From the NCBI RefSeq assembly GCF_029961155.1, contig NZ_JASBRH010000027.1:1-54142 (forward strand): a DNA stretch of 54,142 nt, written 5' to 3'. Of this stretch, positions 1-54,142 are shown one piece after another. Source of the stretch: Pontibacterium granulatum. GTDB taxonomy: Bacteria > Pseudomonadota > Gammaproteobacteria > Pseudomonadales > Balneatricaceae. The stretch's first letter is position 1, and each line of letters begins with the position of its first letter. The notes under the pieces are model-generated. The model searched no databases. It was not told where the DNA came from and was given only the letters and a program-made list of their open reading frames with translations. Position numbers and translations under genes: made by a program.

Positions 1-809
1 GGTTTGATCGGCTCGGATACCAGTGCCTGCAGCGGGTGGGATTCCAGCGGCAGTTCGAAACCGGCCATCTTCGCAACCACACCGGAGTTACCCGCCACTA
101 CGGAACCTACACGGTCTGCCATGATGTCGCCGTAACGGCTGGTCTTAACACCTACAATGGTGCCATCTTCGATGATCAGGTCGGTTACTTCAGTTTTCTG
201 GATCAGGTCTACGCCGTGTGCGTCAGCACCACGCGCGAAGCCCCAGGCTACTGCGTCATGACGAGCAACACCTGCCCTCCCCTGCCAAGATGCCCCCATA
301 ACTGGATAGCGCGCACTTTTAGAACAATTCAGGTGAGGTAAAAGCTCCTGAACCTGTTTTAAATCCAGCATTTCACTATCTATGCCGTTCAGTCGGTTGG
401 CATTAACCCTGCGGTTCAAGTCACGCATATCGCCTAAAGTATGTCCCAGATTGAGTACACCACGCTGAGAAAACATCACGTTATAGTTCAGGTCCTGAGA
501 CAGACCTTCCCACATTTTCAGTGAATGTTCGTAGAGCAGCGCTGACTCATCCCAAAGATATCCAGACCGAACAATAGTAGTATTCCGGGCAGTGTTCCCT
601 CCCCCCAGATAACCTTTTTCGATGACCGCCACATTGGTAATACCATGCTCCTTTGCCAGATAGTAAGCTGTCGCCAGACCGTGCCCTCCGCCACCGATAA
701 TGATCACATCATATTTTTTCTTTGGCGTAGGATTACGCCAGGCGCGCTGCCAGTTCTCGTGATGACTCAAACTGTGCTTAAACAGCCCAAAACCTGAATA
801 ATGCTGCAT
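1..809 (-). CDS. soxB: Sarcosine oxidase subunit beta (C-terminus cut by window edge)
   Basis: FAD/FMN subunit of heterotetrameric sarcosine oxidase, which oxidatively demethylates sarcosine to glycine and passes the methyl carbon to THF. I translated it by hand from ATG at 809; the frame stays open to the left edge (about 269 residues). Visible: N-terminal [11 protein letters not shown], the dinucleotide fold [18 protein letters not shown] (about residues 35-52), [14 protein letters not shown] and [13 protein letters not shown], all typical of SoxB. The His of ARHDAVAWG (residue 184) matches the region where the family attaches FMN covalently. The gene is last in the visible operon, 59 bp after ridA; soxDAG would be expected beyond the edge. 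Base composition changes inside the gene: about 1-270 is clearly GC-richer than 280-809, although the frame is unbroken. Confidence 0.93.
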
Positions 810-868
810 CAAATTCCCCGTTCTTATTAGTATCAACCGGATGAAAGCGTAAAAAGGTGTCGGTCAGG

Positions 869-1219
869 TTAATTGACAGCTGCCATCGCCTGAACTTCAA
901 TCAGATACATTGAATTAGGAAAGTCTGAAACAAGGCACAACCTTACAGGTTGATTTTCATTGCCAATCCATGCCTCATATACAGCATTCATTCTTTCAAA
1001 ATCATCGCCATTGGCTATATAAATCTTCACGTCGACCAGCCTTGATTTATCAAAACCCGAATCATCTAAAAGGCCATCGATTTTAGAAAGAACACACTGA
1101 GTTTGGCTTACAATATCACCATCAAGGTTATCTGCGACCTGGCCTGCCATAAACAAAAAACCATTTACTTCAACAGACTGACTCATTCGAGGAGAGCTAT
1201 TTTTTCTAACAATATTCAT
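869..1219 (-). CDS. RidA/YjgF/YER057c-family protein (116 aa)
   Basis: RidA-family proteins are small trimeric enzymes that hydrolyse reactive enamines/imines released by PLP or FAD amine-processing enzymes. Family features seen: NGFLFMAGQVADNLDGDIVSQ, TQCVLSKIDGLLDDSGFDKS, LVDVKIYIANGDDFERMN and the C-terminal IEVQAMAAV. The strictly conserved Arg of archetypal RidA appears to be present as PVRLCLV, but the usual following P-ARS context is absent, so this may be an Rid2-Rid7-type member. I chose ATG 1219; a longer frame would run into the upstream oxidoreductase gene. It lies between an FAD amine oxidoreductase (38 bp upstream) and soxB, which fits removal of imine products made by those flavoenzymes (inference). 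Confidence 0.85.
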   Translation of the reverse strand: MNIVRKNSSPRMSQSVEVNGFLFMAGQVADNLDGDIVSQTQCVLSKIDGLLDDSGFDKSRLVDVKIYIANGDDFERMNAVYEAWIGNENQPVRLCLVSDFPNSMYLIEVQAMAAVN

Positions 1220-1256
1220 AGTATGTATGTTCCAATATCTATTCTTAAGAATTGTT

Positions 1257-2573
1257 TTACTTTTCACCTTTAGCCAGGCGCTGCTCAAGTGAGAGGCGCA
1301 TTTTTGCACCTAAGCTCCGCAACGGGTCTGGTGGAACCCAGCTTGGATTTGAGCTATTTAGAATAAAGTCTAGGCTGTCACTCTTATTGCCTACGATCAT
1401 TTCTGCCATGTAGTAACCGAGATAGGTACCCTTCGCAATACCTACTCCATTCATGGCTGCTATAGCAAAAACGCCTGGGCGGCATTCACTAAATACAGGC
1501 TCATGATTCATAGTCATACAAAGCATCCCCCCCCAACTATGCTCAAAGGGAACAGTATTAAGCTCTGGAAAGCGCTTCAGGAAAGACTTCCGGTGCTGAA
1601 CCTTGGCCTTTTCAATAAGCTTTTGATTACTGCTCAGTCCTGGTAGAACATCAAAGGAATTTCGAATCAGTATCCGATTATCAGGAGTGAACCTAACAGT
1701 TGACCCCGCAGGATGTGCAGCGGTAACCCCCCATGAGCCAACACCTTCAAACTGTGCGAGTTCAGCAGCGGTTAATGGCCTAGTCAGACTTGCATATGTA
1801 AAAATAGGCGCCAGTTTATTTGTACAGCCACGAAATTCTTCGGTAAATGAATTGGTAGCCAGAATAATCTTGTCCGCCTCCAAAGTTTGACTACCAAAGA
1901 ACAACTTTTTGGACTCCCAGTCAAACGCTGTGATTTTTGAACTCTCAAAAACAGTCACATTTTCCGGAAGACCTTTAGAAACAGACAATGCCAAAGCAGC
2001 AGGATTAACAAGAACATTGCCAGGGGTAAATATTGCCTTTTTATAATAACCAGTCCCTAACTTTTCCTTTAACTCTGAGCCTTCGACCACAGAGTAAGGC
2101 TCATCTATATTATCAAGAGTCGCGGCAAACCCTTCTAGGTTTTTGAAATGTTTTTCTTCATGCGCTGCCAGGTACTTCCCAATCTGACGCCAATAAACAT
2201 CATCACCCTGTGATTTGCGGATATTATCTAGCCTTGATATCGCGAAACCGTTTAGGCTTCGGATATAAGAATCAGTAAACCTATCAGCATCAGTAGCATC
2301 AAGATTGTGGGGTATATCGATAATAAAACCAGCATTACGACCGGAAGTTCCCTGACCGACTAAAAGAGCATCAACTAGAGCAATACTTGACTGAGGCTCC
2401 AGCTCAGCCAGTCGACCTGCAACCGACAAGCCAGTAAAACCGGCTCCAACCACTACATAATCAAAGGAACCATTTTCTGTGACCTTAATAATAGGATGAG
2501 TCCTCTGATTAGGCATACTTTCATACCATCCCAGAGATCCATCCACAGCAGGAAATCGTTTTATTTGTTTCAT
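1257..2573 (-). CDS. FAD-dependent oxidoreductase, DAO family (PuuB-like amine oxidase)
   Basis: 438 residues with the DAO/PuuB layout: N-terminal aromatic segment SLGWYESMPNQRTHPII, FAD-binding DYVVVGAGFTGLSVAGRLAE (about residues 38-57), GTSGRNAGFIID after the second strand, and the C-terminal NGVGIAKGTYLGYYMAEMI. Relatives oxidise secondary amines, gamma-glutamylputrescine or N-methyl amino acids. The exact substrate is not readable here; neighbouring soxB and folate genes point to an N-methylated or glycine-related amine (inference). ATG 2573 has a good ribosome site (CGGAG, 9 nt before). First gene of the operon with ridA and soxB. A LysR-type palindrome lies 83 bp upstream of the start. 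AT-rich compared with genes after 10.4 kb. Confidence 0.88.
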   Translation of the reverse strand: MKQIKRFPAVDGSLGWYESMPNQRTHPIIKVTENGSFDYVVVGAGFTGLSVAGRLAELEPQSSIALVDALLVGQGTSGRNAGFIIDIPHNLDATDADRFTDSYIRSLNGFAISRLDNIRKSQGDDVYWRQIGKYLAAHEEKHFKNLEGFAATLDNIDEPYSVVEGSELKEKLGTGYYKKAIFTPGNVLVNPAALALSVSKGLPENVTVFESSKITAFDWESKKLFFGSQTLEADKIILATNSFTEEFRGCTNKLAPIFTYASLTRPLTAAELAQFEGVGSWGVTAAHPAGSTVRFTPDNRILIRNSFDVLPGLSSNQKLIEKAKVQHRKSFLKRFPELNTVPFEHSWGGMLCMTMNHEPVFSECRPGVFAIAAMNGVGIAKGTYLGYYMAEMIVGNKSDSLDFILNSSNPSWVPPDPLRSLGAKMRLSLEQRLAKGEK

Positions 2574-2655
2574 ATTGCAACTCCGAAAGGATATTCTTCG
2601 AAGTCATACTAGGTAGCAGCTCAATCTCCCACAAACGAATTTACAGAATCAAGCC

Positions 2656-2670
2656 ATTCCAAAATGGAAT
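2656..2670. promoter_or_regulatory. LysR-type operator palindrome, copy 1
   Basis: Reads ATTCCA-AAA-TGGAAT: 6-bp perfect arms around 3 bp, containing TTCCA...TGGAA, which fits the T-N11-A rule for LysR regulators. It lies 83 bp upstream of the FAD oxidoreductase start, in the 160-bp gap after the lysR gene. The same arms recur at 3742-3756 on the other side of lysR. Predicted binding site of the GcvA-like protein encoded at 2734-3669 (inference). Confidence 0.7.
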
Positions 2671-2733
2671 TGATAACAAGCGTCAGTTTTTCCAACAAAA
2701 ACAACTAGCCTTAAAACAAATAAAAGCAATAAG

Positions 2734-3669
2734 TTAGAGGGAGGTATTGCCATCCAAATCAAGACCACTTTCAAGCTCGCATGACACATCAGCAAGAAGC
2801 CAGTCCCGAAACACTTTCGCAGCATCAGATAACTCTTTAGATTTTCTATAAACCAAAAAGTCAGCCATATTAGGGGCGTAAAAATGCGTACTAACGCGCT
2901 TTAGTTCGTGTCGCTCTATCATCTGCTCAGTCATAAATTCCCAGCCAAGTCCTACCCCCATACCTTGCCGAGTAGCCTCTAGCGCCAGCGTTATTTGGTT
3001 AAAAACCTGTGCATTAACTGGGATTTCATAATCGATACCAAAACTTGCAAACCAATCAATCCATGTTGGCCAACGCCATACCGATGGATCTAGGTGAATC
3101 AATTTTTCATTCAAAAGCTGCTCCGGTGTTAACAACCGATCAACCGGATAGTCGTTGTGACACACAGGATAGATCCTTTCCACAAACAGCAAATGACTGT
3201 GGAACTCTGATCTCCATTCTCCAGTCCCGTTAAGCACCCCCAAATCAAACTGAGAGCACATATCTTCACTTATCTCGTTAGAAGCGTAGATATTGATTGC
3301 GATGTCCGGATGCACAAGGTTGAAACGCGTAATTCGCGGGAACAGCCAGTAATGTGATACAGCTTGGGTGCAAGTAACAGTCACCGCATTAGCATCAGCA
3401 TAGCGCCTAATGCGCCCAACGCTTTCCGTCATCTGACGCAACACACTTTTGGCTTCGCCATAAAACTCATGCCCAGCTTCTGTAAGGATTAGTTGTCGAG
3501 GCTCTCGGACAAACAGATCAAAGCCCAACCACTCCTCCAAGATCTTAATTTTTTTGCTGACGGCACTCTGAGTAACACACAACTCTTCTGCAGCCTTTGT
3601 AAAGTTCCCTAATCGGGCTGCGGACTCAAAGAAGGCCAAGGAACTCATAAACGGAAGATATCTACGCAC
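2734..3669 (-). CDS. LysR-family transcriptional regulator, GcvA-like
   Basis: About 311 residues. The N-terminal winged helix-turn-helix (residues about 5-60) contains SSLAFFESAARLGNFTKAA, TQSAVSKKIKILEEWLG and LTEAGHEFY, closely resembling GcvA (glycine cleavage activator). The C-terminal substrate domain has the GcvA-type segments HYWLFPRITRF, FDLGVLNG and GMGVGLGWEF. The start is GTG 3669, preceded by CGAGG at proper spacing and giving RRYLPFMSSL, the usual family N-terminus; TTG 3690 and ATG 3648 are alternatives. It sits between the oxidoreductase-ridA-soxB operon and the divergent purU-folD-TRAP operon, with matching palindromes on both sides. Likely effector: glycine, sarcosine or a related C1 intermediate (inference). 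Confidence 0.9.
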   Translation of the reverse strand: MRRYLPFMSSLAFFESAARLGNFTKAAEELCVTQSAVSKKIKILEEWLGFDLFVREPRQLILTEAGHEFYGEAKSVLRQMTESVGRIRRYADANAVTVTCTQAVSHYWLFPRITRFNLVHPDIAINIYASNEISEDMCSQFDLGVLNGTGEWRSEFHSHLLFVERIYPVCHNDYPVDRLLTPEQLLNEKLIHLDPSVWRWPTWIDWFASFGIDYEIPVNAQVFNQITLALEATRQGMGVGLGWEFMTEQMIERHELKRVSTHFYAPNMADFLVYRKSKELSDAAKVFRDWLLADVSCELESGLDLDGNTSL

Positions 3670-3741
3670 AGCAAACCTCGAAACGAACAACTATTGATTT
3701 ATCTCATCATAACCCAACTCAAGTAGCAGCGATAACAAAGC

Positions 3742-3756
3742 ATTCCAATATGGAAT
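3742..3756. promoter_or_regulatory. LysR-type operator palindrome, copy 2, plus half-site
   Basis: Reads ATTCCA-ATA-TGGAAT, with the same arms as 2656-2670; a third half-site ATTCCA starts at 3763. It sits 73 bp upstream of the lysR start and about 196 bp upstream of purU, in the divergent promoter region (3670-3951, AT-rich, no other gene seen). Suggests autoregulation together with control of purU-folD-TRAP. Confidence 0.7.
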
Positions 3757-3951
3757 CGCTTGATTCCATATCCTCCTTTGTCCCTACTCTTACCCTAAGT
3801 TATAAATTAACAACAGTTAGCGTCATCAGTAATTAAAAAGATTTAATTAGAACATACAAAAAGCCAGCTTAACTGTTTATTTACCAGAAACCCAAAGGGC
3901 CTCCACCAATTTTCTTGGCAGGAAAACCAACCCAACCAAAAGAACCTGATT

Positions 3952-4806
3952 ATGAATAAACAAAAAATCGTTCTCACCCTTGCATGCGATGACAGCAAAG
4001 GAATTATAAGCACAGTTTCCAGTTATATATCCTCGTGCGGAGGAAATATTGTGGAAAGTGGGCAGTATGTAGATTCTGACGAGAATCGTTTCTTTATGAG
4101 GCTTTGTTTTTCAGTGGAAGATTTTTTCAGCCTTGAGGACTTTAAATCTGGTTTTTCAGAAGCACTTGCAGATTTTCAAGTTGATTGGTCTGTTCATGAT
4201 CTTGCGGTAAAACCAAGAGTCATGATTATGGTTTCACAACTGGGACATTGTCTTAATGACTTATTGTACAGACATTCTATAAACCAACTACCAATGGAGC
4301 TGGTTTCTATAGTTTCAAACCACGAAACTTACAGATCTCGCGCGGAACATGAAGGTGTAGACTTTTACTATCTACCGATTACCGCAGAGACGAAACCTGA
4401 GCAGGAGGCTCAGTTAATCAAGCTGATTGAGGATCAGGAAATCGATCTGGTAATCCTTGCACGTTACATGCAGGTACTTTCTGACGATCTGTGTCAAAAA
4501 CTCGCAGGTAAAGTGATCAATATCCACCACTCATTCCTGCCTAGCTTCAAAGGTGGAAAACCCTACCATCAGGCACACGACCGGGGTGTGAAACTGATTG
4601 GAGCAACAGCTCATTACGTAACAGCGGACCTTGATGAAGGACCAATCATCGAACAAGGCGTAAAGCGCGTTGATCATGCGGTATCCGCAAATGCGATGGT
4701 TGCTATTGGCCGCGATACAGAGTGCCAGGTTCTGGCTAAAGCCGTAAAACTTCAATTGGAACACAGGATTTTACTAAATGAGCATCGCACAGTCATTTTT
4801 GAATAA
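3952..4806 (+). CDS. purU: Formyltetrahydrofolate deformylase
   Basis: Hydrolyses 10-formyl-THF to THF and formate, balancing the one-carbon pool; it commonly accompanies sarcosine oxidase genes. 284 residues, the usual length. The N-terminal ACT domain (about 5-85) starts [19 protein letters not shown]. The formyltransferase-like catalytic domain carries [28 protein letters not shown], the catalytic [12 protein letters not shown] and the downstream [10 protein letters not shown] Asp. First gene of an operon with folD, whose start overlaps its end by 29 bp. Confidence 0.97.
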
Positions 4807-5674
4807 CGATAAACGGGACATTGATGGTAAAGAGGCTGCCCGCGAGATCATTGATGTAATCAAGTCTCGAAAACAGTCCGAAAATGTACAACCTGGCCTT
4901 GCCGTTATTCTTGTCGGTGAAGACCCCGCCAGCAGCGTTTATGTTCGAAATAAGAGCAATCGTGCGGAGGAGTGTGGTTTCCTTTCCCGTCAGTACAACC
5001 TGCATGAGGATACTTCCGAGAGTGAGGTTCTCGAACTGATTGAAAGCCTTAACAAGGATAACGATATTGACGGCATTCTGGTGCAGCTGCCATTACCCGA
5101 TCAAATTGATCCGCATAAGGTAATTCAATCGATCGCTCCAGAAAAAGATGTCGATGGTTTCCACTACTTAAATGCCGGGCGCTTGATGACCGGAGATATA
5201 GAAGACGCGTTATTGCCATGTACGCCAACAGGCTCTCTATACCTTATTAAGAAAGCGCTTGGAGAAAACCTGACTGGCAAACATGCAGTGGTTATTGGCC
5301 GCTCCAATATTGTTGGCAAGCCTATGGCAAGCCTACTGCTGAAGGAGAACTGTACGGTCACAATCATTCACAGCAGAACGGAACGGCCAGAAGAGCTATG
5401 TCGGCAAGCCGACATCGTCGTAGCCGCCGTTGGTATCCCTGAACTGGTAACTGAAGAGTGGATCAAGCCTGGAGCAGTCGTTATCGATGTCGGTATTAAT
5501 AGGATCACTACGAAAGATGGCTCCAGCCGATTAGTTGGTGACGTCAACTATGCCGAGGTTTACCCAAAAGCAGCCGCAATCTCCCCTGTTCCCGGCGGTG
5601 TAGGCCCTATGACCATTTCTATGCTCATGCAAAACACCTTGGATGCAGCAATAAGAAAGAAAAACCACAACTAG
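4778..5674 (+). CDS. folD: Methylenetetrahydrofolate dehydrogenase/methenyl-THF cyclohydrolase
   Basis: Bifunctional NADP enzyme converting 5,10-methylene-THF to 10-formyl-THF. 298 residues. Conserved blocks: [16 protein letters not shown] with the catalytic Lys, [17 protein letters not shown], the Rossmann segment [24 protein letters not shown] and [14 protein letters not shown]. The N-terminus is about 10 residues longer than in many FolD proteins because ATG 4778 lies inside the end of purU; AGGA precedes it by 10 nt. Overlap implies translational coupling. SoxB-type oxidases produce methylene-THF, so FolD and PurU complete a route to formate. Probably a dedicated extra copy, since folD is usually housekeeping elsewhere (inference). 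Confidence 0.96.
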
Positions 5675-5708
5675 CCACATGAACAATAACAATAAGAGGT
5701 ACTCTAAT

Positions 5709-6746
5709 ATGAAACTTCTGCAACGGGCTAAAAAAGCCTTCTCAATTGCCGCTCTGACCTCGGGCTTTTTACTGTCAGGGATAACCAATGCTCATTCTGC
5801 CGAAACTGTAAAAATTAATTTTGCCGGTATGTTTGCACCAGATCATCCGGTAACTCTGGCTCAGAAAGGCTTCAAAAAAGACGTCGAAGAAGCGACGGAT
5901 GGCCGAGTAAGTGTTCGTGTATTCCCCGCTAACCAGCTGGGTGATTACACCCAGGTATTTGAAGAGCTGGTACGTGGCACAATAGATATGGGCCTGATCA
6001 ATATTCCAAGTCAGTTCGATACCCGCCTGGAGGTGATGTATCTGCACTACCTAGCAACGAATTACGATGAAGTGCGTAAAACCTACACACCTGGCTCTTA
6101 TCTTTATTCCACCATGGATCAACTGATCAGCGCCCAGAAAGTGAAGTTGCTGGGTTTCCATGTCGATGGTTTTGGTGGTTTCGGCCTGACTAAACTACCG
6201 GACAACGTTGGCCAACCTGGTGCAACTAAGAATGTACTGCTGCGTGTACCTCCAATGGATATTTTCAAAACAGCTGCTGAAGACCAGGGCTTCCAGACTG
6301 TATCCGTTCCTTTCGCAGAGTTGTATACCTCCTTGCAAACAGGCGTAGCTGATGGCTGGAGCGGTGGTTCATCTACCCTGAACTACCTTCAGTTCCGAGA
6401 CGTTATTAAGCACTTTGTCGTTTCCAATAACTTTATCGATGCATACGGCTGGTTAGCCAGCGACGCGATGTGGAACAAACTGCCGGAAAACGATCGCAAG
6501 ATTGTTCAGAAAATCGCCCAAAAGTACTCCCTGGAAAGTATCGATCTTGCTGAGGAAAACGATCTGGCACATCAGGAAAAGCTGCAGTCTAAGGGTATCA
6601 ATGTAATCCGGCTGTCTGGTGCAGAACTTCAGGCATGGGCAAAGCAGGCACGAGAAATCACCTGGCCTAAGCTACGTGAGCGCCTGACACCAGAAATCAT
6701 TGAGGGGATGCAAAAAGCTTATCAGCCAAGTCTGGCTTCTAACTGA
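5709..6746 (+). CDS. TRAP transporter substrate-binding protein, DctP family
   Basis: Periplasmic solute-binding protein of a tripartite ATP-independent transporter. From ATG 5709 (AGAGG upstream) it has a signal peptide (MKLLQRAKKAFSIAALTSGF, cleavage near AHSAE). An upstream ATG at 5679 lacks a ribosome site. Family marks: AGMFAPDHPVTLAQKGFKKD, FPANQLGDYTQVFEELVRGT, and the core LLRVPPMDIFKTAAEDQGF with the conserved carboxylate-binding Arg, followed by YTSLQTGVADGW. The ligand cannot be read from sequence. Context of folate and amine-oxidase genes suggests an organic anion, betaine-like or N-methyl compound (inference). Starts 35 bp after folD, so probably co-transcribed. Confidence 0.93.
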   Translation: MKLLQRAKKAFSIAALTSGFLLSGITNAHSAETVKINFAGMFAPDHPVTLAQKGFKKDVEEATDGRVSVRVFPANQLGDYTQVFEELVRGTIDMGLINIPSQFDTRLEVMYLHYLATNYDEVRKTYTPGSYLYSTMDQLISAQKVKLLGFHVDGFGGFGLTKLPDNVGQPGATKNVLLRVPPMDIFKTAAEDQGFQTVSVPFAELYTSLQTGVADGWSGGSSTLNYLQFRDVIKHFVVSNNFIDAYGWLASDAMWNKLPENDRKIVQKIAQKYSLESIDLAEENDLAHQEKLQSKGINVIRLSGAELQAWAKQAREITWPKLRERLTPEIIEGMQKAYQPSLASN

Positions 6747-6759
6747 ATCAAGATAAAGG

Positions 6760-6783
6760 GGCAGCGGAATTATTTCCGCTGCC
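6760..6783 (+). promoter_or_regulatory. Intercistronic hairpin after the TRAP binding-protein gene
   Basis: Perfect 10-bp stem GGCAGCGGAA / TTCCGCTGCC with loop TTAT, followed by GGTTTT. It lies between the binding-protein gene and the permease genes. Such hairpins commonly stabilise or partially terminate the message so that the binding protein is made in excess. Confidence 0.65.
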
Positions 6784-6834
6784 GGTTTTGAGATCTACAG
6801 CAGACCTCTTTGCTGTTTCTATCAGGCAAATTCT

Positions 6835-7368
6835 ATGGGTTTAATAACAACTATTAATGACGCAGCCCTCAAAACACAGCGAATACTGGCTATATCAGGC
6901 AGTTTATTCATTATTCTTGGCGTATGCTGCGGTGCTTTCTTTCGCTATGTACTAGGTGTAAGTTTTCACGGACTGGAAGAGCTCTTAATCATTGGTTCAT
7001 TCTGGATGTACTTTATCGGTGCTTCTTATGCAAGCTATGAAGGAAAGCATATCACTGCAGAGGCATTCTCCATTTACTGTAATATTCCAGCGTTACGCTA
7101 TTGCGTTGCAATTATGGCCGATTTTATTACATTCTCTCTTTCAGCTCTTTACACCGTCTGGGGCTGGGATTTCTTTATGTGGAGCTTGGAAGCTGGTGGC
7201 CAAAGCACCCGGCTACAAATTCCTCTAGCTGTAGGACACAGCGCAGTATTCTTTGGATTTGCGATGATGAGCTGTTATTTCTTTGTTGATTTATTGAAGA
7301 AAATTCATAGCTTTAAGCAATCTTGTAGCACCTCAAAAAACCACGACTTCAAAAAATCTACTGTTTGA
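6835..7368 (+). CDS. TRAP transporter small permease (DctQ-like)
   Basis: 177 residues with four predicted hydrophobic helices (about 18-40, 50-70, 92-112, 132-155). The family segment LEELLIIGSFWMYFIGASYASYEGKHI is present in outline, with the conserved region around helix 2. Forms the membrane complex with the large permease 47 bp downstream. ATG 6835 is preceded by CAGG. The C-terminus is short and basic. Confidence 0.92.
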   Translation: MGLITTINDAALKTQRILAISGSLFIILGVCCGAFFRYVLGVSFHGLEELLIIGSFWMYFIGASYASYEGKHITAEAFSIYCNIPALRYCVAIMADFITFSLSALYTVWGWDFFMWSLEAGGQSTRLQIPLAVGHSAVFFGFAMMSCYFFVDLLKKIHSFKQSCSTSKNHDFKKSTV

Positions 7369-7415
7369 CCAGCATTCTGGTTGATCCCCTCAGATATCTA
7401 TAAGGAGACAATATA

Positions 7416-8720
7416 ATGCTGTCAGTTATCGCTCTGATATTGTTAATTATTACGCTTGTTATCGGTGTACCCGTACCTTTTGCATTTCTGGCTTCTACAA
7501 CCTTTCTCATCTTTTCAGCAGACTACGACCCTAGCTTCCTTCTTCCATTTGGTTTCAGCCGAATGAGCAACCCTGTCCTGCTTGCAATTCCGTTGTTTAT
7601 TATTGCCGGGGGCATAATTAACAGGGGGCACATAGGCGACAAGTTGGTAGAGTTAGTCGACCTCTTTGTTGGAAGAATGAAAGGTGGGCTTGGGGTAGTA
7701 ACAGTACTTTCCTGTGCAGTATTTGGCTCAATTACTGGTAGTGCAGCGGCTACTCTTTCAGGTATCGGAGCAATTATGTTCCCAAAACTGAAGAAAGCAG
7801 GCTATCCCCAGGGACACTCCGCAGCTCTCATTGCAAATGCGTCGGTACTAGGACTGCTTATTCCACCAAGTGCGATAATGATTCTCTATGCGTGGATTGG
7901 CAACCAATCAGTCCTTGCAGCATTTCTCGCCACAGTAATCCCTGGGTTGATCCTTACAGTCTTACTCTGTTTAGTGAATGTGGTTCTTGTCCGCAAAAAC
8001 AAAGATCTGGTACTGGAAGACCCTATAGATCTAAATACGTTTCAGAAGCTACTGGTTAAGCGCAGTGTTAAAGCGGTTCCAGCATTAGCTATGCCCTTTC
8101 TGATTCTAGGCGGGATCTACGGAGGAATAGTAACTCCTACTGAAGCTGCAGCCTTAGGAGTACTCTATGCTATTCCTGTGGGTTTCTTTATCTACAAAGG
8201 CTTGAACGGTAAAAGCTTCCTCCAGGCTATTCTTGAAGCTGCTGTTACCACTGGTGTTATTATGGTCATGCTCTACACCGTAATGATTTTGAGCCGGTTG
8301 TATATCATGGAAGACCTGCCTGGAACCATCATGGAAATCCTAACATCAATAACAGAAAACCCATTGCTAATCCTGTTAATGATCAACCTTTTCATGATTA
8401 TTATCGGTATGCTAATGGACGATGCAAGTGCGGTATTGCTAGCAACCCCAATACTTCTCCCTCTAGCAATTGAACTAGGCGTTAGCCCAATTCAGTTTGC
8501 TGCGATCGTAGGTGTCAATCTAGGCATGGGCAACATCACCCCCCCCACAGCTCCTCTCTTATATCTAGGAGGGCAATTAGGAGGAGCCAAAATTAACCAG
8601 ATGATGAACCCGACACTTTGTATGATCGCTTTTGCCTGGCTACCAACTCTTCTCGCTGTAACTTACATTCCTCAACTTTCGCTATGGCTTCCCCAGCTGG
8701 TGCTTGGAATACAAGGTTAA
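7416..8720 (+). CDS. TRAP transporter large permease (DctM-like)
   Basis: 434 residues, about 11-12 membrane helices. DctM marks: LLAIPLFIIAGGIINRG, VLSCAVFGSITGSAAATLSG, ANASVLGLLIPPSAIMILYA, GIVTPTEAAALGVLYA and GMLMDDASAVLLATPILLPL. It is the sodium-coupled transport subunit paired with the DctQ-like and DctP-like proteins. Strong ribosome site AAGGAG. Last gene of the purU operon; a terminator follows. Confidence 0.96.
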   Translation: MLSVIALILLIITLVIGVPVPFAFLASTTFLIFSADYDPSFLLPFGFSRMSNPVLLAIPLFIIAGGIINRGHIGDKLVELVDLFVGRMKGGLGVVTVLSCAVFGSITGSAAATLSGIGAIMFPKLKKAGYPQGHSAALIANASVLGLLIPPSAIMILYAWIGNQSVLAAFLATVIPGLILTVLLCLVNVVLVRKNKDLVLEDPIDLNTFQKLLVKRSVKAVPALAMPFLILGGIYGGIVTPTEAAALGVLYAIPVGFFIYKGLNGKSFLQAILEAAVTTGVIMVMLYTVMILSRLYIMEDLPGTIMEILTSITENPLLILLMINLFMIIIGMLMDDASAVLLATPILLPLAIELGVSPIQFAAIVGVNLGMGNITPPTAPLLYLGGQLGGAKINQMMNPTLCMIAFAWLPTLLAVTYIPQLSLWLPQLVLGIQG

Positions 8721-8741
8721 ACTATCCGTTCGTCACCCTTT

Positions 8742-8766
8742 AAGCCTGCTATGCAGGCTTTTTTAC
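8742..8766 (+). terminator. Rho-independent terminator of the purU-folD-TRAP operon
   Basis: Stem AAGCCTGC / GCAGGCTT with loop TAT, running into TTTTTT, 21 bp after the large permease stop. Confidence 0.9.
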
Positions 8767-8930
8767 TCTTATGTGCTAGTCGACATATTGTCATTGAAGT
8801 TACAAACTTCGATTAACTAGGTTTGTGTTTTCAAATTATTTCTGCATGCCGGCTATTTTCAGAAGCATAGTTCGCATGATGAATCTGAAAAATGCCATAT
8901 CTACTTTACAGTGAAGGAAATAAAACTCTG

Positions 8931-9818
8931 ATGTTACGTATTTGTGCACTTGTACCAAAAATTTTCCGAGCGGGAATGTTCGTCCTTTCAGCGATGGCCT
9001 TCTCTCATGCCGCTCAAGCCGAAGAATCATTTGAGAAGAAGATTGCAGCTATCGAAAACAAGCTCGACGGTCGGATCGGGTTAGTGATGCTCAATCTCAA
9101 TAATGGTGAAAAATTGGCATATAACGCCCATGATCGTTTCCCTATCTCCAGTACGTTCAAGATTGTGCTCTGCGGAGCCATCCTGGCAAAGGTGGATGCA
9201 GGCGATGAGAGCCTAGATCGACACATTACGTTTGAAAAATCAGAGATCGTCAACTGGTCACCGATTACGGAGAATCTATTTCAAACCGGCATGTCAGTCG
9301 GAGAGCTGTGCAACGCAACCATGACAATGAGTGATAACACAGCGGCGAACTTACTTTTAGCAACAATCGGCGGGCCACAAGGATTGACCATGTTCCTACG
9401 CGGAATTGGAGATGACACAACTCGGCTTGACCGATGGGAAACCAAACTAAATGAGGGTGCTCCCGGCGATCTCCGGGATACAACGACTCCAGCTGCCGCG
9501 TTGAGGACTCTCAAAGAACTGCTTTTCGGCAAAGCTCTTTCAGTACCTTCACGTAGACAACTCACAAAATGGATGATCGACGACAAAGTCGCAGACGATT
9601 TACTCCGTGCATCCTTACCTGAAGGCTGGGAAATCGGCGATAAATCAGGCGCAGGCGGATACGGCTCGCGTTCGATCGTCGCTGTCATTTGGCCACCGGA
9701 GAAAGGCCCTATCTTGGTAACCGTTTATCTAACAGAGAACGGTGCGGATTTTCCAACACGGAATCAGGTGATTGCGGAGATCGGTGCGGTCATTGTCGAA
9801 AAGATCCAAAGCCAATAG
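8931..9818 (+). CDS. Class A serine beta-lactamase
   Basis: Periplasmic beta-lactam hydrolase, 295 residues from ATG 8931 (GAAGGA 12 nt upstream). An ATG at 8892 has no ribosome site and would spoil the signal peptide, which ends near AAQA (residue 30). All active-site elements are visible with constant offset to Ambler numbering: STFK (Ser74), SDN (134-136), Glu170 in RWETKLNEG, and KSG (238-240). Cys81 and Cys127 fit the class A disulfide. The segment GDKSGAGGYGSRSIVAVIW resembles the carbenicillinase branch, but those usually have Arg where this has Lys238. I do not recognise a named allele; probably a resident environmental enzyme. No ampR-like gene, IS or integron element is next to it. 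It has its own space after the TRAP terminator and is followed by decayed DNA. Confidence 0.95.
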   Translation: MLRICALVPKIFRAGMFVLSAMAFSHAAQAEESFEKKIAAIENKLDGRIGLVMLNLNNGEKLAYNAHDRFPISSTFKIVLCGAILAKVDAGDESLDRHITFEKSEIVNWSPITENLFQTGMSVGELCNATMTMSDNTAANLLLATIGGPQGLTMFLRGIGDDTTRLDRWETKLNEGAPGDLRDTTTPAAALRTLKELLFGKALSVPSRRQLTKWMIDDKVADDLLRASLPEGWEIGDKSGAGGYGSRSIVAVIWPPEKGPILVTVYLTENGADFPTRNQVIAEIGAVIVEKIQSQ

Positions 9819-9984
9819 TAAATCACGCAGGCGGGTTTTCCGTAACAATGTATCCCACAATCAACCTATAGAGTAATGGAACACCCGTAACGAGACCTCT
9901 TCCACTTAAAAGGCTTGCTGTATTTCTTTGCACACCGAGTTCTGTGTATTAACTGCGGCCCAAAGCCCAGAAAATAGACTGGCT

Positions 9985-10352
9985 ACACCCTGGAGCCCGG
10001 AATTGCCACACGACGGTAAAGGGAAGCGCATCCGCCGAATTGTACATCGATTTACGGTTGGTGATGGATAAGTTCGCGCTTTTCAAAGGACACCGTTATA
10101 CATATGCCAGCGTAGTCGCTGATTCGGACACGTATCAGGAACTCTGGATTGGCGAGGGGCGCTGTCCCAGACACCGGAACTGATCTGTCAGGATAACTAT
10201 GAGTCATTCTACGCTCACGGGTATGACGACGAGGATATTTGGAATATCGCCGGGATTACCGCATTCTTGGTCTTTCCAACCGTATAGCAATCATCACCTC
10301 CATGCAGGCCAACCGTGAGTTTTACACCATGGCACGAGAGCCACGTGAATAA
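9985..10352 (+). pseudogene. Decayed peroxidase-related/CMD-family gene
   Basis: Pieces of a protein of the alkylhydroperoxidase/carboxymuconolactone decarboxylase type can be read in shifting frames. ASAELYIDLRLVMDKFALFK runs to about 10157, then the frame shifts within a GGGG run. LSQTPELICQDNYESFYAHG and YDDEDIWNIAGITAF follow, then a missing T near 10268 shifts the frame again. The end reads GLSNRIAIITSMQANREFYT and stops at 10350-10352. Restoring one base near 10268 gives an uninterrupted, family-like C-terminus. The usual Cys-x-x-Cys region is damaged. Start is uncertain. The stretch 9819-9984 before it shows no gene. Confidence 0.7.
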
Positions 10353-10380
10353 GGCTGATTGCATAAATTCCTCAGCTCCT

Positions 10381-10405
10381 AAGGTGGCGGTTTTGCCGCC
10401 ACCTT
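10381..10405. terminator. Strong stem-loop, possible terminator remnant
   Basis: Perfect 10-bp stem AAGGTGGCGG / CCGCCACCTT around TTTTG, 28 bp after the pseudogene stop. It lacks a clear T tract on either side, so termination is uncertain. Confidence 0.45.
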
Positions 10406-10482
10406 ACCTATCTCCAAGACAAACCCTCCTTTCTTGATTTAGGATAACTTCATATAAAACGATTCTTATATTGGAATACATT

Positions 10483-11352
10483 ATGGAGTTTATCGCTCTA
10501 CGCACCTTCCAGGCCGTTGTTGAGGAAGGCGGCATTCTGTCAGCCTCGCGCAAGCTCAACACCGTACAATCCAACGTCACCACCCGGATCAAACGTCTGG
10601 AGGAAGAGCTGGGTGCGGAGCTGTTCTACCGCAAAGGCCGAGGCCTGGAACTGGCGCCGTCCGGCAAGGTACTGCTGGAATACACCCGTCAACTGCTTCA
10701 GCTTGAATCCCAGGCGGGTGCCGCGGTGCGCCAGGTTGGCGAGATGAGTGGCGAGCTGCGTATCGGATCGATGGAATCCTTCGCGGCCCTGCGTTTGCCA
10801 CCGCTGCTGAAGTCTCTACGTGAAACCCACCGCGGTGTGGATCTGTTTGTGCAGACCGATACCTCCGCAGCCCTCATAGAACAGGTACTGGAGCATAAAC
10901 TGGATTGCGCTTTTGTTGGTGGTCCGGTCAGGCATCCGGAGCTCAATGCCGTGGATGTGTTTGAAGACCAGTTGGTGCTGGTACGGGCCAAGCATCAGCA
11001 CCAATCCAACCTGCCGCTGATCCTGTTCCGTGAGGGTTGTGCCTACCGTGCCCGCGCCCTGCAATGGCAGCAGGAAGCCGGCTACCAGAGCGACGATGTG
11101 ATGGAGCTGGGCACCTTGGACGGTATTCTGGGCTGTGTGGCGATGGGACTGGGATACACTCTAATGCCACGCTGGATTGTGCTCGGCAATCGCCACTGTG
11201 ATGAACTGGAAACAGAAGCGATCTCCCCACATCTTGCAGAGATCTCCACCACCTTGATCTATCACCGCAACAGCCTGCCGCTGAAAGCGATTGAAACCCT
11301 GCTGGAGCAGGCCAAAGCGCTGGAGCTTCCCACCAACAACGCGGTTATCTGA
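10483..11352 (+). CDS. LysR-family transcriptional regulator
   Basis: About 289 residues from ATG 10483 (TTGGA upstream; an in-frame TTG 12 nt earlier is less likely). N-terminal DNA-binding domain with FIALRTFQAVVEEGGILSA, TVQSNVTTRIKRLEEELGA, LFYRKGRGLELAPSG, typical of LTTRs near transporters or exporters. C-terminal effector domain with LRIGSMESFAALRLPPLL and GCVAMGLGYTLMPRW. Its target is unclear: upstream is a pseudogene and downstream a convergent kinase operon. Clearly GC-richer than genes before 9.8 kb, so it marks the return to bulk composition. Confidence 0.92.
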   Translation: MEFIALRTFQAVVEEGGILSASRKLNTVQSNVTTRIKRLEEELGAELFYRKGRGLELAPSGKVLLEYTRQLLQLESQAGAAVRQVGEMSGELRIGSMESFAALRLPPLLKSLRETHRGVDLFVQTDTSAALIEQVLEHKLDCAFVGGPVRHPELNAVDVFEDQLVLVRAKHQHQSNLPLILFREGCAYRARALQWQQEAGYQSDDVMELGTLDGILGCVAMGLGYTLMPRWIVLGNRHCDELETEAISPHLAEISTTLIYHRNSLPLKAIETLLEQAKALELPTNNAVI

Positions 11353-11440
11353 ACGGCTCGCAATAACCCTCAAAGTGTTCTATCAGCCAGTCGACCACCG
11401 CCCACGCCGGTTCAGCCGCGGGCGGGTTGGCGGACAGATC
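11345..11440 (-). pseudogene. Orphan C-terminal coding fragment (LysR-like tail)
   Basis: Reading leftward from 11440 there is an open frame of 31 codons ending in TAA at 11345: it includes SANPPAAEPAWAVVDWLIEH and ends GYCEPFR. It has protein-like codon use and resembles the tail of LysR regulators. It has no start, begins inside the nahK stop codon in another frame, and overlaps the last 8 bp of the convergent lysR gene. Best read as the scar of a truncated gene; chance cannot be excluded. Confidence 0.4.
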
Positions 11441-14039
11441 AGAAGGCCCCCGTCTCCAGCGGGCATTCTAGCATGTGGCTCAGGGTAGTCTTGAGCTTGA
11501 GCGGTTTCACTGGCTTGTTCATCAGCATGTAGCCCAGCTCCCGGATCTCCGCCTTCAGCTCCTTGCAGTAGTTGGCGGTGATCATCAGCACGGGGACATC
11601 GTCTGTCAGCATACTGCGGATCTCCTCGGCAGCATCCACGCCGTTTTCACCGTTGTCGAGGTGATAATCCACAATCAGCAGATCCACGGGTGTATTGGCC
11701 GGATCAAGCTTGGCGGTCAGGTCATCCACCGACAGGGCTGTGACCACGTCACAACCCCAGCCACTCAGCAGCGTATCCATGCCCTGACAGATAGTCAGAT
11801 CGTTATCGATTACCCAGATACGGGTACGCTGCAGGCGGTCCAGGCGCTGCGGAATATTGGGACCGTGCATCTCGCCCTGGCTTGGCGCCTTGGTGCCATA
11901 TGGCACTTCCACGGAGAACACCGATCCGACACCCTGCTCAGACTCCACATAGATTGGGTGGGCCAGTACACGCGAGATCTTATCCACGATGGCCAGCCCC
12001 AGGCCCAGCCCTTTGTCCTGCCCGCTGTGTTTGTTCTCCAACCGCTTGAACTCCTGGAAGATCTCCTGCTTTTTCGCTGCCGGTATACCGGCGCCGGTAT
12101 CCCACACCTGAATCAGCAGACCGTGCTCCCGACGGCGGCATCCCAGCAGGATGCGCCCGGTTTCCGTGTACCGGATCGCATTGGAGAGGAAGTTACGCAG
12201 GATACGCGCCAGCAGCTGGGAATCGGAGTTGATGGTCACGTCACAAGATACAAAACGCAGCTCCAGCCCTTCGCTCTGGGCCACCTGGCGATACTCGTTG
12301 GCGATGTTCTGTAACAGGTCGCTGACGTTAAAGGAGATCACATCCGGCACCACCGCGCCCGCATCCAACTTGGAGATATCCACCAGCGTGCTGAGCAGGG
12401 ACTCCACATCCTCCAGCGAATTGGAGACCGACAGTACCAACGCATTTGTCTTGGCTTCCATCGGTTGCTCGATCAGGGCACTGGTAAACAAACGTGCTGC
12501 ATTCAGTGGCTGCAGCAGATCGTGGCTGACTGCCGCGAGGAATTTGGTTTTGGAGATGTTGGCGCGTTCCGCCTCCTGACTGGCTTCGCGTAGGCGTGAT
12601 TCGATCAGGGAGCGCTCGTTGATCTCCAGACGCAGCTGCTGGTTCACATGGGTCAACTCGGAGGTACGTTCGATCACGCGCTGCTCCATCATCTGGTAGG
12701 CCTGCTTCAGCTCCTCGCCGGTACGGATACGCTCGGTGATATCTCGGATCATTACGAAACAACCGAGCGCCTGACCGTCGGCATCCAGGTTGGGCACGTA
12801 AGACTTCAACAAAATGCGCTCTTCACCCGCAAGATTTGGCTCGCTCATCTCAAAGGTGACACACTCGCCTGCCATCGCCCGGTCAAAATAGGGCTTGAGG
12901 ATCTTCATCTGGGCGGCGTCGTGGACCTTGGTGATCGGCTCGCCGTTGAGGGCGCCACGCGGCCAGCCGTACCACTCGTCGTACACCTTGTTGGTGAACT
13001 GATAACACTCATCCTGCCCCACATAACAGATCAGCGCAGGCACATTGTCGGTGATCAGGCGAATCCACTGCTCACTTTCGCGCAGGGTCTCCGCATACTG
13101 GTGACGTTCGGTGATATCGGTATAGGTGTTTACAAAACCACCGGTGGGCATTGGGTGGGTGCGCACCTCGATTACCCGGCCGTTGTGCTCACGCTGGTCC
13201 GATGCCACCACTTCCCCCTGCTGCGCGGCCGACAGTGCGTGCTGCAGAATATGTTTGTGGGAAACGGTCAGTGACGCCCAAGGAGAGTGCTCTGCAGCCG
13301 CGGACGGATCCACACCGGTCAGCTCCAGGAAGCGGTCGTTCCACACCTCCAGGCGGCCCTCGTGGTCCACCAGCGCCACGCCTTGTGACAGGTTATCCAC
13401 GGTAGCCTGCAACAGCTTACTTTTCTGCTCCAGCGCCCGTTCGCGGATCGCAGTTTCCCGCGCTTTCAATCCAGTGATATCGGTATACAGCACCACCAAG
13501 CCATCGTCCTGAGTCGGGCGCTGGCTCATCTGGAACCATTTACCGTTGCAGAGACGGAAGATCTTGTTACCACTTTCGCCATCATCGTGGGCTTCGGCGA
13601 TCAGCCCCGATTCGTGACCCAGATTCCAGATATCCTGAATGGTGATACCCGCCTGAATCTCGACGTTTACGTCGTACCAGATGGTGCGGAATTTGTTGTT
13701 GTAGAGCACCACCCGACGTTCGGCATCAAACAATACAAAGGCATCGGAGATACTGTTGATCGCATCGATAAGGCGCTGATGGGCAGTAGCCGCCTGCTCG
13801 TTGGCTTGGTGCAACTTGCGGTTGGAGGCTTTCAGATCGGCGAGGGCCGCGTTTAGCAACTCGGTCCGTTCCCGCACCTGTTCGGCCAGCACGACCGAAT
13901 GCTCAAACGCCGCGTACGGGTTTGCCACCTGGGAGCTACCAGACTCCACCCGCTCGATCAGCACCTCGTTGATGCGTTTCAGCTTGGCGTTTTCCTGCTC
14001 CAGCTCAGCGAGTCGCTGGCGCATCTCTGCTTCATTCAC
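11439..14039 (-). CDS. nahK: Hybrid histidine kinase, NahK/ErcS'-like
   Basis: Cytoplasmic multi-PAS hybrid kinase, partner of the FIST protein encoded just upstream. Order: N-terminal coiled coil (LAELEQENAKLKRINEVLIE), three PAS domains (about 90-200, 220-320, 330-450), coiled coil, HisKA with SHDLLQPLNAARL (His506), HATPase with NFLSNAIRY, WDTGAGIP and GLGLGLAIV, and a C-terminal receiver with LLIVDYHLD (Asp791) and MNKPVKP. In Pseudomonas aeruginosa the pair PA1975-PA1976 is NosP-NahK, where NO bound to NosP inhibits NahK and thereby affects biofilm dispersal through HptB. Start GTG 14039 overlaps the nosP stop by 8 bp; ATG 14024 is the alternative. Last gene of the ercA-ercS-nosP-nahK operon. 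Confidence 0.9.
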   Translation of the reverse strand: MNEAEMRQRLAELEQENAKLKRINEVLIERVESGSSQVANPYAAFEHSVVLAEQVRERTELLNAALADLKASNRKLHQANEQAATAHQRLIDAINSISDAFVLFDAERRVVLYNNKFRTIWYDVNVEIQAGITIQDIWNLGHESGLIAEAHDDGESGNKIFRLCNGKWFQMSQRPTQDDGLVVLYTDITGLKARETAIRERALEQKSKLLQATVDNLSQGVALVDHEGRLEVWNDRFLELTGVDPSAAAEHSPWASLTVSHKHILQHALSAAQQGEVVASDQREHNGRVIEVRTHPMPTGGFVNTYTDITERHQYAETLRESEQWIRLITDNVPALICYVGQDECYQFTNKVYDEWYGWPRGALNGEPITKVHDAAQMKILKPYFDRAMAGECVTFEMSEPNLAGEERILLKSYVPNLDADGQALGCFVMIRDITERIRTGEELKQAYQMMEQRVIERTSELTHVNQQLRLEINERSLIESRLREASQEAERANISKTKFLAAVSHDLLQPLNAARLFTSALIEQPMEAKTNALVLSVSNSLEDVESLLSTLVDISKLDAGAVVPDVISFNVSDLLQNIANEYRQVAQSEGLELRFVSCDVTINSDSQLLARILRNFLSNAIRYTETGRILLGCRRREHGLLIQVWDTGAGIPAAKKQEIFQEFKRLENKHSGQDKGLGLGLAIVDKISRVLAHPIYVESEQGVGSVFSVEVPYGTKAPSQGEMHGPNIPQRLDRLQRTRIWVIDNDLTICQGMDTLLSGWGCDVVTALSVDDLTAKLDPANTPVDLLIVDYHLDNGENGVDAAEEIRSMLTDDVPVLMITANYCKELKAEIRELGYMLMNKPVKPLKLKTTLSHMLECPLETGAF

Positions 14040-15195
14040 CCGCACACCCGCCTTCCGGGCATGGGCCGATCGCCACCCCGGTAAATGTCTGGTTGATATG
14101 CATGCCTGCCGTCTGCTCACCGTAGGTGTTGAAACCGATCACACGGTTTTCCCGCAGGATCTCAGAAACCTCATCGCAGATCCCCAGCAGTTCGATCTCA
14201 AGCCGGCGCAGGAAACAGTCACAGCCGATCACCAGTTGCGGTTCACCCACCTCTTCACGGATATCCGCCAGTTGCTGCTGCAGATTCGGGATGATCGGGC
14301 CGGGTTCCATCACCGTCAGCACGATGCCGTTCTCCACGGCGCAGTAGAAGGTCAGGCTCAGATCGTCGTTCACCTGCTGGATAGAGCGCACGAAGTACTC
14401 ATCCCCCAGCTTCACCGCAATTGGCTTCAGTGCAAAGACTTCATGGTTCAGTTCGGACAACTCCACCCCCACCGCACGGGCATACTCCACGGCTGCGGGC
14501 TCGGCATTGAGTTCCAGCACACGCCGCGCCTCAGGATCAGCGGCCGTCACCACCAGCTTTTCGCTGCAATTGCGCATGTGATGGGTACTGAATACTTCAA
14601 AGCGGCAGGCGGTGTTAAACAGCAACACCACGGCAGATTCGGAATGGAATTGGCCGTCAAAAAACACGTGCGTGTTGGTGAGGTGAACATCGTCCCCAGC
14701 CGAGCCGCCAAAAGTAGGGATACTGCCGAGGGCGGCATTAAGGGACGCCAGGACCATCTCTTCCTGGATCGACAAGCCATCGAACAGGGTCAGCGCAAAG
14801 CTGTTACCCTTAATCGGCGCGATCTCCTTGGCGCGGCATGCGCTGATCAACCGATCCACCATCGATTGTGCATCGGTCAGACTGAAGCTGTGCAGCTCGT
14901 TCACGCCCACCGCAGCCACGGCAAAATGCCCCCGGCGGAAACCGATAGCGGTAATACAGCCCTGACCGTACCCCTGTGGGGTAATCTCGCCGGCGGTGGT
15001 ACAGCCCACCAGCGGAATATCTTCAAACTGCTGATTGAGCGCACCCGCAAGCCGGGGCAGGTCGTATTCTGCGGAGCAGAAGAACAGCACCAGATCCAAG
15101 GCGTCGCCCGACAATTGCTGGCGCAGTTCAGCTGCGGCCTGCTCGGGAGAGCGGCTGAAAGATGCTACACAAAGGACAGATTCAGAATATTCCAC
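14032..15195 (-). CDS. nosP: FIST-domain sensor protein, NosP-like
   Basis: 387 residues, no membrane segment or signal peptide. FIST_N part (about 20-215) with LVGCTTAGEITPQGYGQG, ITAIGFRRGHFAVAAVGV, TFGGSAGDD and VVLLFNTACRFEVFSTHH. FIST_C part (about 225-365) with VFALKPIAVKLGDEYFVRS, VIGCDCFLRRLE and VIGFNTYGEQTAGMHINQT. NosP proteins bind heme and sense nitric oxide, controlling the kinase encoded with them. The translationally coupled hybrid kinase makes that role likely here. Start GTG 15195 with GGGTGG upstream. It belongs in the same operon as ercA/ercS and lies only about 6 kb from nosRZDFYL. Confidence 0.88.
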   Translation of the reverse strand: MEYSESVLCVASFSRSPEQAAAELRQQLSGDALDLVLFFCSAEYDLPRLAGALNQQFEDIPLVGCTTAGEITPQGYGQGCITAIGFRRGHFAVAAVGVNELHSFSLTDAQSMVDRLISACRAKEIAPIKGNSFALTLFDGLSIQEEMVLASLNAALGSIPTFGGSAGDDVHLTNTHVFFDGQFHSESAVVLLFNTACRFEVFSTHHMRNCSEKLVVTAADPEARRVLELNAEPAAVEYARAVGVELSELNHEVFALKPIAVKLGDEYFVRSIQQVNDDLSLTFYCAVENGIVLTVMEPGPIIPNLQQQLADIREEVGEPQLVIGCDCFLRRLEIELLGICDEVSEILRENRVIGFNTYGEQTAGMHINQTFTGVAIGPCPEGGCAGE

Positions 15196-15305
15196 CAGAG
15201 ACCACCCGGATTTTGCCTGTATGTTTCCATTCTAGGGGGCTGTTTTGAAGAGCTGAATACTACTTACGACCCCAATCCCATGATGTGCGACAGCTAAGGC
15301 ACGGC

Positions 15306-17033
15306 CTAACTCTGTAGCAGATGGGTTAACAACGAGCGTAACTTGCCGGGTTTCACCGGTTTGTTCAGTACCGGCAAGCCATGGTCACGGAACAGCTGGC
15401 GGCATTCGTCGCTGCGATCGGCGGTGATCACCATCGCCGGAATGTTCAGGCCCAAAGTTTCCCGAATACTCAGAATCGCATCAGTGCCCGTCTGGTCTTC
15501 ATCCAGATGGTAGTCTGCAACGATAACGTCGGGTACCCAACTCAACCGTTCAATCACTTCCAGCGCCTCATGTTCATCCGCCGCCGTTTCCACTTCACAC
15601 CCCCACTGTCCCAACAGCGCAGCCATGCTGACCAGGATGTTCTCTTCATTGTCGATCACCAGTACACGAGACTGAACGATCTGATCGGTTGGGACGGTGT
15701 ACTGCGGCATCACACGCGGCTCTGCGGTATTGGATTGCGCCAGTGGCACCTCGATGGAGAACATGGAGCCAACACCCACTTGGGAGATGACGTGGATTGG
15801 ATGGTCAAGTACACGAGCGATGCGGTCTACAATCGCCAGGCCCAGCCCCACGCCGGTGCGCTTACGCTTTTTGCGCTCCAGTTGCTGGAACTCTTTGAAC
15901 ACATCCTGGATACGGTCTTGCGGAATACCAAGGCCGGTATCCCACACCTGGATACGTACACTGTGCGGTCCACGACGGCACCCCACCAGCACACGGCCGT
16001 CATTGGTATAACGGATCGCATTGGAGAGGAAGTTGCGCAGAATACGGATCAACAGGCGCGAATCGGTGGTCACGTTCAAGCTGGAGGGTACACAACGCAA
16101 TTCCAGATCGGCATCCTGCGCCACCGCCTGAAACTCGGTAATCAGCGGATCCAGTAACGTCTTGACGCTGTATTCCGCCGGATCGGGTTTCACCGCATTC
16201 TGATCCAATTTAGAGATATCCAGCAGGTCGGCCAGCAGCTCTTCGGCATTATCCAGCGCCATATGGACCCGCTCGACCAGATGTCCCTCTTCGCCTGCCA
16301 GTTCGCGCTCCCGCAAGGTAGATATCAACAAGCGGGCAGCGTTCATCGGTTGCAACAGGTCATGACTGGCCGCTGCCAGGTATTTGTCTTTGCTGACATT
16401 AGCCTGTTCGGCCACTTCTTTGGCGACCTTGAGTTCTTTCTGTGCCTGCTCACGCTCGGCGATCTCACGCCAAAGCTTATCGTTCAGGCCCACCAGTTCA
16501 CGGGTACGTTCCTCCACCCGTGCTTCCAGTTCTTCGTTCAGCTTCTTCAGATTGTCCTGCGCTTTTTTGCGTTCGGTAATATCCTGTACGAACGCCTCAA
16601 TCACCTGCTGCTGCCCCTCCTGCTTCAGCAGGACGTTGAGCGACACATCCACCGCCGAGCCGTCTTTGCGTTGCATGCGGGTTTCATAACCAAACACATG
16701 CCCGCAGGAATGCAAACAATCGGTGACAAAAGAAAAGTCCTGCGGTGACAGAAAAAGTTGCTGGTCGATGCGGGCGATGTGGGCAAGGATTTCGTCTGCA
16801 GAGTCGTAGCCACAGATTTTTGCAATGGCCGGGTTTGCGGCACGCAGTCCACCCGACATATCTGCCTGGAAGATCCCGTGCAGGGCATTTTCGAACAGCC
16901 ACATATAGCGGTTACGTTCCGCTTCAAGCTCTTCGATTTTGGTCACCAGTTCCGCGTAGTAACTTTTACGGGCGGATTGGTTACCTAAGCCGATCAGGTC
17001 ATCAACGGTGGCCTGATCAGAGCGCTTCTTCAT
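15306..17033 (-). CDS. ercS: PAS-domain hybrid histidine kinase, ErcS-like
   Basis: 575 residues from ATG 17033, which has an ideal GAGGTGG site and overlaps the ercA stop by 17 bp. Soluble. Layout: coiled coil, PAS (about 45-160, RYMWLFENALHGIFQADMSG to FVQDITERKKAQ), a long coiled-coil linker, HisKA with SHDLLQPMNAARL (His224), HATPase with NFLSNAIRY, WDTGLGIP and GVGLGLAIV, and a receiver with VIVADYHLDED (Asp507) and LNKPVKP. Pseudomonas ErcS belongs to the regulatory cascade for PQQ-dependent ethanol oxidation. The catalytic core is strikingly like that of nahK two genes downstream, so the two kinases look like paralogues. Confidence 0.88.
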   Translation of the reverse strand: MKKRSDQATVDDLIGLGNQSARKSYYAELVTKIEELEAERNRYMWLFENALHGIFQADMSGGLRAANPAIAKICGYDSADEILAHIARIDQQLFLSPQDFSFVTDCLHSCGHVFGYETRMQRKDGSAVDVSLNVLLKQEGQQQVIEAFVQDITERKKAQDNLKKLNEELEARVEERTRELVGLNDKLWREIAEREQAQKELKVAKEVAEQANVSKDKYLAAASHDLLQPMNAARLLISTLRERELAGEEGHLVERVHMALDNAEELLADLLDISKLDQNAVKPDPAEYSVKTLLDPLITEFQAVAQDADLELRCVPSSLNVTTDSRLLIRILRNFLSNAIRYTNDGRVLVGCRRGPHSVRIQVWDTGLGIPQDRIQDVFKEFQQLERKKRKRTGVGLGLAIVDRIARVLDHPIHVISQVGVGSMFSIEVPLAQSNTAEPRVMPQYTVPTDQIVQSRVLVIDNEENILVSMAALLGQWGCEVETAADEHEALEVIERLSWVPDVIVADYHLDEDQTGTDAILSIRETLGLNIPAMVITADRSDECRQLFRDHGLPVLNKPVKPGKLRSLLTHLLQS

Positions 17034-18177
17034 AGACCACCTCAACATCGCGCTGGCTAGACTTGCGCGGGTTGGTGAGTATGCATGGATCCTTGATCGC
17101 TTTTTCGGACAACACAGGGATATCGCTTATGCTCACCCCGTTTTCCGCCAGTTTCTGGCTCAGACCCACATCCCGTTTCAGCTCGATTACTGCGGCCATC
17201 AAACGCGCTTTGATCTCGGTCTGATTCAGCCCACGGGTGTCCAGCCCCATGGTTTCGGCAACCACCTTGAAGCGGTCTGCGGCATTGGAGTAGTTGTAGG
17301 CGATCACGTGCTCCAGCAGCATTGCGTTGCACAAACCATGCGGCAGGTCGAGCCACCCACCCAGACTGTGGGACATGGCATGCACGGCCCCCAGAATGGC
17401 ATTGGAGAACGCCAGACCCGCTTTCATCGACCCCAGCATCACCTGCTCACGCAGAGCCAGATTACTCGGATCGGCGACCAGCGGGCGCAGGTTGGTACTG
17501 ATCAGGCGGATCGCATCCAGCGCATGCATATCGGTCAGAGGACCTGCGCCGGTAGAAACAAACGCCTCAATCGCATGCACCATCGCATCCACGCCCGTAC
17601 AGGCGGTCAGGAACGGGTCCATGGTCATGGTCGTTTCCGGATCGATCAACGCAACGTCAGGCACCACGGCTTTGGACACAATGGAGATTTTCACCTTCTC
17701 CTGCTGGTCGGAAATGATCGCAAACTGGGACACATCGGCCGAGGTACCGGCGGTGGTTGGAATAAAGATCAGTGGGGGAATCGGTGCGTGAATGGTATCC
17801 ACACCTTCGTAGCTTAAAATGTCACCGCCGTTGGCAGAGATAATGCCGATCCCTTTTGCAGTATCCATCGGACTGCCGCCACCCACGGCCACGATTACGT
17901 TGCAGTCGTGTTCACGGTAGAAATGCGCACCTTTCATCACCTCTTCCGCACGCGGGTTGGGTGATACATCGGTAAAGGTCACATAGTCGATACCCTGTTC
18001 CTCCAATGATTGCTCAACGTCGCGCACCCACCCTGCGCGAGCAACCCCCGGATCAGATACGACCAGTACACGCCGGGCACCAAAGGTGCGAGCGTAGTTC
18101 GCGACCGTTTTGCGCGCGCCCTCACCAAAGATAATCTCAGGCGATACAAACTTGCGGAGACTGGAAATGTCACTCAT
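17017..18177 (-). CDS. ercA: Iron-containing alcohol dehydrogenase, ErcA-like
   Basis: 386-residue group III NAD-dependent alcohol dehydrogenase. Nucleotide site VAVGGGSPMDTAKGIGII, then FIPTTAGTSADVSQFAI, the conserved TGVDAMVHAIEAFVS and the metal region AMSHSLGGWLDLPHGLCNAML containing His ligands. In Pseudomonas, ercA is co-transcribed with ercS and is needed for ethanol growth in a regulatory rather than purely catabolic way. First gene of the four-gene operon. The ribosome site is weak. A GGTCTGTT/AACAGACC palindrome lies upstream. Confidence 0.93.
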   Translation of the reverse strand: MSDISSLRKFVSPEIIFGEGARKTVANYARTFGARRVLVVSDPGVARAGWVRDVEQSLEEQGIDYVTFTDVSPNPRAEEVMKGAHFYREHDCNVIVAVGGGSPMDTAKGIGIISANGGDILSYEGVDTIHAPIPPLIFIPTTAGTSADVSQFAIISDQQEKVKISIVSKAVVPDVALIDPETTMTMDPFLTACTGVDAMVHAIEAFVSTGAGPLTDMHALDAIRLISTNLRPLVADPSNLALREQVMLGSMKAGLAFSNAILGAVHAMSHSLGGWLDLPHGLCNAMLLEHVIAYNYSNAADRFKVVAETMGLDTRGLNQTEIKARLMAAVIELKRDVGLSQKLAENGVSISDIPVLSEKAIKDPCILTNPRKSSQRDVEVVYEEAL

Positions 18178-18245
18178 CTGTGTTCAACTCTGAACCGGAT
18201 TCAGCGCCCTATCCTTGGCATACCGGTTTCCTTTTTTATTGTAGT

Positions 18246-18263
18246 GGTCTGTTCCAACAGACC
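18246..18263. promoter_or_regulatory. Perfect palindrome in the ercA upstream region
   Basis: GGTCTGTT-CC-AACAGACC, 8-bp perfect arms with 2-bp spacer, 69 bp upstream of ercA. Candidate operator for the ercA operon; the binding protein is not known to me. The rest of the 450-bp gap between ercA and the porin (18178-18629) shows no gene. Confidence 0.5.
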
Positions 18264-18629
18264 TTTACGCATCGTTTATTGTGCTTGTTGTTGTGCTGGG
18301 GCAGTTCCCTGTACCCCAAGGATAATACAGCGTTCGACCAATGCGAATACTTCTAAATTACAACAAATTAGCAAACTTGAATGTAGCAACGCGTTGTTCA
18401 CCTGCAGCATTTTGTTCTACTTTCCGGTCAACCTGACTCACCTGCACCGTCGCACACCCGAGGTTGTACGCCACAATGCCGTACACCCATTCAAAAACAC
18501 TATTCGCACGATCGTCTGCCAAAGTGCAGCAAAACAGGCACAAAAGCGCGATACCTTGCTGCTTCCCCTTTCCGAATAATCGCTCTATCGAATCCAAAAA
18601 GACAAAACCACACTCGAACGGGGGAACAC

Positions 18630-19694
18630 ATGAACAATAAAAAACTGATGCTGAAGCTCTGTCCGGTAGCGCTATCTGTTGCGATGGCAAGCCAGGCCCA
18701 GGCTGGCATTACCCTATACGAACAGGATGGCACTTCCTTCTCTGCTGATGGTCACTTCAACGCGTTTTTCACAGCGACCGACAATGAAGCGACCGGTGAA
18801 AAACAGCAACGCGTACGTATGGGTTTCCTGCCAAACTACATCGGCTTCAACGTAAGCAAGCAGGTGGGTGATCTGACTGTGGGCGGCCGCTCCTCTTTCT
18901 GGGTGTCCATCAACGATGGCCACACCACTCCAACCAACAGCGGAATCGATGTACGTCAGTTCTACGCCACCGTAGACGGTGACTTCGGCCAGGTTCTGTT
19001 TGGTAAGGACTTCGGCCTGTATGCCCGCAGCAACATCTTCAGCGACGAACTGCTGTTGGGTACCGGTCTGCCATCCCTGGACAGCGGTATCGTAACACTG
19101 GGTAACATCTCGGTAGGTTACCCATACGCACAGCCACGTGCCCAGATCACCTACCGCACCAAACCGATGAACGGCTTCCAGATCGCGGCCGGTATCCTTG
19201 ATCCCTCCAGTGGTGAAAGTGCTGATTCCAACACCAACAACAGTGCACGTGTGGAAGCAGAAGTAACCTACGCAACCGACTTCGAAGGCGGCAAATTTAA
19301 CGCCTGGGTTGGTGGTGCAGCAGGTGAGAACGAAGCCAGTGATGTTGATGCATCCGGCCTGGCGTACGGTGCACGTGTAGCCTTCGGTGGCTTCCAGCTG
19401 ACCGCATCCGGCTATGACCAGGAAGGTATCGATACCACATTCGCGGGTAAAACCCTGACCTCGGAAACCGAGAGCGACGGCTATCTGGTACAGGGTTCCT
19501 ACTCCGTAGACGGCCACCGTTTCGTTTTGTCCCACGGCCAGACCGACCTCAACGGCAGCGAAAAAGAGATGGACTCCGTTGCGTACTTCTACGACGTAAA
19601 CAGCAACCTGAAGCTGATCGTCGAGTACGATATGGTTGATTCCGCCGGTGATGAAACCGACCAGATCGCCGTGGGTGCGTCCCTGAGCTGGTAA
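18630..19694 (+). CDS. Outer-membrane porin
   Basis: 354 residues with a signal peptide (cleavage after SQAQA, about residue 24). After it comes an acidic, aromatic-rich beta-barrel typical of gram-negative porins: TLYEQDGTSFSADGHF, GQVLFGKDFGLYAR, alternating strands throughout and a C-terminal Trp (AVGASLSW), the outer-membrane insertion signal. Strong ribosome site GGGGGA. Stand-alone gene with its own terminator. Proximity to ercA suggests possible uptake of alcohols or small organic acids (inference only). Confidence 0.9.
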   Translation: MNNKKLMLKLCPVALSVAMASQAQAGITLYEQDGTSFSADGHFNAFFTATDNEATGEKQQRVRMGFLPNYIGFNVSKQVGDLTVGGRSSFWVSINDGHTTPTNSGIDVRQFYATVDGDFGQVLFGKDFGLYARSNIFSDELLLGTGLPSLDSGIVTLGNISVGYPYAQPRAQITYRTKPMNGFQIAAGILDPSSGESADSNTNNSARVEAEVTYATDFEGGKFNAWVGGAAGENEASDVDASGLAYGARVAFGGFQLTASGYDQEGIDTTFAGKTLTSETESDGYLVQGSYSVDGHRFVLSHGQTDLNGSEKEMDSVAYFYDVNSNLKLIVEYDMVDSAGDETDQIAVGASLSW

Positions 19695-19731
19695 TAGCGC
19701 TTTAGCTGGCGTTTCCCAAAAGGGAACTTTA

Positions 19732-19775
19732 CCGCAGCCGCTGTACCCCCTTCACAGCCGCTGCGGCTTTTCTTT
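19732..19775 (+). terminator. Rho-independent terminator after the porin gene
   Basis: 13-bp stem with one mismatch (CCGCAGCCGCTGT / ACAGCCGCTGCGG), loop ACCCCCTTC, followed by CTTTTCTTT. Confidence 0.85.
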
Positions 19776-19894
19776 ATCCGTTTATCTTCCTTCTTTCTTA
19801 TCTGGTCTAACCAATGCGCCGTCGCTGGTGCTAACCGCTCTGCTCACATCCTCCTAGCCTCAGATATTTATCTTTTCTGCGCAGGAGCGACCTT

Positions 19895-20656
19895 ATGTTT
19901 GGAATGCAGCTGGATCTGCCACTGTGGCAACTGGTCACAGCTATCAGCATCATCTTTGGTGCAGCGATCCTGCGTGGTTACAGTGGCTTTGGCTTCTCCT
20001 CACTGACCGTTACCAGCCTTGCGTTGTTTATGCCACCTAAGATGGTTGTGCCCACAATCTTTATGCTAGAGATCGCCGCGAGTATTCACCTGCTGCCCGG
20101 CGTACTGCGCCAGATTAACCGCAAGCTGCTCGGGCAATTGCTGATTGGCACCCTTATATGTACACCCATCGGGGTCTGGTTGCTGGCCCACCTTCCGGAA
20201 GCCCAAACCCGCCTGCTGATCTGCTCCATGGTGCTCATCTGCGCCATCCTGCTGCTGTTAGGCTTTGAACAGAAAAACGATATGCCACGTCTGCCCCTGG
20301 CAACCGGTTTTGCATCAGGCCTGGCAAACGGTGCCGCGGCCATCGGTGGTTTGCCGGTGGTGCTGATGATGCTGTATACCCAGATGTCCCCCATCGCCAC
20401 CCGCGCAACCCTGGTGGCGTTTTTCGCCTTCACCGATATCTACGCCTTGATCTGGACCGGGCATCAATCGTTGCTTACCGGCGAAGTAGTCAGCCTTGGC
20501 CTGGTCTTCCTGATCCCGATGGTGATCGGTTTGAGCATTGGTAGCTTTCTCTTTAAACGCGCCGGTAACCGCAGTTTCCGTAACCTGGCGCTGGTGCTGC
20601 TGATCACTGTCTCGGTAATCGGATTGGCACGTTCGGGATATCAACTGCTGGGGTAG
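19895..20656 (+). CDS. TauE/SafE-family membrane permease
   Basis: 253 residues, about 8 hydrophobic helices in two repeats. Family segments AILRGYSGFGFSSLTVTSLA and the second-half counterpart GFASGLANGAAAIGGLPVVL are evident. TauE/SafE proteins export or import sulfite, sulfoacetate or other organosulfonates and related anions; the substrate here is unknown. Good ribosome site (CAGGAG). Convergent with nosL, separated by paired hairpins. Confidence 0.88.
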   Translation: MFGMQLDLPLWQLVTAISIIFGAAILRGYSGFGFSSLTVTSLALFMPPKMVVPTIFMLEIAASIHLLPGVLRQINRKLLGQLLIGTLICTPIGVWLLAHLPEAQTRLLICSMVLICAILLLLGFEQKNDMPRLPLATGFASGLANGAAAIGGLPVVLMMLYTQMSPIATRATLVAFFAFTDIYALIWTGHQSLLTGEVVSLGLVFLIPMVIGLSIGSFLFKRAGNRSFRNLALVLLITVSVIGLARSGYQLLG

Positions 20657-20703
20657 TCTAGGTGCAAAACTCATCAGTTGGCTGTTGGGCTTCACGCAGC
20701 CAA

Positions 20704-20758
20704 GGCCAACCTACCACAAAGCACTTTGTAGGTCGGCCATCGCACAGCGATGCCCGAC
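20704..20758. repeat. REP-like overlapping inverted repeats between tauE and nosL
   Basis: Two hairpins share GTCGGCC: GGCCAACCTAC...GTAGGTCGGCC with inner ACAAAG/CTTTGT (20704-20738), and GTCGGCCATCGC/GCGATGCCCGAC with loop ACA (20732-20758). Lies between convergent genes; may stop transcription from both sides. Confidence 0.6.
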
Positions 20759-20774
20759 AACCGATCTCTAAACG

Positions 20775-21299
20775 TTACTCTCCATGTCCCAGCGGTTGGT
20801 TCATGTCGATCAGCACCTGCAAAGTGACCTGATCAAAACGCAGTACCTTACCACCTTCCACCTTGGCAAAAGCTTCAGCATCCTCCTGATTTGAAAAGCT
20901 GGCCAACGTTGGGCCCATTGCACCTTTTTTACCGTGGCCTACCACGTAAAAGGCTTGCTTGGCGTCGATATAGGTTTCCTCATCGGGATGTTCCCAAGGG
21001 GTTACCGCCATATCATGCACAAAAGCTTGCTGGATGTTGTGCTGGTTCTCTGGATCAACGATAAAGGCAAACATATCCCGGGTTGAGCAGAACTTCATAC
21101 TGCCCACTTTGCCACGGGAATAGAGCTGACCCTTAGGGCCCGGGTAATTGGTGATGATCATACCGCACAGGTGGCACTCGTCACCGCTCTCGATAGCAAC
21201 AACCTGCTGTACCATCGCGATCTTGTCCTCTTCCTCTCCGCAGCCGGAGAGCATCGCCAACGTCAGCACTAGCATTAAGGCACGCATTAGCGTTTTCAT
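20775..21299 (-). CDS. nosL: NosL, copper chaperone lipoprotein for nitrous oxide reductase
   Basis: 174 residues with a lipoprotein signal ending LAMLSGCGEEE (lipobox Cys about 20). The copper-binding CHLCGMIITNYPGPKGQLY motif (Cys-x-x-Cys-Gly-Met) is intact, followed by KFCSTRDMFAF. NosL delivers Cu(I) in the periplasm for NosZ cofactor assembly with NosDFY. Strong site GGGGAGG. Last gene of nosRZDFYL, 14 bp after nosY. Confidence 0.97.
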   Translation of the reverse strand: MKTLMRALMLVLTLAMLSGCGEEEDKIAMVQQVVAIESGDECHLCGMIITNYPGPKGQLYSRGKVGSMKFCSTRDMFAFIVDPENQHNIQQAFVHDMAVTPWEHPDEETYIDAKQAFYVVGHGKKGAMGPTLASFSNQEDAEAFAKVEGGKVLRFDQVTLQVLIDMNQPLGHGE

Positions 21300-21313
21300 A
21301 CGGCCACCTCCCC

Positions 21314-22141
21314 TTAAAGTCCGCGGCGACTGAATATCAGCATCGCCAAACTAACGGGCAGCAACAGCCAGACCAGCAAGCCACCGAATAGTGAAAACGT
21401 TGAGAACTGCGTTTGCTGGGTAATCGCCATCAGTCCGCTCAGGTTCTGATCGGCAAAGTAGGTGATATTCACCAAACGGAAGATATCAGTTGGATTCAGC
21501 AGCAACAGGTAAGGGAACAGGGTTTCATCCACGTTTCCCTGAGTGGCCACCAGCATGCCCAGTAACCCCAAATCGAACACCAACACAAACAGGAACCAGA
21601 CGATCAGGGCGATCCCCGCCGCTTTGGACTTCTCGGAAACCGACGCACTGATCACGTAGGCGATGGCAATAAAGATCCAGCCCAGCAGCATAGCGGAGAA
21701 GATAAACACCATATAGGGGCCAATCAGTTCACCCCAACTGGTCGTCTCGGAGAAGATGCCCATCATCACCGCCGAAGAACCGAAGCCCACCAAGGTGGAG
21801 AATGCCATCACCGCGCCCTGCCCCATCATTTTGCCCAGCAGCAACTGCCAACGGGAGAGCGGATAGGTCATCAGCAACAGCAGCGTACCGTTTTCATCCT
21901 CGCCAACGATGCCGTCATAGGCCAGCATCAGCGCAATCAACGGAATAATAAACACCGCCAGACTCGCCAGGCTGACGATAGTGGAAGATAGTGAGGTAAA
22001 ACCTACCTTACCTGCTGCAGCCGCACCGAAATAGGCCAGACCTATCGCCAGCACCGCGAAGATAATACAGATCGACAACACCCAGCGGTTACGCAGACCG
22101 TCATGAAACTCTTTGTTTGCAACCGTAAATACAGCGCTCAT
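21314..22141 (-). CDS. nosY: NosY, ABC transporter permease for NosZ maturation
   Basis: 275 residues, six hydrophobic helices, beginning MSAVFTVANKEFHDGLRNRW. The loop YDGIVGEDENGTLLLLMTYP is characteristic. It forms the NosDFY complex that supports CuZ assembly. Overlaps the nosF stop by 4 bp. Confidence 0.96.
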   Translation of the reverse strand: MSAVFTVANKEFHDGLRNRWVLSICIIFAVLAIGLAYFGAAAAGKVGFTSLSSTIVSLASLAVFIIPLIALMLAYDGIVGEDENGTLLLLMTYPLSRWQLLLGKMMGQGAVMAFSTLVGFGSSAVMMGIFSETTSWGELIGPYMVFIFSAMLLGWIFIAIAYVISASVSEKSKAAGIALIVWFLFVLVFDLGLLGMLVATQGNVDETLFPYLLLLNPTDIFRLVNITYFADQNLSGLMAITQQTQFSTFSLFGGLLVWLLLPVSLAMLIFSRRGL

Positions 22142-23043
22142 GGGGTTGCCTCCTGCACCTGATGTGACTCGATAAAGTGGGTATAGAGGTCTTCCAGCGA
22201 CGGTAGATGGATATCGATGTTTTCCAGCCCCGGTAATGCAATCAGCTGCTGCATCGTGTCCATTTTATTCTTCAGAGAGACGTCCAGGCGGGTCGAGGTT
22301 CCCTCTGTACGGGCGTTCGCAGCGAGATGATCGGGCAACGTCAGATCACCCTGCAGATGGAAAGTGGCGGGCAGGTTCGCCTGCTGCCGCAGATCATTGA
22401 CGCTGCCTTCGGCCAACAGCTTACCGCGGCCCAGAATCAACGCACGATCGATATACTTTTCCACACCCGGCAGCACGTGGGAGCAGAGAATCACCGTACA
22501 CCCCTGTTCTTTTAGCTGCTCGATGCGGCGGTAAAAATCCTGAGTGGCAATGGGATCCAGCCCCACAGTGGGTTCATCCAGCAACAACAGCTTGGGTTCA
22601 CCCAACAACGCCTGCGCCAGCCCCAAACGCTGACGCATCCCCTTTGAGTAGGTTTTCACCCGGCGTCTACCGGCCTGACTTAAGCCCACCTGCTCCAGCA
22701 ACGCATGACAGCTCTGCTTGGAGATCCCTTTCAGACGGGCAAAATACTGCAGTACTTCCAGACCGGTAAGTTGATCGTAAAAGCTGACGTTTTCCTGCAG
22801 GAAACCCAACTGGCGGCGCAGGGTTCGGGCCTCGGACTGGGTGGGGTCTTCACCAAATACACGAACCTGACCGGCGGTGGCTGCAATCAGACCCAGAATC
22901 AGTTTGATGGTGGTGGTTTTCCCCGCCCCGTTATGACCGAACAGGCCCAGGACCTCCCCCTGCCGCAGCTCGAGATTAAGCTGATGCAGCGCACTCACCC
23001 CCTGATAGGATTTCTCAACCTGCTGTAATTCGACGATATTCAT
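22138..23043 (-). CDS. nosF: NosF, ABC transporter ATPase for NosZ maturation
   Basis: 301 residues. Walker A GHNGAGKTTT, Q-loop LGFLQEN, signature YSKGMRQRLGLAQ, Walker B LLLLDEPTVGLDP and the switch His in CSHVL are all intact. The C-terminal extension is typical of NosF. Begins 1 bp after the nosD stop and overlaps nosY by 4 bp. Confidence 0.97.
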   Translation of the reverse strand: MNIVELQQVEKSYQGVSALHQLNLELRQGEVLGLFGHNGAGKTTTIKLILGLIAATAGQVRVFGEDPTQSEARTLRRQLGFLQENVSFYDQLTGLEVLQYFARLKGISKQSCHALLEQVGLSQAGRRRVKTYSKGMRQRLGLAQALLGEPKLLLLDEPTVGLDPIATQDFYRRIEQLKEQGCTVILCSHVLPGVEKYIDRALILGRGKLLAEGSVNDLRQQANLPATFHLQGDLTLPDHLAANARTEGTSTRLDVSLKNKMDTMQQLIALPGLENIDIHLPSLEDLYTHFIESHQVQEATP

Positions 23044-23044
23044 A

Positions 23045-24385
23045 CTATTTCTCAGCTACCTGGCCTGCCGGACGCGCAAACGAACCGTTGGCTGGCTTTA
23101 AGGAATGGGGTACCGCCATCAGTGGATGGCTGTCGACGACACCGGGCGACTTCAGCACCGGAAACTGACGCTGCACCCAGCGCAGGGTTTCCACTGCCGG
23201 ACTGTTGAGCAGCAGTTTGGCGGACGGGAACTTCCACAACAGGCGGTCTACACTGTCGTTTGGCTCGTACTCCACGTCACCAATGCCATCGCCATCCATG
23301 TCCCAGCCCAGATAGTCGCTCCAGTAGTTGCCGACACCGTTGTCGGACCAGTCCTGCTCGCGAGTGGCGACGTACTTCACCTGCTCTTTGTTACTGACAA
23401 AGGCATTGCCACTCATGACGTTATCTTCAGATCCAGCTGTCAGATGTATCCCCATATCACTCTGGGCAAACAGGTTGTCACGGATCTGGTTAAACAGGGA
23501 GTTGTAGATAAACAGCGCTTTACCCTCGAGCCCCATCTGACCACCGCCCTGCATGTGTGGATTGTTGGCATTCTGGATGCCGATAACCCGGTTGTTCTGA
23601 ATGGTGGAGTTGGTGATGTAGTTCATCAGGATGCCGTAGTTGGCATCGTTCTTGGAGCGGTTGCCGACGACCGTCAGGTATTTGGACTGCATCAGTGCAT
23701 AACCGGTACGGGTCTGGAACGTAGAGTTGTCCTGCACCAGGTTATGGTAGGAATACATATAGTGCACACCGTAGCGCAGATCGTGCAGATAGTTACCGAT
23801 CAGCTTGTTGCCGTTGCTGGTATCGATATAGATCCCGTCACGGGTGTGCCAGACTTCATTACCCTGCGCCAGAGCACCGGTCACATTAAACAGGTGGATG
23901 CCGTTGCCACGATCGGCGGAACGCAGTTCGAGATTGCCTTCGATCTTGTTGGAGATCAATTGCACATCGGCAGCAGCATCCACCCAAATACCAAAACCTC
24001 CGCCTTGCAGGGTGTTGTGCTCAATTCGTGTTTTAGCCGCTTTTTTAGAGATAAAGACACCGGAATCCAGCTCGGTGAGGTCTTCCCCCCAATTCTGGAT
24101 ACGCAGATGGTGTACATAGCTGTCAGGGGCATCGATCTGCAGGCTATGGCCTGCGTTCTGGCCATCTAATACCGCCCCCTGCTGACCGGAAAGTTCGATG
24201 GATTGCGGGACAACAAAGTTACCCTTATAGGTCCCGGCAGCCAATACAACCTGATCGCCTGTCTGAGCACGGTCCAGCACCTGTTGCAGGTCATCTGTCG
24301 GAGAGACATGGAAAGTTGCTGCCTGGGCAGAAACGATACAACTGATGCTCAGCACTGAAGCCAACCGAGCAAACCATAATCCCAT
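23045..24385 (-). CDS. nosD: NosD, periplasmic beta-helix copper-assembly protein
   Basis: 446 residues. Signal peptide (cleavage near SAQA), then right-handed beta-helix (CASH) repeats: GNFVVPQSIELSGQ, RIEHNTLQGGGFGIWVDAA, HTRDGIYIDTSNGNKLIGNY and GIHLTAGSEDNVMSGN. C-terminal domain with DNGVGNYWSDYLGWDMDGDG, diagnostic of NosD. It docks NosL and NosZ on NosFY. Starts 123 bp after nosZ, with two hairpins between. Confidence 0.96.
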   Translation of the reverse strand: MGLWFARLASVLSISCIVSAQAATFHVSPTDDLQQVLDRAQTGDQVVLAAGTYKGNFVVPQSIELSGQQGAVLDGQNAGHSLQIDAPDSYVHHLRIQNWGEDLTELDSGVFISKKAAKTRIEHNTLQGGGFGIWVDAAADVQLISNKIEGNLELRSADRGNGIHLFNVTGALAQGNEVWHTRDGIYIDTSNGNKLIGNYLHDLRYGVHYMYSYHNLVQDNSTFQTRTGYALMQSKYLTVVGNRSKNDANYGILMNYITNSTIQNNRVIGIQNANNPHMQGGGQMGLEGKALFIYNSLFNQIRDNLFAQSDMGIHLTAGSEDNVMSGNAFVSNKEQVKYVATREQDWSDNGVGNYWSDYLGWDMDGDGIGDVEYEPNDSVDRLLWKFPSAKLLLNSPAVETLRWVQRQFPVLKSPGVVDSHPLMAVPHSLKPANGSFARPAGQVAEK

Positions 24386-24410
24386 ACAAGCCTCCTGATC
24401 GGAGAAAAAG

Positions 24411-24451
24411 CCCAGCCCTGAGATATAACCTGGGAACAGATCAGGGCTGGG
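24411..24451 (-). terminator. Attenuator-like hairpin between nosZ and nosD
   Basis: Perfect 11-bp stem CCCAGCCCTGA / TCAGGGCTGGG with a 19-nt loop. In the transcription direction (minus) the stem is followed by CTTTTTC, giving an intrinsic-terminator form only 25 bp before the nosD start. Likely leaky, as nosDFYL must still be expressed. Confidence 0.75.
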
Positions 24452-24460
24452 TGTGACACG

Positions 24461-24487
24461 CTCATTTGCTGATTAGCAGCAAATGAG
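24461..24487 (-). promoter_or_regulatory. Second hairpin after nosZ
   Basis: Perfect 11-bp stem CTCATTTGCTG / CAGCAAATGAG, loop of 5, 22 bp after the nosZ stop. No T tract; may protect the 3' end of the nosZ message. Confidence 0.6.
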
Positions 24488-24508
24488 TGAGTGCATTGTT
24501 GCCAGGCC

Positions 24509-26419
24509 TTATGCAGGTTCAACCAGCATACGACCACGCATTTCCATATGCAGTGCATGGCAGAACCAATTGCAGTAGAACCAGTGTACCCCGGGCTGAT
24601 CTGCCATAAAGGTTACCGATGCGGTCTGCTGCGGACTGATCTCCATCTGTACCCCGTGGTTCACCATACAGAAACCGTGAGTTACATCTTCGATCTGGTC
24701 CAGGTTGGTGATGATCACAGTGACCTCATCGCCCTGCTTCACCTTAAACTCGTTCATGCCGTAACTTGGCGCAACGGAGGTCATATAAACACGCACCTTG
24801 TTGCCCTCACGGATGATCTTGTTATCCGTTTCCAGAGTGACGCCGTCTTTCTTCGCCATCTCCACGGTCATTGCGAAGGTCGGATCAGTACGCTCGTACA
24901 GTTTACGAGTCTTCACCTTGGAGCGGTGCACCAGCATACAGTCGTGCGGTTCGGCGTAGGTCGGACCATCGTGTATCAACTTCATCTCGTCGCCGGAGAT
25001 ATCGATCAGCTGATCGTTCTCGGCATGCAGCGGGCCACACTGCAGGAAACGGTCTTTAGAGAACTTCTGCAGCGACACCAAATACTTACCGTCCGCATCT
25101 CGGGTTTCCCCCATGGTGGTGTGGTTATGACCCGGCTGATAGTGCACGTCCAGCTTCTGAACGATGTAGTTCACTTTCTCGCCGTTATAGGCCTTGATCG
25201 CTTTTTCGATATCCCACTTACATACCTGACTGTCGATAAACAGAGTGGTATACGCGTTGCCACGGCCGTCAAAGGCGGTGTGCAAAGGTCCCAGACCCAG
25301 CTCGACTTCCGCCGCGACAGTGTCACGTGGTTTAATCTTACCGGCGAACAGATCATCAAACTTCGTTAGATCGAACATGGTCACGGTTGGCGAGAGCTTA
25401 CCGTTGGCCACCGCATACTTGCCGCCCGGTGCAGTATTGATACCGTGCGGGTTCTTCGGCACTGGCACATAAGCGGTCAGTTGGGAGCCCTTACGACCAT
25501 CCAGTACCGGAACCTTGGAATCACCCAGCGTCTTGAAGCTACCGGCTTTCACCGCCGCTTCGATGCGTGGAATGTTGAAGATCACCAGATGGTCTCGCTC
25601 GGCCCGCATGGAACCGGCCAGATCCACGGCACCTTCCGCGTTGTAGCAGGTGGAGAACGCGTATTTGCCGGTGTAGTCGGCGTCGGTGTTGTCCAGGTTA
25701 CCGTCCACGATCACTTGCCAATCCACTTCCATTGTCTCGGCGTTCACTGCGGAGAACATGGTGTAGTAACCTTCGATATTATCCATGTTCAGGCCGTTGT
25801 TCGGGTGCGGCATACGGAATTCAGCGTTGGCAAAAACGTACTTGGTGTGCGGCACTTTCTGCACACGCAGGCCGTGGATTGCCTGACAGTTCGGAATGTT
25901 GGTGATCTTGTCAGTTTTCATGATATCACCGCGGATACGGGCAACGCGGGTGTTGGCCTTATCGTTGATGAAAATGTATTTACCGTCGTACTGACCGTTG
26001 GTCATGGACATATGCGGGTGGTGACAGTCGCCGTTCATCGGTGCATTTTCACCCAGCACGGCCTTACTCTCGTTGGTGATACCCCAGCCGGTTGCGCTGT
26101 CCACGTTGAAGACCGGGATGCGCATCAATTCGCGCATGGAGGGCAGACCCAGAATACGCACCTCACCCGAGTGACCACCACTCCAGAAGCCGTAGTATTC
26201 GTCCAACTCACCCGGCCCAACACTGTGTTTGTTGTCGGAAGACGCGTGCGCAGTGGACGGCATCAGTGCTGACCCCATCGTCGCCCCCATTGTACCCACG
26301 GCGCCAACCAAGGCAGCGGAGCCTCCCAGGAACAAGCGTCGGCTGAGTTTGACGTGTTCTGTGGCCTTCGGATCTTCGGTATCGATCTCAGGGAGGTTCT
26401 TATCGTTCGGATCTATCAT
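24509..26419 (-). CDS. nosZ: Nitrous oxide reductase (clade I, Tat-exported)
   Basis: Periplasmic copper enzyme reducing N2O to N2; about 636 residues. Tat signal [12 protein letters not shown] near residue 32. The mature start region [20 protein letters not shown] is close to Pseudomonas stutzeri NosZ. All CuZ histidine regions are present: [48 protein letters not shown]. The C-terminal cupredoxin CuA domain has [15 protein letters not shown] and [14 protein letters not shown] with both Cys, His and Met ligands. Start ATG 26419 is preferred (GGAG 9 nt upstream); ATG 26434 lacks a site. 72 bp after nosR. Confidence 0.98.
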
Positions 26420-26490
26420 CGTTTCGATCTCCATTGGATATAACGCCGTACCACATAGCAGGCGTTGCTTGGGTCATTTGTTGCAGGCGC

Positions 26491-28656
26491 TTACTTCACC
26501 GGATCTGTGATCTCAACAGCAGGGATTTTTTTAAGCGCTGCTTCGTGCTTAGCCTTCTTACGTTTCTTCTGTACCAGCGGCGGACACTTGTCGTCGCGGT
26601 AATAGGTCATCTGGCAATCCAGACACTGATGGCACTCGTTCCCGTTGATGGAGCCATCGGGGTGAATGGCCTGAATCTCACATTCGTTGGCGCAGATCTT
26701 ACAAGGCTGACCACACTCCTTACGGCGTTTCAGCCAATCGAACAGACGCAGGCGCGCCGGGATCGCAAGCGCGGCGCCCAACGGGCAGATATAACGGCAA
26801 TACATCTTGCGGTTAAACGCGGAGATCGCCAGCAGCAGCACTGCATAGAACACATAGCCCCAGTCGCGCTGAAATTTCAGCAGGAAGGTCGTTTTGAAAG
26901 GTTCCACCTCGGCATATTTCTCGGCTTCGGCCAGGGACTCCAACGAGATCGCAAACAGCCCCAGCAGAATGACGTATTTCAGCGCCCAGAGGCGTTCGTG
27001 CACGGCAAACGGTGGCTCAAACTGCTTGACGTTGAAGCGGCGGGCCAGCTCGTTGATCAGCTCCTGCAGGGCCCCAAACGGACACAACCAGCCGCAAAAG
27101 ATGCCACGGCCCCAGAGCAGCATGGTCATCGCCACAAAGCCCCACAAGATGAACAACATCGGATCGAGCAGGAACAGCTCCCACTCAAAGTCACCTTTCA
27201 GCGCATGTACAAAGGTAAAGACATTGACCACCGACAGCTGACCGAGGGTGTACCAGCCAATAAAGACCACAGTAAAGATCAGATAACCGCGTCGAAAGGC
27301 ATGCAGGAAGCGTGGATATCGGACCAGCACGTCCTGGATAAAGATGACGATAAACAACACACCCAGCGCCACGCTCAACACACCGATCTGGAAAGCACGC
27401 TCTTTCCAGATAGACACCCAAAGCGCTTCCGGCTCAGGCTCTACTACCGGCGCAGGCCGCACAATATATTGTTCCGGTGTCAGATAATCGCCGTAGAAAC
27501 TGGTGAACACACTGTCCAGGGCCCCCACCTGGCGGCGTACCAACAACTCCAGCTGCCAGGGGGTGCCGGGATCAAAGGCGTACTGATCCCGAATGATAAA
27601 GATCGCCATCTCCTTAAAACCGGGGAAACCATCAATATAGACATCATCCAGACGGTAGTAATCGGTGTCATGGAAACTGATCACCTTGCCGGACTGTTGC
27701 AACTGGGTGCGATCAAAGATGCCGCCGCGCACATAACCGTTACCCTTGAAGGAGTACTGGCCGTTACCCATCACCGCGATCGCCTGATCACCCTCGCCCA
27801 GCTCACCCATCAGCCACTTATACTGATCGTCGCCAAGCAGGTTACGACCGATAGTCGGAATATTGAGCGGTGCATAATAGAGGTCGATAAACATACGCTG
27901 CTGACGGCCTTCACCATGACGGCCTTTGGTTTCAGCGGCGGTTCCCTCGAAGGCCTTGTCGATATCCGCTTCCACCAATTTCAGACGGCGGATCGATCCG
28001 TCACCGGTGAGCTGAGCCCAGTCAGCTTTGGTAAACAGATCCCGCTTGATGGTCGCCGGCGGCACTTTGGCCGTCTCCGACAGACCTGCAATTCCCAGTA
28101 CACTGGCCACCTGCCGGGCGGAGCGCATGATCGCTTCATTGACCACCATAACAGTTACGGTGGCACCCGATACAACGTCAACATTGATCACGTCTTCGTT
28201 GTTGCCCGCACCGACACGCACTTTGTCGGTAACGTTCAGCCCTTCGTATTTGGCAGCGAAATCAAACAGTTTCTGCTCTGGAATACCTACCAACAATATC
28301 GGTTCGTGATGTTCCAGTACCCGGGTTGCCAGCAGCCTGCCTTCAACATCCATCACCACCAGCGTGTTGATCGGCTTGCCGGAATAGGCCGGAATCTTGA
28401 CCACATCATTGGTTTCAAAGGCGTAACCCACGACCTCTTCGCCGTTAAATACCGTCCATGCGGTCATTTTACCTTCGGCAACGGGGGCTTTATCGTGGAT
28501 AGTGCTGTTTTTAGGGAAGGCCTGCTGAATTGTTTCCAGCTTCTGGGCATCAGATACAGGCACCATGGCACGTACTGGGAAAGCGAGAAACGCCATCACC
28601 AGTAAGCCAAACAGAGCAAGCAAATGCTGGCGGAATAAACGTGCGATAAAATCCAT
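26491..28656 (-). CDS. nosR: NosR, membrane flavo-iron-sulfur protein for NosZ expression/activity
   Basis: About 721 residues from ATG 28656 (signal-like MDFIARLFRQHLLALFGLLV, AAAGG upstream). Longer frames to 28719 lack a site. Periplasmic FMN domain with covalent-flavin motif SGATVT (about residue 170). Then helices, CGWLCPFGALQE, and C-terminal ferredoxin-type clusters CRYICPLGAA, CGQPCKICANEC and CHQCLDCQMTYY. NosR supplies electrons to, and is needed for transcription of, NosZ in studied pseudomonads. First gene of the nosRZDFYL run. Confidence 0.97.
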   Translation of the reverse strand: MDFIARLFRQHLLALFGLLVMAFLAFPVRAMVPVSDAQKLETIQQAFPKNSTIHDKAPVAEGKMTAWTVFNGEEVVGYAFETNDVVKIPAYSGKPINTLVVMDVEGRLLATRVLEHHEPILLVGIPEQKLFDFAAKYEGLNVTDKVRVGAGNNEDVINVDVVSGATVTVMVVNEAIMRSARQVASVLGIAGLSETAKVPPATIKRDLFTKADWAQLTGDGSIRRLKLVEADIDKAFEGTAAETKGRHGEGRQQRMFIDLYYAPLNIPTIGRNLLGDDQYKWLMGELGEGDQAIAVMGNGQYSFKGNGYVRGGIFDRTQLQQSGKVISFHDTDYYRLDDVYIDGFPGFKEMAIFIIRDQYAFDPGTPWQLELLVRRQVGALDSVFTSFYGDYLTPEQYIVRPAPVVEPEPEALWVSIWKERAFQIGVLSVALGVLFIVIFIQDVLVRYPRFLHAFRRGYLIFTVVFIGWYTLGQLSVVNVFTFVHALKGDFEWELFLLDPMLFILWGFVAMTMLLWGRGIFCGWLCPFGALQELINELARRFNVKQFEPPFAVHERLWALKYVILLGLFAISLESLAEAEKYAEVEPFKTTFLLKFQRDWGYVFYAVLLLAISAFNRKMYCRYICPLGAALAIPARLRLFDWLKRRKECGQPCKICANECEIQAIHPDGSINGNECHQCLDCQMTYYRDDKCPPLVQKKRKKAKHEAALKKIPAVEITDPVK

Positions 28657-28724
28657 TTGGGTACCTTTTAAGCCACGTTTTACAAACACTCGGCTTGATA
28701 AACGCGCTACTTCATGCAAACAAA

Positions 28725-28745
28725 ACAGTAAGTCAGACTTACTGT
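28725..28745. promoter_or_regulatory. Perfect palindrome upstream of nosR
   Basis: ACAGTAAGT-CAG-ACTTACTGT: 9-bp perfect arms, 3-bp spacer, ending 69 bp before the nosR start. Not an FNR-type sequence and no T tract follows, so it looks like an operator rather than a terminator. The regulator is unknown. Confidence 0.55.
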
Positions 28746-28838
28746 GGTCTGTGATCGATCAGCGTGCGCCAAACCTGATACACAGACACCTGTACTTGCT
28801 ATTGGACAAGGCCTAATCCATCGGGCCACCCTCAGTCG

Positions 28839-29192
28839 TTACTCATCCAGAACTTCAAGAATAGTGAATTCCATCATATTTTCCTGCCGCAAGCGGAATT
28901 TAATCTGCTGACCGTGACGGAACACCTTGGTCGACATCCCTGGCGCAAGGGAAAATTTCATCTGCATCGCGCCCATAGACCACTCCGGAATGGGCTGATG
29001 CCGAATCTTCAACTGGTTGGTTTCGGCCATGACACTCTGTACGACTCCGTTCGCAACCACCTCCACCGTCATGGGCTTCATCTTTGGTGAGCCATGCTGG
29101 TGCATGGAGTGGGATGCCATATCCTCAGCTGACGCCGGAATTCCTGTCAGGGCGATACAAACGCTGAAGGCTGTGAGTAAAACTCTTTTCAT
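28839..29192 (-). CDS. CusF-like periplasmic copper-binding protein
   Basis: 117 residues from ATG 29192. Signal peptide ending near PASAED; then a His/Met-rich linker SHSMHQHGSPKMKPM and a CusF-type small beta-barrel. In the barrel, NQLKIRHQPIPEWSMGAMQM carries the expected His, Trp, Met, Met positions of the CusF copper site, followed by MEFTILEVLDE. Upstream in-frame ATGs to 29396 are unlikely (they would displace the signal peptide). It lies directly in front of nosR in the same direction with a perfect FNR/DNR box 94 bp before the start. Probably supplies or buffers periplasmic Cu(I) for NosZ (inference). Confidence 0.85.
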   Translation of the reverse strand: MKRVLLTAFSVCIALTGIPASAEDMASHSMHQHGSPKMKPMTVEVVANGVVQSVMAETNQLKIRHQPIPEWSMGAMQMKFSLAPGMSTKVFRHGQQIKFRLRQENMMEFTILEVLDE

Positions 29193-29285
29193 GACTGCTT
29201 TCTTCGAACACTCCGTTTTGCCGGAAAACACATGTGCGACAATCGGCCACACCGGAGACCTTACGCCCGTGACCGAGGCAAGTGT

Positions 29286-29299
29286 TTGATAATGATCAA
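29286..29299. promoter_or_regulatory. FNR/DNR/ANR box
   Basis: TTGAT-AATG-ATCAA, exact match to the FNR/DNR consensus TTGAT-N4-ATCAA. It lies between the copper protein gene (minus, 94 bp) and the permease gene (plus, 327 bp). Points to induction by low oxygen and/or NO, as expected for nos genes. Confidence 0.85.
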
Positions 29300-29405
29300 T
29301 TGGCAAAAATAGTTTCTTTTTACGCACACATGTACGGCTATCAACACTATCGGCAACGGCAGAAAAGGCGCCTACTACTAAAGTTAGTTCATTCATACCA
29401 CCCCC

Positions 29406-29426
29406 GTTACAATTCGTAAGGATTGC
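29406..29426 (+). promoter_or_regulatory. Shared 21-bp element, copy 1 (permease upstream)
   Basis: GTTACAATTCGTAAG followed by GATTGC; 18 of 21 positions match the element at 34779-34799. A shared 10-mer AAGTTAGTTC lies nearby in both places (29381-29390; 34827-34836). It is 200 bp upstream of the permease start. Candidate site for the OmpR-type regulator encoded at 31102-31803 (inference). Confidence 0.5.
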
Positions 29427-29625
29427 GAAAAAGTCTGTTTGTACTTTTCCTGTTTACTGCGTCTGGGAACCCCGTATTGCGGCCCCGGTGCGCCCCTCTT
29501 TATGCGTTTCCGAGGTTGCTGCGGCTCTCCATGTGATAGAGCGAGCAAAGGAACCTGCAAACCATACACTGTGCCCCTTGGCCACAGCACTGGTATTGCG
29601 GTTCCGTACAACAAGGAAAACAAAG

Positions 29626-31032
29626 ATGCCTTTGATCCAACGTCCCTTTGGGGAGGAGCAACCGTACTGGCCGTTAGGCCCGTTTAAAATCCGCCTGCCG
29701 TTTGTACACTACAAGTGGGAAACCCCGGAGATGATCCAGGGCCTGATCATGTTTGTGGTGGGTCTGGCGATGATTCCGCTGCTGCAGAAGTACCTCGGTA
29801 TGCCGTACGAGGCTGCACTGGCGTTCACCTTCGTAGCCGGTCTGGGCTACTGTTTGCCAGCACTGCTGGGTGTACCACTGGTGCCTGGCTGGATTACGCC
29901 GGCGATTCCGGTAGTACTGTTGTATCTGAAAGGTTTCGAACCGGGCCCTGAGGCGATCAAGGCGCTGTTCGCCCTGCAGCTGGAAGTAACCATCATCTTC
30001 TTTATTCTGGGTATCACCCGCCTCGGCTCCAAGCTGGTAGATGTGATCCCGAACTCCCTGAAAGCAGGTATCATCATCGGTGCGGGTATCGCTGCGATGA
30101 TGGGCGAGCTGAAAGTGGGGGGGCGTGTTGATGCTACGCCAATCTCCCTGATTGTGGGTTCCATTATCTCCGCATACATCCTGTTCTCCCTGTCCTTCAA
30201 AAACATCATGGAAGAGAGTTCTCTGGCGAAGCGTATCGCAACCTTCGGTATGGTGCCGGGTATGATCTTCGCGATGGTCATCGGGTGGACCACCGGTGAA
30301 TACAAAGTACCGGATATCGAGTGGGGCATTACTCAACCTGATTTCGGCCTGATGTGGCAGTACCTGACGTTCACTGTTGGCTTCCCGGGTTGGGACGTGT
30401 TCCTGCTGGCTATTCCGACTGCACTGATCGCCTACGTGATTGCATTCGGTGACATCATCGTAGGCTTTACGCTGGTGAAACGTGTAGACCACCTGCGTAA
30501 GGATGAGTCTATCGAGGAGAGCGTAGACCGTGTGCATCTGGTGACTGCTCTGCGTAACGCTCTGCACGCGTTCTTCGCACCGTGGCCGGGTCTGGCAGGT
30601 CCGCTGTGGACGGCTGCGCACGCAACTGTTGCCGAACGTTACGCGATGGGCCGCAAAGCGATGGACTCCATCTACAGTGGTGGCGGTACCTTCTGGCTGA
30701 CCGGCCTGGTGGCATTGTTTATCCTGCCGCTGGTAACCCTGTTTAAACCGGTCCTGCCGATCGCCCTGTCCCTGACCCTGATCCTGACTGCATACATCTG
30801 CATCATGGTGGGTATGGAACAGCTGAAGAACCCAACCGAACGTGGTGTAGCAGGCATCGTTGCGGTAACCCTAGCGATGCCTGATCCAAAATCCACCGTG
30901 TACGCGGTAGCGATAGGCCTGATCCTCTACTTCCTGATCGAGCGTCCGAAACTGCTGGGCAAACACCGTCCGGAAGACGAGATCATCTTTGCCGACGGCG
31001 AAGAAGATAAAAAAGAGAAAGAGATGGCTTAA
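29626..31032 (+). CDS. Multi-pass permease, NCS2/SulP-like, substrate unknown
   Basis: 468 residues from ATG 29626 (AAGGA upstream). About 12 hydrophobic helices, no signal peptide. The fold resembles the NCS2/AzgA/SulP group: VPGWITPAIPVVLLYLKGF early, FFILGITRLGSKLVDVIPNS followed by LKAGIIIGAGIAAMMGEL in the place of the family's scaffold helices, then AFGDIIVGFTLVKRVDHLRK. The C-terminal tail is charged (EEDKKEKEMA). I do not recognise a named member. Its position is unusual: divergent from the copper protein/nos locus, with an FNR box and a two-component-type element in its upstream region, and convergent with a two-component system. No second gene shares its transcript. Confidence 0.75.
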   Translation: MPLIQRPFGEEQPYWPLGPFKIRLPFVHYKWETPEMIQGLIMFVVGLAMIPLLQKYLGMPYEAALAFTFVAGLGYCLPALLGVPLVPGWITPAIPVVLLYLKGFEPGPEAIKALFALQLEVTIIFFILGITRLGSKLVDVIPNSLKAGIIIGAGIAAMMGELKVGGRVDATPISLIVGSIISAYILFSLSFKNIMEESSLAKRIATFGMVPGMIFAMVIGWTTGEYKVPDIEWGITQPDFGLMWQYLTFTVGFPGWDVFLLAIPTALIAYVIAFGDIIVGFTLVKRVDHLRKDESIEESVDRVHLVTALRNALHAFFAPWPGLAGPLWTAAHATVAERYAMGRKAMDSIYSGGGTFWLTGLVALFILPLVTLFKPVLPIALSLTLILTAYICIMVGMEQLKNPTERGVAGIVAVTLAMPDPKSTVYAVAIGLILYFLIERPKLLGKHRPEDEIIFADGEEDKKEKEMA

Positions 31033-31050
31033 GCACCATCCCGAAATAAC

Positions 31051-31080
31051 AAAGGGGAGCCGATTGGCTCCCCTTTTTGT
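31051..31080 (+). terminator. Rho-independent terminator after the permease gene
   Basis: Stem AAAGGGGAGCC / GGCTCCCCTTT, loop GATT, followed by TT and G; 18 bp after the permease stop. Could act in both directions. Confidence 0.88.
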
Positions 31081-31101
31081 TTGGAAACAAAAACCGGTTA
31101 T

Positions 31102-31803
31102 TTAACTCCAGTTGACCGCCGTTGTAAGCATATAACCCGCGCCATACACGGTTTTGATGAGCTCACTCTCCTCGCTGCTGCTTTCCAGCTTCTTCCGCAA
31201 GCGGGACATCCGCACATCAATGCTACGGTCATACGGCGTGCAGTTATCACCCAGCAATTGATCACGGGATAGTATCTGAAACGGGTGCTTCAACAACGCC
31301 AGCAACATATCCCCTTCCGCTCGGCTCAGGGACTGTTTCTTCAGGCCGGTGTACTGCAACTCCAACGACTCGGGGCGGTAGGTCCAGCCGGCAAACTCCG
31401 CCTTCTTGCAGGTTACCACTTCCGCTTCGGCGCTACGCTGCAGACGACGCAACAGGCTTTGCACCCGCGCTACCAGTTCCCGTGGCTCAAAGGGCTTAGT
31501 GATGTAATCGTCGGCCCCAAACTCCAACCCCAACACGCGGTCCGTCAGATCATCGCGTCCAGAGACAATGATTACACCACGCTGTTGGGCATCAAACTGC
31601 TTCACCAATTCCAAGCCGTCCATATCGGGTAGATTCAGGTCGACAATGCAAATATCCGGATTCTCTTTGGGTGCGGCAGCCAGCGCATCAACCCCGTTGG
31701 AGAAATAGCGGACTTCATAGCGAAAATTCTCCAGCGCACTGCACATCAGACGCCCCAGATCCTCTTCATCTTCAATTACAAACACCAGGTTGTTGTTTTT
31801 CAT
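31102..31803 (-). CDS. OmpR/PhoB-family response regulator
   Basis: 233 residues. Receiver (1-120) with acidic pocket EDEED, phosphoacceptor Asp55 in CIVDLNLPDMDG, and Lys103 in ITKPFEPRE. C-terminal winged helix with SLSRAEGDMLLALLKHP, RSIDVRMSRLRKKLE and KTVYGAGYML, as in OmpR-type activators. Starts 68 bp after the hybrid kinase gene, so it is probably in the same transcript, although that kinase has its own receiver. Confidence 0.95.
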   Translation of the reverse strand: MKNNNLVFVIEDEEDLGRLMCSALENFRYEVRYFSNGVDALAAAPKENPDICIVDLNLPDMDGLELVKQFDAQQRGVIIVSGRDDLTDRVLGLEFGADDYITKPFEPRELVARVQSLLRRLQRSAEAEVVTCKKAEFAGWTYRPESLELQYTGLKKQSLSRAEGDMLLALLKHPFQILSRDQLLGDNCTPYDRSIDVRMSRLRKKLESSSEESELIKTVYGAGYMLTTAVNWS

Positions 31804-31871
31804 CGTTGTATCCCCGGCTGCTCCCTAGCTCTCACTTTTTTGTTGTTCCCTGTTATACCCCGAAAGCAGGC

Positions 31872-34712
31872 TCAGGTCTGAAAGATCGCTTTGGTCAGCT
31901 CCGCCTGATCAAACGGTTTCTGCAACAGGCAGAATTCACCGTCATGTTCGCTGTAGGTTTCGCTGTAACCGGTCATCAGCACAACAAAGGCACCGGGGTA
32001 ACGCTCCTGTACCCGTTGCGCCACAGCGTACCCATCCTTCTCGCCCGGCATCACAATATCACTCACCACACCGGCCAGTTCCGGCAGATTGAGCAGTAAA
32101 TTGTCCGCTTCATCGGCGGTTTCGGCTTCCAGTACGGTAAAGCCAATCTTCACCAGTTGATGACGCACCACCGTGCGCACATCCGGGTTATCCTCCACCA
32201 GCAGCACCAATGAGCTGGCATCGGCCACCTTCGCTGGTTGCAGGCGCTCATGTTCCGGCGTAGGTACCGCACACTGACTGGCCGTCCCTACAGGCAGCAG
32301 GATCTCGATAGTGGCACCTGCTGCATCGCGGTTGCAAATGCGAATATACCCTTTCGACTGCTTCACAAAACCGTACACCATACTGAGCCCCAGCCCCGAT
32401 CCCGCGCCGGTCGCCTTGGTGGTAAAGAACGGCTCAAAGGCTTTCTGTAGCGCATCTTCACTGAAACCGCTACCGGTGTCCTTAACCGCCAGCAGCACAT
32501 AATCACCGGATGGCACCGGCTCATCAAAGCCGCTGTGGCTGTCACAGCTGAACGGGCGCACCTCGAAACTTAGCACACCACCCCGTTCCATCGAATCCGC
32601 AGCGTTCAGTGCCAGGTTCACCAGCGCATCTTCCATCTGCGCCTCGTCGACATACACCACGGCGGCGTCTTCGTCGATGCGGGTTTCGATGCGGATATTC
32701 TCAGGCAGCGGTCCTGATAACAAGCCGATCACATCCTGGATCAGGCGATCCGGCTTGATGCAGTCCGGCGACAGCGGTTGGCGACGAGAGAACGCCAGCA
32801 AGCGTTTGGTCAGATCCGCCCCACGGCGCGTAGCACGGATCGCTGGCACCAGATTACCGTTCAGCGCCAGCGGCAGCTCCGGATGATTCTGCGCTTCCAG
32901 CAGGTTGCCCAGAATGATCGTCAGCAGGTTATTGAAGTCATGTGCCAGGCCACCGGACATCTGCCCCACCGCTTTCATCTTGCTTGCTTCGGCCAACCGC
33001 TCTTCGGTTTCCCGTTCGTTGGTGATATCGATCGACAGGTTCAGTACACCTTCGACAGTCTGGCGCTGCTCGCCGTAAAACGGCAGCAAGGTGCGGCGGG
33101 TCACCATGACCTTGCCATTCACGTCGGCACTGTACTCATACATCACCTTTTCACCACGCAGCGCCTGGCGTATGTATGGCAATGTCTCTTCATACATGCG
33201 TGGCGGCATGACTTCCTCGGTCAGCCTGCCAACCAGTTCACTCTTGTAACGACCAAACATCTCGGCATATTCACGGTTTACAAACATGTAGCGACCTTGT
33301 GCGTCCAGATACGCTACCTGCGCCGGCAGCGCGTCCAGAATCAGGCGCTGGCGGGTTTCCGATGCGGTCAGTTCACTCTTGGCTGATTTCAGTGAACTCA
33401 CCGCTTCCAGCAACTGCTGGTTGGAATCGGACAGTTCACGGGTTCGTTCGGCTACGCGCGTATTCAATCCCTGGATGTTATCGCGTAACTGATCCACCAT
33501 GCTGTCGAAGGAATCGGCTAACGTGCCCAGCTCATCGTTACGATTGATGCCGGTCTTGGCACCAAACTGCCCCCGGCTGATCTTATAGGCGGTGGCCGAG
33601 AGCTGCTTGATCGGCGAAGTCAAATACTCGGCAAACAGGAACGCGGCCACAATCGCCGCCAACAGGCCGAAGAATCCCATCGCCAGCAAACGCTGTCCCA
33701 GCTGCACGGAGCTGGCTTTGAGATCGTCCAGATACACTGACGAGCTGATATACCAGTCAAAACCGCTCAGATGACGCACCAGAGACAGCTTCTCATAGGC
33801 GTAATTACCCGGGTCGGTGGGGCTATCCCACTTGTAGTAAAGCTCTTCGTCGGTATCGGATACGGCGATCAGGTCCTGGTAGATCGGACGCCCAGTCACC
33901 GGATTTAGCAGGTCCCGAAAGTTGGTACCATGAATGTTGGAGTTGGGGTGGTAGATCATGTCCCCGTTGGAATCGAAGATGTAGAGATACCCGTTGGTGG
34001 CGATCTTTACACTCTCCAACGCCTGGCTCAACTCGGCCAGCAAGCGCTCCTTATGAGCCTGCGCTTCTTTCTCCAGGTCGTCGGCGTATACCCCCGCTCC
34101 CAGTACAATGCCCCACTCCGGAAAGCTGCGCACGTAGGAATACTTGTCGATCACGTCGTCTTGATTGAGGCGATACCATTTGTAGCGATAGAAACCCTCG
34201 CCGTCCCTGCGCGCCTTGCTCAGGATCTCGGGCAACGCCGGTGGGGCGTCATCCACCTGGTGCAGACTGATGTTCTGCCCCTGGAACTTGCCGTCCGGGT
34301 GCGACAACAGACGTCCGTTGTAATCGGATATCCAGAGGTAGTTATCCCCCTCAAAATGCAGCTCGCGCAGCTCGCGGTAAAGCAACTGCCATTGGGTTTC
34401 TTTATCTGTGCCTGGCGCATTAGCGTCCGCCAGCCCTGCACGTATATAACTCTCCCCCAGATCCACCACGGCTTTCAGTTTTTGCTCTTCCGCATCCAGC
34501 GCCTGCTCTACATAGGATTCGGTACTGAAGTGCATCCGGTTAGCCAGGTCATAAACAATGTTCAGCACCTGGCGATTGGAGCTGAGTTCAAGACCAAACA
34601 CGTTCTGCTTGATCAGGGGCACCGTCAGCCAGTAGATCGACACGAAGATACTGCTGATCAACAGCAGCAACATCATGAACAGGCGGAAGGTTATAGGGGA
34701 GTAACGATACAC
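31872..34712 (-). CDS. Membrane hybrid histidine kinase with tandem Cache sensor
   Basis: 946 residues from GTG 34712 (AGGG upstream). N-terminal helix (about 8-32), then two periplasmic Cache modules: NYLWISDYNGRLLSHPDG in the first and GYLYIFDSNGDMIYHPNS in the second. Second helix (about 338-360), HAMP, PAS (about 455-575), HisKA with GGLAHDFNNLLTIILGN (His591), HATPase (NLALNAADS, DTGSGF, GSGLGLSMVYGFV), and a receiver with VVSDIVMPGEKDG (Asp885). The tandem Cache_2 layout is common in sensors of small organic acids; the ligand is unknown. Operon with the OmpR-type regulator. Possibly controls the convergent permease or the divergent acyl-CoA operon (inference). Confidence 0.93.
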   Translation of the reverse strand: MYRYSPITFRLFMMLLLLISSIFVSIYWLTVPLIKQNVFGLELSSNRQVLNIVYDLANRMHFSTESYVEQALDAEEQKLKAVVDLGESYIRAGLADANAPGTDKETQWQLLYRELRELHFEGDNYLWISDYNGRLLSHPDGKFQGQNISLHQVDDAPPALPEILSKARRDGEGFYRYKWYRLNQDDVIDKYSYVRSFPEWGIVLGAGVYADDLEKEAQAHKERLLAELSQALESVKIATNGYLYIFDSNGDMIYHPNSNIHGTNFRDLLNPVTGRPIYQDLIAVSDTDEELYYKWDSPTDPGNYAYEKLSLVRHLSGFDWYISSSVYLDDLKASSVQLGQRLLAMGFFGLLAAIVAAFLFAEYLTSPIKQLSATAYKISRGQFGAKTGINRNDELGTLADSFDSMVDQLRDNIQGLNTRVAERTRELSDSNQQLLEAVSSLKSAKSELTASETRQRLILDALPAQVAYLDAQGRYMFVNREYAEMFGRYKSELVGRLTEEVMPPRMYEETLPYIRQALRGEKVMYEYSADVNGKVMVTRRTLLPFYGEQRQTVEGVLNLSIDITNERETEERLAEASKMKAVGQMSGGLAHDFNNLLTIILGNLLEAQNHPELPLALNGNLVPAIRATRRGADLTKRLLAFSRRQPLSPDCIKPDRLIQDVIGLLSGPLPENIRIETRIDEDAAVVYVDEAQMEDALVNLALNAADSMERGGVLSFEVRPFSCDSHSGFDEPVPSGDYVLLAVKDTGSGFSEDALQKAFEPFFTTKATGAGSGLGLSMVYGFVKQSKGYIRICNRDAAGATIEILLPVGTASQCAVPTPEHERLQPAKVADASSLVLLVEDNPDVRTVVRHQLVKIGFTVLEAETADEADNLLLNLPELAGVVSDIVMPGEKDGYAVAQRVQERYPGAFVVLMTGYSETYSEHDGEFCLLQKPFDQAELTKAIFQT

Positions 34713-34778
34713 GGGAAAACCCTAATAATTTGTACGAATAGCTGAATGTAGCACAAAGTAAAGCCCGCCATCGAAACT

Positions 34779-34799
34779 GTTACATTTCGTTAGAATTGC
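34779..34799 (+). promoter_or_regulatory. Shared 21-bp element, copy 2 (kinase / acyl-CoA operon divergent region)
   Basis: GTTACATTTCGTTAG followed by AATTGC. The inner TACATTTCGTTAGA matches the enterobacterial RstA box (TACATNTNGTTACA) at 11 of 12 fixed positions. It lies 67 bp upstream of the kinase GTG and 252 bp upstream of the hydroxyacyl-CoA dehydrogenase start. The rest of 34713-35050 shows no gene. Confidence 0.5.
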
Positions 34800-35050
34800 C
34801 AAATAGTTGAGCAACCATTACCCCGTAAGTTAGTTCGCAACCAAATAACAATAAGACTGGTTCCGAACAGATGTACAACAACGTAGCGGGCTCTCACCCG
34901 TCCTCCCAATACACTGTTTCCACGGCGATGGCTGCGCACTGTCCCCCTATACCTGCGCGCTATCGCTTACCGGTCCTCTCCTTCGTGGACGTCCGACAGG
35001 TCGCCCATACCAATCCCCGTTAATCCCAGTAGTAAACGCGAGGTTTCAAC

Positions 35051-35896
35051 ATGTCCTTTCAGCAAATCGGTGTAATTGGTGCAGGCCAGATGGGCCGCGG
35101 TATCACCCAGGTGATGGCAACTGCCGGCTATGAGCTGGTGATGGTTGATCTGAACGAAAACGCTTTGCACGTAGCCCTGTCGGTGATCGAAACCAGCCTA
35201 ACCAAGTTACAGGACAAAGGCCTGATCGAAGAGCGCCCATCCGCTATTCTGGGGCGCATCCGTACCGAAACGGACATGAACACCCTCGCCGATTGCGATC
35301 TGGTGATTGAAGCCGCGACCGAAAACGAAGAGATCAAGAACAAGATCTTCAAGCAGCTGGATGAGTTGTGTAAACCGGATGCGATCCTGGCCAGCAACAC
35401 CTCTTCGCTGTCGATCACCCGTCTGGCCGCGCAGACCTCCCGTCCGGAGAAAGTGATCGGCATGCACTTCATGAACCCGGTACCGGTGCTGGCACTGGTT
35501 GAGATCATCAACGGTCTGCAAACCGCTCCGGAAACCACCGAGAAGGTAGTGGAAGCCGCCAGGCGTGCGGGCAAAGAACCAATCCCGGTAAAAGACAAAG
35601 CCGCGTTCGTCCTTAACCGTATCCTGCTGCCGATGATTAACGAAGCGATCTTTGCGCTGGAGGAAGGGTGTGCCGAGGTCGAGCAGATCGATTCCATCAT
35701 GAAACTGGGTGCCAGCCACCCGATCGGCCCGCTGGCACTGGCTGACCTGATCGGCCTGGACACCTGCCTGAGCATCATGAACGTGCTGTACGAAAACTTC
35801 GGCGACAGCAAATACCGCCCAGCACCGTACCTGCGCCAGATGGTGGATGCGGGTTACCTGGGCCGCAAATCCGGCCGTGGTTTCTACCAGTACTGA
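35051..35896 (+). CDS. 3-hydroxyacyl-CoA (3-hydroxybutyryl-CoA) dehydrogenase
   Basis: 281 residues, the usual length of single-domain Hbd/PaaH proteins. NAD site IGVIGAGQMGRGITQVMATAG at the N-terminus, ASNTSSLSITRLA, the catalytic HFMNPVPVLALVEII (His-Glu pair), then the C-terminal helical domain VLNRILLPMINEAIFALEEG and GRKSGRGFYQY. Oxidises L-3-hydroxyacyl-CoA to 3-ketoacyl-CoA. First gene of a four-gene acyl-CoA operon. Ribosome site GAGG. Confidence 0.95.
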   Translation: MSFQQIGVIGAGQMGRGITQVMATAGYELVMVDLNENALHVALSVIETSLTKLQDKGLIEERPSAILGRIRTETDMNTLADCDLVIEAATENEEIKNKIFKQLDELCKPDAILASNTSSLSITRLAAQTSRPEKVIGMHFMNPVPVLALVEIINGLQTAPETTEKVVEAARRAGKEPIPVKDKAAFVLNRILLPMINEAIFALEEGCAEVEQIDSIMKLGASHPIGPLALADLIGLDTCLSIMNVLYENFGDSKYRPAPYLRQMVDAGYLGRKSGRGFYQY

Positions 35897-35936
35897 TTCC
35901 GCACGGAGTGAGAATAACAAGATGACGGAGACCGAT

Positions 35937-36731
35937 ATGAACGTCGCAGCATTTACCCAACTGTTTATTACCGAACAACAACCGGGCGTCTGGCTGATCA
36001 CCCTGAACCGGCCGAAGGCACTGAATGCCCTCAACCAACAGGTGTTGGAACAACTCGCCAGCGCCGTGGCCTGGATTGAGAGCCAACCGGACGCACGTGT
36101 GCTGCTGATTACCGGTAGCGGGGACAAGGCCTTTGCTGCCGGTGCGGACATCGTTGAGATGAAGGATCTGAACGCCCAGCAGGCACGTGATTTCTCCCAA
36201 ATCGGCATGGCTACGATGCACCGCATCGAAAACTCCCGCCTGCCGGTGATCGCACTGGTTAACGGTTTCTGTCTGGGCGGTGGTTGCGAACTGGCGATGG
36301 CCTGCGACTTTATCCTGGCAGCGGACAACGCCGTCTTCGGTCAACCGGAAGTGACTCTGGGTGTGCCACCGGGTTTTGGTGGCAGCCAGCGCCTGCCACG
36401 CCGCGTCGGTCCGGGTATGGCAGCCCAGCTGCTGCTGACCGGAGAGAAGGTCAAAGCCGACGAAGCGTTGCGCATCGGTCTCTGTAACCAGGTGATGCCG
36501 CCTGAACAGCTGCTGGAGCGCGGTGTAGAGATGGCTGCAGCGATTGCGAAAAACGCACCGCTGGCGGTCAGTCACTGCAAACGCCTGGTACAGGTCTCCG
36601 GCGATCAGAACATCGAAAACGGCTGCCGTATGGAAAGCGACCTCTTCGGCCTGAGCTTCGCCACCGAAGACCAGAAGGAAGGTATGGGCGCATTCACCGA
36701 GCGCCGCACAGCAGAATTCACCGGGCAGTAA
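35937..36731 (+). CDS. Enoyl-CoA hydratase/isomerase (crotonase family)
   Basis: 264 residues. Crotonase blocks: LITLNRPKALNALNQQVLEQ, the oxyanion-hole region GDKAFAAGADIVEMK, IALVNGFCLGGGCELAMACD, and GQPEVTLGVPPGFGGSQRLP carrying both catalytic Glu positions. Hydrates 2-enoyl-CoA. ATG 35937 has GGAG at 6 nt; ATG 35922, five codons earlier, is an alternative. 40 bp after the dehydrogenase gene. A longer open frame back into that gene is an artefact. Confidence 0.94.
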   Translation: MNVAAFTQLFITEQQPGVWLITLNRPKALNALNQQVLEQLASAVAWIESQPDARVLLITGSGDKAFAAGADIVEMKDLNAQQARDFSQIGMATMHRIENSRLPVIALVNGFCLGGGCELAMACDFILAADNAVFGQPEVTLGVPPGFGGSQRLPRRVGPGMAAQLLLTGEKVKADEALRIGLCNQVMPPEQLLERGVEMAAAIAKNAPLAVSHCKRLVQVSGDQNIENGCRMESDLFGLSFATEDQKEGMGAFTERRTAEFTGQ

Positions 36732-36786
36732 CGGCCAGGGTCGTTACCGCCTAACCCACAACGCAACGATAACGAGGGAAACAATA

Positions 36787-38433
36787 ATGAATAACAGATC
36801 AGCCTTCGAGACGAACCTGGACAAGAATGCCGCTAACTTTGCTGCGCTAACCCCGATCAAATTCCTGGAGCGGGCCGCCGGCGTTTATCCAAATCGTCCT
36901 GCAGTGGTTCACGGAGAGATCCGCCGCAACTGGTCCGAAACATTCATTCGTTGTAAAAAACTGGCCAGCGCCCTGCAGGCGAAAGGCGTTCAGAAAGGTG
37001 ACGCGGTCTCCATCATGGCCCCTAACCTGCCGGAGCACTTTGAAGCCCACTTTGCCGTACCGATGTGTGGCGCTGTACTGAACTCCATCAACACCCGTCT
37101 CGATGCCGAGATCGTGGCCTTTATCCTCAAGCACGCCGGTTCCAAGGTGCTGATCACCGACAAGGAGATGAGCAAGGTAGTTAAAGGCGCGCTGGAACTG
37201 CTGGAGGAAAAACCATTCGTTATCGATATCGACGATCCGCACTGGACCGACGGTGAACTGATCGGTGACACCGATTACGAAGCTTTCATCGCAGACGGCG
37301 ACGAAAACTTCGAATACCTGCTGCCGGACGACGAGTGGGAAGCGATCACCCTGAACTACACCTCCGGTACCACTGGTGACCCGAAGGGTGTGGTGTACCA
37401 CCACCGTGGTGCCTACCTGAACGCCAACAGCAATGCGCTGTCCTGGGCAATGGAACATCACCCGGTGTACCTGTGGACCCTGCCGATGTTCCACTGCAAT
37501 GGCTGGTGTTTCCCATGGACCATCGCGGCGATGGCCGGTGTCAGTGTCTGCCTGCGTCACGTCCGTGCCGATGCAATCTTTGACCTGATCAAGAACGAAA
37601 AAGTCGGTTACTTCTGTGGCGCGCCAATCGTTCTGAATATGCTGAACTCCGCCGACGATGAGCTGAAAGCTGGCATCAACCACCCGGTGAAAGTGATGAC
37701 CGCGGGTGCTGCACCACCGGCGTCTGTCATCGAAGGGATGGAGAAGCTTGGCTTCAAAGTGACCCACGTGTACGGCCTGACCGAAACCTACGGCCCATCC
37801 GTAGTCTGCGCATGGCATGACGAGTGGAACCAAAAATCTGTCGAAGAACAGGCGCGCCTGAAATCCCGTCAGGGAGTACGTGCACCGATGCTGGACGACC
37901 TGATGGTCGCCGATCCAGTCACCCTGAAGCCGGTGCCAAAAGACGGCAAAACCATGGGTGAGATCTTCATGCGCGGCAACCTGGTGATGAAGGGTTACCT
38001 GAAAAACCCAGCGACCACCGCCGATGCTTTTGAAGGCGGCTGGTTCCACTCCGGCGACCTGGCAGTCTGGCATGAAGACGGATACGTGGAGATCAAAGAC
38101 CGTTCCAAGGACATCATCATCTCCGGCGGCGAAAACATCTCCAGTATCGAAGTAGAAGACGTGCTGTTCAGCCACCCACTGATTCAGGAAGCTGCGGTTG
38201 TAGCGAAGAAGGACGAGAAGTGGGGTGAAACTCCGTGTGCCTTCGTTTCCCTGAAAGACAACGCCGACGCGGTGACTGCCGAAGAGATCATCGCTTACTG
38301 CCGCGACCACATGGCGCACTTCAAAGCACCAAAAACCGTGGTCTTTGGCGACATGCCCAAAACCAGCACCGGCAAGATCCAGAAGTTCCTGCTGCGTGAG
38401 CGTGCGAACAATCCGGAAACCACCGAAAGCTAA
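36787..38433 (+). CDS. Acyl-CoA synthetase, AMP-forming (AlkK/DmdB-like)
   Basis: 548 residues. ANL-superfamily motifs: P-loop YTSGTTGDPKGVVYHHRGA, VYGLTETYGPSV, the SGDLAVWHEDGYVEIKDRSK hinge region, and the catalytic Lys near the C-terminus in PKTSTGKIQKF. Activates a medium- or short-chain acid. Relatives include AlkK-type medium-chain ligases and DmdB-type methylmercaptopropionate ligases; sequence reading alone does not separate them. Confidence 0.94.
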   Translation: MNNRSAFETNLDKNAANFAALTPIKFLERAAGVYPNRPAVVHGEIRRNWSETFIRCKKLASALQAKGVQKGDAVSIMAPNLPEHFEAHFAVPMCGAVLNSINTRLDAEIVAFILKHAGSKVLITDKEMSKVVKGALELLEEKPFVIDIDDPHWTDGELIGDTDYEAFIADGDENFEYLLPDDEWEAITLNYTSGTTGDPKGVVYHHRGAYLNANSNALSWAMEHHPVYLWTLPMFHCNGWCFPWTIAAMAGVSVCLRHVRADAIFDLIKNEKVGYFCGAPIVLNMLNSADDELKAGINHPVKVMTAGAAPPASVIEGMEKLGFKVTHVYGLTETYGPSVVCAWHDEWNQKSVEEQARLKSRQGVRAPMLDDLMVADPVTLKPVPKDGKTMGEIFMRGNLVMKGYLKNPATTADAFEGGWFHSGDLAVWHEDGYVEIKDRSKDIIISGGENISSIEVEDVLFSHPLIQEAAVVAKKDEKWGETPCAFVSLKDNADAVTAEEIIAYCRDHMAHFKAPKTVVFGDMPKTSTGKIQKFLLRERANNPETTES

Positions 38434-38441
38434 TTAATACC

Positions 38442-38506
38442 GTAGCAGCCCGCTCTGAGGGCGACACTCAACATTATTTGTTGTCGCCGTCGGAGCCGGC
38501 TGCTAC
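38442..38506. repeat. Long imperfect inverted repeat between ligase and dehydrogenase genes
   Basis: GTAGCAGCCCGCTCTGAGGG followed by CGACA pairs, with about three mismatches, with TGTCGCC...GGCTGCTAC at the right end; about 25-bp arms around a 15-bp AT-rich loop. Ends 17 bp before the acyl-CoA dehydrogenase start. REP-like; may tune expression of the last gene. Confidence 0.65.
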
Positions 38507-38523
38507 AAGCAAGAGAAAGAATT

Positions 38524-40305
38524 ATGAGCACCTACACCGCCCCATACACGGATGCGAATTTTGTTATCAAGGAACTGGTGAAGTTTGACCAGTACTGCAG
38601 CGAAGCCGGCCTTGAAGAAGTAAACAGCGAACTGGCCTCCGTGATCATCGAAGAAGCCGGCAAACTGGCATCTGATGTACTGGCACCACTGAACAGCATT
38701 GGTGATCAGAAAGGCGCCCGCCTGGAAGACAACAAAGTGATCGAAACCGAAGGTTTTGCCGACGCCTACCAGCAGTACGTGGAAAACGGCTGGGCAACCC
38801 TGACCGGCCCCGAAGAATTTGGCGGCCAGGCCCTGCCCAACGTGCTGGGCACCGCGGTTAACGAACTGTGGCACTCCGCCAACATGGGGTTTGCACTGTG
38901 CCCGATGCTGAGCCAGGGTGCGGTTGAAGCCCTGATCGCCCACGGCAGCGACGAGCTGAAAGCCCAGTACCTGCCGCAGCTGATCAGCGGCGAGTGGACC
39001 GGCACCATGAACCTGACCGAACCCAACGCGGGTTCCGACCTGGCGGCGGTTGCGGCGAAGGCGATCCCTGACGGTGACCTATACAGGATCACCGGTCAGA
39101 AGATCTTTATCACCTGGGGCGACCACCAAATGACCTCCAACGTGGTTCACTTGGTCCTGGCCCGCCTGCCGGATGCACCTGCCGGTGTAAAAGGGATCTC
39201 CCTGTTTATCGTGCCGAAGTTCAAGCTGGATGCTAACGGCGAACCGGGTGAACTGAACGATGTGGCCTGCGTATCTCTGGAGCACAAACTGGGTATCCAC
39301 GGCAGCCCGACTTGCGTGATGAGCTTTGGCGACAACGGCGGTGCCGAAGGTTACCTGGTGGGCGAAGCCAACAAAGGCCTGATGTACATGTTCACCATGA
39401 TGAACCACGCCCGCCAGTCTGTGGGGCTGCAGGGCCTGTCCATCTCCGAACGTGCCTACCAGCAGTCGGTTGAATACGCCAAAGAGCGTATCCAGGGCAC
39501 CCGCAAAGACGGCAGCAAGATGGCGATCATCGAGCACCCGGACGTTCGCCGCATGTTGCTGGCGCAAAAATCCGGTATCGAAGCGATGCGCGCCCTGGCG
39601 TACGTCGCTGCGTCCGATGTGGATAAAGCCCACAGCAACGACGCAGACGTAGCTAAACACTACCAGCCACGCGTTGACCTGCTGACGCCAATCGTTAAAG
39701 GCTGGATGACCGAATTCGCCCAGGAACTGACCTCCCTGAATATCCAGGTACACGGCGGTATGGGCTTTATCGAAGAGACCGGTGCTGCCCAGCACTACCG
39801 CGATGCCCGTATCCTGCCGATCTACGAAGGCACCACCGGCATCCAGGCCCTGGACTTCATCGGACGTAAGATGCTGATGGATCAGGGTGCTGCGCTGGAA
39901 AGCCTACAGAGCGAGATGATGATCACCGTGAATGCTCTTGCGACGGTGGATTCTGCTGTCTTCGCCAAACTGCACCGCGAACTGCGCACTGCCGTTGAGC
40001 GTTCCATGCAGGTACGCAGCTGGCTGCTGGATAAGTCTGCTAGCAACCTCGACCTGGCAGGCAGTGTCTGTGTCGACTTCCTGATGATGCACGGCTTCCT
40101 CTGCGGCGGCTGGTTACTGGCGAAAAGCGCCCTGTCGGCACAGGAACTGATGGGTAGCGGCGAATACGCTGATGACTTCCTGCGCACCAAACTGATTACT
40201 GCGGAGTTCTTCGCAGACAACTATCTGCCACGTGCCAACCGCCATGCCGATGTGGTGATGAGCGGCCTGAGCGGTGCGTGTGAGATTGATACCGAGCAGT
40301 TCTGA
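38524..40305 (+). CDS. Acyl-CoA dehydrogenase, DmdC/FadE5 type
   Basis: 593 residues, longer than the classic 380-residue enzymes because of N- and C-terminal extra domains. Core: GEWTGTMNLTEPNAGSDLAA, ITGQKIFITWGDHQM, SLEHKLGIHGSP, and QVHGGMGFIEETG / RDARILPIYEGTTGIQA with the catalytic Glu of the YEGTTG region. The layout is shared by FadE5-like enzymes and DmdC (3-methylmercaptopropionyl-CoA dehydrogenase). Last gene of the operon, with a strong terminator following. Confidence 0.93.
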   Translation: MSTYTAPYTDANFVIKELVKFDQYCSEAGLEEVNSELASVIIEEAGKLASDVLAPLNSIGDQKGARLEDNKVIETEGFADAYQQYVENGWATLTGPEEFGGQALPNVLGTAVNELWHSANMGFALCPMLSQGAVEALIAHGSDELKAQYLPQLISGEWTGTMNLTEPNAGSDLAAVAAKAIPDGDLYRITGQKIFITWGDHQMTSNVVHLVLARLPDAPAGVKGISLFIVPKFKLDANGEPGELNDVACVSLEHKLGIHGSPTCVMSFGDNGGAEGYLVGEANKGLMYMFTMMNHARQSVGLQGLSISERAYQQSVEYAKERIQGTRKDGSKMAIIEHPDVRRMLLAQKSGIEAMRALAYVAASDVDKAHSNDADVAKHYQPRVDLLTPIVKGWMTEFAQELTSLNIQVHGGMGFIEETGAAQHYRDARILPIYEGTTGIQALDFIGRKMLMDQGAALESLQSEMMITVNALATVDSAVFAKLHRELRTAVERSMQVRSWLLDKSASNLDLAGSVCVDFLMMHGFLCGGWLLAKSALSAQELMGSGEYADDFLRTKLITAEFFADNYLPRANRHADVVMSGLSGACEIDTEQF

Positions 40306-40362
40306 TCAGCCCACCCGCTGATCACATCCCCGTCACACCTGACTTGTGACAAGATGCCTTTT

Positions 40363-40386
40363 GCCCTCCATTGAGGGCTTTTTTTT
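40363..40386 (+). terminator. Rho-independent terminator of the acyl-CoA operon
   Basis: Stem GCCCTC / GAGGGC, loop CATT, followed by eight T; 58 bp after the dehydrogenase stop. Confidence 0.93.
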
Positions 40387-40419
40387 GCGTCACCGTTTTT
40401 CCATTATCTGTGCGTTTGA

Positions 40420-40465
40420 TGTAGGGCTGCCTTGAGGCTGCCGGTAGCCTAAAGGCTACCCTACA
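40420..40465. repeat. 46-bp double-hairpin repeat, copy A
   Basis: Starts TGTAGGGCTGCCTTGAGG and ends CTAAAGGCTACCCTACA. Two small hairpins (GGCTGCC-TTGA-GGCTGCC, GGTAGCC-TAAA-GGCTACC) inside TGTAGG/CCTACA ends. Between convergent acyl-CoA dehydrogenase and lrp genes. Confidence 0.85.
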
Positions 40466-40496
40466 AAAGGATGTCTCCCCACCATATAGTTAACCT

Positions 40497-40958
40497 CTAC
40501 AACTTCAACGGCAAAGGCGCTTCCGTCTTCACCGCCTGCAACGCAAAGTTACTCTCAATCTCCCGGACCATCTTCAGCCGCTGCATCCGCTTCACCAATC
40601 GGTCGTAATCGATCAGATCCTCCGCCACCACCTCCAGCAAGTAGTCCGCAGACCCGGACACAGTGTGTGCATTCACCACCGCATCCATCGCCCGTACGGC
40701 GTCTTCAAACCCCTCCACGGACTCCGCGCTGTGATCATGCAACTTCACCTGTACAAACACCGTCATGCCCAAGCCCACCACCTGCCGATTAAGCTGCGGA
40801 CGGTACCCCTGGATCACCCCTTCAGCCTCCAGCCGGCGCAGGCGACGCAAACAGGGTGACGGCGACAGCGCCACGTGCTCGGCGATCTCCGCGTTACTCA
40901 GGCGTCCATCCTGCTGCAGGATCTTCAGAATTTTCAGGTCGATCTCATCTACTTTCAT
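40497..40958 (-). CDS. Lrp/AsnC-family transcriptional regulator
   Basis: 153 residues from ATG 40958. N-terminal HTH: DEIDLKILKILQQDGRLSNA, LSPSPCLRRLRRLEAEGVIQ. C-terminal RAM domain with VQVKLHDHS, AHTVSGSADYLLEVVA and VREIESNFALQAVK. Divergent from an EamA exporter gene with 155 bp between, a common arrangement in which the Lrp protein controls an amino-acid exporter. Confidence 0.95.
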   Translation of the reverse strand: MKVDEIDLKILKILQQDGRLSNAEIAEHVALSPSPCLRRLRRLEAEGVIQGYRPQLNRQVVGLGMTVFVQVKLHDHSAESVEGFEDAVRAMDAVVNAHTVSGSADYLLEVVAEDLIDYDRLVKRMQRLKMVREIESNFALQAVKTEAPLPLKL

Positions 40959-41113
40959 ACGCCAACACTCATCCAGCCACAATATGCCAAAAACAAAACC
41001 ATACGCGCAATTTTCATCCAACATCAACCTTAATTACAAGCAAAATAGCAACTTTCCACTTCCGCGTTTCTCGGATAATAGCCGCCTCTTCAACATGCAC
41101 AGGACGTCCTTCG

Positions 41114-42052
41114 ATGAACCAATACCGTGGCGAACCGGCCGTTAACTTCAAAGGCCTGACTGCGATGCTGGCGACCCTGGTGATCTGGGTGGGTTTTCTG
41201 CTGTCCATGCGCGCGGGAAACCAGTCTTCACTTACCACGGCGGACCTCGGGCTGATGCGCTTTGCGCTGCCCGCCATTGTATTCCTGCCGTGGTTGTACA
41301 AATGCTGGCCCAAAGTGCGCCGCATGGCGCTGCGTTATAGCCTGATGATTATGCTTGGCGGCCTGCCCTTCTTTTATCTGGTCTCTGTAGGCACTAGCTA
41401 TGCCCCGGCTGCACATGCAGGCGCGTTGGTACCCGGCAGCGCACCGCTCTTTGTCACCGGCCTTGCCGTACTGGTGTTCGGCGAGCCATTGCCGAAACGT
41501 CGCTTGCTGGGTTTGGGCACCATTCTGCTGGGGATCATCCTGTTGTTGGGTGATGCGCTGATCAACGTTGAGACGGGGTATTGGCGCGGACACTTGGCCT
41601 TTTTGGGGGCTACCCTGTTGTGGGCCCTGTATACGGTGGGACTTCGCGTTGCGGGCCTGAACCCGATGGAAGCGACGGCGCTGCTCTGTACTAGTGCGGC
41701 CTTGATATTGGGCGGGCTATTGGGAGCCGGTGCGGTGGAATCCACCATCAGTCAAACGGCCTGGGCAGAGCTATGGCCATTCCTGCTTACGCAGGGCATC
41801 GGTGCAGGCATTGTGGGTGGTGTGACGTACGGTATCGCGATCAGCAATCTGGGGGCAGAAAAAACCGCGGCCCTTGGATCGTTCACCCCGGCCCTGGCGG
41901 CGATCGCCGCAATTCCCGTACTGGGTGAAAACCTCTCCCTGAGCACCCTGTGCGGTGTCCTGATCATTATGGTGGGCGTGCTGCTGGCCAGCGGCATCAA
42001 GTTTAAAAGCCAGCGTGAACAGGTTACCAGTGGGGATAAGGCGACGGTTTAA
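41114..42052 (+). CDS. EamA/DMT-family exporter
   Basis: 312 residues from ATG 41114 (CAGGA upstream), ten hydrophobic helices in two EamA repeats: LATLVIWVGFLLSMRAG, YAPAAHAGALVPGSAPLFVT, VLVFGEPLPKRRLLG in the first half; LLWALYTVGLRVAG, GIAISNLGAEKTAALGSFTP and VLGENLSLSTLCGVLIIMVG in the second. Probably exports amino acids or related metabolites under the divergent Lrp protein (inference). A GGAGCGCAGC/GCTGTGCTCC hairpin at 42061-42083 separates it from the convergent next gene. Confidence 0.92.
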   Translation: MNQYRGEPAVNFKGLTAMLATLVIWVGFLLSMRAGNQSSLTTADLGLMRFALPAIVFLPWLYKCWPKVRRMALRYSLMIMLGGLPFFYLVSVGTSYAPAAHAGALVPGSAPLFVTGLAVLVFGEPLPKRRLLGLGTILLGIILLLGDALINVETGYWRGHLAFLGATLLWALYTVGLRVAGLNPMEATALLCTSAALILGGLLGAGAVESTISQTAWAELWPFLLTQGIGAGIVGGVTYGIAISNLGAEKTAALGSFTPALAAIAAIPVLGENLSLSTLCGVLIIMVGVLLASGIKFKSQREQVTSGDKATV

Positions 42053-42070
42053 ACCTGCAAGGAGCGCAGC

Positions 42071-42814
42071 CTAGCTGTGCTCCTTCAAGCGACCGAGGTG
42101 CGCGTTTAACGCGAAGCCCAGTTTCTGGCTCAACTCCCGCGCATCATTCTTGAGTTGTTTGGCGGAACGGTTGCTGGTCCGTTTACCGGCAAAGACAATC
42201 CAGTTGCCACTTTGCGTAGCGCAGCTACGCACATCGTCAAAGATCTCGGTCAGGGTTTCCAGCGCATCATCTCCCTGATGCTCTCGCCAGCAGTTCAGAA
42301 CCAGCCAACCGTCCTCTTTCAGACGGTCGTGGCAGTTCATCAGGAAGCTGGGATCAAGCTGCTGCTCATCCAGCCCATCTGCACCATAAATATCACTGAA
42401 CAACACATCCGCCTTGCGGGTTTCCACGCTTTGCAGAAACTCGTTAGCATCCATGGTGTGAACCTGCAGCCGTTTACCACGGGGCAATTGGAAGTACTTG
42501 TAGGCCACGTTGACCACCTCGGGGCGCAGCTCGACCACCTGCTGTTTAAGCGATGGATAGTGACCGTGCAGACAACTGTTGAGACTGCCCGCCCCAAGCC
42601 CCAGACTGATCACCTGCTTGGGTTCCTTGAACAACAGCACCAGCAACATGGCACGCACATATTCATGCTGCGGTGAGAGCGGTTCATGCTTCAGCCAGCA
42701 ACTCTGCTCGTCGTTCTCGCCAAAGGCGAGGTAACGCTTGTGGCCATCTTCCACCACGGATACCACACCAAATTCATCGTAGCCACGGTAGATCTCTTTA
42801 CCGGGAAGGGCCAT
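42071..42814 (-). CDS. Spermidine synthase-like methyltransferase-fold protein
   Basis: 247 residues. SAM-binding-type fold of the polyamine synthase group: VISLGLGAGSLNSCLHGHYP (motif I), VVELRPEVVNVAYKYFQLP, VHTMDANEFLQS, and DVLFSDIYGADGLDEQQLDP. The canonical Asp residues of aminopropyltransferases are only partly recognisable, so activity as SpeE is uncertain; many bacteria carry such orphan paralogues. Stand-alone gene. Confidence 0.8.
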   Translation of the reverse strand: MALPGKEIYRGYDEFGVVSVVEDGHKRYLAFGENDEQSCWLKHEPLSPQHEYVRAMLLVLLFKEPKQVISLGLGAGSLNSCLHGHYPSLKQQVVELRPEVVNVAYKYFQLPRGKRLQVHTMDANEFLQSVETRKADVLFSDIYGADGLDEQQLDPSFLMNCHDRLKEDGWLVLNCWREHQGDDALETLTEIFDDVRSCATQSGNWIVFAGKRTSNRSAKQLKNDARELSQKLGFALNAHLGRLKEHS

Positions 42815-43145
42815 AGCTGCTCCTGAGACGCATGTTCTAAGGCCGCTACCCTACCCGCTCTTTAAGGTGAAGTCACAGAAATTTCTTCATATATGCAGCC
42901 CAAAAAAAGTTCATCGTCGATTATCGGGAAAGGCTACCTTTCTCCTCGTTCCCGAGTCCTGCCTGAGAATGCGTACTGTTTTTGTCATTGGCTTTGCCTG
43001 ATAGGAATTTGTAGCGCAACGTCGTCATCGTAGGTGATCACGCTGCCTGCAGCTTGAAGAGGGTGTTGTAAAACGTAATGAGCGTAGCTGAGACAAGGCA
43101 AAAGCTGCGAAAACGCATTTAGGGCGGGATAGACTGATAGGGATT
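42815..43145. other. Intergenic stretch without a gene
   Basis: No convincing open frame or RNA gene. Around 43060-43135 there is repeat-like text (GACAAGGCAAAAGCTGCG, CGCATTTAGGGCGGGATAGA) leading into the 46-bp repeat at 43146. Together with 43192-43319 and 43346-43598, which also hold no gene, this makes a 780-bp non-coding gap between the synthase-like gene and the S9 peptidase. Confidence 0.6.
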
Positions 43146-43191
43146 TGTAGGGCAGCGTTTACGCTGCCGGCAGCTTAAAAGCTGCCCTACA
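43146..43191. repeat. 46-bp double-hairpin repeat, copy B
   Basis: Same plan and length as 40420-40465: TGTAGG ends around GGCAGCG-TTTA-CGCTGCC and GGCAGCT-TAAA-AGCTGCC. Stem changes relative to the other copies are compensated on both sides. Confidence 0.85.
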
Positions 43192-43319
43192 ATGTGTAGG
43201 TATAAGTGAGCATTTTGAGCAGGTTTAAACGCCGTATCAGCCAGAGCAGTATGTTTGCTACACCCTCTGAAGGCCAGCCCTACAGGATCCAGTATGAACC
43301 ACCTCATCAAATTCCAGGC

Positions 43320-43345
43320 AAAAAAAAGCCCGCTTGGGGGCGGGC
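43320..43345 (-). terminator. Rho-independent terminator downstream of the pqq/S9 peptidase genes
   Basis: On the minus strand GCCCGC-CCCCAA-GCGGGC followed by eight T; about 250 bp beyond the S9 peptidase stop. No gene lies between. Confidence 0.85.
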
Positions 43346-43598
43346 AGAATATACGACGGTCAGAGCTCAGGAGAAAACGGTTCTAACGTAATGGCCTTAG
43401 GCGTTGGAGGCCAGAACCGGACAAAGCCTACAAACAGCTTCGCTCCCGAATGGGTGTTCAAGGTAAAACTGACTCACCTGATATCAGCTATGAACATGTG
43501 GTTATTCTGCCGGAGTTCCTTTGTGGGGCATCTTCTGCGATAGCACGAAAACGACTAGTACTTTGGTCTCAAACGGAATCACTCCATCGACCCCAACA

Positions 43599-45497
43599 TC
43601 ACAATGCGCGCTGGTAGAACGCCAACTCCAGCTCCAGCACCTCCTGCTGTACTGCCGGATCACGGAATCCATGGTATTCATCGGCATAGCGGTGAACCTC
43701 CACCTTCACTCCATTGGCCCGCAGGGCGTTTACCATCAGATCGGTTTGCTCGGGTGGTACCACCTTATCCAGCAATCCCTGGAAAAAGATGACCGGCGAC
43801 CTGATCTTATCGGCCTTGATGACCGGGGAACGTGCCTGATAGACGTGGCCATCGAACTGCGCATCGCCAATCAGCCAGTCCAGATAGCGTGATTCAAACT
43901 TATGGGTTGTGACACACAATGCATTCAGGTCGCTGACACCATAGAGGCTGGCACCGGCGGTGAAACAGTCACTCTCCGCCAATGCAGCCAGCGCGGTATA
44001 TCCTCCTGCGCTGCCCCCCCGGATAAAGACCTGGGCCGGATTGATCAATTGTCGCTCAGACAGGTGTTCGACCAGCGCTACCGCGTCTTCCACATCGGCC
44101 ACACCCCACTGTTTACGCAGCTTCATGCGGTAATCCCGTCCATATCCGGTACTGCCACGGTAGTTCAGGTCGGCCACGGCAAAACCACGCTGGGTCCAGT
44201 ATTGGATTTTGGGATTAAAGATCGGGTAAGCGGCGGATGTAGGGCCACCGTGCAGAAACACCACCAGCGGCGGCAACTGATCGCTCTGCTCTGTGGTGTT
44301 GGCAGGAGGGTAGAACAACGCAAAGGCCTGCTCTTTTGCCACGTTAAAGCTTAGATGCTGCGGTTCTGAGACCTCTTCTGCCGGTAGCGGGCGCTGTCCA
44401 CCGGTGAGGACCTCGACATTGCCGTTTTCCAGATCAACAGCAATCAATGCTGGACTCACCGTTGTCGAGGCAGCCACACAATAGAGTGTTGAACCACTCT
44501 TGGAGAGACTGCGGAAATTGCTGTACTGCCCAGCGATTCGTTTTGTTTGTCCATCACGATGAAATTGCAACGCGCCCATGCCATCGCGGTGACTCAGTGC
44601 GACCCAACCGTCTTCCAGCAGCAGATAACTGCTCTGCCCCAGCTGCCATGACGCAGCGGCGTACTCCGCTTCGTCCTGACCCGGTAACACCCGCAGCTCT
44701 ATGCGATCCGGCTGTTGCTCCACCCGATAGATTCGCCACCAGTTGTTGTGGTCACTTATCACATGCAAACGGCCCTGGCTATCAAATTGGGGTTGCGTCA
44801 GCGCCTGCTCATCCCCCAACGCCTGGATCTGGTCCAACTGGCCCTGATCATCCAGTCGACCAAACAACAGCTGGGTCTCGGTCCAAGGCTGCTCGGGGTG
44901 TTCCCAGCTGATCCAGGCGATCAGCGAGCCGTTGCTATCGGCTCCCAATGCGACCTGATCGTAGAAATCAAAACCTTCGTGCAGAACAAAAGTCTCTCCA
45001 TCCTCAAGAGAAACGGAAACCAAACGATTGATCACATCAGCAGGATTATCGCCTGGCGGATGCTCCTCCTGCACTACAATCAACCGATTACGTAACCGGT
45101 CCCACACGGGCGCGCCATAACGACATTCGGAGGTGTGGGTCAGCCGTGATGCTTCGCCATCAAACGGCTGTAGCCAGAGCTGCTGATCGTCTCCATGCAC
45201 AAACACCAGCGCCTTATCCAACAAACACCAACTCTGACCACCGTACTCGTGCACCCGGCTGCGCACGGAGATCTGGGGTGGTGAAACCGTGCTGATAACT
45301 CCATTCTGCCAGTTGCAGATAACCGTGTGGCCATCATTTTCAGGTTGGTATTCCACCCAGAAGAGTTGTTGATTTGGACCCGCCTGCAACTGTCCGTATT
45401 CTTTCATACCTTGCAGGGCATGTTCAGCAGTAAACGACGATGGCCAAAGACCAGGTTGGTGGGATGATGTTGGCAGCATTCCCTGAGCCTCACTCAT
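43599..45497 (-). CDS. pqqH: S9 family peptidase (prolyl oligopeptidase family), PqqH-like
   Basis: 632 residues. N-terminal beta-propeller (about 40-380; repeats such as RLTHTSECRYGAPVWD, LHVISDHNNWWRIYRV) and C-terminal alpha/beta hydrolase (about 390-632). LVVFLHGGPTSA oxyanion region, nucleophile Ser496 in RGGSAGGYTAL, Asp577 in QGLLDKVVPPEQ and His609 in DEYHGFRDP. In pseudomonads a gene of this kind (PqqH) follows pqqE. A role in trimming the PqqA peptide is plausible but unproven. Start ATG 45497; ATG 45479 has a better ribosome site (GAGG). 68 bp after pqqE. Confidence 0.88.
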   Translation of the reverse strand: MSEAQGMLPTSSHQPGLWPSSFTAEHALQGMKEYGQLQAGPNQQLFWVEYQPENDGHTVICNWQNGVISTVSPPQISVRSRVHEYGGQSWCLLDKALVFVHGDDQQLWLQPFDGEASRLTHTSECRYGAPVWDRLRNRLIVVQEEHPPGDNPADVINRLVSVSLEDGETFVLHEGFDFYDQVALGADSNGSLIAWISWEHPEQPWTETQLLFGRLDDQGQLDQIQALGDEQALTQPQFDSQGRLHVISDHNNWWRIYRVEQQPDRIELRVLPGQDEAEYAAASWQLGQSSYLLLEDGWVALSHRDGMGALQFHRDGQTKRIAGQYSNFRSLSKSGSTLYCVAASTTVSPALIAVDLENGNVEVLTGGQRPLPAEEVSEPQHLSFNVAKEQAFALFYPPANTTEQSDQLPPLVVFLHGGPTSAAYPIFNPKIQYWTQRGFAVADLNYRGSTGYGRDYRMKLRKQWGVADVEDAVALVEHLSERQLINPAQVFIRGGSAGGYTALAALAESDCFTAGASLYGVSDLNALCVTTHKFESRYLDWLIGDAQFDGHVYQARSPVIKADKIRSPVIFFQGLLDKVVPPEQTDLMVNALRANGVKVEVHRYADEYHGFRDPAVQQEVLELELAFYQRAL

Positions 45498-45565
45498 TAA
45501 TCACAGTGGTACCCTTGAGCCTAGCTCAGGAAAGCACGGCGTTACCAGATCTGTTCAAGTATTAA

Positions 45566-46738
45566 TCACTCAAACTCTGAGGAACTGAAAAACACCCGTG
45601 AATTGCGCTCGTTCCGGTACAGCATCTTGGAGCTATCCAGCGGTTGCTCAGCCTCAGCCCGCGCGTCAGTGATCAGGTGGTGGTGTTCCGACTTGCTGCA
45701 CACCGGATCCGCATTGGTGGCATCGCCAGTCATCATGTAGGCCTGGCAGCGACAACCGCCGAAGTCTTTCTCCTTATCATCACAGGAGCGGCACGGCTCC
45801 TTCATCCACTCGTAACCCCGGAAATGGTTGAAACCAAAGCTCTCGTTCCAGATATGGTCGAGGGAGTTGTCACGTACATTGGGAAATTCGATCGGCAGCA
45901 TCTTGGCGCTGTGACACGGCAATGCCGTGCCGTCCGGCGTCACGGTCAGGAATACCTGGCCCCAGCCGTTCATGCAACCTTTGGGACGCTCTTCATAGTA
46001 GTCCGGCGTGACAAAGATCAGTTTGATCGGATTACCTTCCGCAGCCAGCTTTTCGCGGTACTCGTTGGTGATCCGTTCCGCCCGTTCCAGCTGAGCACGA
46101 GTCGGCAGCAGGTTCTCCCGGTTCTCGTATGCCCAGCCATAGTACTGGCAGGTGGCCAGCTCGACGTAGTCTGCCTCCAGCTCAATACAGAGTTCGATGA
46201 TGCGATCAATCTGATCGATGTTATGACGGTGGGTCACGAAGTTGAGCACCATCGGGTAACCCTGTGCTTTCACTTCCCGCGCCATCTTCAGCTTCTGATT
46301 GAACGCTTTCTGCGAGCCCGCCAGCATGTTGTTCACACTCTCATCCGCTGCCTGGAAGCTGACCTGGATGTGGTCCAGCCCCGCATCACGAAACTCGGCA
46401 ACTTTACGCTCGTTCAAGCCTACACCGGAGGTGATCAGGTTGGTGTAGTAACCCAGGCGCCTCGCTTCACTGATCAGCGTAACCAAGTCCTGACGTACCA
46501 ACGGTTCACCACCGGAAAAGCCGAGTTGCACCGCCCCCAGCTTACGCCCCTCTTCGAACACCTTGATCCACTCTTCGGTGGTCAATTCAGTGTTACGGTT
46601 GGCAAAATCCAGCGGGTTGGCACAGTACGGGCACTGCAACGGGCATTTGTAGGTCAGCTCGGCAAGCAGCCACAGTGGCTGGCCGTGGGTTGGAACAGAG
46701 TTCAGAGAAGGAGAGCCGTTGCAGGATGAGGAGGACAT
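45566..46738 (-). CDS. pqqE: PQQ biosynthesis radical SAM enzyme PqqE
   Basis: 390 residues. Radical SAM cluster Cys32-x3-Cys36-x2-Cys39 in [27 protein letters not shown]-type auxiliary-cluster cysteines in [35 protein letters not shown] and PVCSKS. Forms the Glu-Tyr carbon-carbon bond in PqqA, with PqqD as chaperone. Strong site CGAGG. Separated from pqqD by 115 bp holding a 46-bp repeat, where many genomes have tight coupling. Confidence 0.98.
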
Positions 46739-46817
46739 GGGATACCTCGTATTCTTCTTATAGTTATGTACGTAATTGCACTGTGGGTCGCAATTTAGGG
46801 GCGAACCTACTCACTGT

Positions 46818-46863
46818 TGTAGGGCAGCCTTCAGGCTGCCGGTAGCCTGAAGGCTACCCTACA
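46818..46863. repeat. 46-bp double-hairpin repeat, copy C (overlaps pqqD 3' end)
   Basis: TGTAGG ends around GGCAGCC-TTCA-GGCTGCC and GGTAGCC-TGAA-GGCTACC. Its right end supplies the last two codons (Val-Gly) and TAG stop of pqqD. Confidence 0.88.
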
Positions 46864-47141
46864 TTGGATCTACTGATCTCAATCCAGCGTTGCTTATGAG
46901 CTTCCGCCAGAAACTCCAGCACATCGCTTTCTAAACCATCCACGTCACCGAACTTGCCCTTAAGATCAGCAACAATCCCTGCCACCGGTTTCTCGCCGTC
47001 TACCAGCGCCAGGATCTCGCCGGCCGGGCCGTTCAGCTGGATCATGCCTTCCGGGTAGAGCAGTACATAACTGTTCTGTGCCTGCTCCCACTGGAAGCGA
47101 AACATGGTGTTCAGGGTTGGGATTGATTCGTTGCTAATCAT
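46854..47141 (-). CDS. pqqD: PQQ biosynthesis peptide chaperone PqqD
   Basis: 95 residues. RiPP recognition element fold: [58 protein letters not shown]. Binds PqqA and presents it to PqqE. Overlaps the pqqC stop by 4 bp. The final NVG-stop is contributed mainly by the repeat at 46818-46863, so the original stop was probably replaced. Confidence 0.96.
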
Positions 47142-47908
47142 CGGAACAACCCTGTGTGGTATACCTTCTCACCCGTCACTGTGTGGTACGGCGCGCGGTC
47201 CAGTTCGTACGCCATGGTCATCGCATCTAGCATCGACCAGAGCACGTCCAGCTTGAACTGCAGGATCTCCAGCATGCGCTCTTGCTGTTCGCGGGTTTTG
47301 TAGTGATCCAGAGTGATCTCCAGGCCGTGCACCACGTCGCGACGCGCTTCGGTCAGGCGGTTGCGGAAGTACTGGTAGCCGTTTGCGTCGATCCACGGGT
47401 AGTGATCCGGCCAGGTATCCAGGCGGGACTGGTGGATCTTTGGAGCAAACAACTCGGTCAGGGAGGAGCTCGCAGCTTCTTCCCAGGTCGCACGACGGGC
47501 GAAGTTCACATAAGCATCCACGGCAAAACGTACACCCGGCAACACATGTTCCTGGGAGATGATCTCTTCGCGAGTCAGGCCCACAGCTTCACCCAGGCGC
47601 AGCCAGGCTTCGATGCCACCTTCCGCCTCATCGTAACCGTCGTGGTCGAGGATACGCTGCACCCACTGACGGCGGGTATCACGATCCGGGCAGTTGGCCA
47701 TGATCGCCGCATCTTTCATCGGGATCATGATCTGATAGTAGTAGCGGTTGGCAACCCACCCCTGAATCTGTTCTTTGGTGCAGCTGCCGTTGTACATCGC
47801 CACGTGGTAGGGGTGATGGATATGGTAGAGATCGCCCTTGGCACGCAGAGCCTGTTCGAACTCTTCGCGGGACATCGGCAGTTTGTTTTCGGTTACCTGT
47901 GTGTTCAT
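47138..47908 (-). CDS. pqqC: Pyrroloquinoline-quinone synthase PqqC
   Basis: 256 residues from ATG 47908 (AGGAG at ideal spacing). Cofactor-free oxidase performing the last ring closure and oxidation of PQQ. Family blocks: [76 protein letters not shown] and [12 protein letters not shown]. 31 bp after pqqB. Confidence 0.97.
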
Positions 47909-47939
47909 ATGCACGCTCCTGTTTTTTATCAGGACCCGA

Positions 47940-48860
47940 TCAGAGTTCAATACTCATGCCGTCGTAGGAGATGTCTATGCCGTGGGCCAGTACTTCGGCG
48001 CGCTCCGGCGACTCCTCATCCAGGATCGGGTTGGTGTTGTTGATATGGATAAGTACCTTGCGTGGTTTTTCCAGCGTATCCAGGTACTCGATCATCCCAC
48101 CCTGCCCGGACTGGGGCAGATGGCCCATGGCGGTACCGAGCTTGTCGCCGACACCGGAAACAATCAACTCGTCTTCACGCCAGATGGTGCCGTCGACCAT
48201 TACACAGTCGGCGCTTTCCATCACAGGACGCAGGTGGGGTTCGATCTGGCCGAGGCCAGGTGCATAGAACAGGGTTTTACCGGTCCGGGTATCTTCGATT
48301 TTGATACCGATATTGTCACCCGGATGGGGATCGTTACGGTGCGGCGAGTATGGCGGCGCACTGCTGAGCAGGGGCACGGCGGTCAGCTTCAACTCCGGCA
48401 CCTGCGGAATCGTAAACGGCTTGGCGCCCTCTTCGATTGGAATGCGGTTCCAGTTGATACCGCCGTTCCAGTGCTCAAGCATGTTGAAGATCGGGAAACC
48501 AGAGGTGAGATCCTGATGCACCATATCGGTACACCACACCTCGTGCGGACAGCCTTCGCGCAGCATCAACAGACCGGTGGTATGGTCGATCTGGCTGTCC
48601 ATAAAGACAATGGCCGAGATACCGGTATCACGGATCGCACGCGCCGGCTGCATCGGTCCGAAGCTGTCCAGTTGGGCACGGATATCCGGCGAGGTATTAA
48701 ACAGGATCCAGTGTTCGCCATCGGCACTGACAGCAATAGAGGATTGGGTACGTGGCTGGGCTTTAATAGTGCCTTCGCGCACGCCCCGACAGTTACGGCA
48801 GTTGCAGTTCCACTGAGGAAAGCCACCGCCAGCGGCTGAGCCTAAAACGTGTATTTTCAT
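47940..48860 (-). CDS. pqqB: PQQ biosynthesis protein PqqB
   Basis: 306 residues, metallo-beta-lactamase-like fold. Start [20 protein letters not shown] with the CNCRNC zinc-binding cysteines; [48 protein letters not shown]. Proposed to hydroxylate the Tyr part of the PqqA-derived intermediate. Confidence 0.97.
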
Positions 48861-48959
48861 TATTATTCTTTTGCGCTGGTGACCGTCAGATCCGCATCAG
48901 TGCGGCGCCCGTCGTAGTGAGCCCGGCTCCTGCCGGTTGGGAAACCCCAGAGGGGAAAA

Positions 48960-48995
48960 CGCAAAAGCCACGAACGGAGCGTCGTAACTTTTGCG
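48960..48995 (-). promoter_or_regulatory. Hairpin between pqqA and pqqB
   Basis: Outer stem CGCAAAAG / CTTTTGCG (8 bp) with an inner ACGA/TCGT stem, 8 bp after the pqqA stop. Probably stabilises the short pqqA message or limits read-through, so that the precursor peptide exceeds the enzymes. Confidence 0.65.
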
Positions 48996-49003
48996 CAAAG
49001 TGC

Positions 49004-49075
49004 TTAGCGGTTTGCGAAGTACATGGTTACTTCGAAGCCGATGCGCATGTCTTTGTATTCTGGTTTAGTCCACAT
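49004..49075 (-). CDS. pqqA: PQQ precursor peptide PqqA (23 aa)
   Basis: ATG 49075 to TAA 49004. The peptide begins [15 protein letters not shown] and ends VTMYFANR. It has the invariant Glu15 and Tyr19 (E-V-T-M-Y) whose carbon atoms become PQQ. Ribosome site AGAGGG 9 nt before the start. Too short for ordinary gene callers. 143 bp upstream of pqqB. The space 49076-49314 upstream holds its promoter region and no gene. Confidence 0.97.
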
Positions 49076-49314
49076 AACGTAATACCCTCTGGTTGTTATT
49101 GCTTTGAATAGGAGTTACCAGATTGATAATAGAAATGGGGCCGTGGAACCCATATGGTACTTTGGAACGAAAAAGGTCCTGAATTAGACCAGTAGTAGTA
49201 CGTTAGATAGATGGGAAAACTTCAGGATCCACGCAGTTACGATTGCAAATAACAGCGATTCAGCAGGAGTTGAAAGTAGTTAAAGCGTGGGAAAAGTGAC
49301 TGCAAACAATCTTG

Positions 49315-49788
49315 TCAGCTGTTGAGGTTATCGAACAGCTTTCCCAACAGCTTGTTGACCTTGCGAACCTGCGGCTCAGAAAAACCCTTGAAGGCTTTTT
49401 TAAACACGTCCTGCGTATTCGCAAATACATAGGTCACATTTTCGTACCCTTGCTCCGTCAGGCGTACGAGGGTCACACGGCCATCATGATCTGAGGGATA
49501 GGCCTCAACCAGGCCTTCATCCTGCATGCGGTACACAATCTTGGTAATGGTGGGTAACTTGCCGAGGGCTTGTTCGGCAATATCGGAGATGCTCATTTCA
49601 CCGTGCACATTGAGAAGCATGGCCACCCGCCAGCGGGAAATATCCATGTTCATCGGCTTGAGAGTTTTCTCCATCTCCAGCGCATATCGAGCGTTCACCC
49701 GAGCGATCCAATAGAATGGAAACTCGTCGAGCTCAAACGCCTCACTGGAGGGACGAGACCTCTCCAGCTTGTCGGATTGTCCAGTCAT
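49315..49788 (-). CDS. MarR-family transcriptional regulator
   Basis: 157 residues from ATG 49788 (AAGGA upstream); a longer frame to 49827 lacks a site. Winged-helix region: MNMDISRWRVAMLLNVHGEM, SISDIAEQALGKLPTITKIV, RMQDEGLVEAYPSDHDGRVT, LVRLTEQGYENV. Adjacent to and in the same direction as pqqA, 240 bp upstream, so possible control of pqq genes (inference). Confidence 0.92.
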   Translation of the reverse strand: MTGQSDKLERSRPSSEAFELDEFPFYWIARVNARYALEMEKTLKPMNMDISRWRVAMLLNVHGEMSISDIAEQALGKLPTITKIVYRMQDEGLVEAYPSDHDGRVTLVRLTEQGYENVTYVFANTQDVFKKAFKGFSEPQVRKVNKLLGKLFDNLNS

Positions 49789-49994
49789 CGGCTCTATCCT
49801 TCTCCGCACTGGATGCCAGGGAGACATCCAGCTAACGTTTCTGGAAAGTCACATACCCACTAAAAACCTTCCGCACAAACACAGGCAAACGGGTAGAGGT
49901 GATTTCACTGATTATGGAATAACAGCTACGTAATTTGGAGCGTTTTAAGAAAATAACAAATGATGCGGACAGAAACGAGCGAATTACAGGTATT

Positions 49995-50026
49995 TTACGT
50001 AAACGTAATTTTCCGCCGGCCGGCGG
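49995..50026. promoter_or_regulatory. Paired palindromes upstream of the MarR gene
   Basis: TTACGT-AA-ACGTAA (49995-50008) followed by the perfect 14-bp palindrome CCGCCGGCCGGCGG (50013-50026), about 207-238 bp before the MarR start. Candidate operator or structural repeat. The rest of 49789-50194 holds no gene. Confidence 0.4.
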
Positions 50027-50194
50027 TGCTTGATAAATGTGTCCCGCCATGTGCCCCGCACAAGGCGCAGAAAGACATCTCATACCCTAAAGTATGACGA
50101 GTGGGAGGGATGCGATTTAGTGCCGCGGCGATTAACAGCATCACCGCAGCCATCTATCTCAGCGCCCTAATTTCAGGCGCTGAAAGCGTATCAA

Positions 50195-50413
50195 TCAGCT
50201 GTCAGCCAGAATGAAGACAACATCATCTTTGCCTTCAATCCACTGATCAACCTGCTCGCGGCTTTTACCAAAGAACACTACGCGGGAAGCGTTGCTCAGT
50301 TCACCGTTTGCACCCAGCTTGTGCATGTAAACCCACCAGCTGTCGGCAGCCATCTGACGAATTTTGTAGATATTGCGGATCGGAGAGAAATTGAACGTCT
50401 TAGTCATTGTCAT
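50195..50413 (-). CDS. Small protein of unknown function (72 aa)
   Basis: Starts MTMTKTFNFSPIRNIYKIRQ, then MAADSWWVYMHKLGANG, RVVFFGKSREQVDQWIEGKD and DVVFILADS. Soluble, no signal peptide. Codon use looks real and GAAGAAA precedes ATG 50413. I do not recognise the family. Stand-alone, upstream of the MarR/pqq genes. Confidence 0.7.
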   Translation of the reverse strand: MTMTKTFNFSPIRNIYKIRQMAADSWWVYMHKLGANGELSNASRVVFFGKSREQVDQWIEGKDDVVFILADS

Positions 50414-50914
50414 TATTTTCTTCGGGATCTGTCACGAGTTACATCGACCAGAATTACAGATCGATGTTTAACGTTCTAAAACTGAATTTTGGCTACTGTT
50501 TGAACAGTTCGGGCAGACTTTACCGTTACAAATCCCCGAATCCCACAGGGTTACTGTAGTTTTCTAAATTCCAGAAAATTTTTCTATTTATATCTTATTA
50601 AAAGAAAAATCCACCAACCATGGTTCAGAAAGCAACGTAAATCCAAGAAATATTACTGAACCGACCAATACGCGGTGCAATCAACGCTACGTAATCAAAA
50701 CGGGGAGCTTTATTAATGCGTTCAAACATAATTCCTGCGCTCTGGTAACGCCGCCAGACAGCTTAAACAAAACCAAAAGTCGTTTGCTATAAGTTACTAA
50801 CCATCTGATTTTCAGTCACAAGTATAAGTTTATGCCGTTTTAATCTGTAACTTATGTGCGGCTTTTCATACACTATCAATAGCTTCAACTTTCCCTGACC
50901 ATGGAACATCTGCG
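50414..50914. other. AT-rich intergenic stretch without a gene
   Basis: 500 bp of low-GC sequence between the small protein gene and the HDOD gene. No credible open frame, tRNA or clear terminator seen; presumably promoters for the two divergent genes. Confidence 0.6.
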
Positions 50915-51811
50915 ATGGATATGCCCCCTCAACTTCGTGATATTGAAGAGCAGGTAAAACAACTCCCGTTTTTACCTGTTGTTCTGGCCGAGTTGATGGC
51001 GCTGGATAAATGCAAGGAAGACTACTTTGAACAGGTGGTTGCACTTGCACGTAAAGACCCGTCCCTGACCACCCTGATTCTCAAGATCGCCAACTCCGCC
51101 GCATCGGGTACGACTCAGCCGATCAGCAGCCTGACAATCGCAATGTCCCGCATCGGCACTGAAAGTATCTCAAACTACATTGCGACCGTAGGCGTGACCC
51201 GCGTTTTCCTGCCCGTACAAGCCGAACACCAACTGCTGTGGACCCACGCGATCGAAACCGCGATATATGCCGAGCACCTGGCATTGACCATGAAAGAGTT
51301 TGGCGTTAATCCAGAGCTCGCCTATATCAGTGGTCTGTTGCACGACATCGGCCGATTTGTGATGTTTGATGTGGCGCCGAAAGCGCTGGCAGATACACCA
51401 AGCACCAGTTGGTCATCTCCCGAGGAACTGCCCCAGGTTGAGCGTAAGACGATCGGTTATGACCACTCCCAGGTGGGCCTGATTGCCTGCAAACACTGGC
51501 AACTGCCAAAGGTGCTCTGCAATATGGTACGCGTTCATCATCGCTACGGTATCTACCGAAACCAACAGGTACCTCGGGGCTTCCGCAATCTGTTGCTGAT
51601 CATTCAACTGGCGGACTTTATCAGTATCTGCCTGACCAAATCCCCGGAATGGCTGGACCTGCCGGAAAAAGAATTTGCTAAGAAATTAGCCAAGAACTGC
51701 ACGCACGAGGCATGGGGTGAAGTGGACCTACCCTTCCAACGTCTGGCAGAGGAGTTGTGCTTCCTGCAACAGAAAGCACATAACTGGGCGGTAAGCATCG
51801 GCTGCGCCTGA
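50915..51811 (+). CDS. HDOD-domain signalling protein
   Basis: 298 residues. HDOD domain (about 15-215): LPFLPVVLAELMAL, VVALARKDPSLTTLILKIAN, SLTIAMSRIGTESISNYI, and the HD-like YISGLLHDIGRFVMFDVAP. HDOD proteins are non-enzymatic or poorly characterised signalling proteins, often linked to motility, c-di-GMP or chemotaxis. No other output domain is seen. Convergent with the chemoreceptor gene downstream. ATG 50915 or 50921. Confidence 0.92.
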   Translation: MDMPPQLRDIEEQVKQLPFLPVVLAELMALDKCKEDYFEQVVALARKDPSLTTLILKIANSAASGTTQPISSLTIAMSRIGTESISNYIATVGVTRVFLPVQAEHQLLWTHAIETAIYAEHLALTMKEFGVNPELAYISGLLHDIGRFVMFDVAPKALADTPSTSWSSPEELPQVERKTIGYDHSQVGLIACKHWQLPKVLCNMVRVHHRYGIYRNQQVPRGFRNLLLIIQLADFISICLTKSPEWLDLPEKEFAKKLAKNCTHEAWGEVDLPFQRLAEELCFLQQKAHNWAVSIGCA

Positions 51812-51849
51812 GCGGCCCCTACTCAGACACAACCAATATGCAGCCTATT

Positions 51850-53730
51850 TTACACCTTGAACTTAGATAGTGCGCTATCCTGCTGACTGGTCAGCTGTAC
51901 CATGGCGTTACAGTTGCTTTCCTGCTCACGCGCCTGGTCTGATACGTTGCCACTGATATCACGGATGTTAGAGGTGTTGCGGTTGATCTCTTCCGCTGTT
52001 GCACTCTGCTCTTCCGCTGCGGTCGCGATCTGCAGGGTCATCTGGTTAATGTCCTGAATACTCTCGCGAATACTACCCAGAACACCATCCGCCTCAGCGG
52101 CCATAGCCTGGGTCTCGTTGGCACGGTCACGTCCCTTCAGAATCACCACTTCGGCGTTTTTCACACCCGCCTGCAGCTGCTGGATCATATCTTTGATCTC
52201 TTCAGTGGACTGCTGGGTGCGGGATGCCAGGGCGCGCACCTCATCCGCAACCACCGCAAAACCACGTCCCAGATCACCTGCACGTGCCGCCTCAATCGCC
52301 GCGTTGAGTGCCAGCAGGTTGGTCTGATCAGCGATGTCGGTAATCGTGGTCAGAATGGATGCAATGTTGTCACTGTAGGAGGACAAGTCATTGATGGTAC
52401 CCACCACGGTTTCCATATCACGTGCCAGGCCTTCAATGGATGTTGTGGTCTGAGAAACCACCTCAACACCGGTATGCGTTGCTTCATCCACCGCCTGTGA
52501 GGAGGCTGCGGTACGTTGCGCATTGGCAGCCACGTCCTGCGCGGTCGCAGACATCTCATGCATTGCGGTTGCCAGCTGATCCAGCTCGAACAACTGCTGC
52601 TGCAACTGCCCGGAAGCCACTTCAGCAGACGCGGCTGTCATATCGGTATTTGCGCGTACATCTACGGAGATATTCTTCACCTGGCCGACGAGTTCCTGCA
52701 GATACGTCAAGAAGCGGTTAAATTCCTCCGACAGCTGGCCGAACTCATCCTTGGTGGTTACTTCCAAACGCTTGGTCAGATCACCCTCACCACTGTTGAT
52801 CTCCTGGAGAGAATCTTTCAGCGCCTGCAGTGGCTGCAACGTGCGGGATACCGCCATGTAGATTGCTACAGAGGTTAGCAACGCACTGATCAGCGTACCA
52901 ATTAATGCCGCCCAACCAAAAGCGTTCGCTTCGGCCATCACCTTGGACTTGTCCAGTACCACACCCACGTACCACTCACTGCCGTAAAGACCGGCTAGCT
53001 TGTAGTAGGAGGTAAAGACATCACGGCCGGCAACCGTGGTTTCCTGCAGCTCTTCGGAAAAGCGTGGAACACCCGCGGTAAAGAACTCGGTCAGGGATTT
53101 ACCGTTCAGCTCCGCTTCCGGGTGGCTGATGATGTTGCCATCTGCGCTTACCAGAAACGCGTAGCCGGTGCCGTCGAAGTTCAGTGTATTCACTGCTTCA
53201 GAAACGGTCTTAAGGCTCAGGTCGCCACCAAAAGCCCCCTTGAACTCCCCTTTGTCGTAAATGTTGGCCACTGCGGAGATCAGGATCTCCTTGGTCGCTG
53301 CATCAGGGTAAGGATCGGTCAGCACCGCACGCTGGTGGCTGCGGGCATAGGGATACCACGGACGCTTGCGGGCATCCCAACCTTGTGGATTCCAAGTCGG
53401 ATCATTGGTGATGCGCTCACCGTCGGTGTCCAGGCCACCAAAAATGAGGATAAATTCTTTCTTCAGAAGTGGGGTGTTAAACGTATTCTGAATTGTCTCG
53501 ACACTGAAATCTTCATTGATGGTTTCTGCCATCATATCGATCAGTGCCAGTTTTCCGTTCAGCCAGTTGGTGATCTGTTCACCCAAAGCTTTAGTCGATT
53601 CTGCGGTATTCGTCGCTGTACTCTCATACAGCGCGTCTTTCACACTGTGGTACTGCACCCATGAAAAAACCGAAAATGCCAGGACCACAATGGTCGAGGC
53701 AAACAACGCGATTTTGTGTGAGACTTTCAT
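51850..53730 (-). CDS. Methyl-accepting chemotaxis protein with dCache sensor
   Basis: 626 residues from ATG 53730 (AAGGG upstream). TM1 at the N-terminus ([18 protein letters not shown]), periplasmic dCache domain (about 35-275), TM2 (about 280-300), HAMP (about 300-355), signalling domain with the conserved hairpin [20 protein letters not shown] and [20 protein letters not shown]. The dCache has the amino-acid-binding pattern R-x-x-W-Y (ARKRPWY), [10 protein letters not shown] and GAFGGDLSL, so the ligand may be an amino acid (inference). No C-terminal CheR/CheB-tethering pentapeptide. Confidence 0.96.
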
Positions 53731-54087
53731 CAGGGAACCCTTGTTATGCCATTGGTAGTGTTGCTCCTTGGTCCTGTTATCCATCATGCCGGACTATCTC
53801 TAGCGGATATTACATCCAGATGAAATCTTATTTTTAGACCAAAGAAGTATCGACAGAGCCTATCCAACTGGAAGGCTCAGTTCAATATATGAAACTATCG
53901 GCATATATAGGAAATATTTAAGAAAACCATCACGTGCATTAAATAATTTCATGTCTGAGGACGACATGATCAGGACGAACCCGACTTAACGCAGCGGAAT
54001 ATATGCCATGAAGTTGAAAAACTCAGATGTGAGAAACCAGAAGAATGTGTAAACCTCCCCTAAAATAGCGGCATCCACATTTAGAGT
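53731..54087. other. Intergenic stretch without a gene
   Basis: About 350 bp, AT-rich, upstream of the chemoreceptor gene (minus) and of the partial gene at 54125 (plus). No gene or clear repeat seen. Confidence 0.6.
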
Positions 54088-54117
54088 TCTCCGGCGTACA
54101 CTACGCCAATACGGAGA
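54088..54117 (+). promoter_or_regulatory. Leader hairpin covering the ribosome site of the last gene
   Basis: TCTCCG (54088-54093) pairs with CGGAGA (54112-54117), and nested GGCGTA / TACGCC forms an inner stem. CGGAGA contains the presumed Shine-Dalgarno GGAGAG of the gene starting at 54125. Confidence 0.45.
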
Positions 54118-54124
54118 GCTAACA

Positions 54125-54142
54125 ATGAAGAAATCACGCTAC
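54125..54142 (+). CDS. Start of a gene cut by the right edge
   Basis: ATG at 54125 with GGAGAG 8 nt upstream; only MKKSRY is visible. Function cannot be told. Confidence 0.5.

Follow-up and report, generated by a model that had tools for sequence, protein, structure and literature searches.

We find that the genes ercA, ercS, nosP and nahK of Pontibacterium granulatum probably make up one compact regulatory locus (we put the probability at about 0.6), in which two systems are linked through a common regulator and nosP-nahK carries its own putative promoter with a pqqA-type box. The analysis covered a stretch of 54,142 nucleotides (hereafter the window) and related loci in other genomes.

A contiguous gene block with a putative internal promoter

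The open reading frames of the window place the four genes side by side on the minus strand, at 11439-18177:

17017..18177, minus strand: ercA, iron-containing alcohol dehydrogenase-like regulatory protein (NCBIfam NF041833, 615 bits against a cut-off of 550)
15306..17033, minus strand: ercS, hybrid histidine kinase with one PAS domain (PAS, HisKA, HATPase, receiver; NF041832, 454 against 400)
15229..15265, minus strand: putative nosP promoter in the ercS-nosP gap (AAGTAGTAT box at 15265-15257, 22-nt spacer, TAGAAT at 15234-15229)
14032..15195, minus strand: nosP, FIST-domain NO-sensing protein (NF041558, 589 bits against 450; FIST and FIST_C)
11439..14039, minus strand: nahK (ercS', pedS1), hybrid histidine kinase with PAS domains (NF041832, 561 against 400)

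The start codons of ercS and nahK are our own choice among in-frame starts. The longest ercS frame (17048-15306) encodes 580 aa, and its in-frame ATG at 17033 leaves a 17-nt overlap with ercA; the longest nahK frame is 14120-11439, and a GTG at 14039 gives 866 aa and an 8-nt overlap with nosP. A 110-bp gap separates ercS from nosP. These frames bear out an earlier note on this DNA, which had the four genes running together with overlaps or short gaps. Its reading of the block as one operon stood in part: the contiguity is real, but a single transcription unit is unsupported, a conserved promoter-like element preceding nosP, and the simple one-operon reading is corrected to one in which the NO-sensing pair has a putative promoter of its own.

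ErcA is a member of NF041833 whose gene overlaps that of a hybrid kinase, and both kinases belong to the NahK/ErcS family by the C-terminal model NF041832. Against the narrow NahK/ErcS' exception model NF041831, the nahK product scored 1217 bits, below the cut-off of 1500, and it is therefore not filed there. By its score NosP falls within the NCBIfam equivalog NF041558 and is a putative heme/NO binder; its H205, H206 and H366 are conserved in 98% or more of 126 rows. ErcA residues D197, H201, H266 and H280, which we take to be the Fe-ADH ligands, show conservation of 98% or more across 71 rows, among which some genes appear twice.

Close variants of the AAGTAGTAT element stand upstream of nosP in Pseudomonas, Marinobacter and Stutzerimonas, for which reason we think it most likely that nosP-nahK has kept a promoter of its own between ercS and nosP. 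We covered 96 of 110 nosP upstream regions. The same or a similar element was present in 95 of the 96 by relaxed patterns, chosen after looking, and in 94 by a box matrix (a match being at least 11 bits within 420 bp upstream) that was built from 39 nosP promoters, so that nosP counts are not independent of it. The 14 regions set aside (L188, L198-L200, L005, L161-L169) belong to short-kinase or more distant nosP genes, or to second copies of one place; the matrix found no box in any of them (best scores -6.2 to 4.3 bits), and the box is therefore no general nosP feature. In a survey of the order, with kinship ignored, the box preceded nosP in 15/15 genomes with ErcA versus 2/12 without. Boxed nosP genes without ErcA occur at L156, L158, L055 and L057. 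In ErcA-bearing lineages, the upstream sequences most likely reflect a nosP-nahK pair with its own putative promoter, whether joined to ercA-ercS or not.

Other promoter searches gave little. Our first guess, a genome pattern search with 12-18 nt spacing, returned two matches, none in the window, against six in the reversed control; the spacing across the loci is about 22 nt. A sigma-70 consensus scan found two sites, with 3.6 expected; on the minus strand, neither nosP nor ercA was preceded by one.

Could the block nonetheless be a true single operon, in which one transcript from the ercA promoter yields four proteins in fixed ratio and the element before nosP is a functionless leftover? The overlapping frames and the short gap fit such an arrangement, and we found no minus-strand terminator-like site in the ercS-nosP gap, so that read-through from ercA into nosP is possible. 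Neptuniibacter sp. CAU 1671 (L041) also fits: a search at E <= 1e-150 found no ErcA in it, the box is absent, its nosP-nahK adjoins a divergent porin, and its nosP follows a CA-rich leader resembling the one before ercA, as if under the ercA promoter (a weak likeness, the longest common word being 13 nt). A functionless leftover should decay, however, and AAGTAGTAT precedes nosP in every four-gene locus but L044 (14 of 15) despite gaps of 58 to 421 bp between ercS and nosP. We consider a single operon unlikely.

Spread and linkage of the two modules

Of 80 NosP loci, 12, all Oceanospirillaceae-type, have the four genes side by side in this order, as do genomes G541 and G467; this excludes chance and supports the fused order as a lineage trait of Oceanospirillaceae-type genomes. 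Among 244 genomes from the order, 18 had ErcA above its cut-off, and all 18 had NosP above its own; where both lay on one contig (14 genomes), they were on the same strand and no more than 104 kb apart in every case.

In Pseudomonas and Marinobacter, the ercA-ercS and nosP-nahK modules lie apart. Among 14 split genomes worked out by hand, a subset of those that are split (L052-L054, L056, L060, L062-L066, L085, L094, L100, L105), ercA lies about 19-24 kb downstream of nosP (102 kb in one case), in the same orientation. Moving ercA in front of nosP therefore needs a rearrangement, and deletion of the intervening ped/pqq block is no simple account of the fusion. In genomes G402, G602, G458, G534 and G555, ercA lies upstream of nosP. 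The erbR gene is convergent with nahK, within 3 kb, in 66 of 75 related loci; the erbR of the P. granulatum genome (89% identical) lies about 15 kb from a PQQ alcohol dehydrogenase gene.

Such splitting is what one would expect if the clustering were neutral, with separate circuits (ErcA-ErcS acting on ErbR, NosP-NahK on HptB/Rsm) and an order that reflects common ancestry without functional meaning. Published data point the same way: PMC11784011 has P. aeruginosa NahK passing phosphate to HptB, and PMC13390443 describes a pedS1 deletion with no effect on ped genes on 1,3-butanediol, PedS1 (NahK) being dispensable in P. putida for PedR1 activation by one diol. The invariable company of ErcA and NosP and their same-strand linkage argue against neutrality, which we regard as improbable.

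As the earlier note had stated, nos genes (20.8-28.7 kb) and pqq genes (45.6-49.1 kb) lie within 35 kb of the block. The suggestion that the nos genes belong to the circuit did not survive comparison: L035 has the same flanks (two-component genes, permease, TauE, porin) yet lacks the nos genes that L033 carries between permease and TauE, so proximity is not evidence. Matches above 40% identity in flanks of up to 10 kb put nos genes beside the NosP locus only in L033 and L105 of 80, and the nearby nos genes are no conserved part of the block. A nirS candidate was also discarded, the genome's sole Cytochrom_D1 match being a ped-region beta-propeller gene.

A box common to nosP and pqqA

The composite found before nosP recurs before pqqA:

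49126..49162, minus strand: AAGTACCAT box at 49162-49154, 22-nt spacer, TATTAT at 49131-49126
49004..49075, minus strand: pqqA, PQQ precursor peptide (translated frame starting at 49075)
45566..48860, minus strand: pqqB (48860-47940), pqqC (47950-47138) and pqqE (46738-45566), over the cut-offs of NCBIfam TIGR02108, TIGR02111 and TIGR02109
43599..45497, minus strand: prolyl-oligopeptidase-family gene after pqqE (PF00326)

It occurs in the window exactly twice, at these two places, against a mean of 0.04 in 300 simulated sequences. The prolyl-oligopeptidase-family gene directly precedes ercA in some relatives; the order is pqqB-C-E-S9-ercA-ercS-nosP-nahK in L037, L042 and L043, and the same in L040 except for an intervening divergent porin.

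Across loci, the matrix matched before pqqB (that is, the pqqA operon) in 18/23 cases, one of which (L040) is an ORF-start artefact; a -10 at the expected spacing accompanies 8 of these 18 matches, L040 included, and many lack one. Matches also preceded two further genes of the ped region, one for an NMT1/SsuA-like binding protein (12/12) and one for a small exported protein (7/10), compared with 11/1198 in a control set of other ORFs that itself contains some unlabelled ped-region genes. The small exported protein was rejected as a cytochrome c: it lacks a CXXCH motif, and its only match, a cupredoxin-like one, is weak. Before ercA, matches were found in 2/45 cases (L261 and L266), 285 bp upstream and with pqqA-type letters; counts were 1/47 for ercS, 0/89 for nahK and 0/65 for the porin. 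In all these counts some genomes are represented by two rows (L037 and L246, for example), related genomes are dependent trials, and labelled genes include ORF-start artefacts (pqqB in L040, exaC in L196, distances above 10 kb). The box is rare before exaA (1/20), exaC (1/26, the artefact), pedA1 (0/60), pedA2 (1/63) and erbR (1/81); either ErbR therefore also recognises sites of a different type, or the box is that of a different regulator.

Two paralogous kinases

The impression that the two kinases are paralogues was upheld across 15 four-gene loci, in which ErcS and NahK are on average 56% identical over HisKA and likewise over the ATPase domain, 35% identical over the receiver and 20% over the first 150 residues. 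In a kinase tree, 38 NahK rows fall into a single clade (100/98) with the ErcS rows outside; resolution is weak at the deep ErcS forks, and some rows have long branches. The window's NahK shares its clade with NosP-adjacent kinases of Pseudomonas, and its ErcS groups, apart from NahK, with ercA-adjacent kinases of Pseudomonas and Marinobacter, so that each is orthologous to its Pseudomonas namesake. NahK rows of fused loci and L041 form one clade (97/93); among ErcS rows the tree conflicts with this, split Amphritea rows and L209 falling between fused ones. A NosP+NahK tree (quick method, root unknown) has the fused rows on one side of a branch, a single change. L187 is long in both trees and unplaced in the first.

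The systems might instead be integrated at the protein level, through ErcS-NahK heterodimers on which alcohol (via ErcA) and NO (via NosP) act as one mixed kinase, with contiguity matching their amounts. Recent data, according to PMC12997753, suggest PedS1-PP_2683 heterodimers and substrate-dependent effects of pedS1 deletion, and the high identity of the HisKA and ATPase domains relative to input and receiver is in keeping with pairing. Catalytic domains are commonly the most conserved parts of paralogues, however, and the domain identities are therefore no test of it. We hold this reading to be possible but doubtful. It is compatible with a common regulator.

A probable shared regulator

On the strength of the shared box and published Pseudomonas ErbR/PedR1 data, the most likely place for nosP-nahK is within the ErbR (AgmR) alcohol/PQQ regulon. 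The P. aeruginosa ErbR-2 iModulon spans PA1975 (nosP) to PA1990 (PMC9023270; gene numbers for nosP and ercA from PMC12997753), which leaves ercA (PA1991) outside; PedR1 activates pedS1 (nahK), according to earlier studies cited in PMC13390443; and the pqq operon is likewise PedR1-activated (PMC12997753). The box common to nosP and pqqA, together with an iModulon that begins at nosP, also speaks against neutral clustering.

In the common-regulator reading that we prefer, the locus would stack two homologous modules, each a small sensor protein with a hybrid kinase. ErcA-ErcS would report alcohol oxidation, upstream of the LuxR-type regulator ErbR (AgmR/PedR1), and NosP-NahK would report nitric oxide. 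Since the nosP promoter has the same box as pqqA, the most likely logic would run from alcohol through ErcA/ErcS and ErbR to the pqq and ped genes and, alongside, to nosP-nahK. Transcription that starts on the ercA side may continue into nosP-nahK, whose own old promoter would be kept in the gap. The NO sensor kinase would then be made within the alcohol/PQQ programme, and NO could restrain that programme or its output. What the sequences show directly is the order of the genes, their families, their conservation and the promoter-like elements. We infer that the box binds ErbR and drives transcription, and from the Pseudomonas literature that signalling passes from ErcA/ErcS via ErbR to nosP-nahK. 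The earlier view of one circuit is thus partly supported, in the form of a common regulator: the putative control site common to nosP and pqqA, the co-occurrence (18/18), the linkage (14/14) and the Pseudomonas data speak for it; a place for the nos genes in it is unsupported.

A bolder version, which we think rather improbable, is a two-input respiratory-choice switch: ErcA and NosP would act on two mutually pairing paralogous kinases, ErbR would drive both the PQQ alcohol-oxidation genes and a restraining NO sensor, and the Oceanospirillaceae order would fix the stoichiometry of the mixed kinase. If true, NO sensing would be a built-in brake on alcohol oxidation in Pseudomonas, Marinobacter and marine relatives, via one common DNA box.

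Comparison with known systems

Within the literature searched, NahK/PedS1 is split between work on NO and biofilms and work on alcohol oxidation, joined only in a 2026 review (PMC12997753), which already proposes the kinase heterodimer. The lineage-wide cluster and the common nosP/pqqA box had no match in that literature and are new here, and the conserved box and the linkage of the sensor pairs give a concrete, testable reason for a one-network view.

The nosP-nahK pair resembles PA1975-PA1976 and PP_2663-PP_2664 (pedS1) in its orthologous proteins, overlapping genes and kind of promoter box; it differs from related loci with convergent erbR in that it directly follows ercS, erbR being on another contig. 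Likewise, ercA-ercS is an overlapping pair orthologous to PA1991-PA1992 and yiaY-PP_2683, next to pqq genes in several relatives, but here it lies directly upstream of nosP, unlike in the 14 split genomes. As in the P. aeruginosa exa and P. putida ped networks, the genome has ErbR, PQQ alcohol dehydrogenase and pqq genes, and also, next to an acetyl-CoA synthetase gene, a family kinase with a LuxR-type regulator (CrbS/ErdR-like by position). In contrast to those networks, its parts are spread over contigs C11, C19 and C28, whereas the two sensor pairs are gathered in one block.

A contiguous four-gene block conserved within one lineage

An earlier note had described ercA, ercS, nosP and nahK as running together with overlaps or short gaps, and the window carries this arrangement on its minus strand:

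18177-17017, minus strand: ercA, first of four consecutive genes (Pfam/NCBIfam)
17033-15306, minus strand: ercS, second gene, ATG at 17033
15195-14032, minus strand: nosP, third gene
14039-11439, minus strand: nahK, fourth gene, GTG at 14039

With the ATG at 17033 taken as the ercS start, ercA and ercS overlap by 17 nt (32 nt with the longest frame); the gap between ercS and nosP is 110 bp, and nosP and nahK overlap by 8 nt, counted from the GTG at 14039. In Pfam and NCBIfam tests, ErcA and NosP reached equivalog cut-offs and both kinases passed the NahK/ErcS-family domain model; the larger kinase scored 1217 on the narrower NahK exception model, below its threshold of 1500. The ErcA positions that we take to be the Fe-ADH metal ligands are conserved (threshold 98% of rows), as are phospho-acceptor histidines H229 of ErcS and H533 of NahK (threshold 97% of rows). 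Elsewhere in the window, positions 8892-9818 encode a class A beta-lactamase (326 bits on NF033103, cut-off 200); its top model, the CARB/PSE/RTG family, gives 348 bits, below that model's cut-off of 430.

A NosP search of relatives' contigs, keeping the best 80 of 502 relatives, revealed all four genes contiguous and on the same strand ('fused') in 12 of the 80 loci (L033, L035, L037-L040, L042-L044, L046, L048 and L049), from Pontibacterium, Marinobacterium, Neptuniibacter, Neptunomonas and one Amphritea MAG. Two short contigs, L036 and L047, have ercS adjoining nosP, the L034 contig is too short for deciding gene order, and 60 other loci of the 80 have no ErcA within the available flank, some flanks ending at contig ends. 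Surveyed genomes G541 and G467 are likewise fused; in G582 a porin gene separates ercS from nosP. The fused arrangement is genuine and is a conserved feature of one lineage, and this lineage-wide cluster is an addition of the present analysis.

The supposed paralogy of the two kinases was borne out by a tree of 77 kinase domains. Because the 38 NahK rows formed a single clade (100/98) with the ErcS rows outside it, the tree places ErcS and NahK as old paralogues, each grouping with its Pseudomonas namesake. A single clade (97/93) held every fused NahK row together with L041, and a quick-method NosP+NahK tree of 35 rows placed one change between fused and split (nosP-nahK and ercA-ercS apart) among 33 labelled rows. 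The ErcS rows were less tidy, with split Amphritea rows and one Marinobacterium placed among fused ones.

The window's genome holds further family members. A third NahK/ErcS-family kinase, of 1369 aa and with 485 bits on NF041832, branches as sister to the NahK clade (L171 on the tree; 99/99, long branch). Its gene (L182:5298-12534, contig C11) adjoins an acetyl-CoA synthetase gene and one for a LuxR-type regulator with 46% identity to ErbR; this pair is CrbS-ErdR-like by position, although no symporter domain was reported at E <= 1e-10. A second FIST gene (L183:5583-6833, contig C1) lies ~1.7 kb before a gene matching the window's methyl-accepting chemotaxis protein (38%). G467, besides its fused cluster, has another NosP, alongside a short (458-aa) NahK-like kinase and lacking the box described below (L188:6164-8735, contig C8).

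A putative promoter before nosP shares its box with pqqA

The ercS-nosP gaps of fused loci vary in length and share a block, AAGTAGTAT, followed ~22 nt on by a -10-like hexamer:

15265-15229, minus strand: putative nosP promoter element (shared block and -10-like hexamer)

Among 15 four-gene loci, 14 have the exact core, the exception being L044, and variants AAGTAGCAT, AAGTCGCAT and AAGTATACT precede nosP in Pseudomonas, Stutzerimonas, Marinobacter and Amphritea. Relaxed patterns, picked after looking, placed the element before nosP in 95/96 upstream regions and a matrix in 94/96; the strict core AAGTAG[TA]AT occurs in 19 of 110. The box was absent from all 14 further nosP regions outside the 96.

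We scanned 420 bp before labelled genes with a 16-position matrix built from 39 nosP promoters (at least 11 bits; the window plus 128 loci, 129 sequences in all, some from the same genome). Matches preceded nosP in 89/94 cases, a count not independent of the matrix, pqqB (representing the pqqA promoter) in 18/23, one of them (L040) an artefact, an NMT1/SsuA-like binding-protein gene in 12/12 and a small exported ped-region protein in 7/10; the remaining 5 pqqB regions carry weaker versions of the AAAGTACCAT site. Other counts were ercA 2/45, ercS 1/47, nahK 0/89, pqqC 0/23, pqqE 0/25, exaA 1/20, exaC 1/26 (an artefact), pedA1 0/60, pedA2 1/63, erbR 1/81, the rhodanese-like gene 1/55, porin 0/65, pedR2-like 0/4, acs 0/1, crbS-like 0/1 and other ORFs 11/1198. 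The window has only two composites of box and hexamer, one before nosP and one before pqqA; 300 first-order Markov sequences gave a mean of 0.04 and none with two, for a pattern fixed after looking. No description of the nosP-pqqA box was found in the open literature that we searched, and the box is an addition of the present analysis. The strongly boxed L246:1962-2399 (22.4 bits, 84 nt upstream) encodes a small exported, weakly cupredoxin-like ped-region protein.

Upstream of ercA, 23 of 33 loci carry AANAAYAA, presumably a catabolite-repression-type CA motif, no more than 100 nt from the start, against 0.8 expected from shuffled sequences; it precedes nosP in 3 of 110, and the window's ercA leader has a near match only. 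The CA-rich leader suggests catabolite repression of ercA-ercS. Because the motif is common before ercA and rare before nosP, the cluster's two promoters look differently controlled.

The box accompanies ErcA across the order

Among 244 genomes in the order, ErcA exceeded its cut-off in 18 and NosP in 38, and all 18 fall within the 38 (Fisher p = 4e-17, kinship not corrected). The two genes share a contig in 14 of the 18, always on the same strand (14/14); four of these have only ercS between (in G582, ercS and the porin gene), and the remaining 10 have ercA and nosP about 18-103 kb apart. The box was present in all 15 ErcA genomes covered (of 18) and in 2 of 12 genomes without ErcA (G485 and G533; absent from G365, G369, G438, G494, G519, G520, G548, G561, G567 and G581), kinship again not corrected. 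We read the element as the putative nosP promoter of ErcA-bearing lineages, retained inside the fused cluster.

ErcA exceeded its cut-off in 43 of 49 genomes searched (from 50 of the 80 loci), with none over it in those of L034, L041, L047, L050, L055 and L057, of which three are MAGs. A different Fe-ADH (8590-9738 in these loci), ~44-45% identical to the window's ErcA and divergent from nosP, is carried by five loci of P. gingeri type (L055, L057, L078, L089 and L107), possibly as a replacement of ErcA; the two such genomes searched (L055, L057) had no ErcA at E <= 1e-150. Nor had the genome of Neptuniibacter sp. CAU 1671 (L041), where nosP-nahK directly adjoins the divergent porin, has a CA-rich leader and lacks the box.

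Two probable transcription units and a candidate regulator

The cluster most plausibly comprises two adjacent transcription units, of which the second keeps its own putative, probably ErbR-type, promoter, with read-through possible. The single operon proposed in the earlier note holds as a contiguous conserved block, but the nosP side keeps its own promoter-like element in the ercS-nosP gap. The proposed single circuit draws support from the box shared by nosP and pqqA and from the literature, but none from the fusion as such. Proximity of the nos genes, also drawn into that circuit, adds nothing: nosRZDFYL lies between TauE and permease genes (20775-28719) and is absent at the same place in L035, by insertion or loss.

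ErbR is the natural candidate for the box's regulator, and we infer that the box, a putative site, binds it. In 66 of 75 loci a close homologue is convergent with nahK and no more than 3 kb from it; in the window's genome, erbR (89% identity to the Neptuniibacter protein) is on contig C28 with the PQQ alcohol dehydrogenase.

Much of the functional link is already published for Pseudomonas. The available portions of PMC7427536 and PMC10134825 hold nothing decisive on the regulator; in those of PMC9927353, ErdR targets include acsA and not the ercS and agmR promoters. The P. aeruginosa ErbR-2 iModulon spans PA1975 to PA1990, starting at nosP and ending before ercA (PMC9023270, in part). As excerpted, PMC13390443 cites earlier studies in which PedR1 (ErbR) activates pedS1 (nahK), and in its own results pedS1 is induced by the diol and is dispensable for ped induction; PMC12997753 has PedR1/AgmR controlling ped and pqq genes and describes a proposed heterodimer of PedS1 with PP_2683, the ErcS counterpart.
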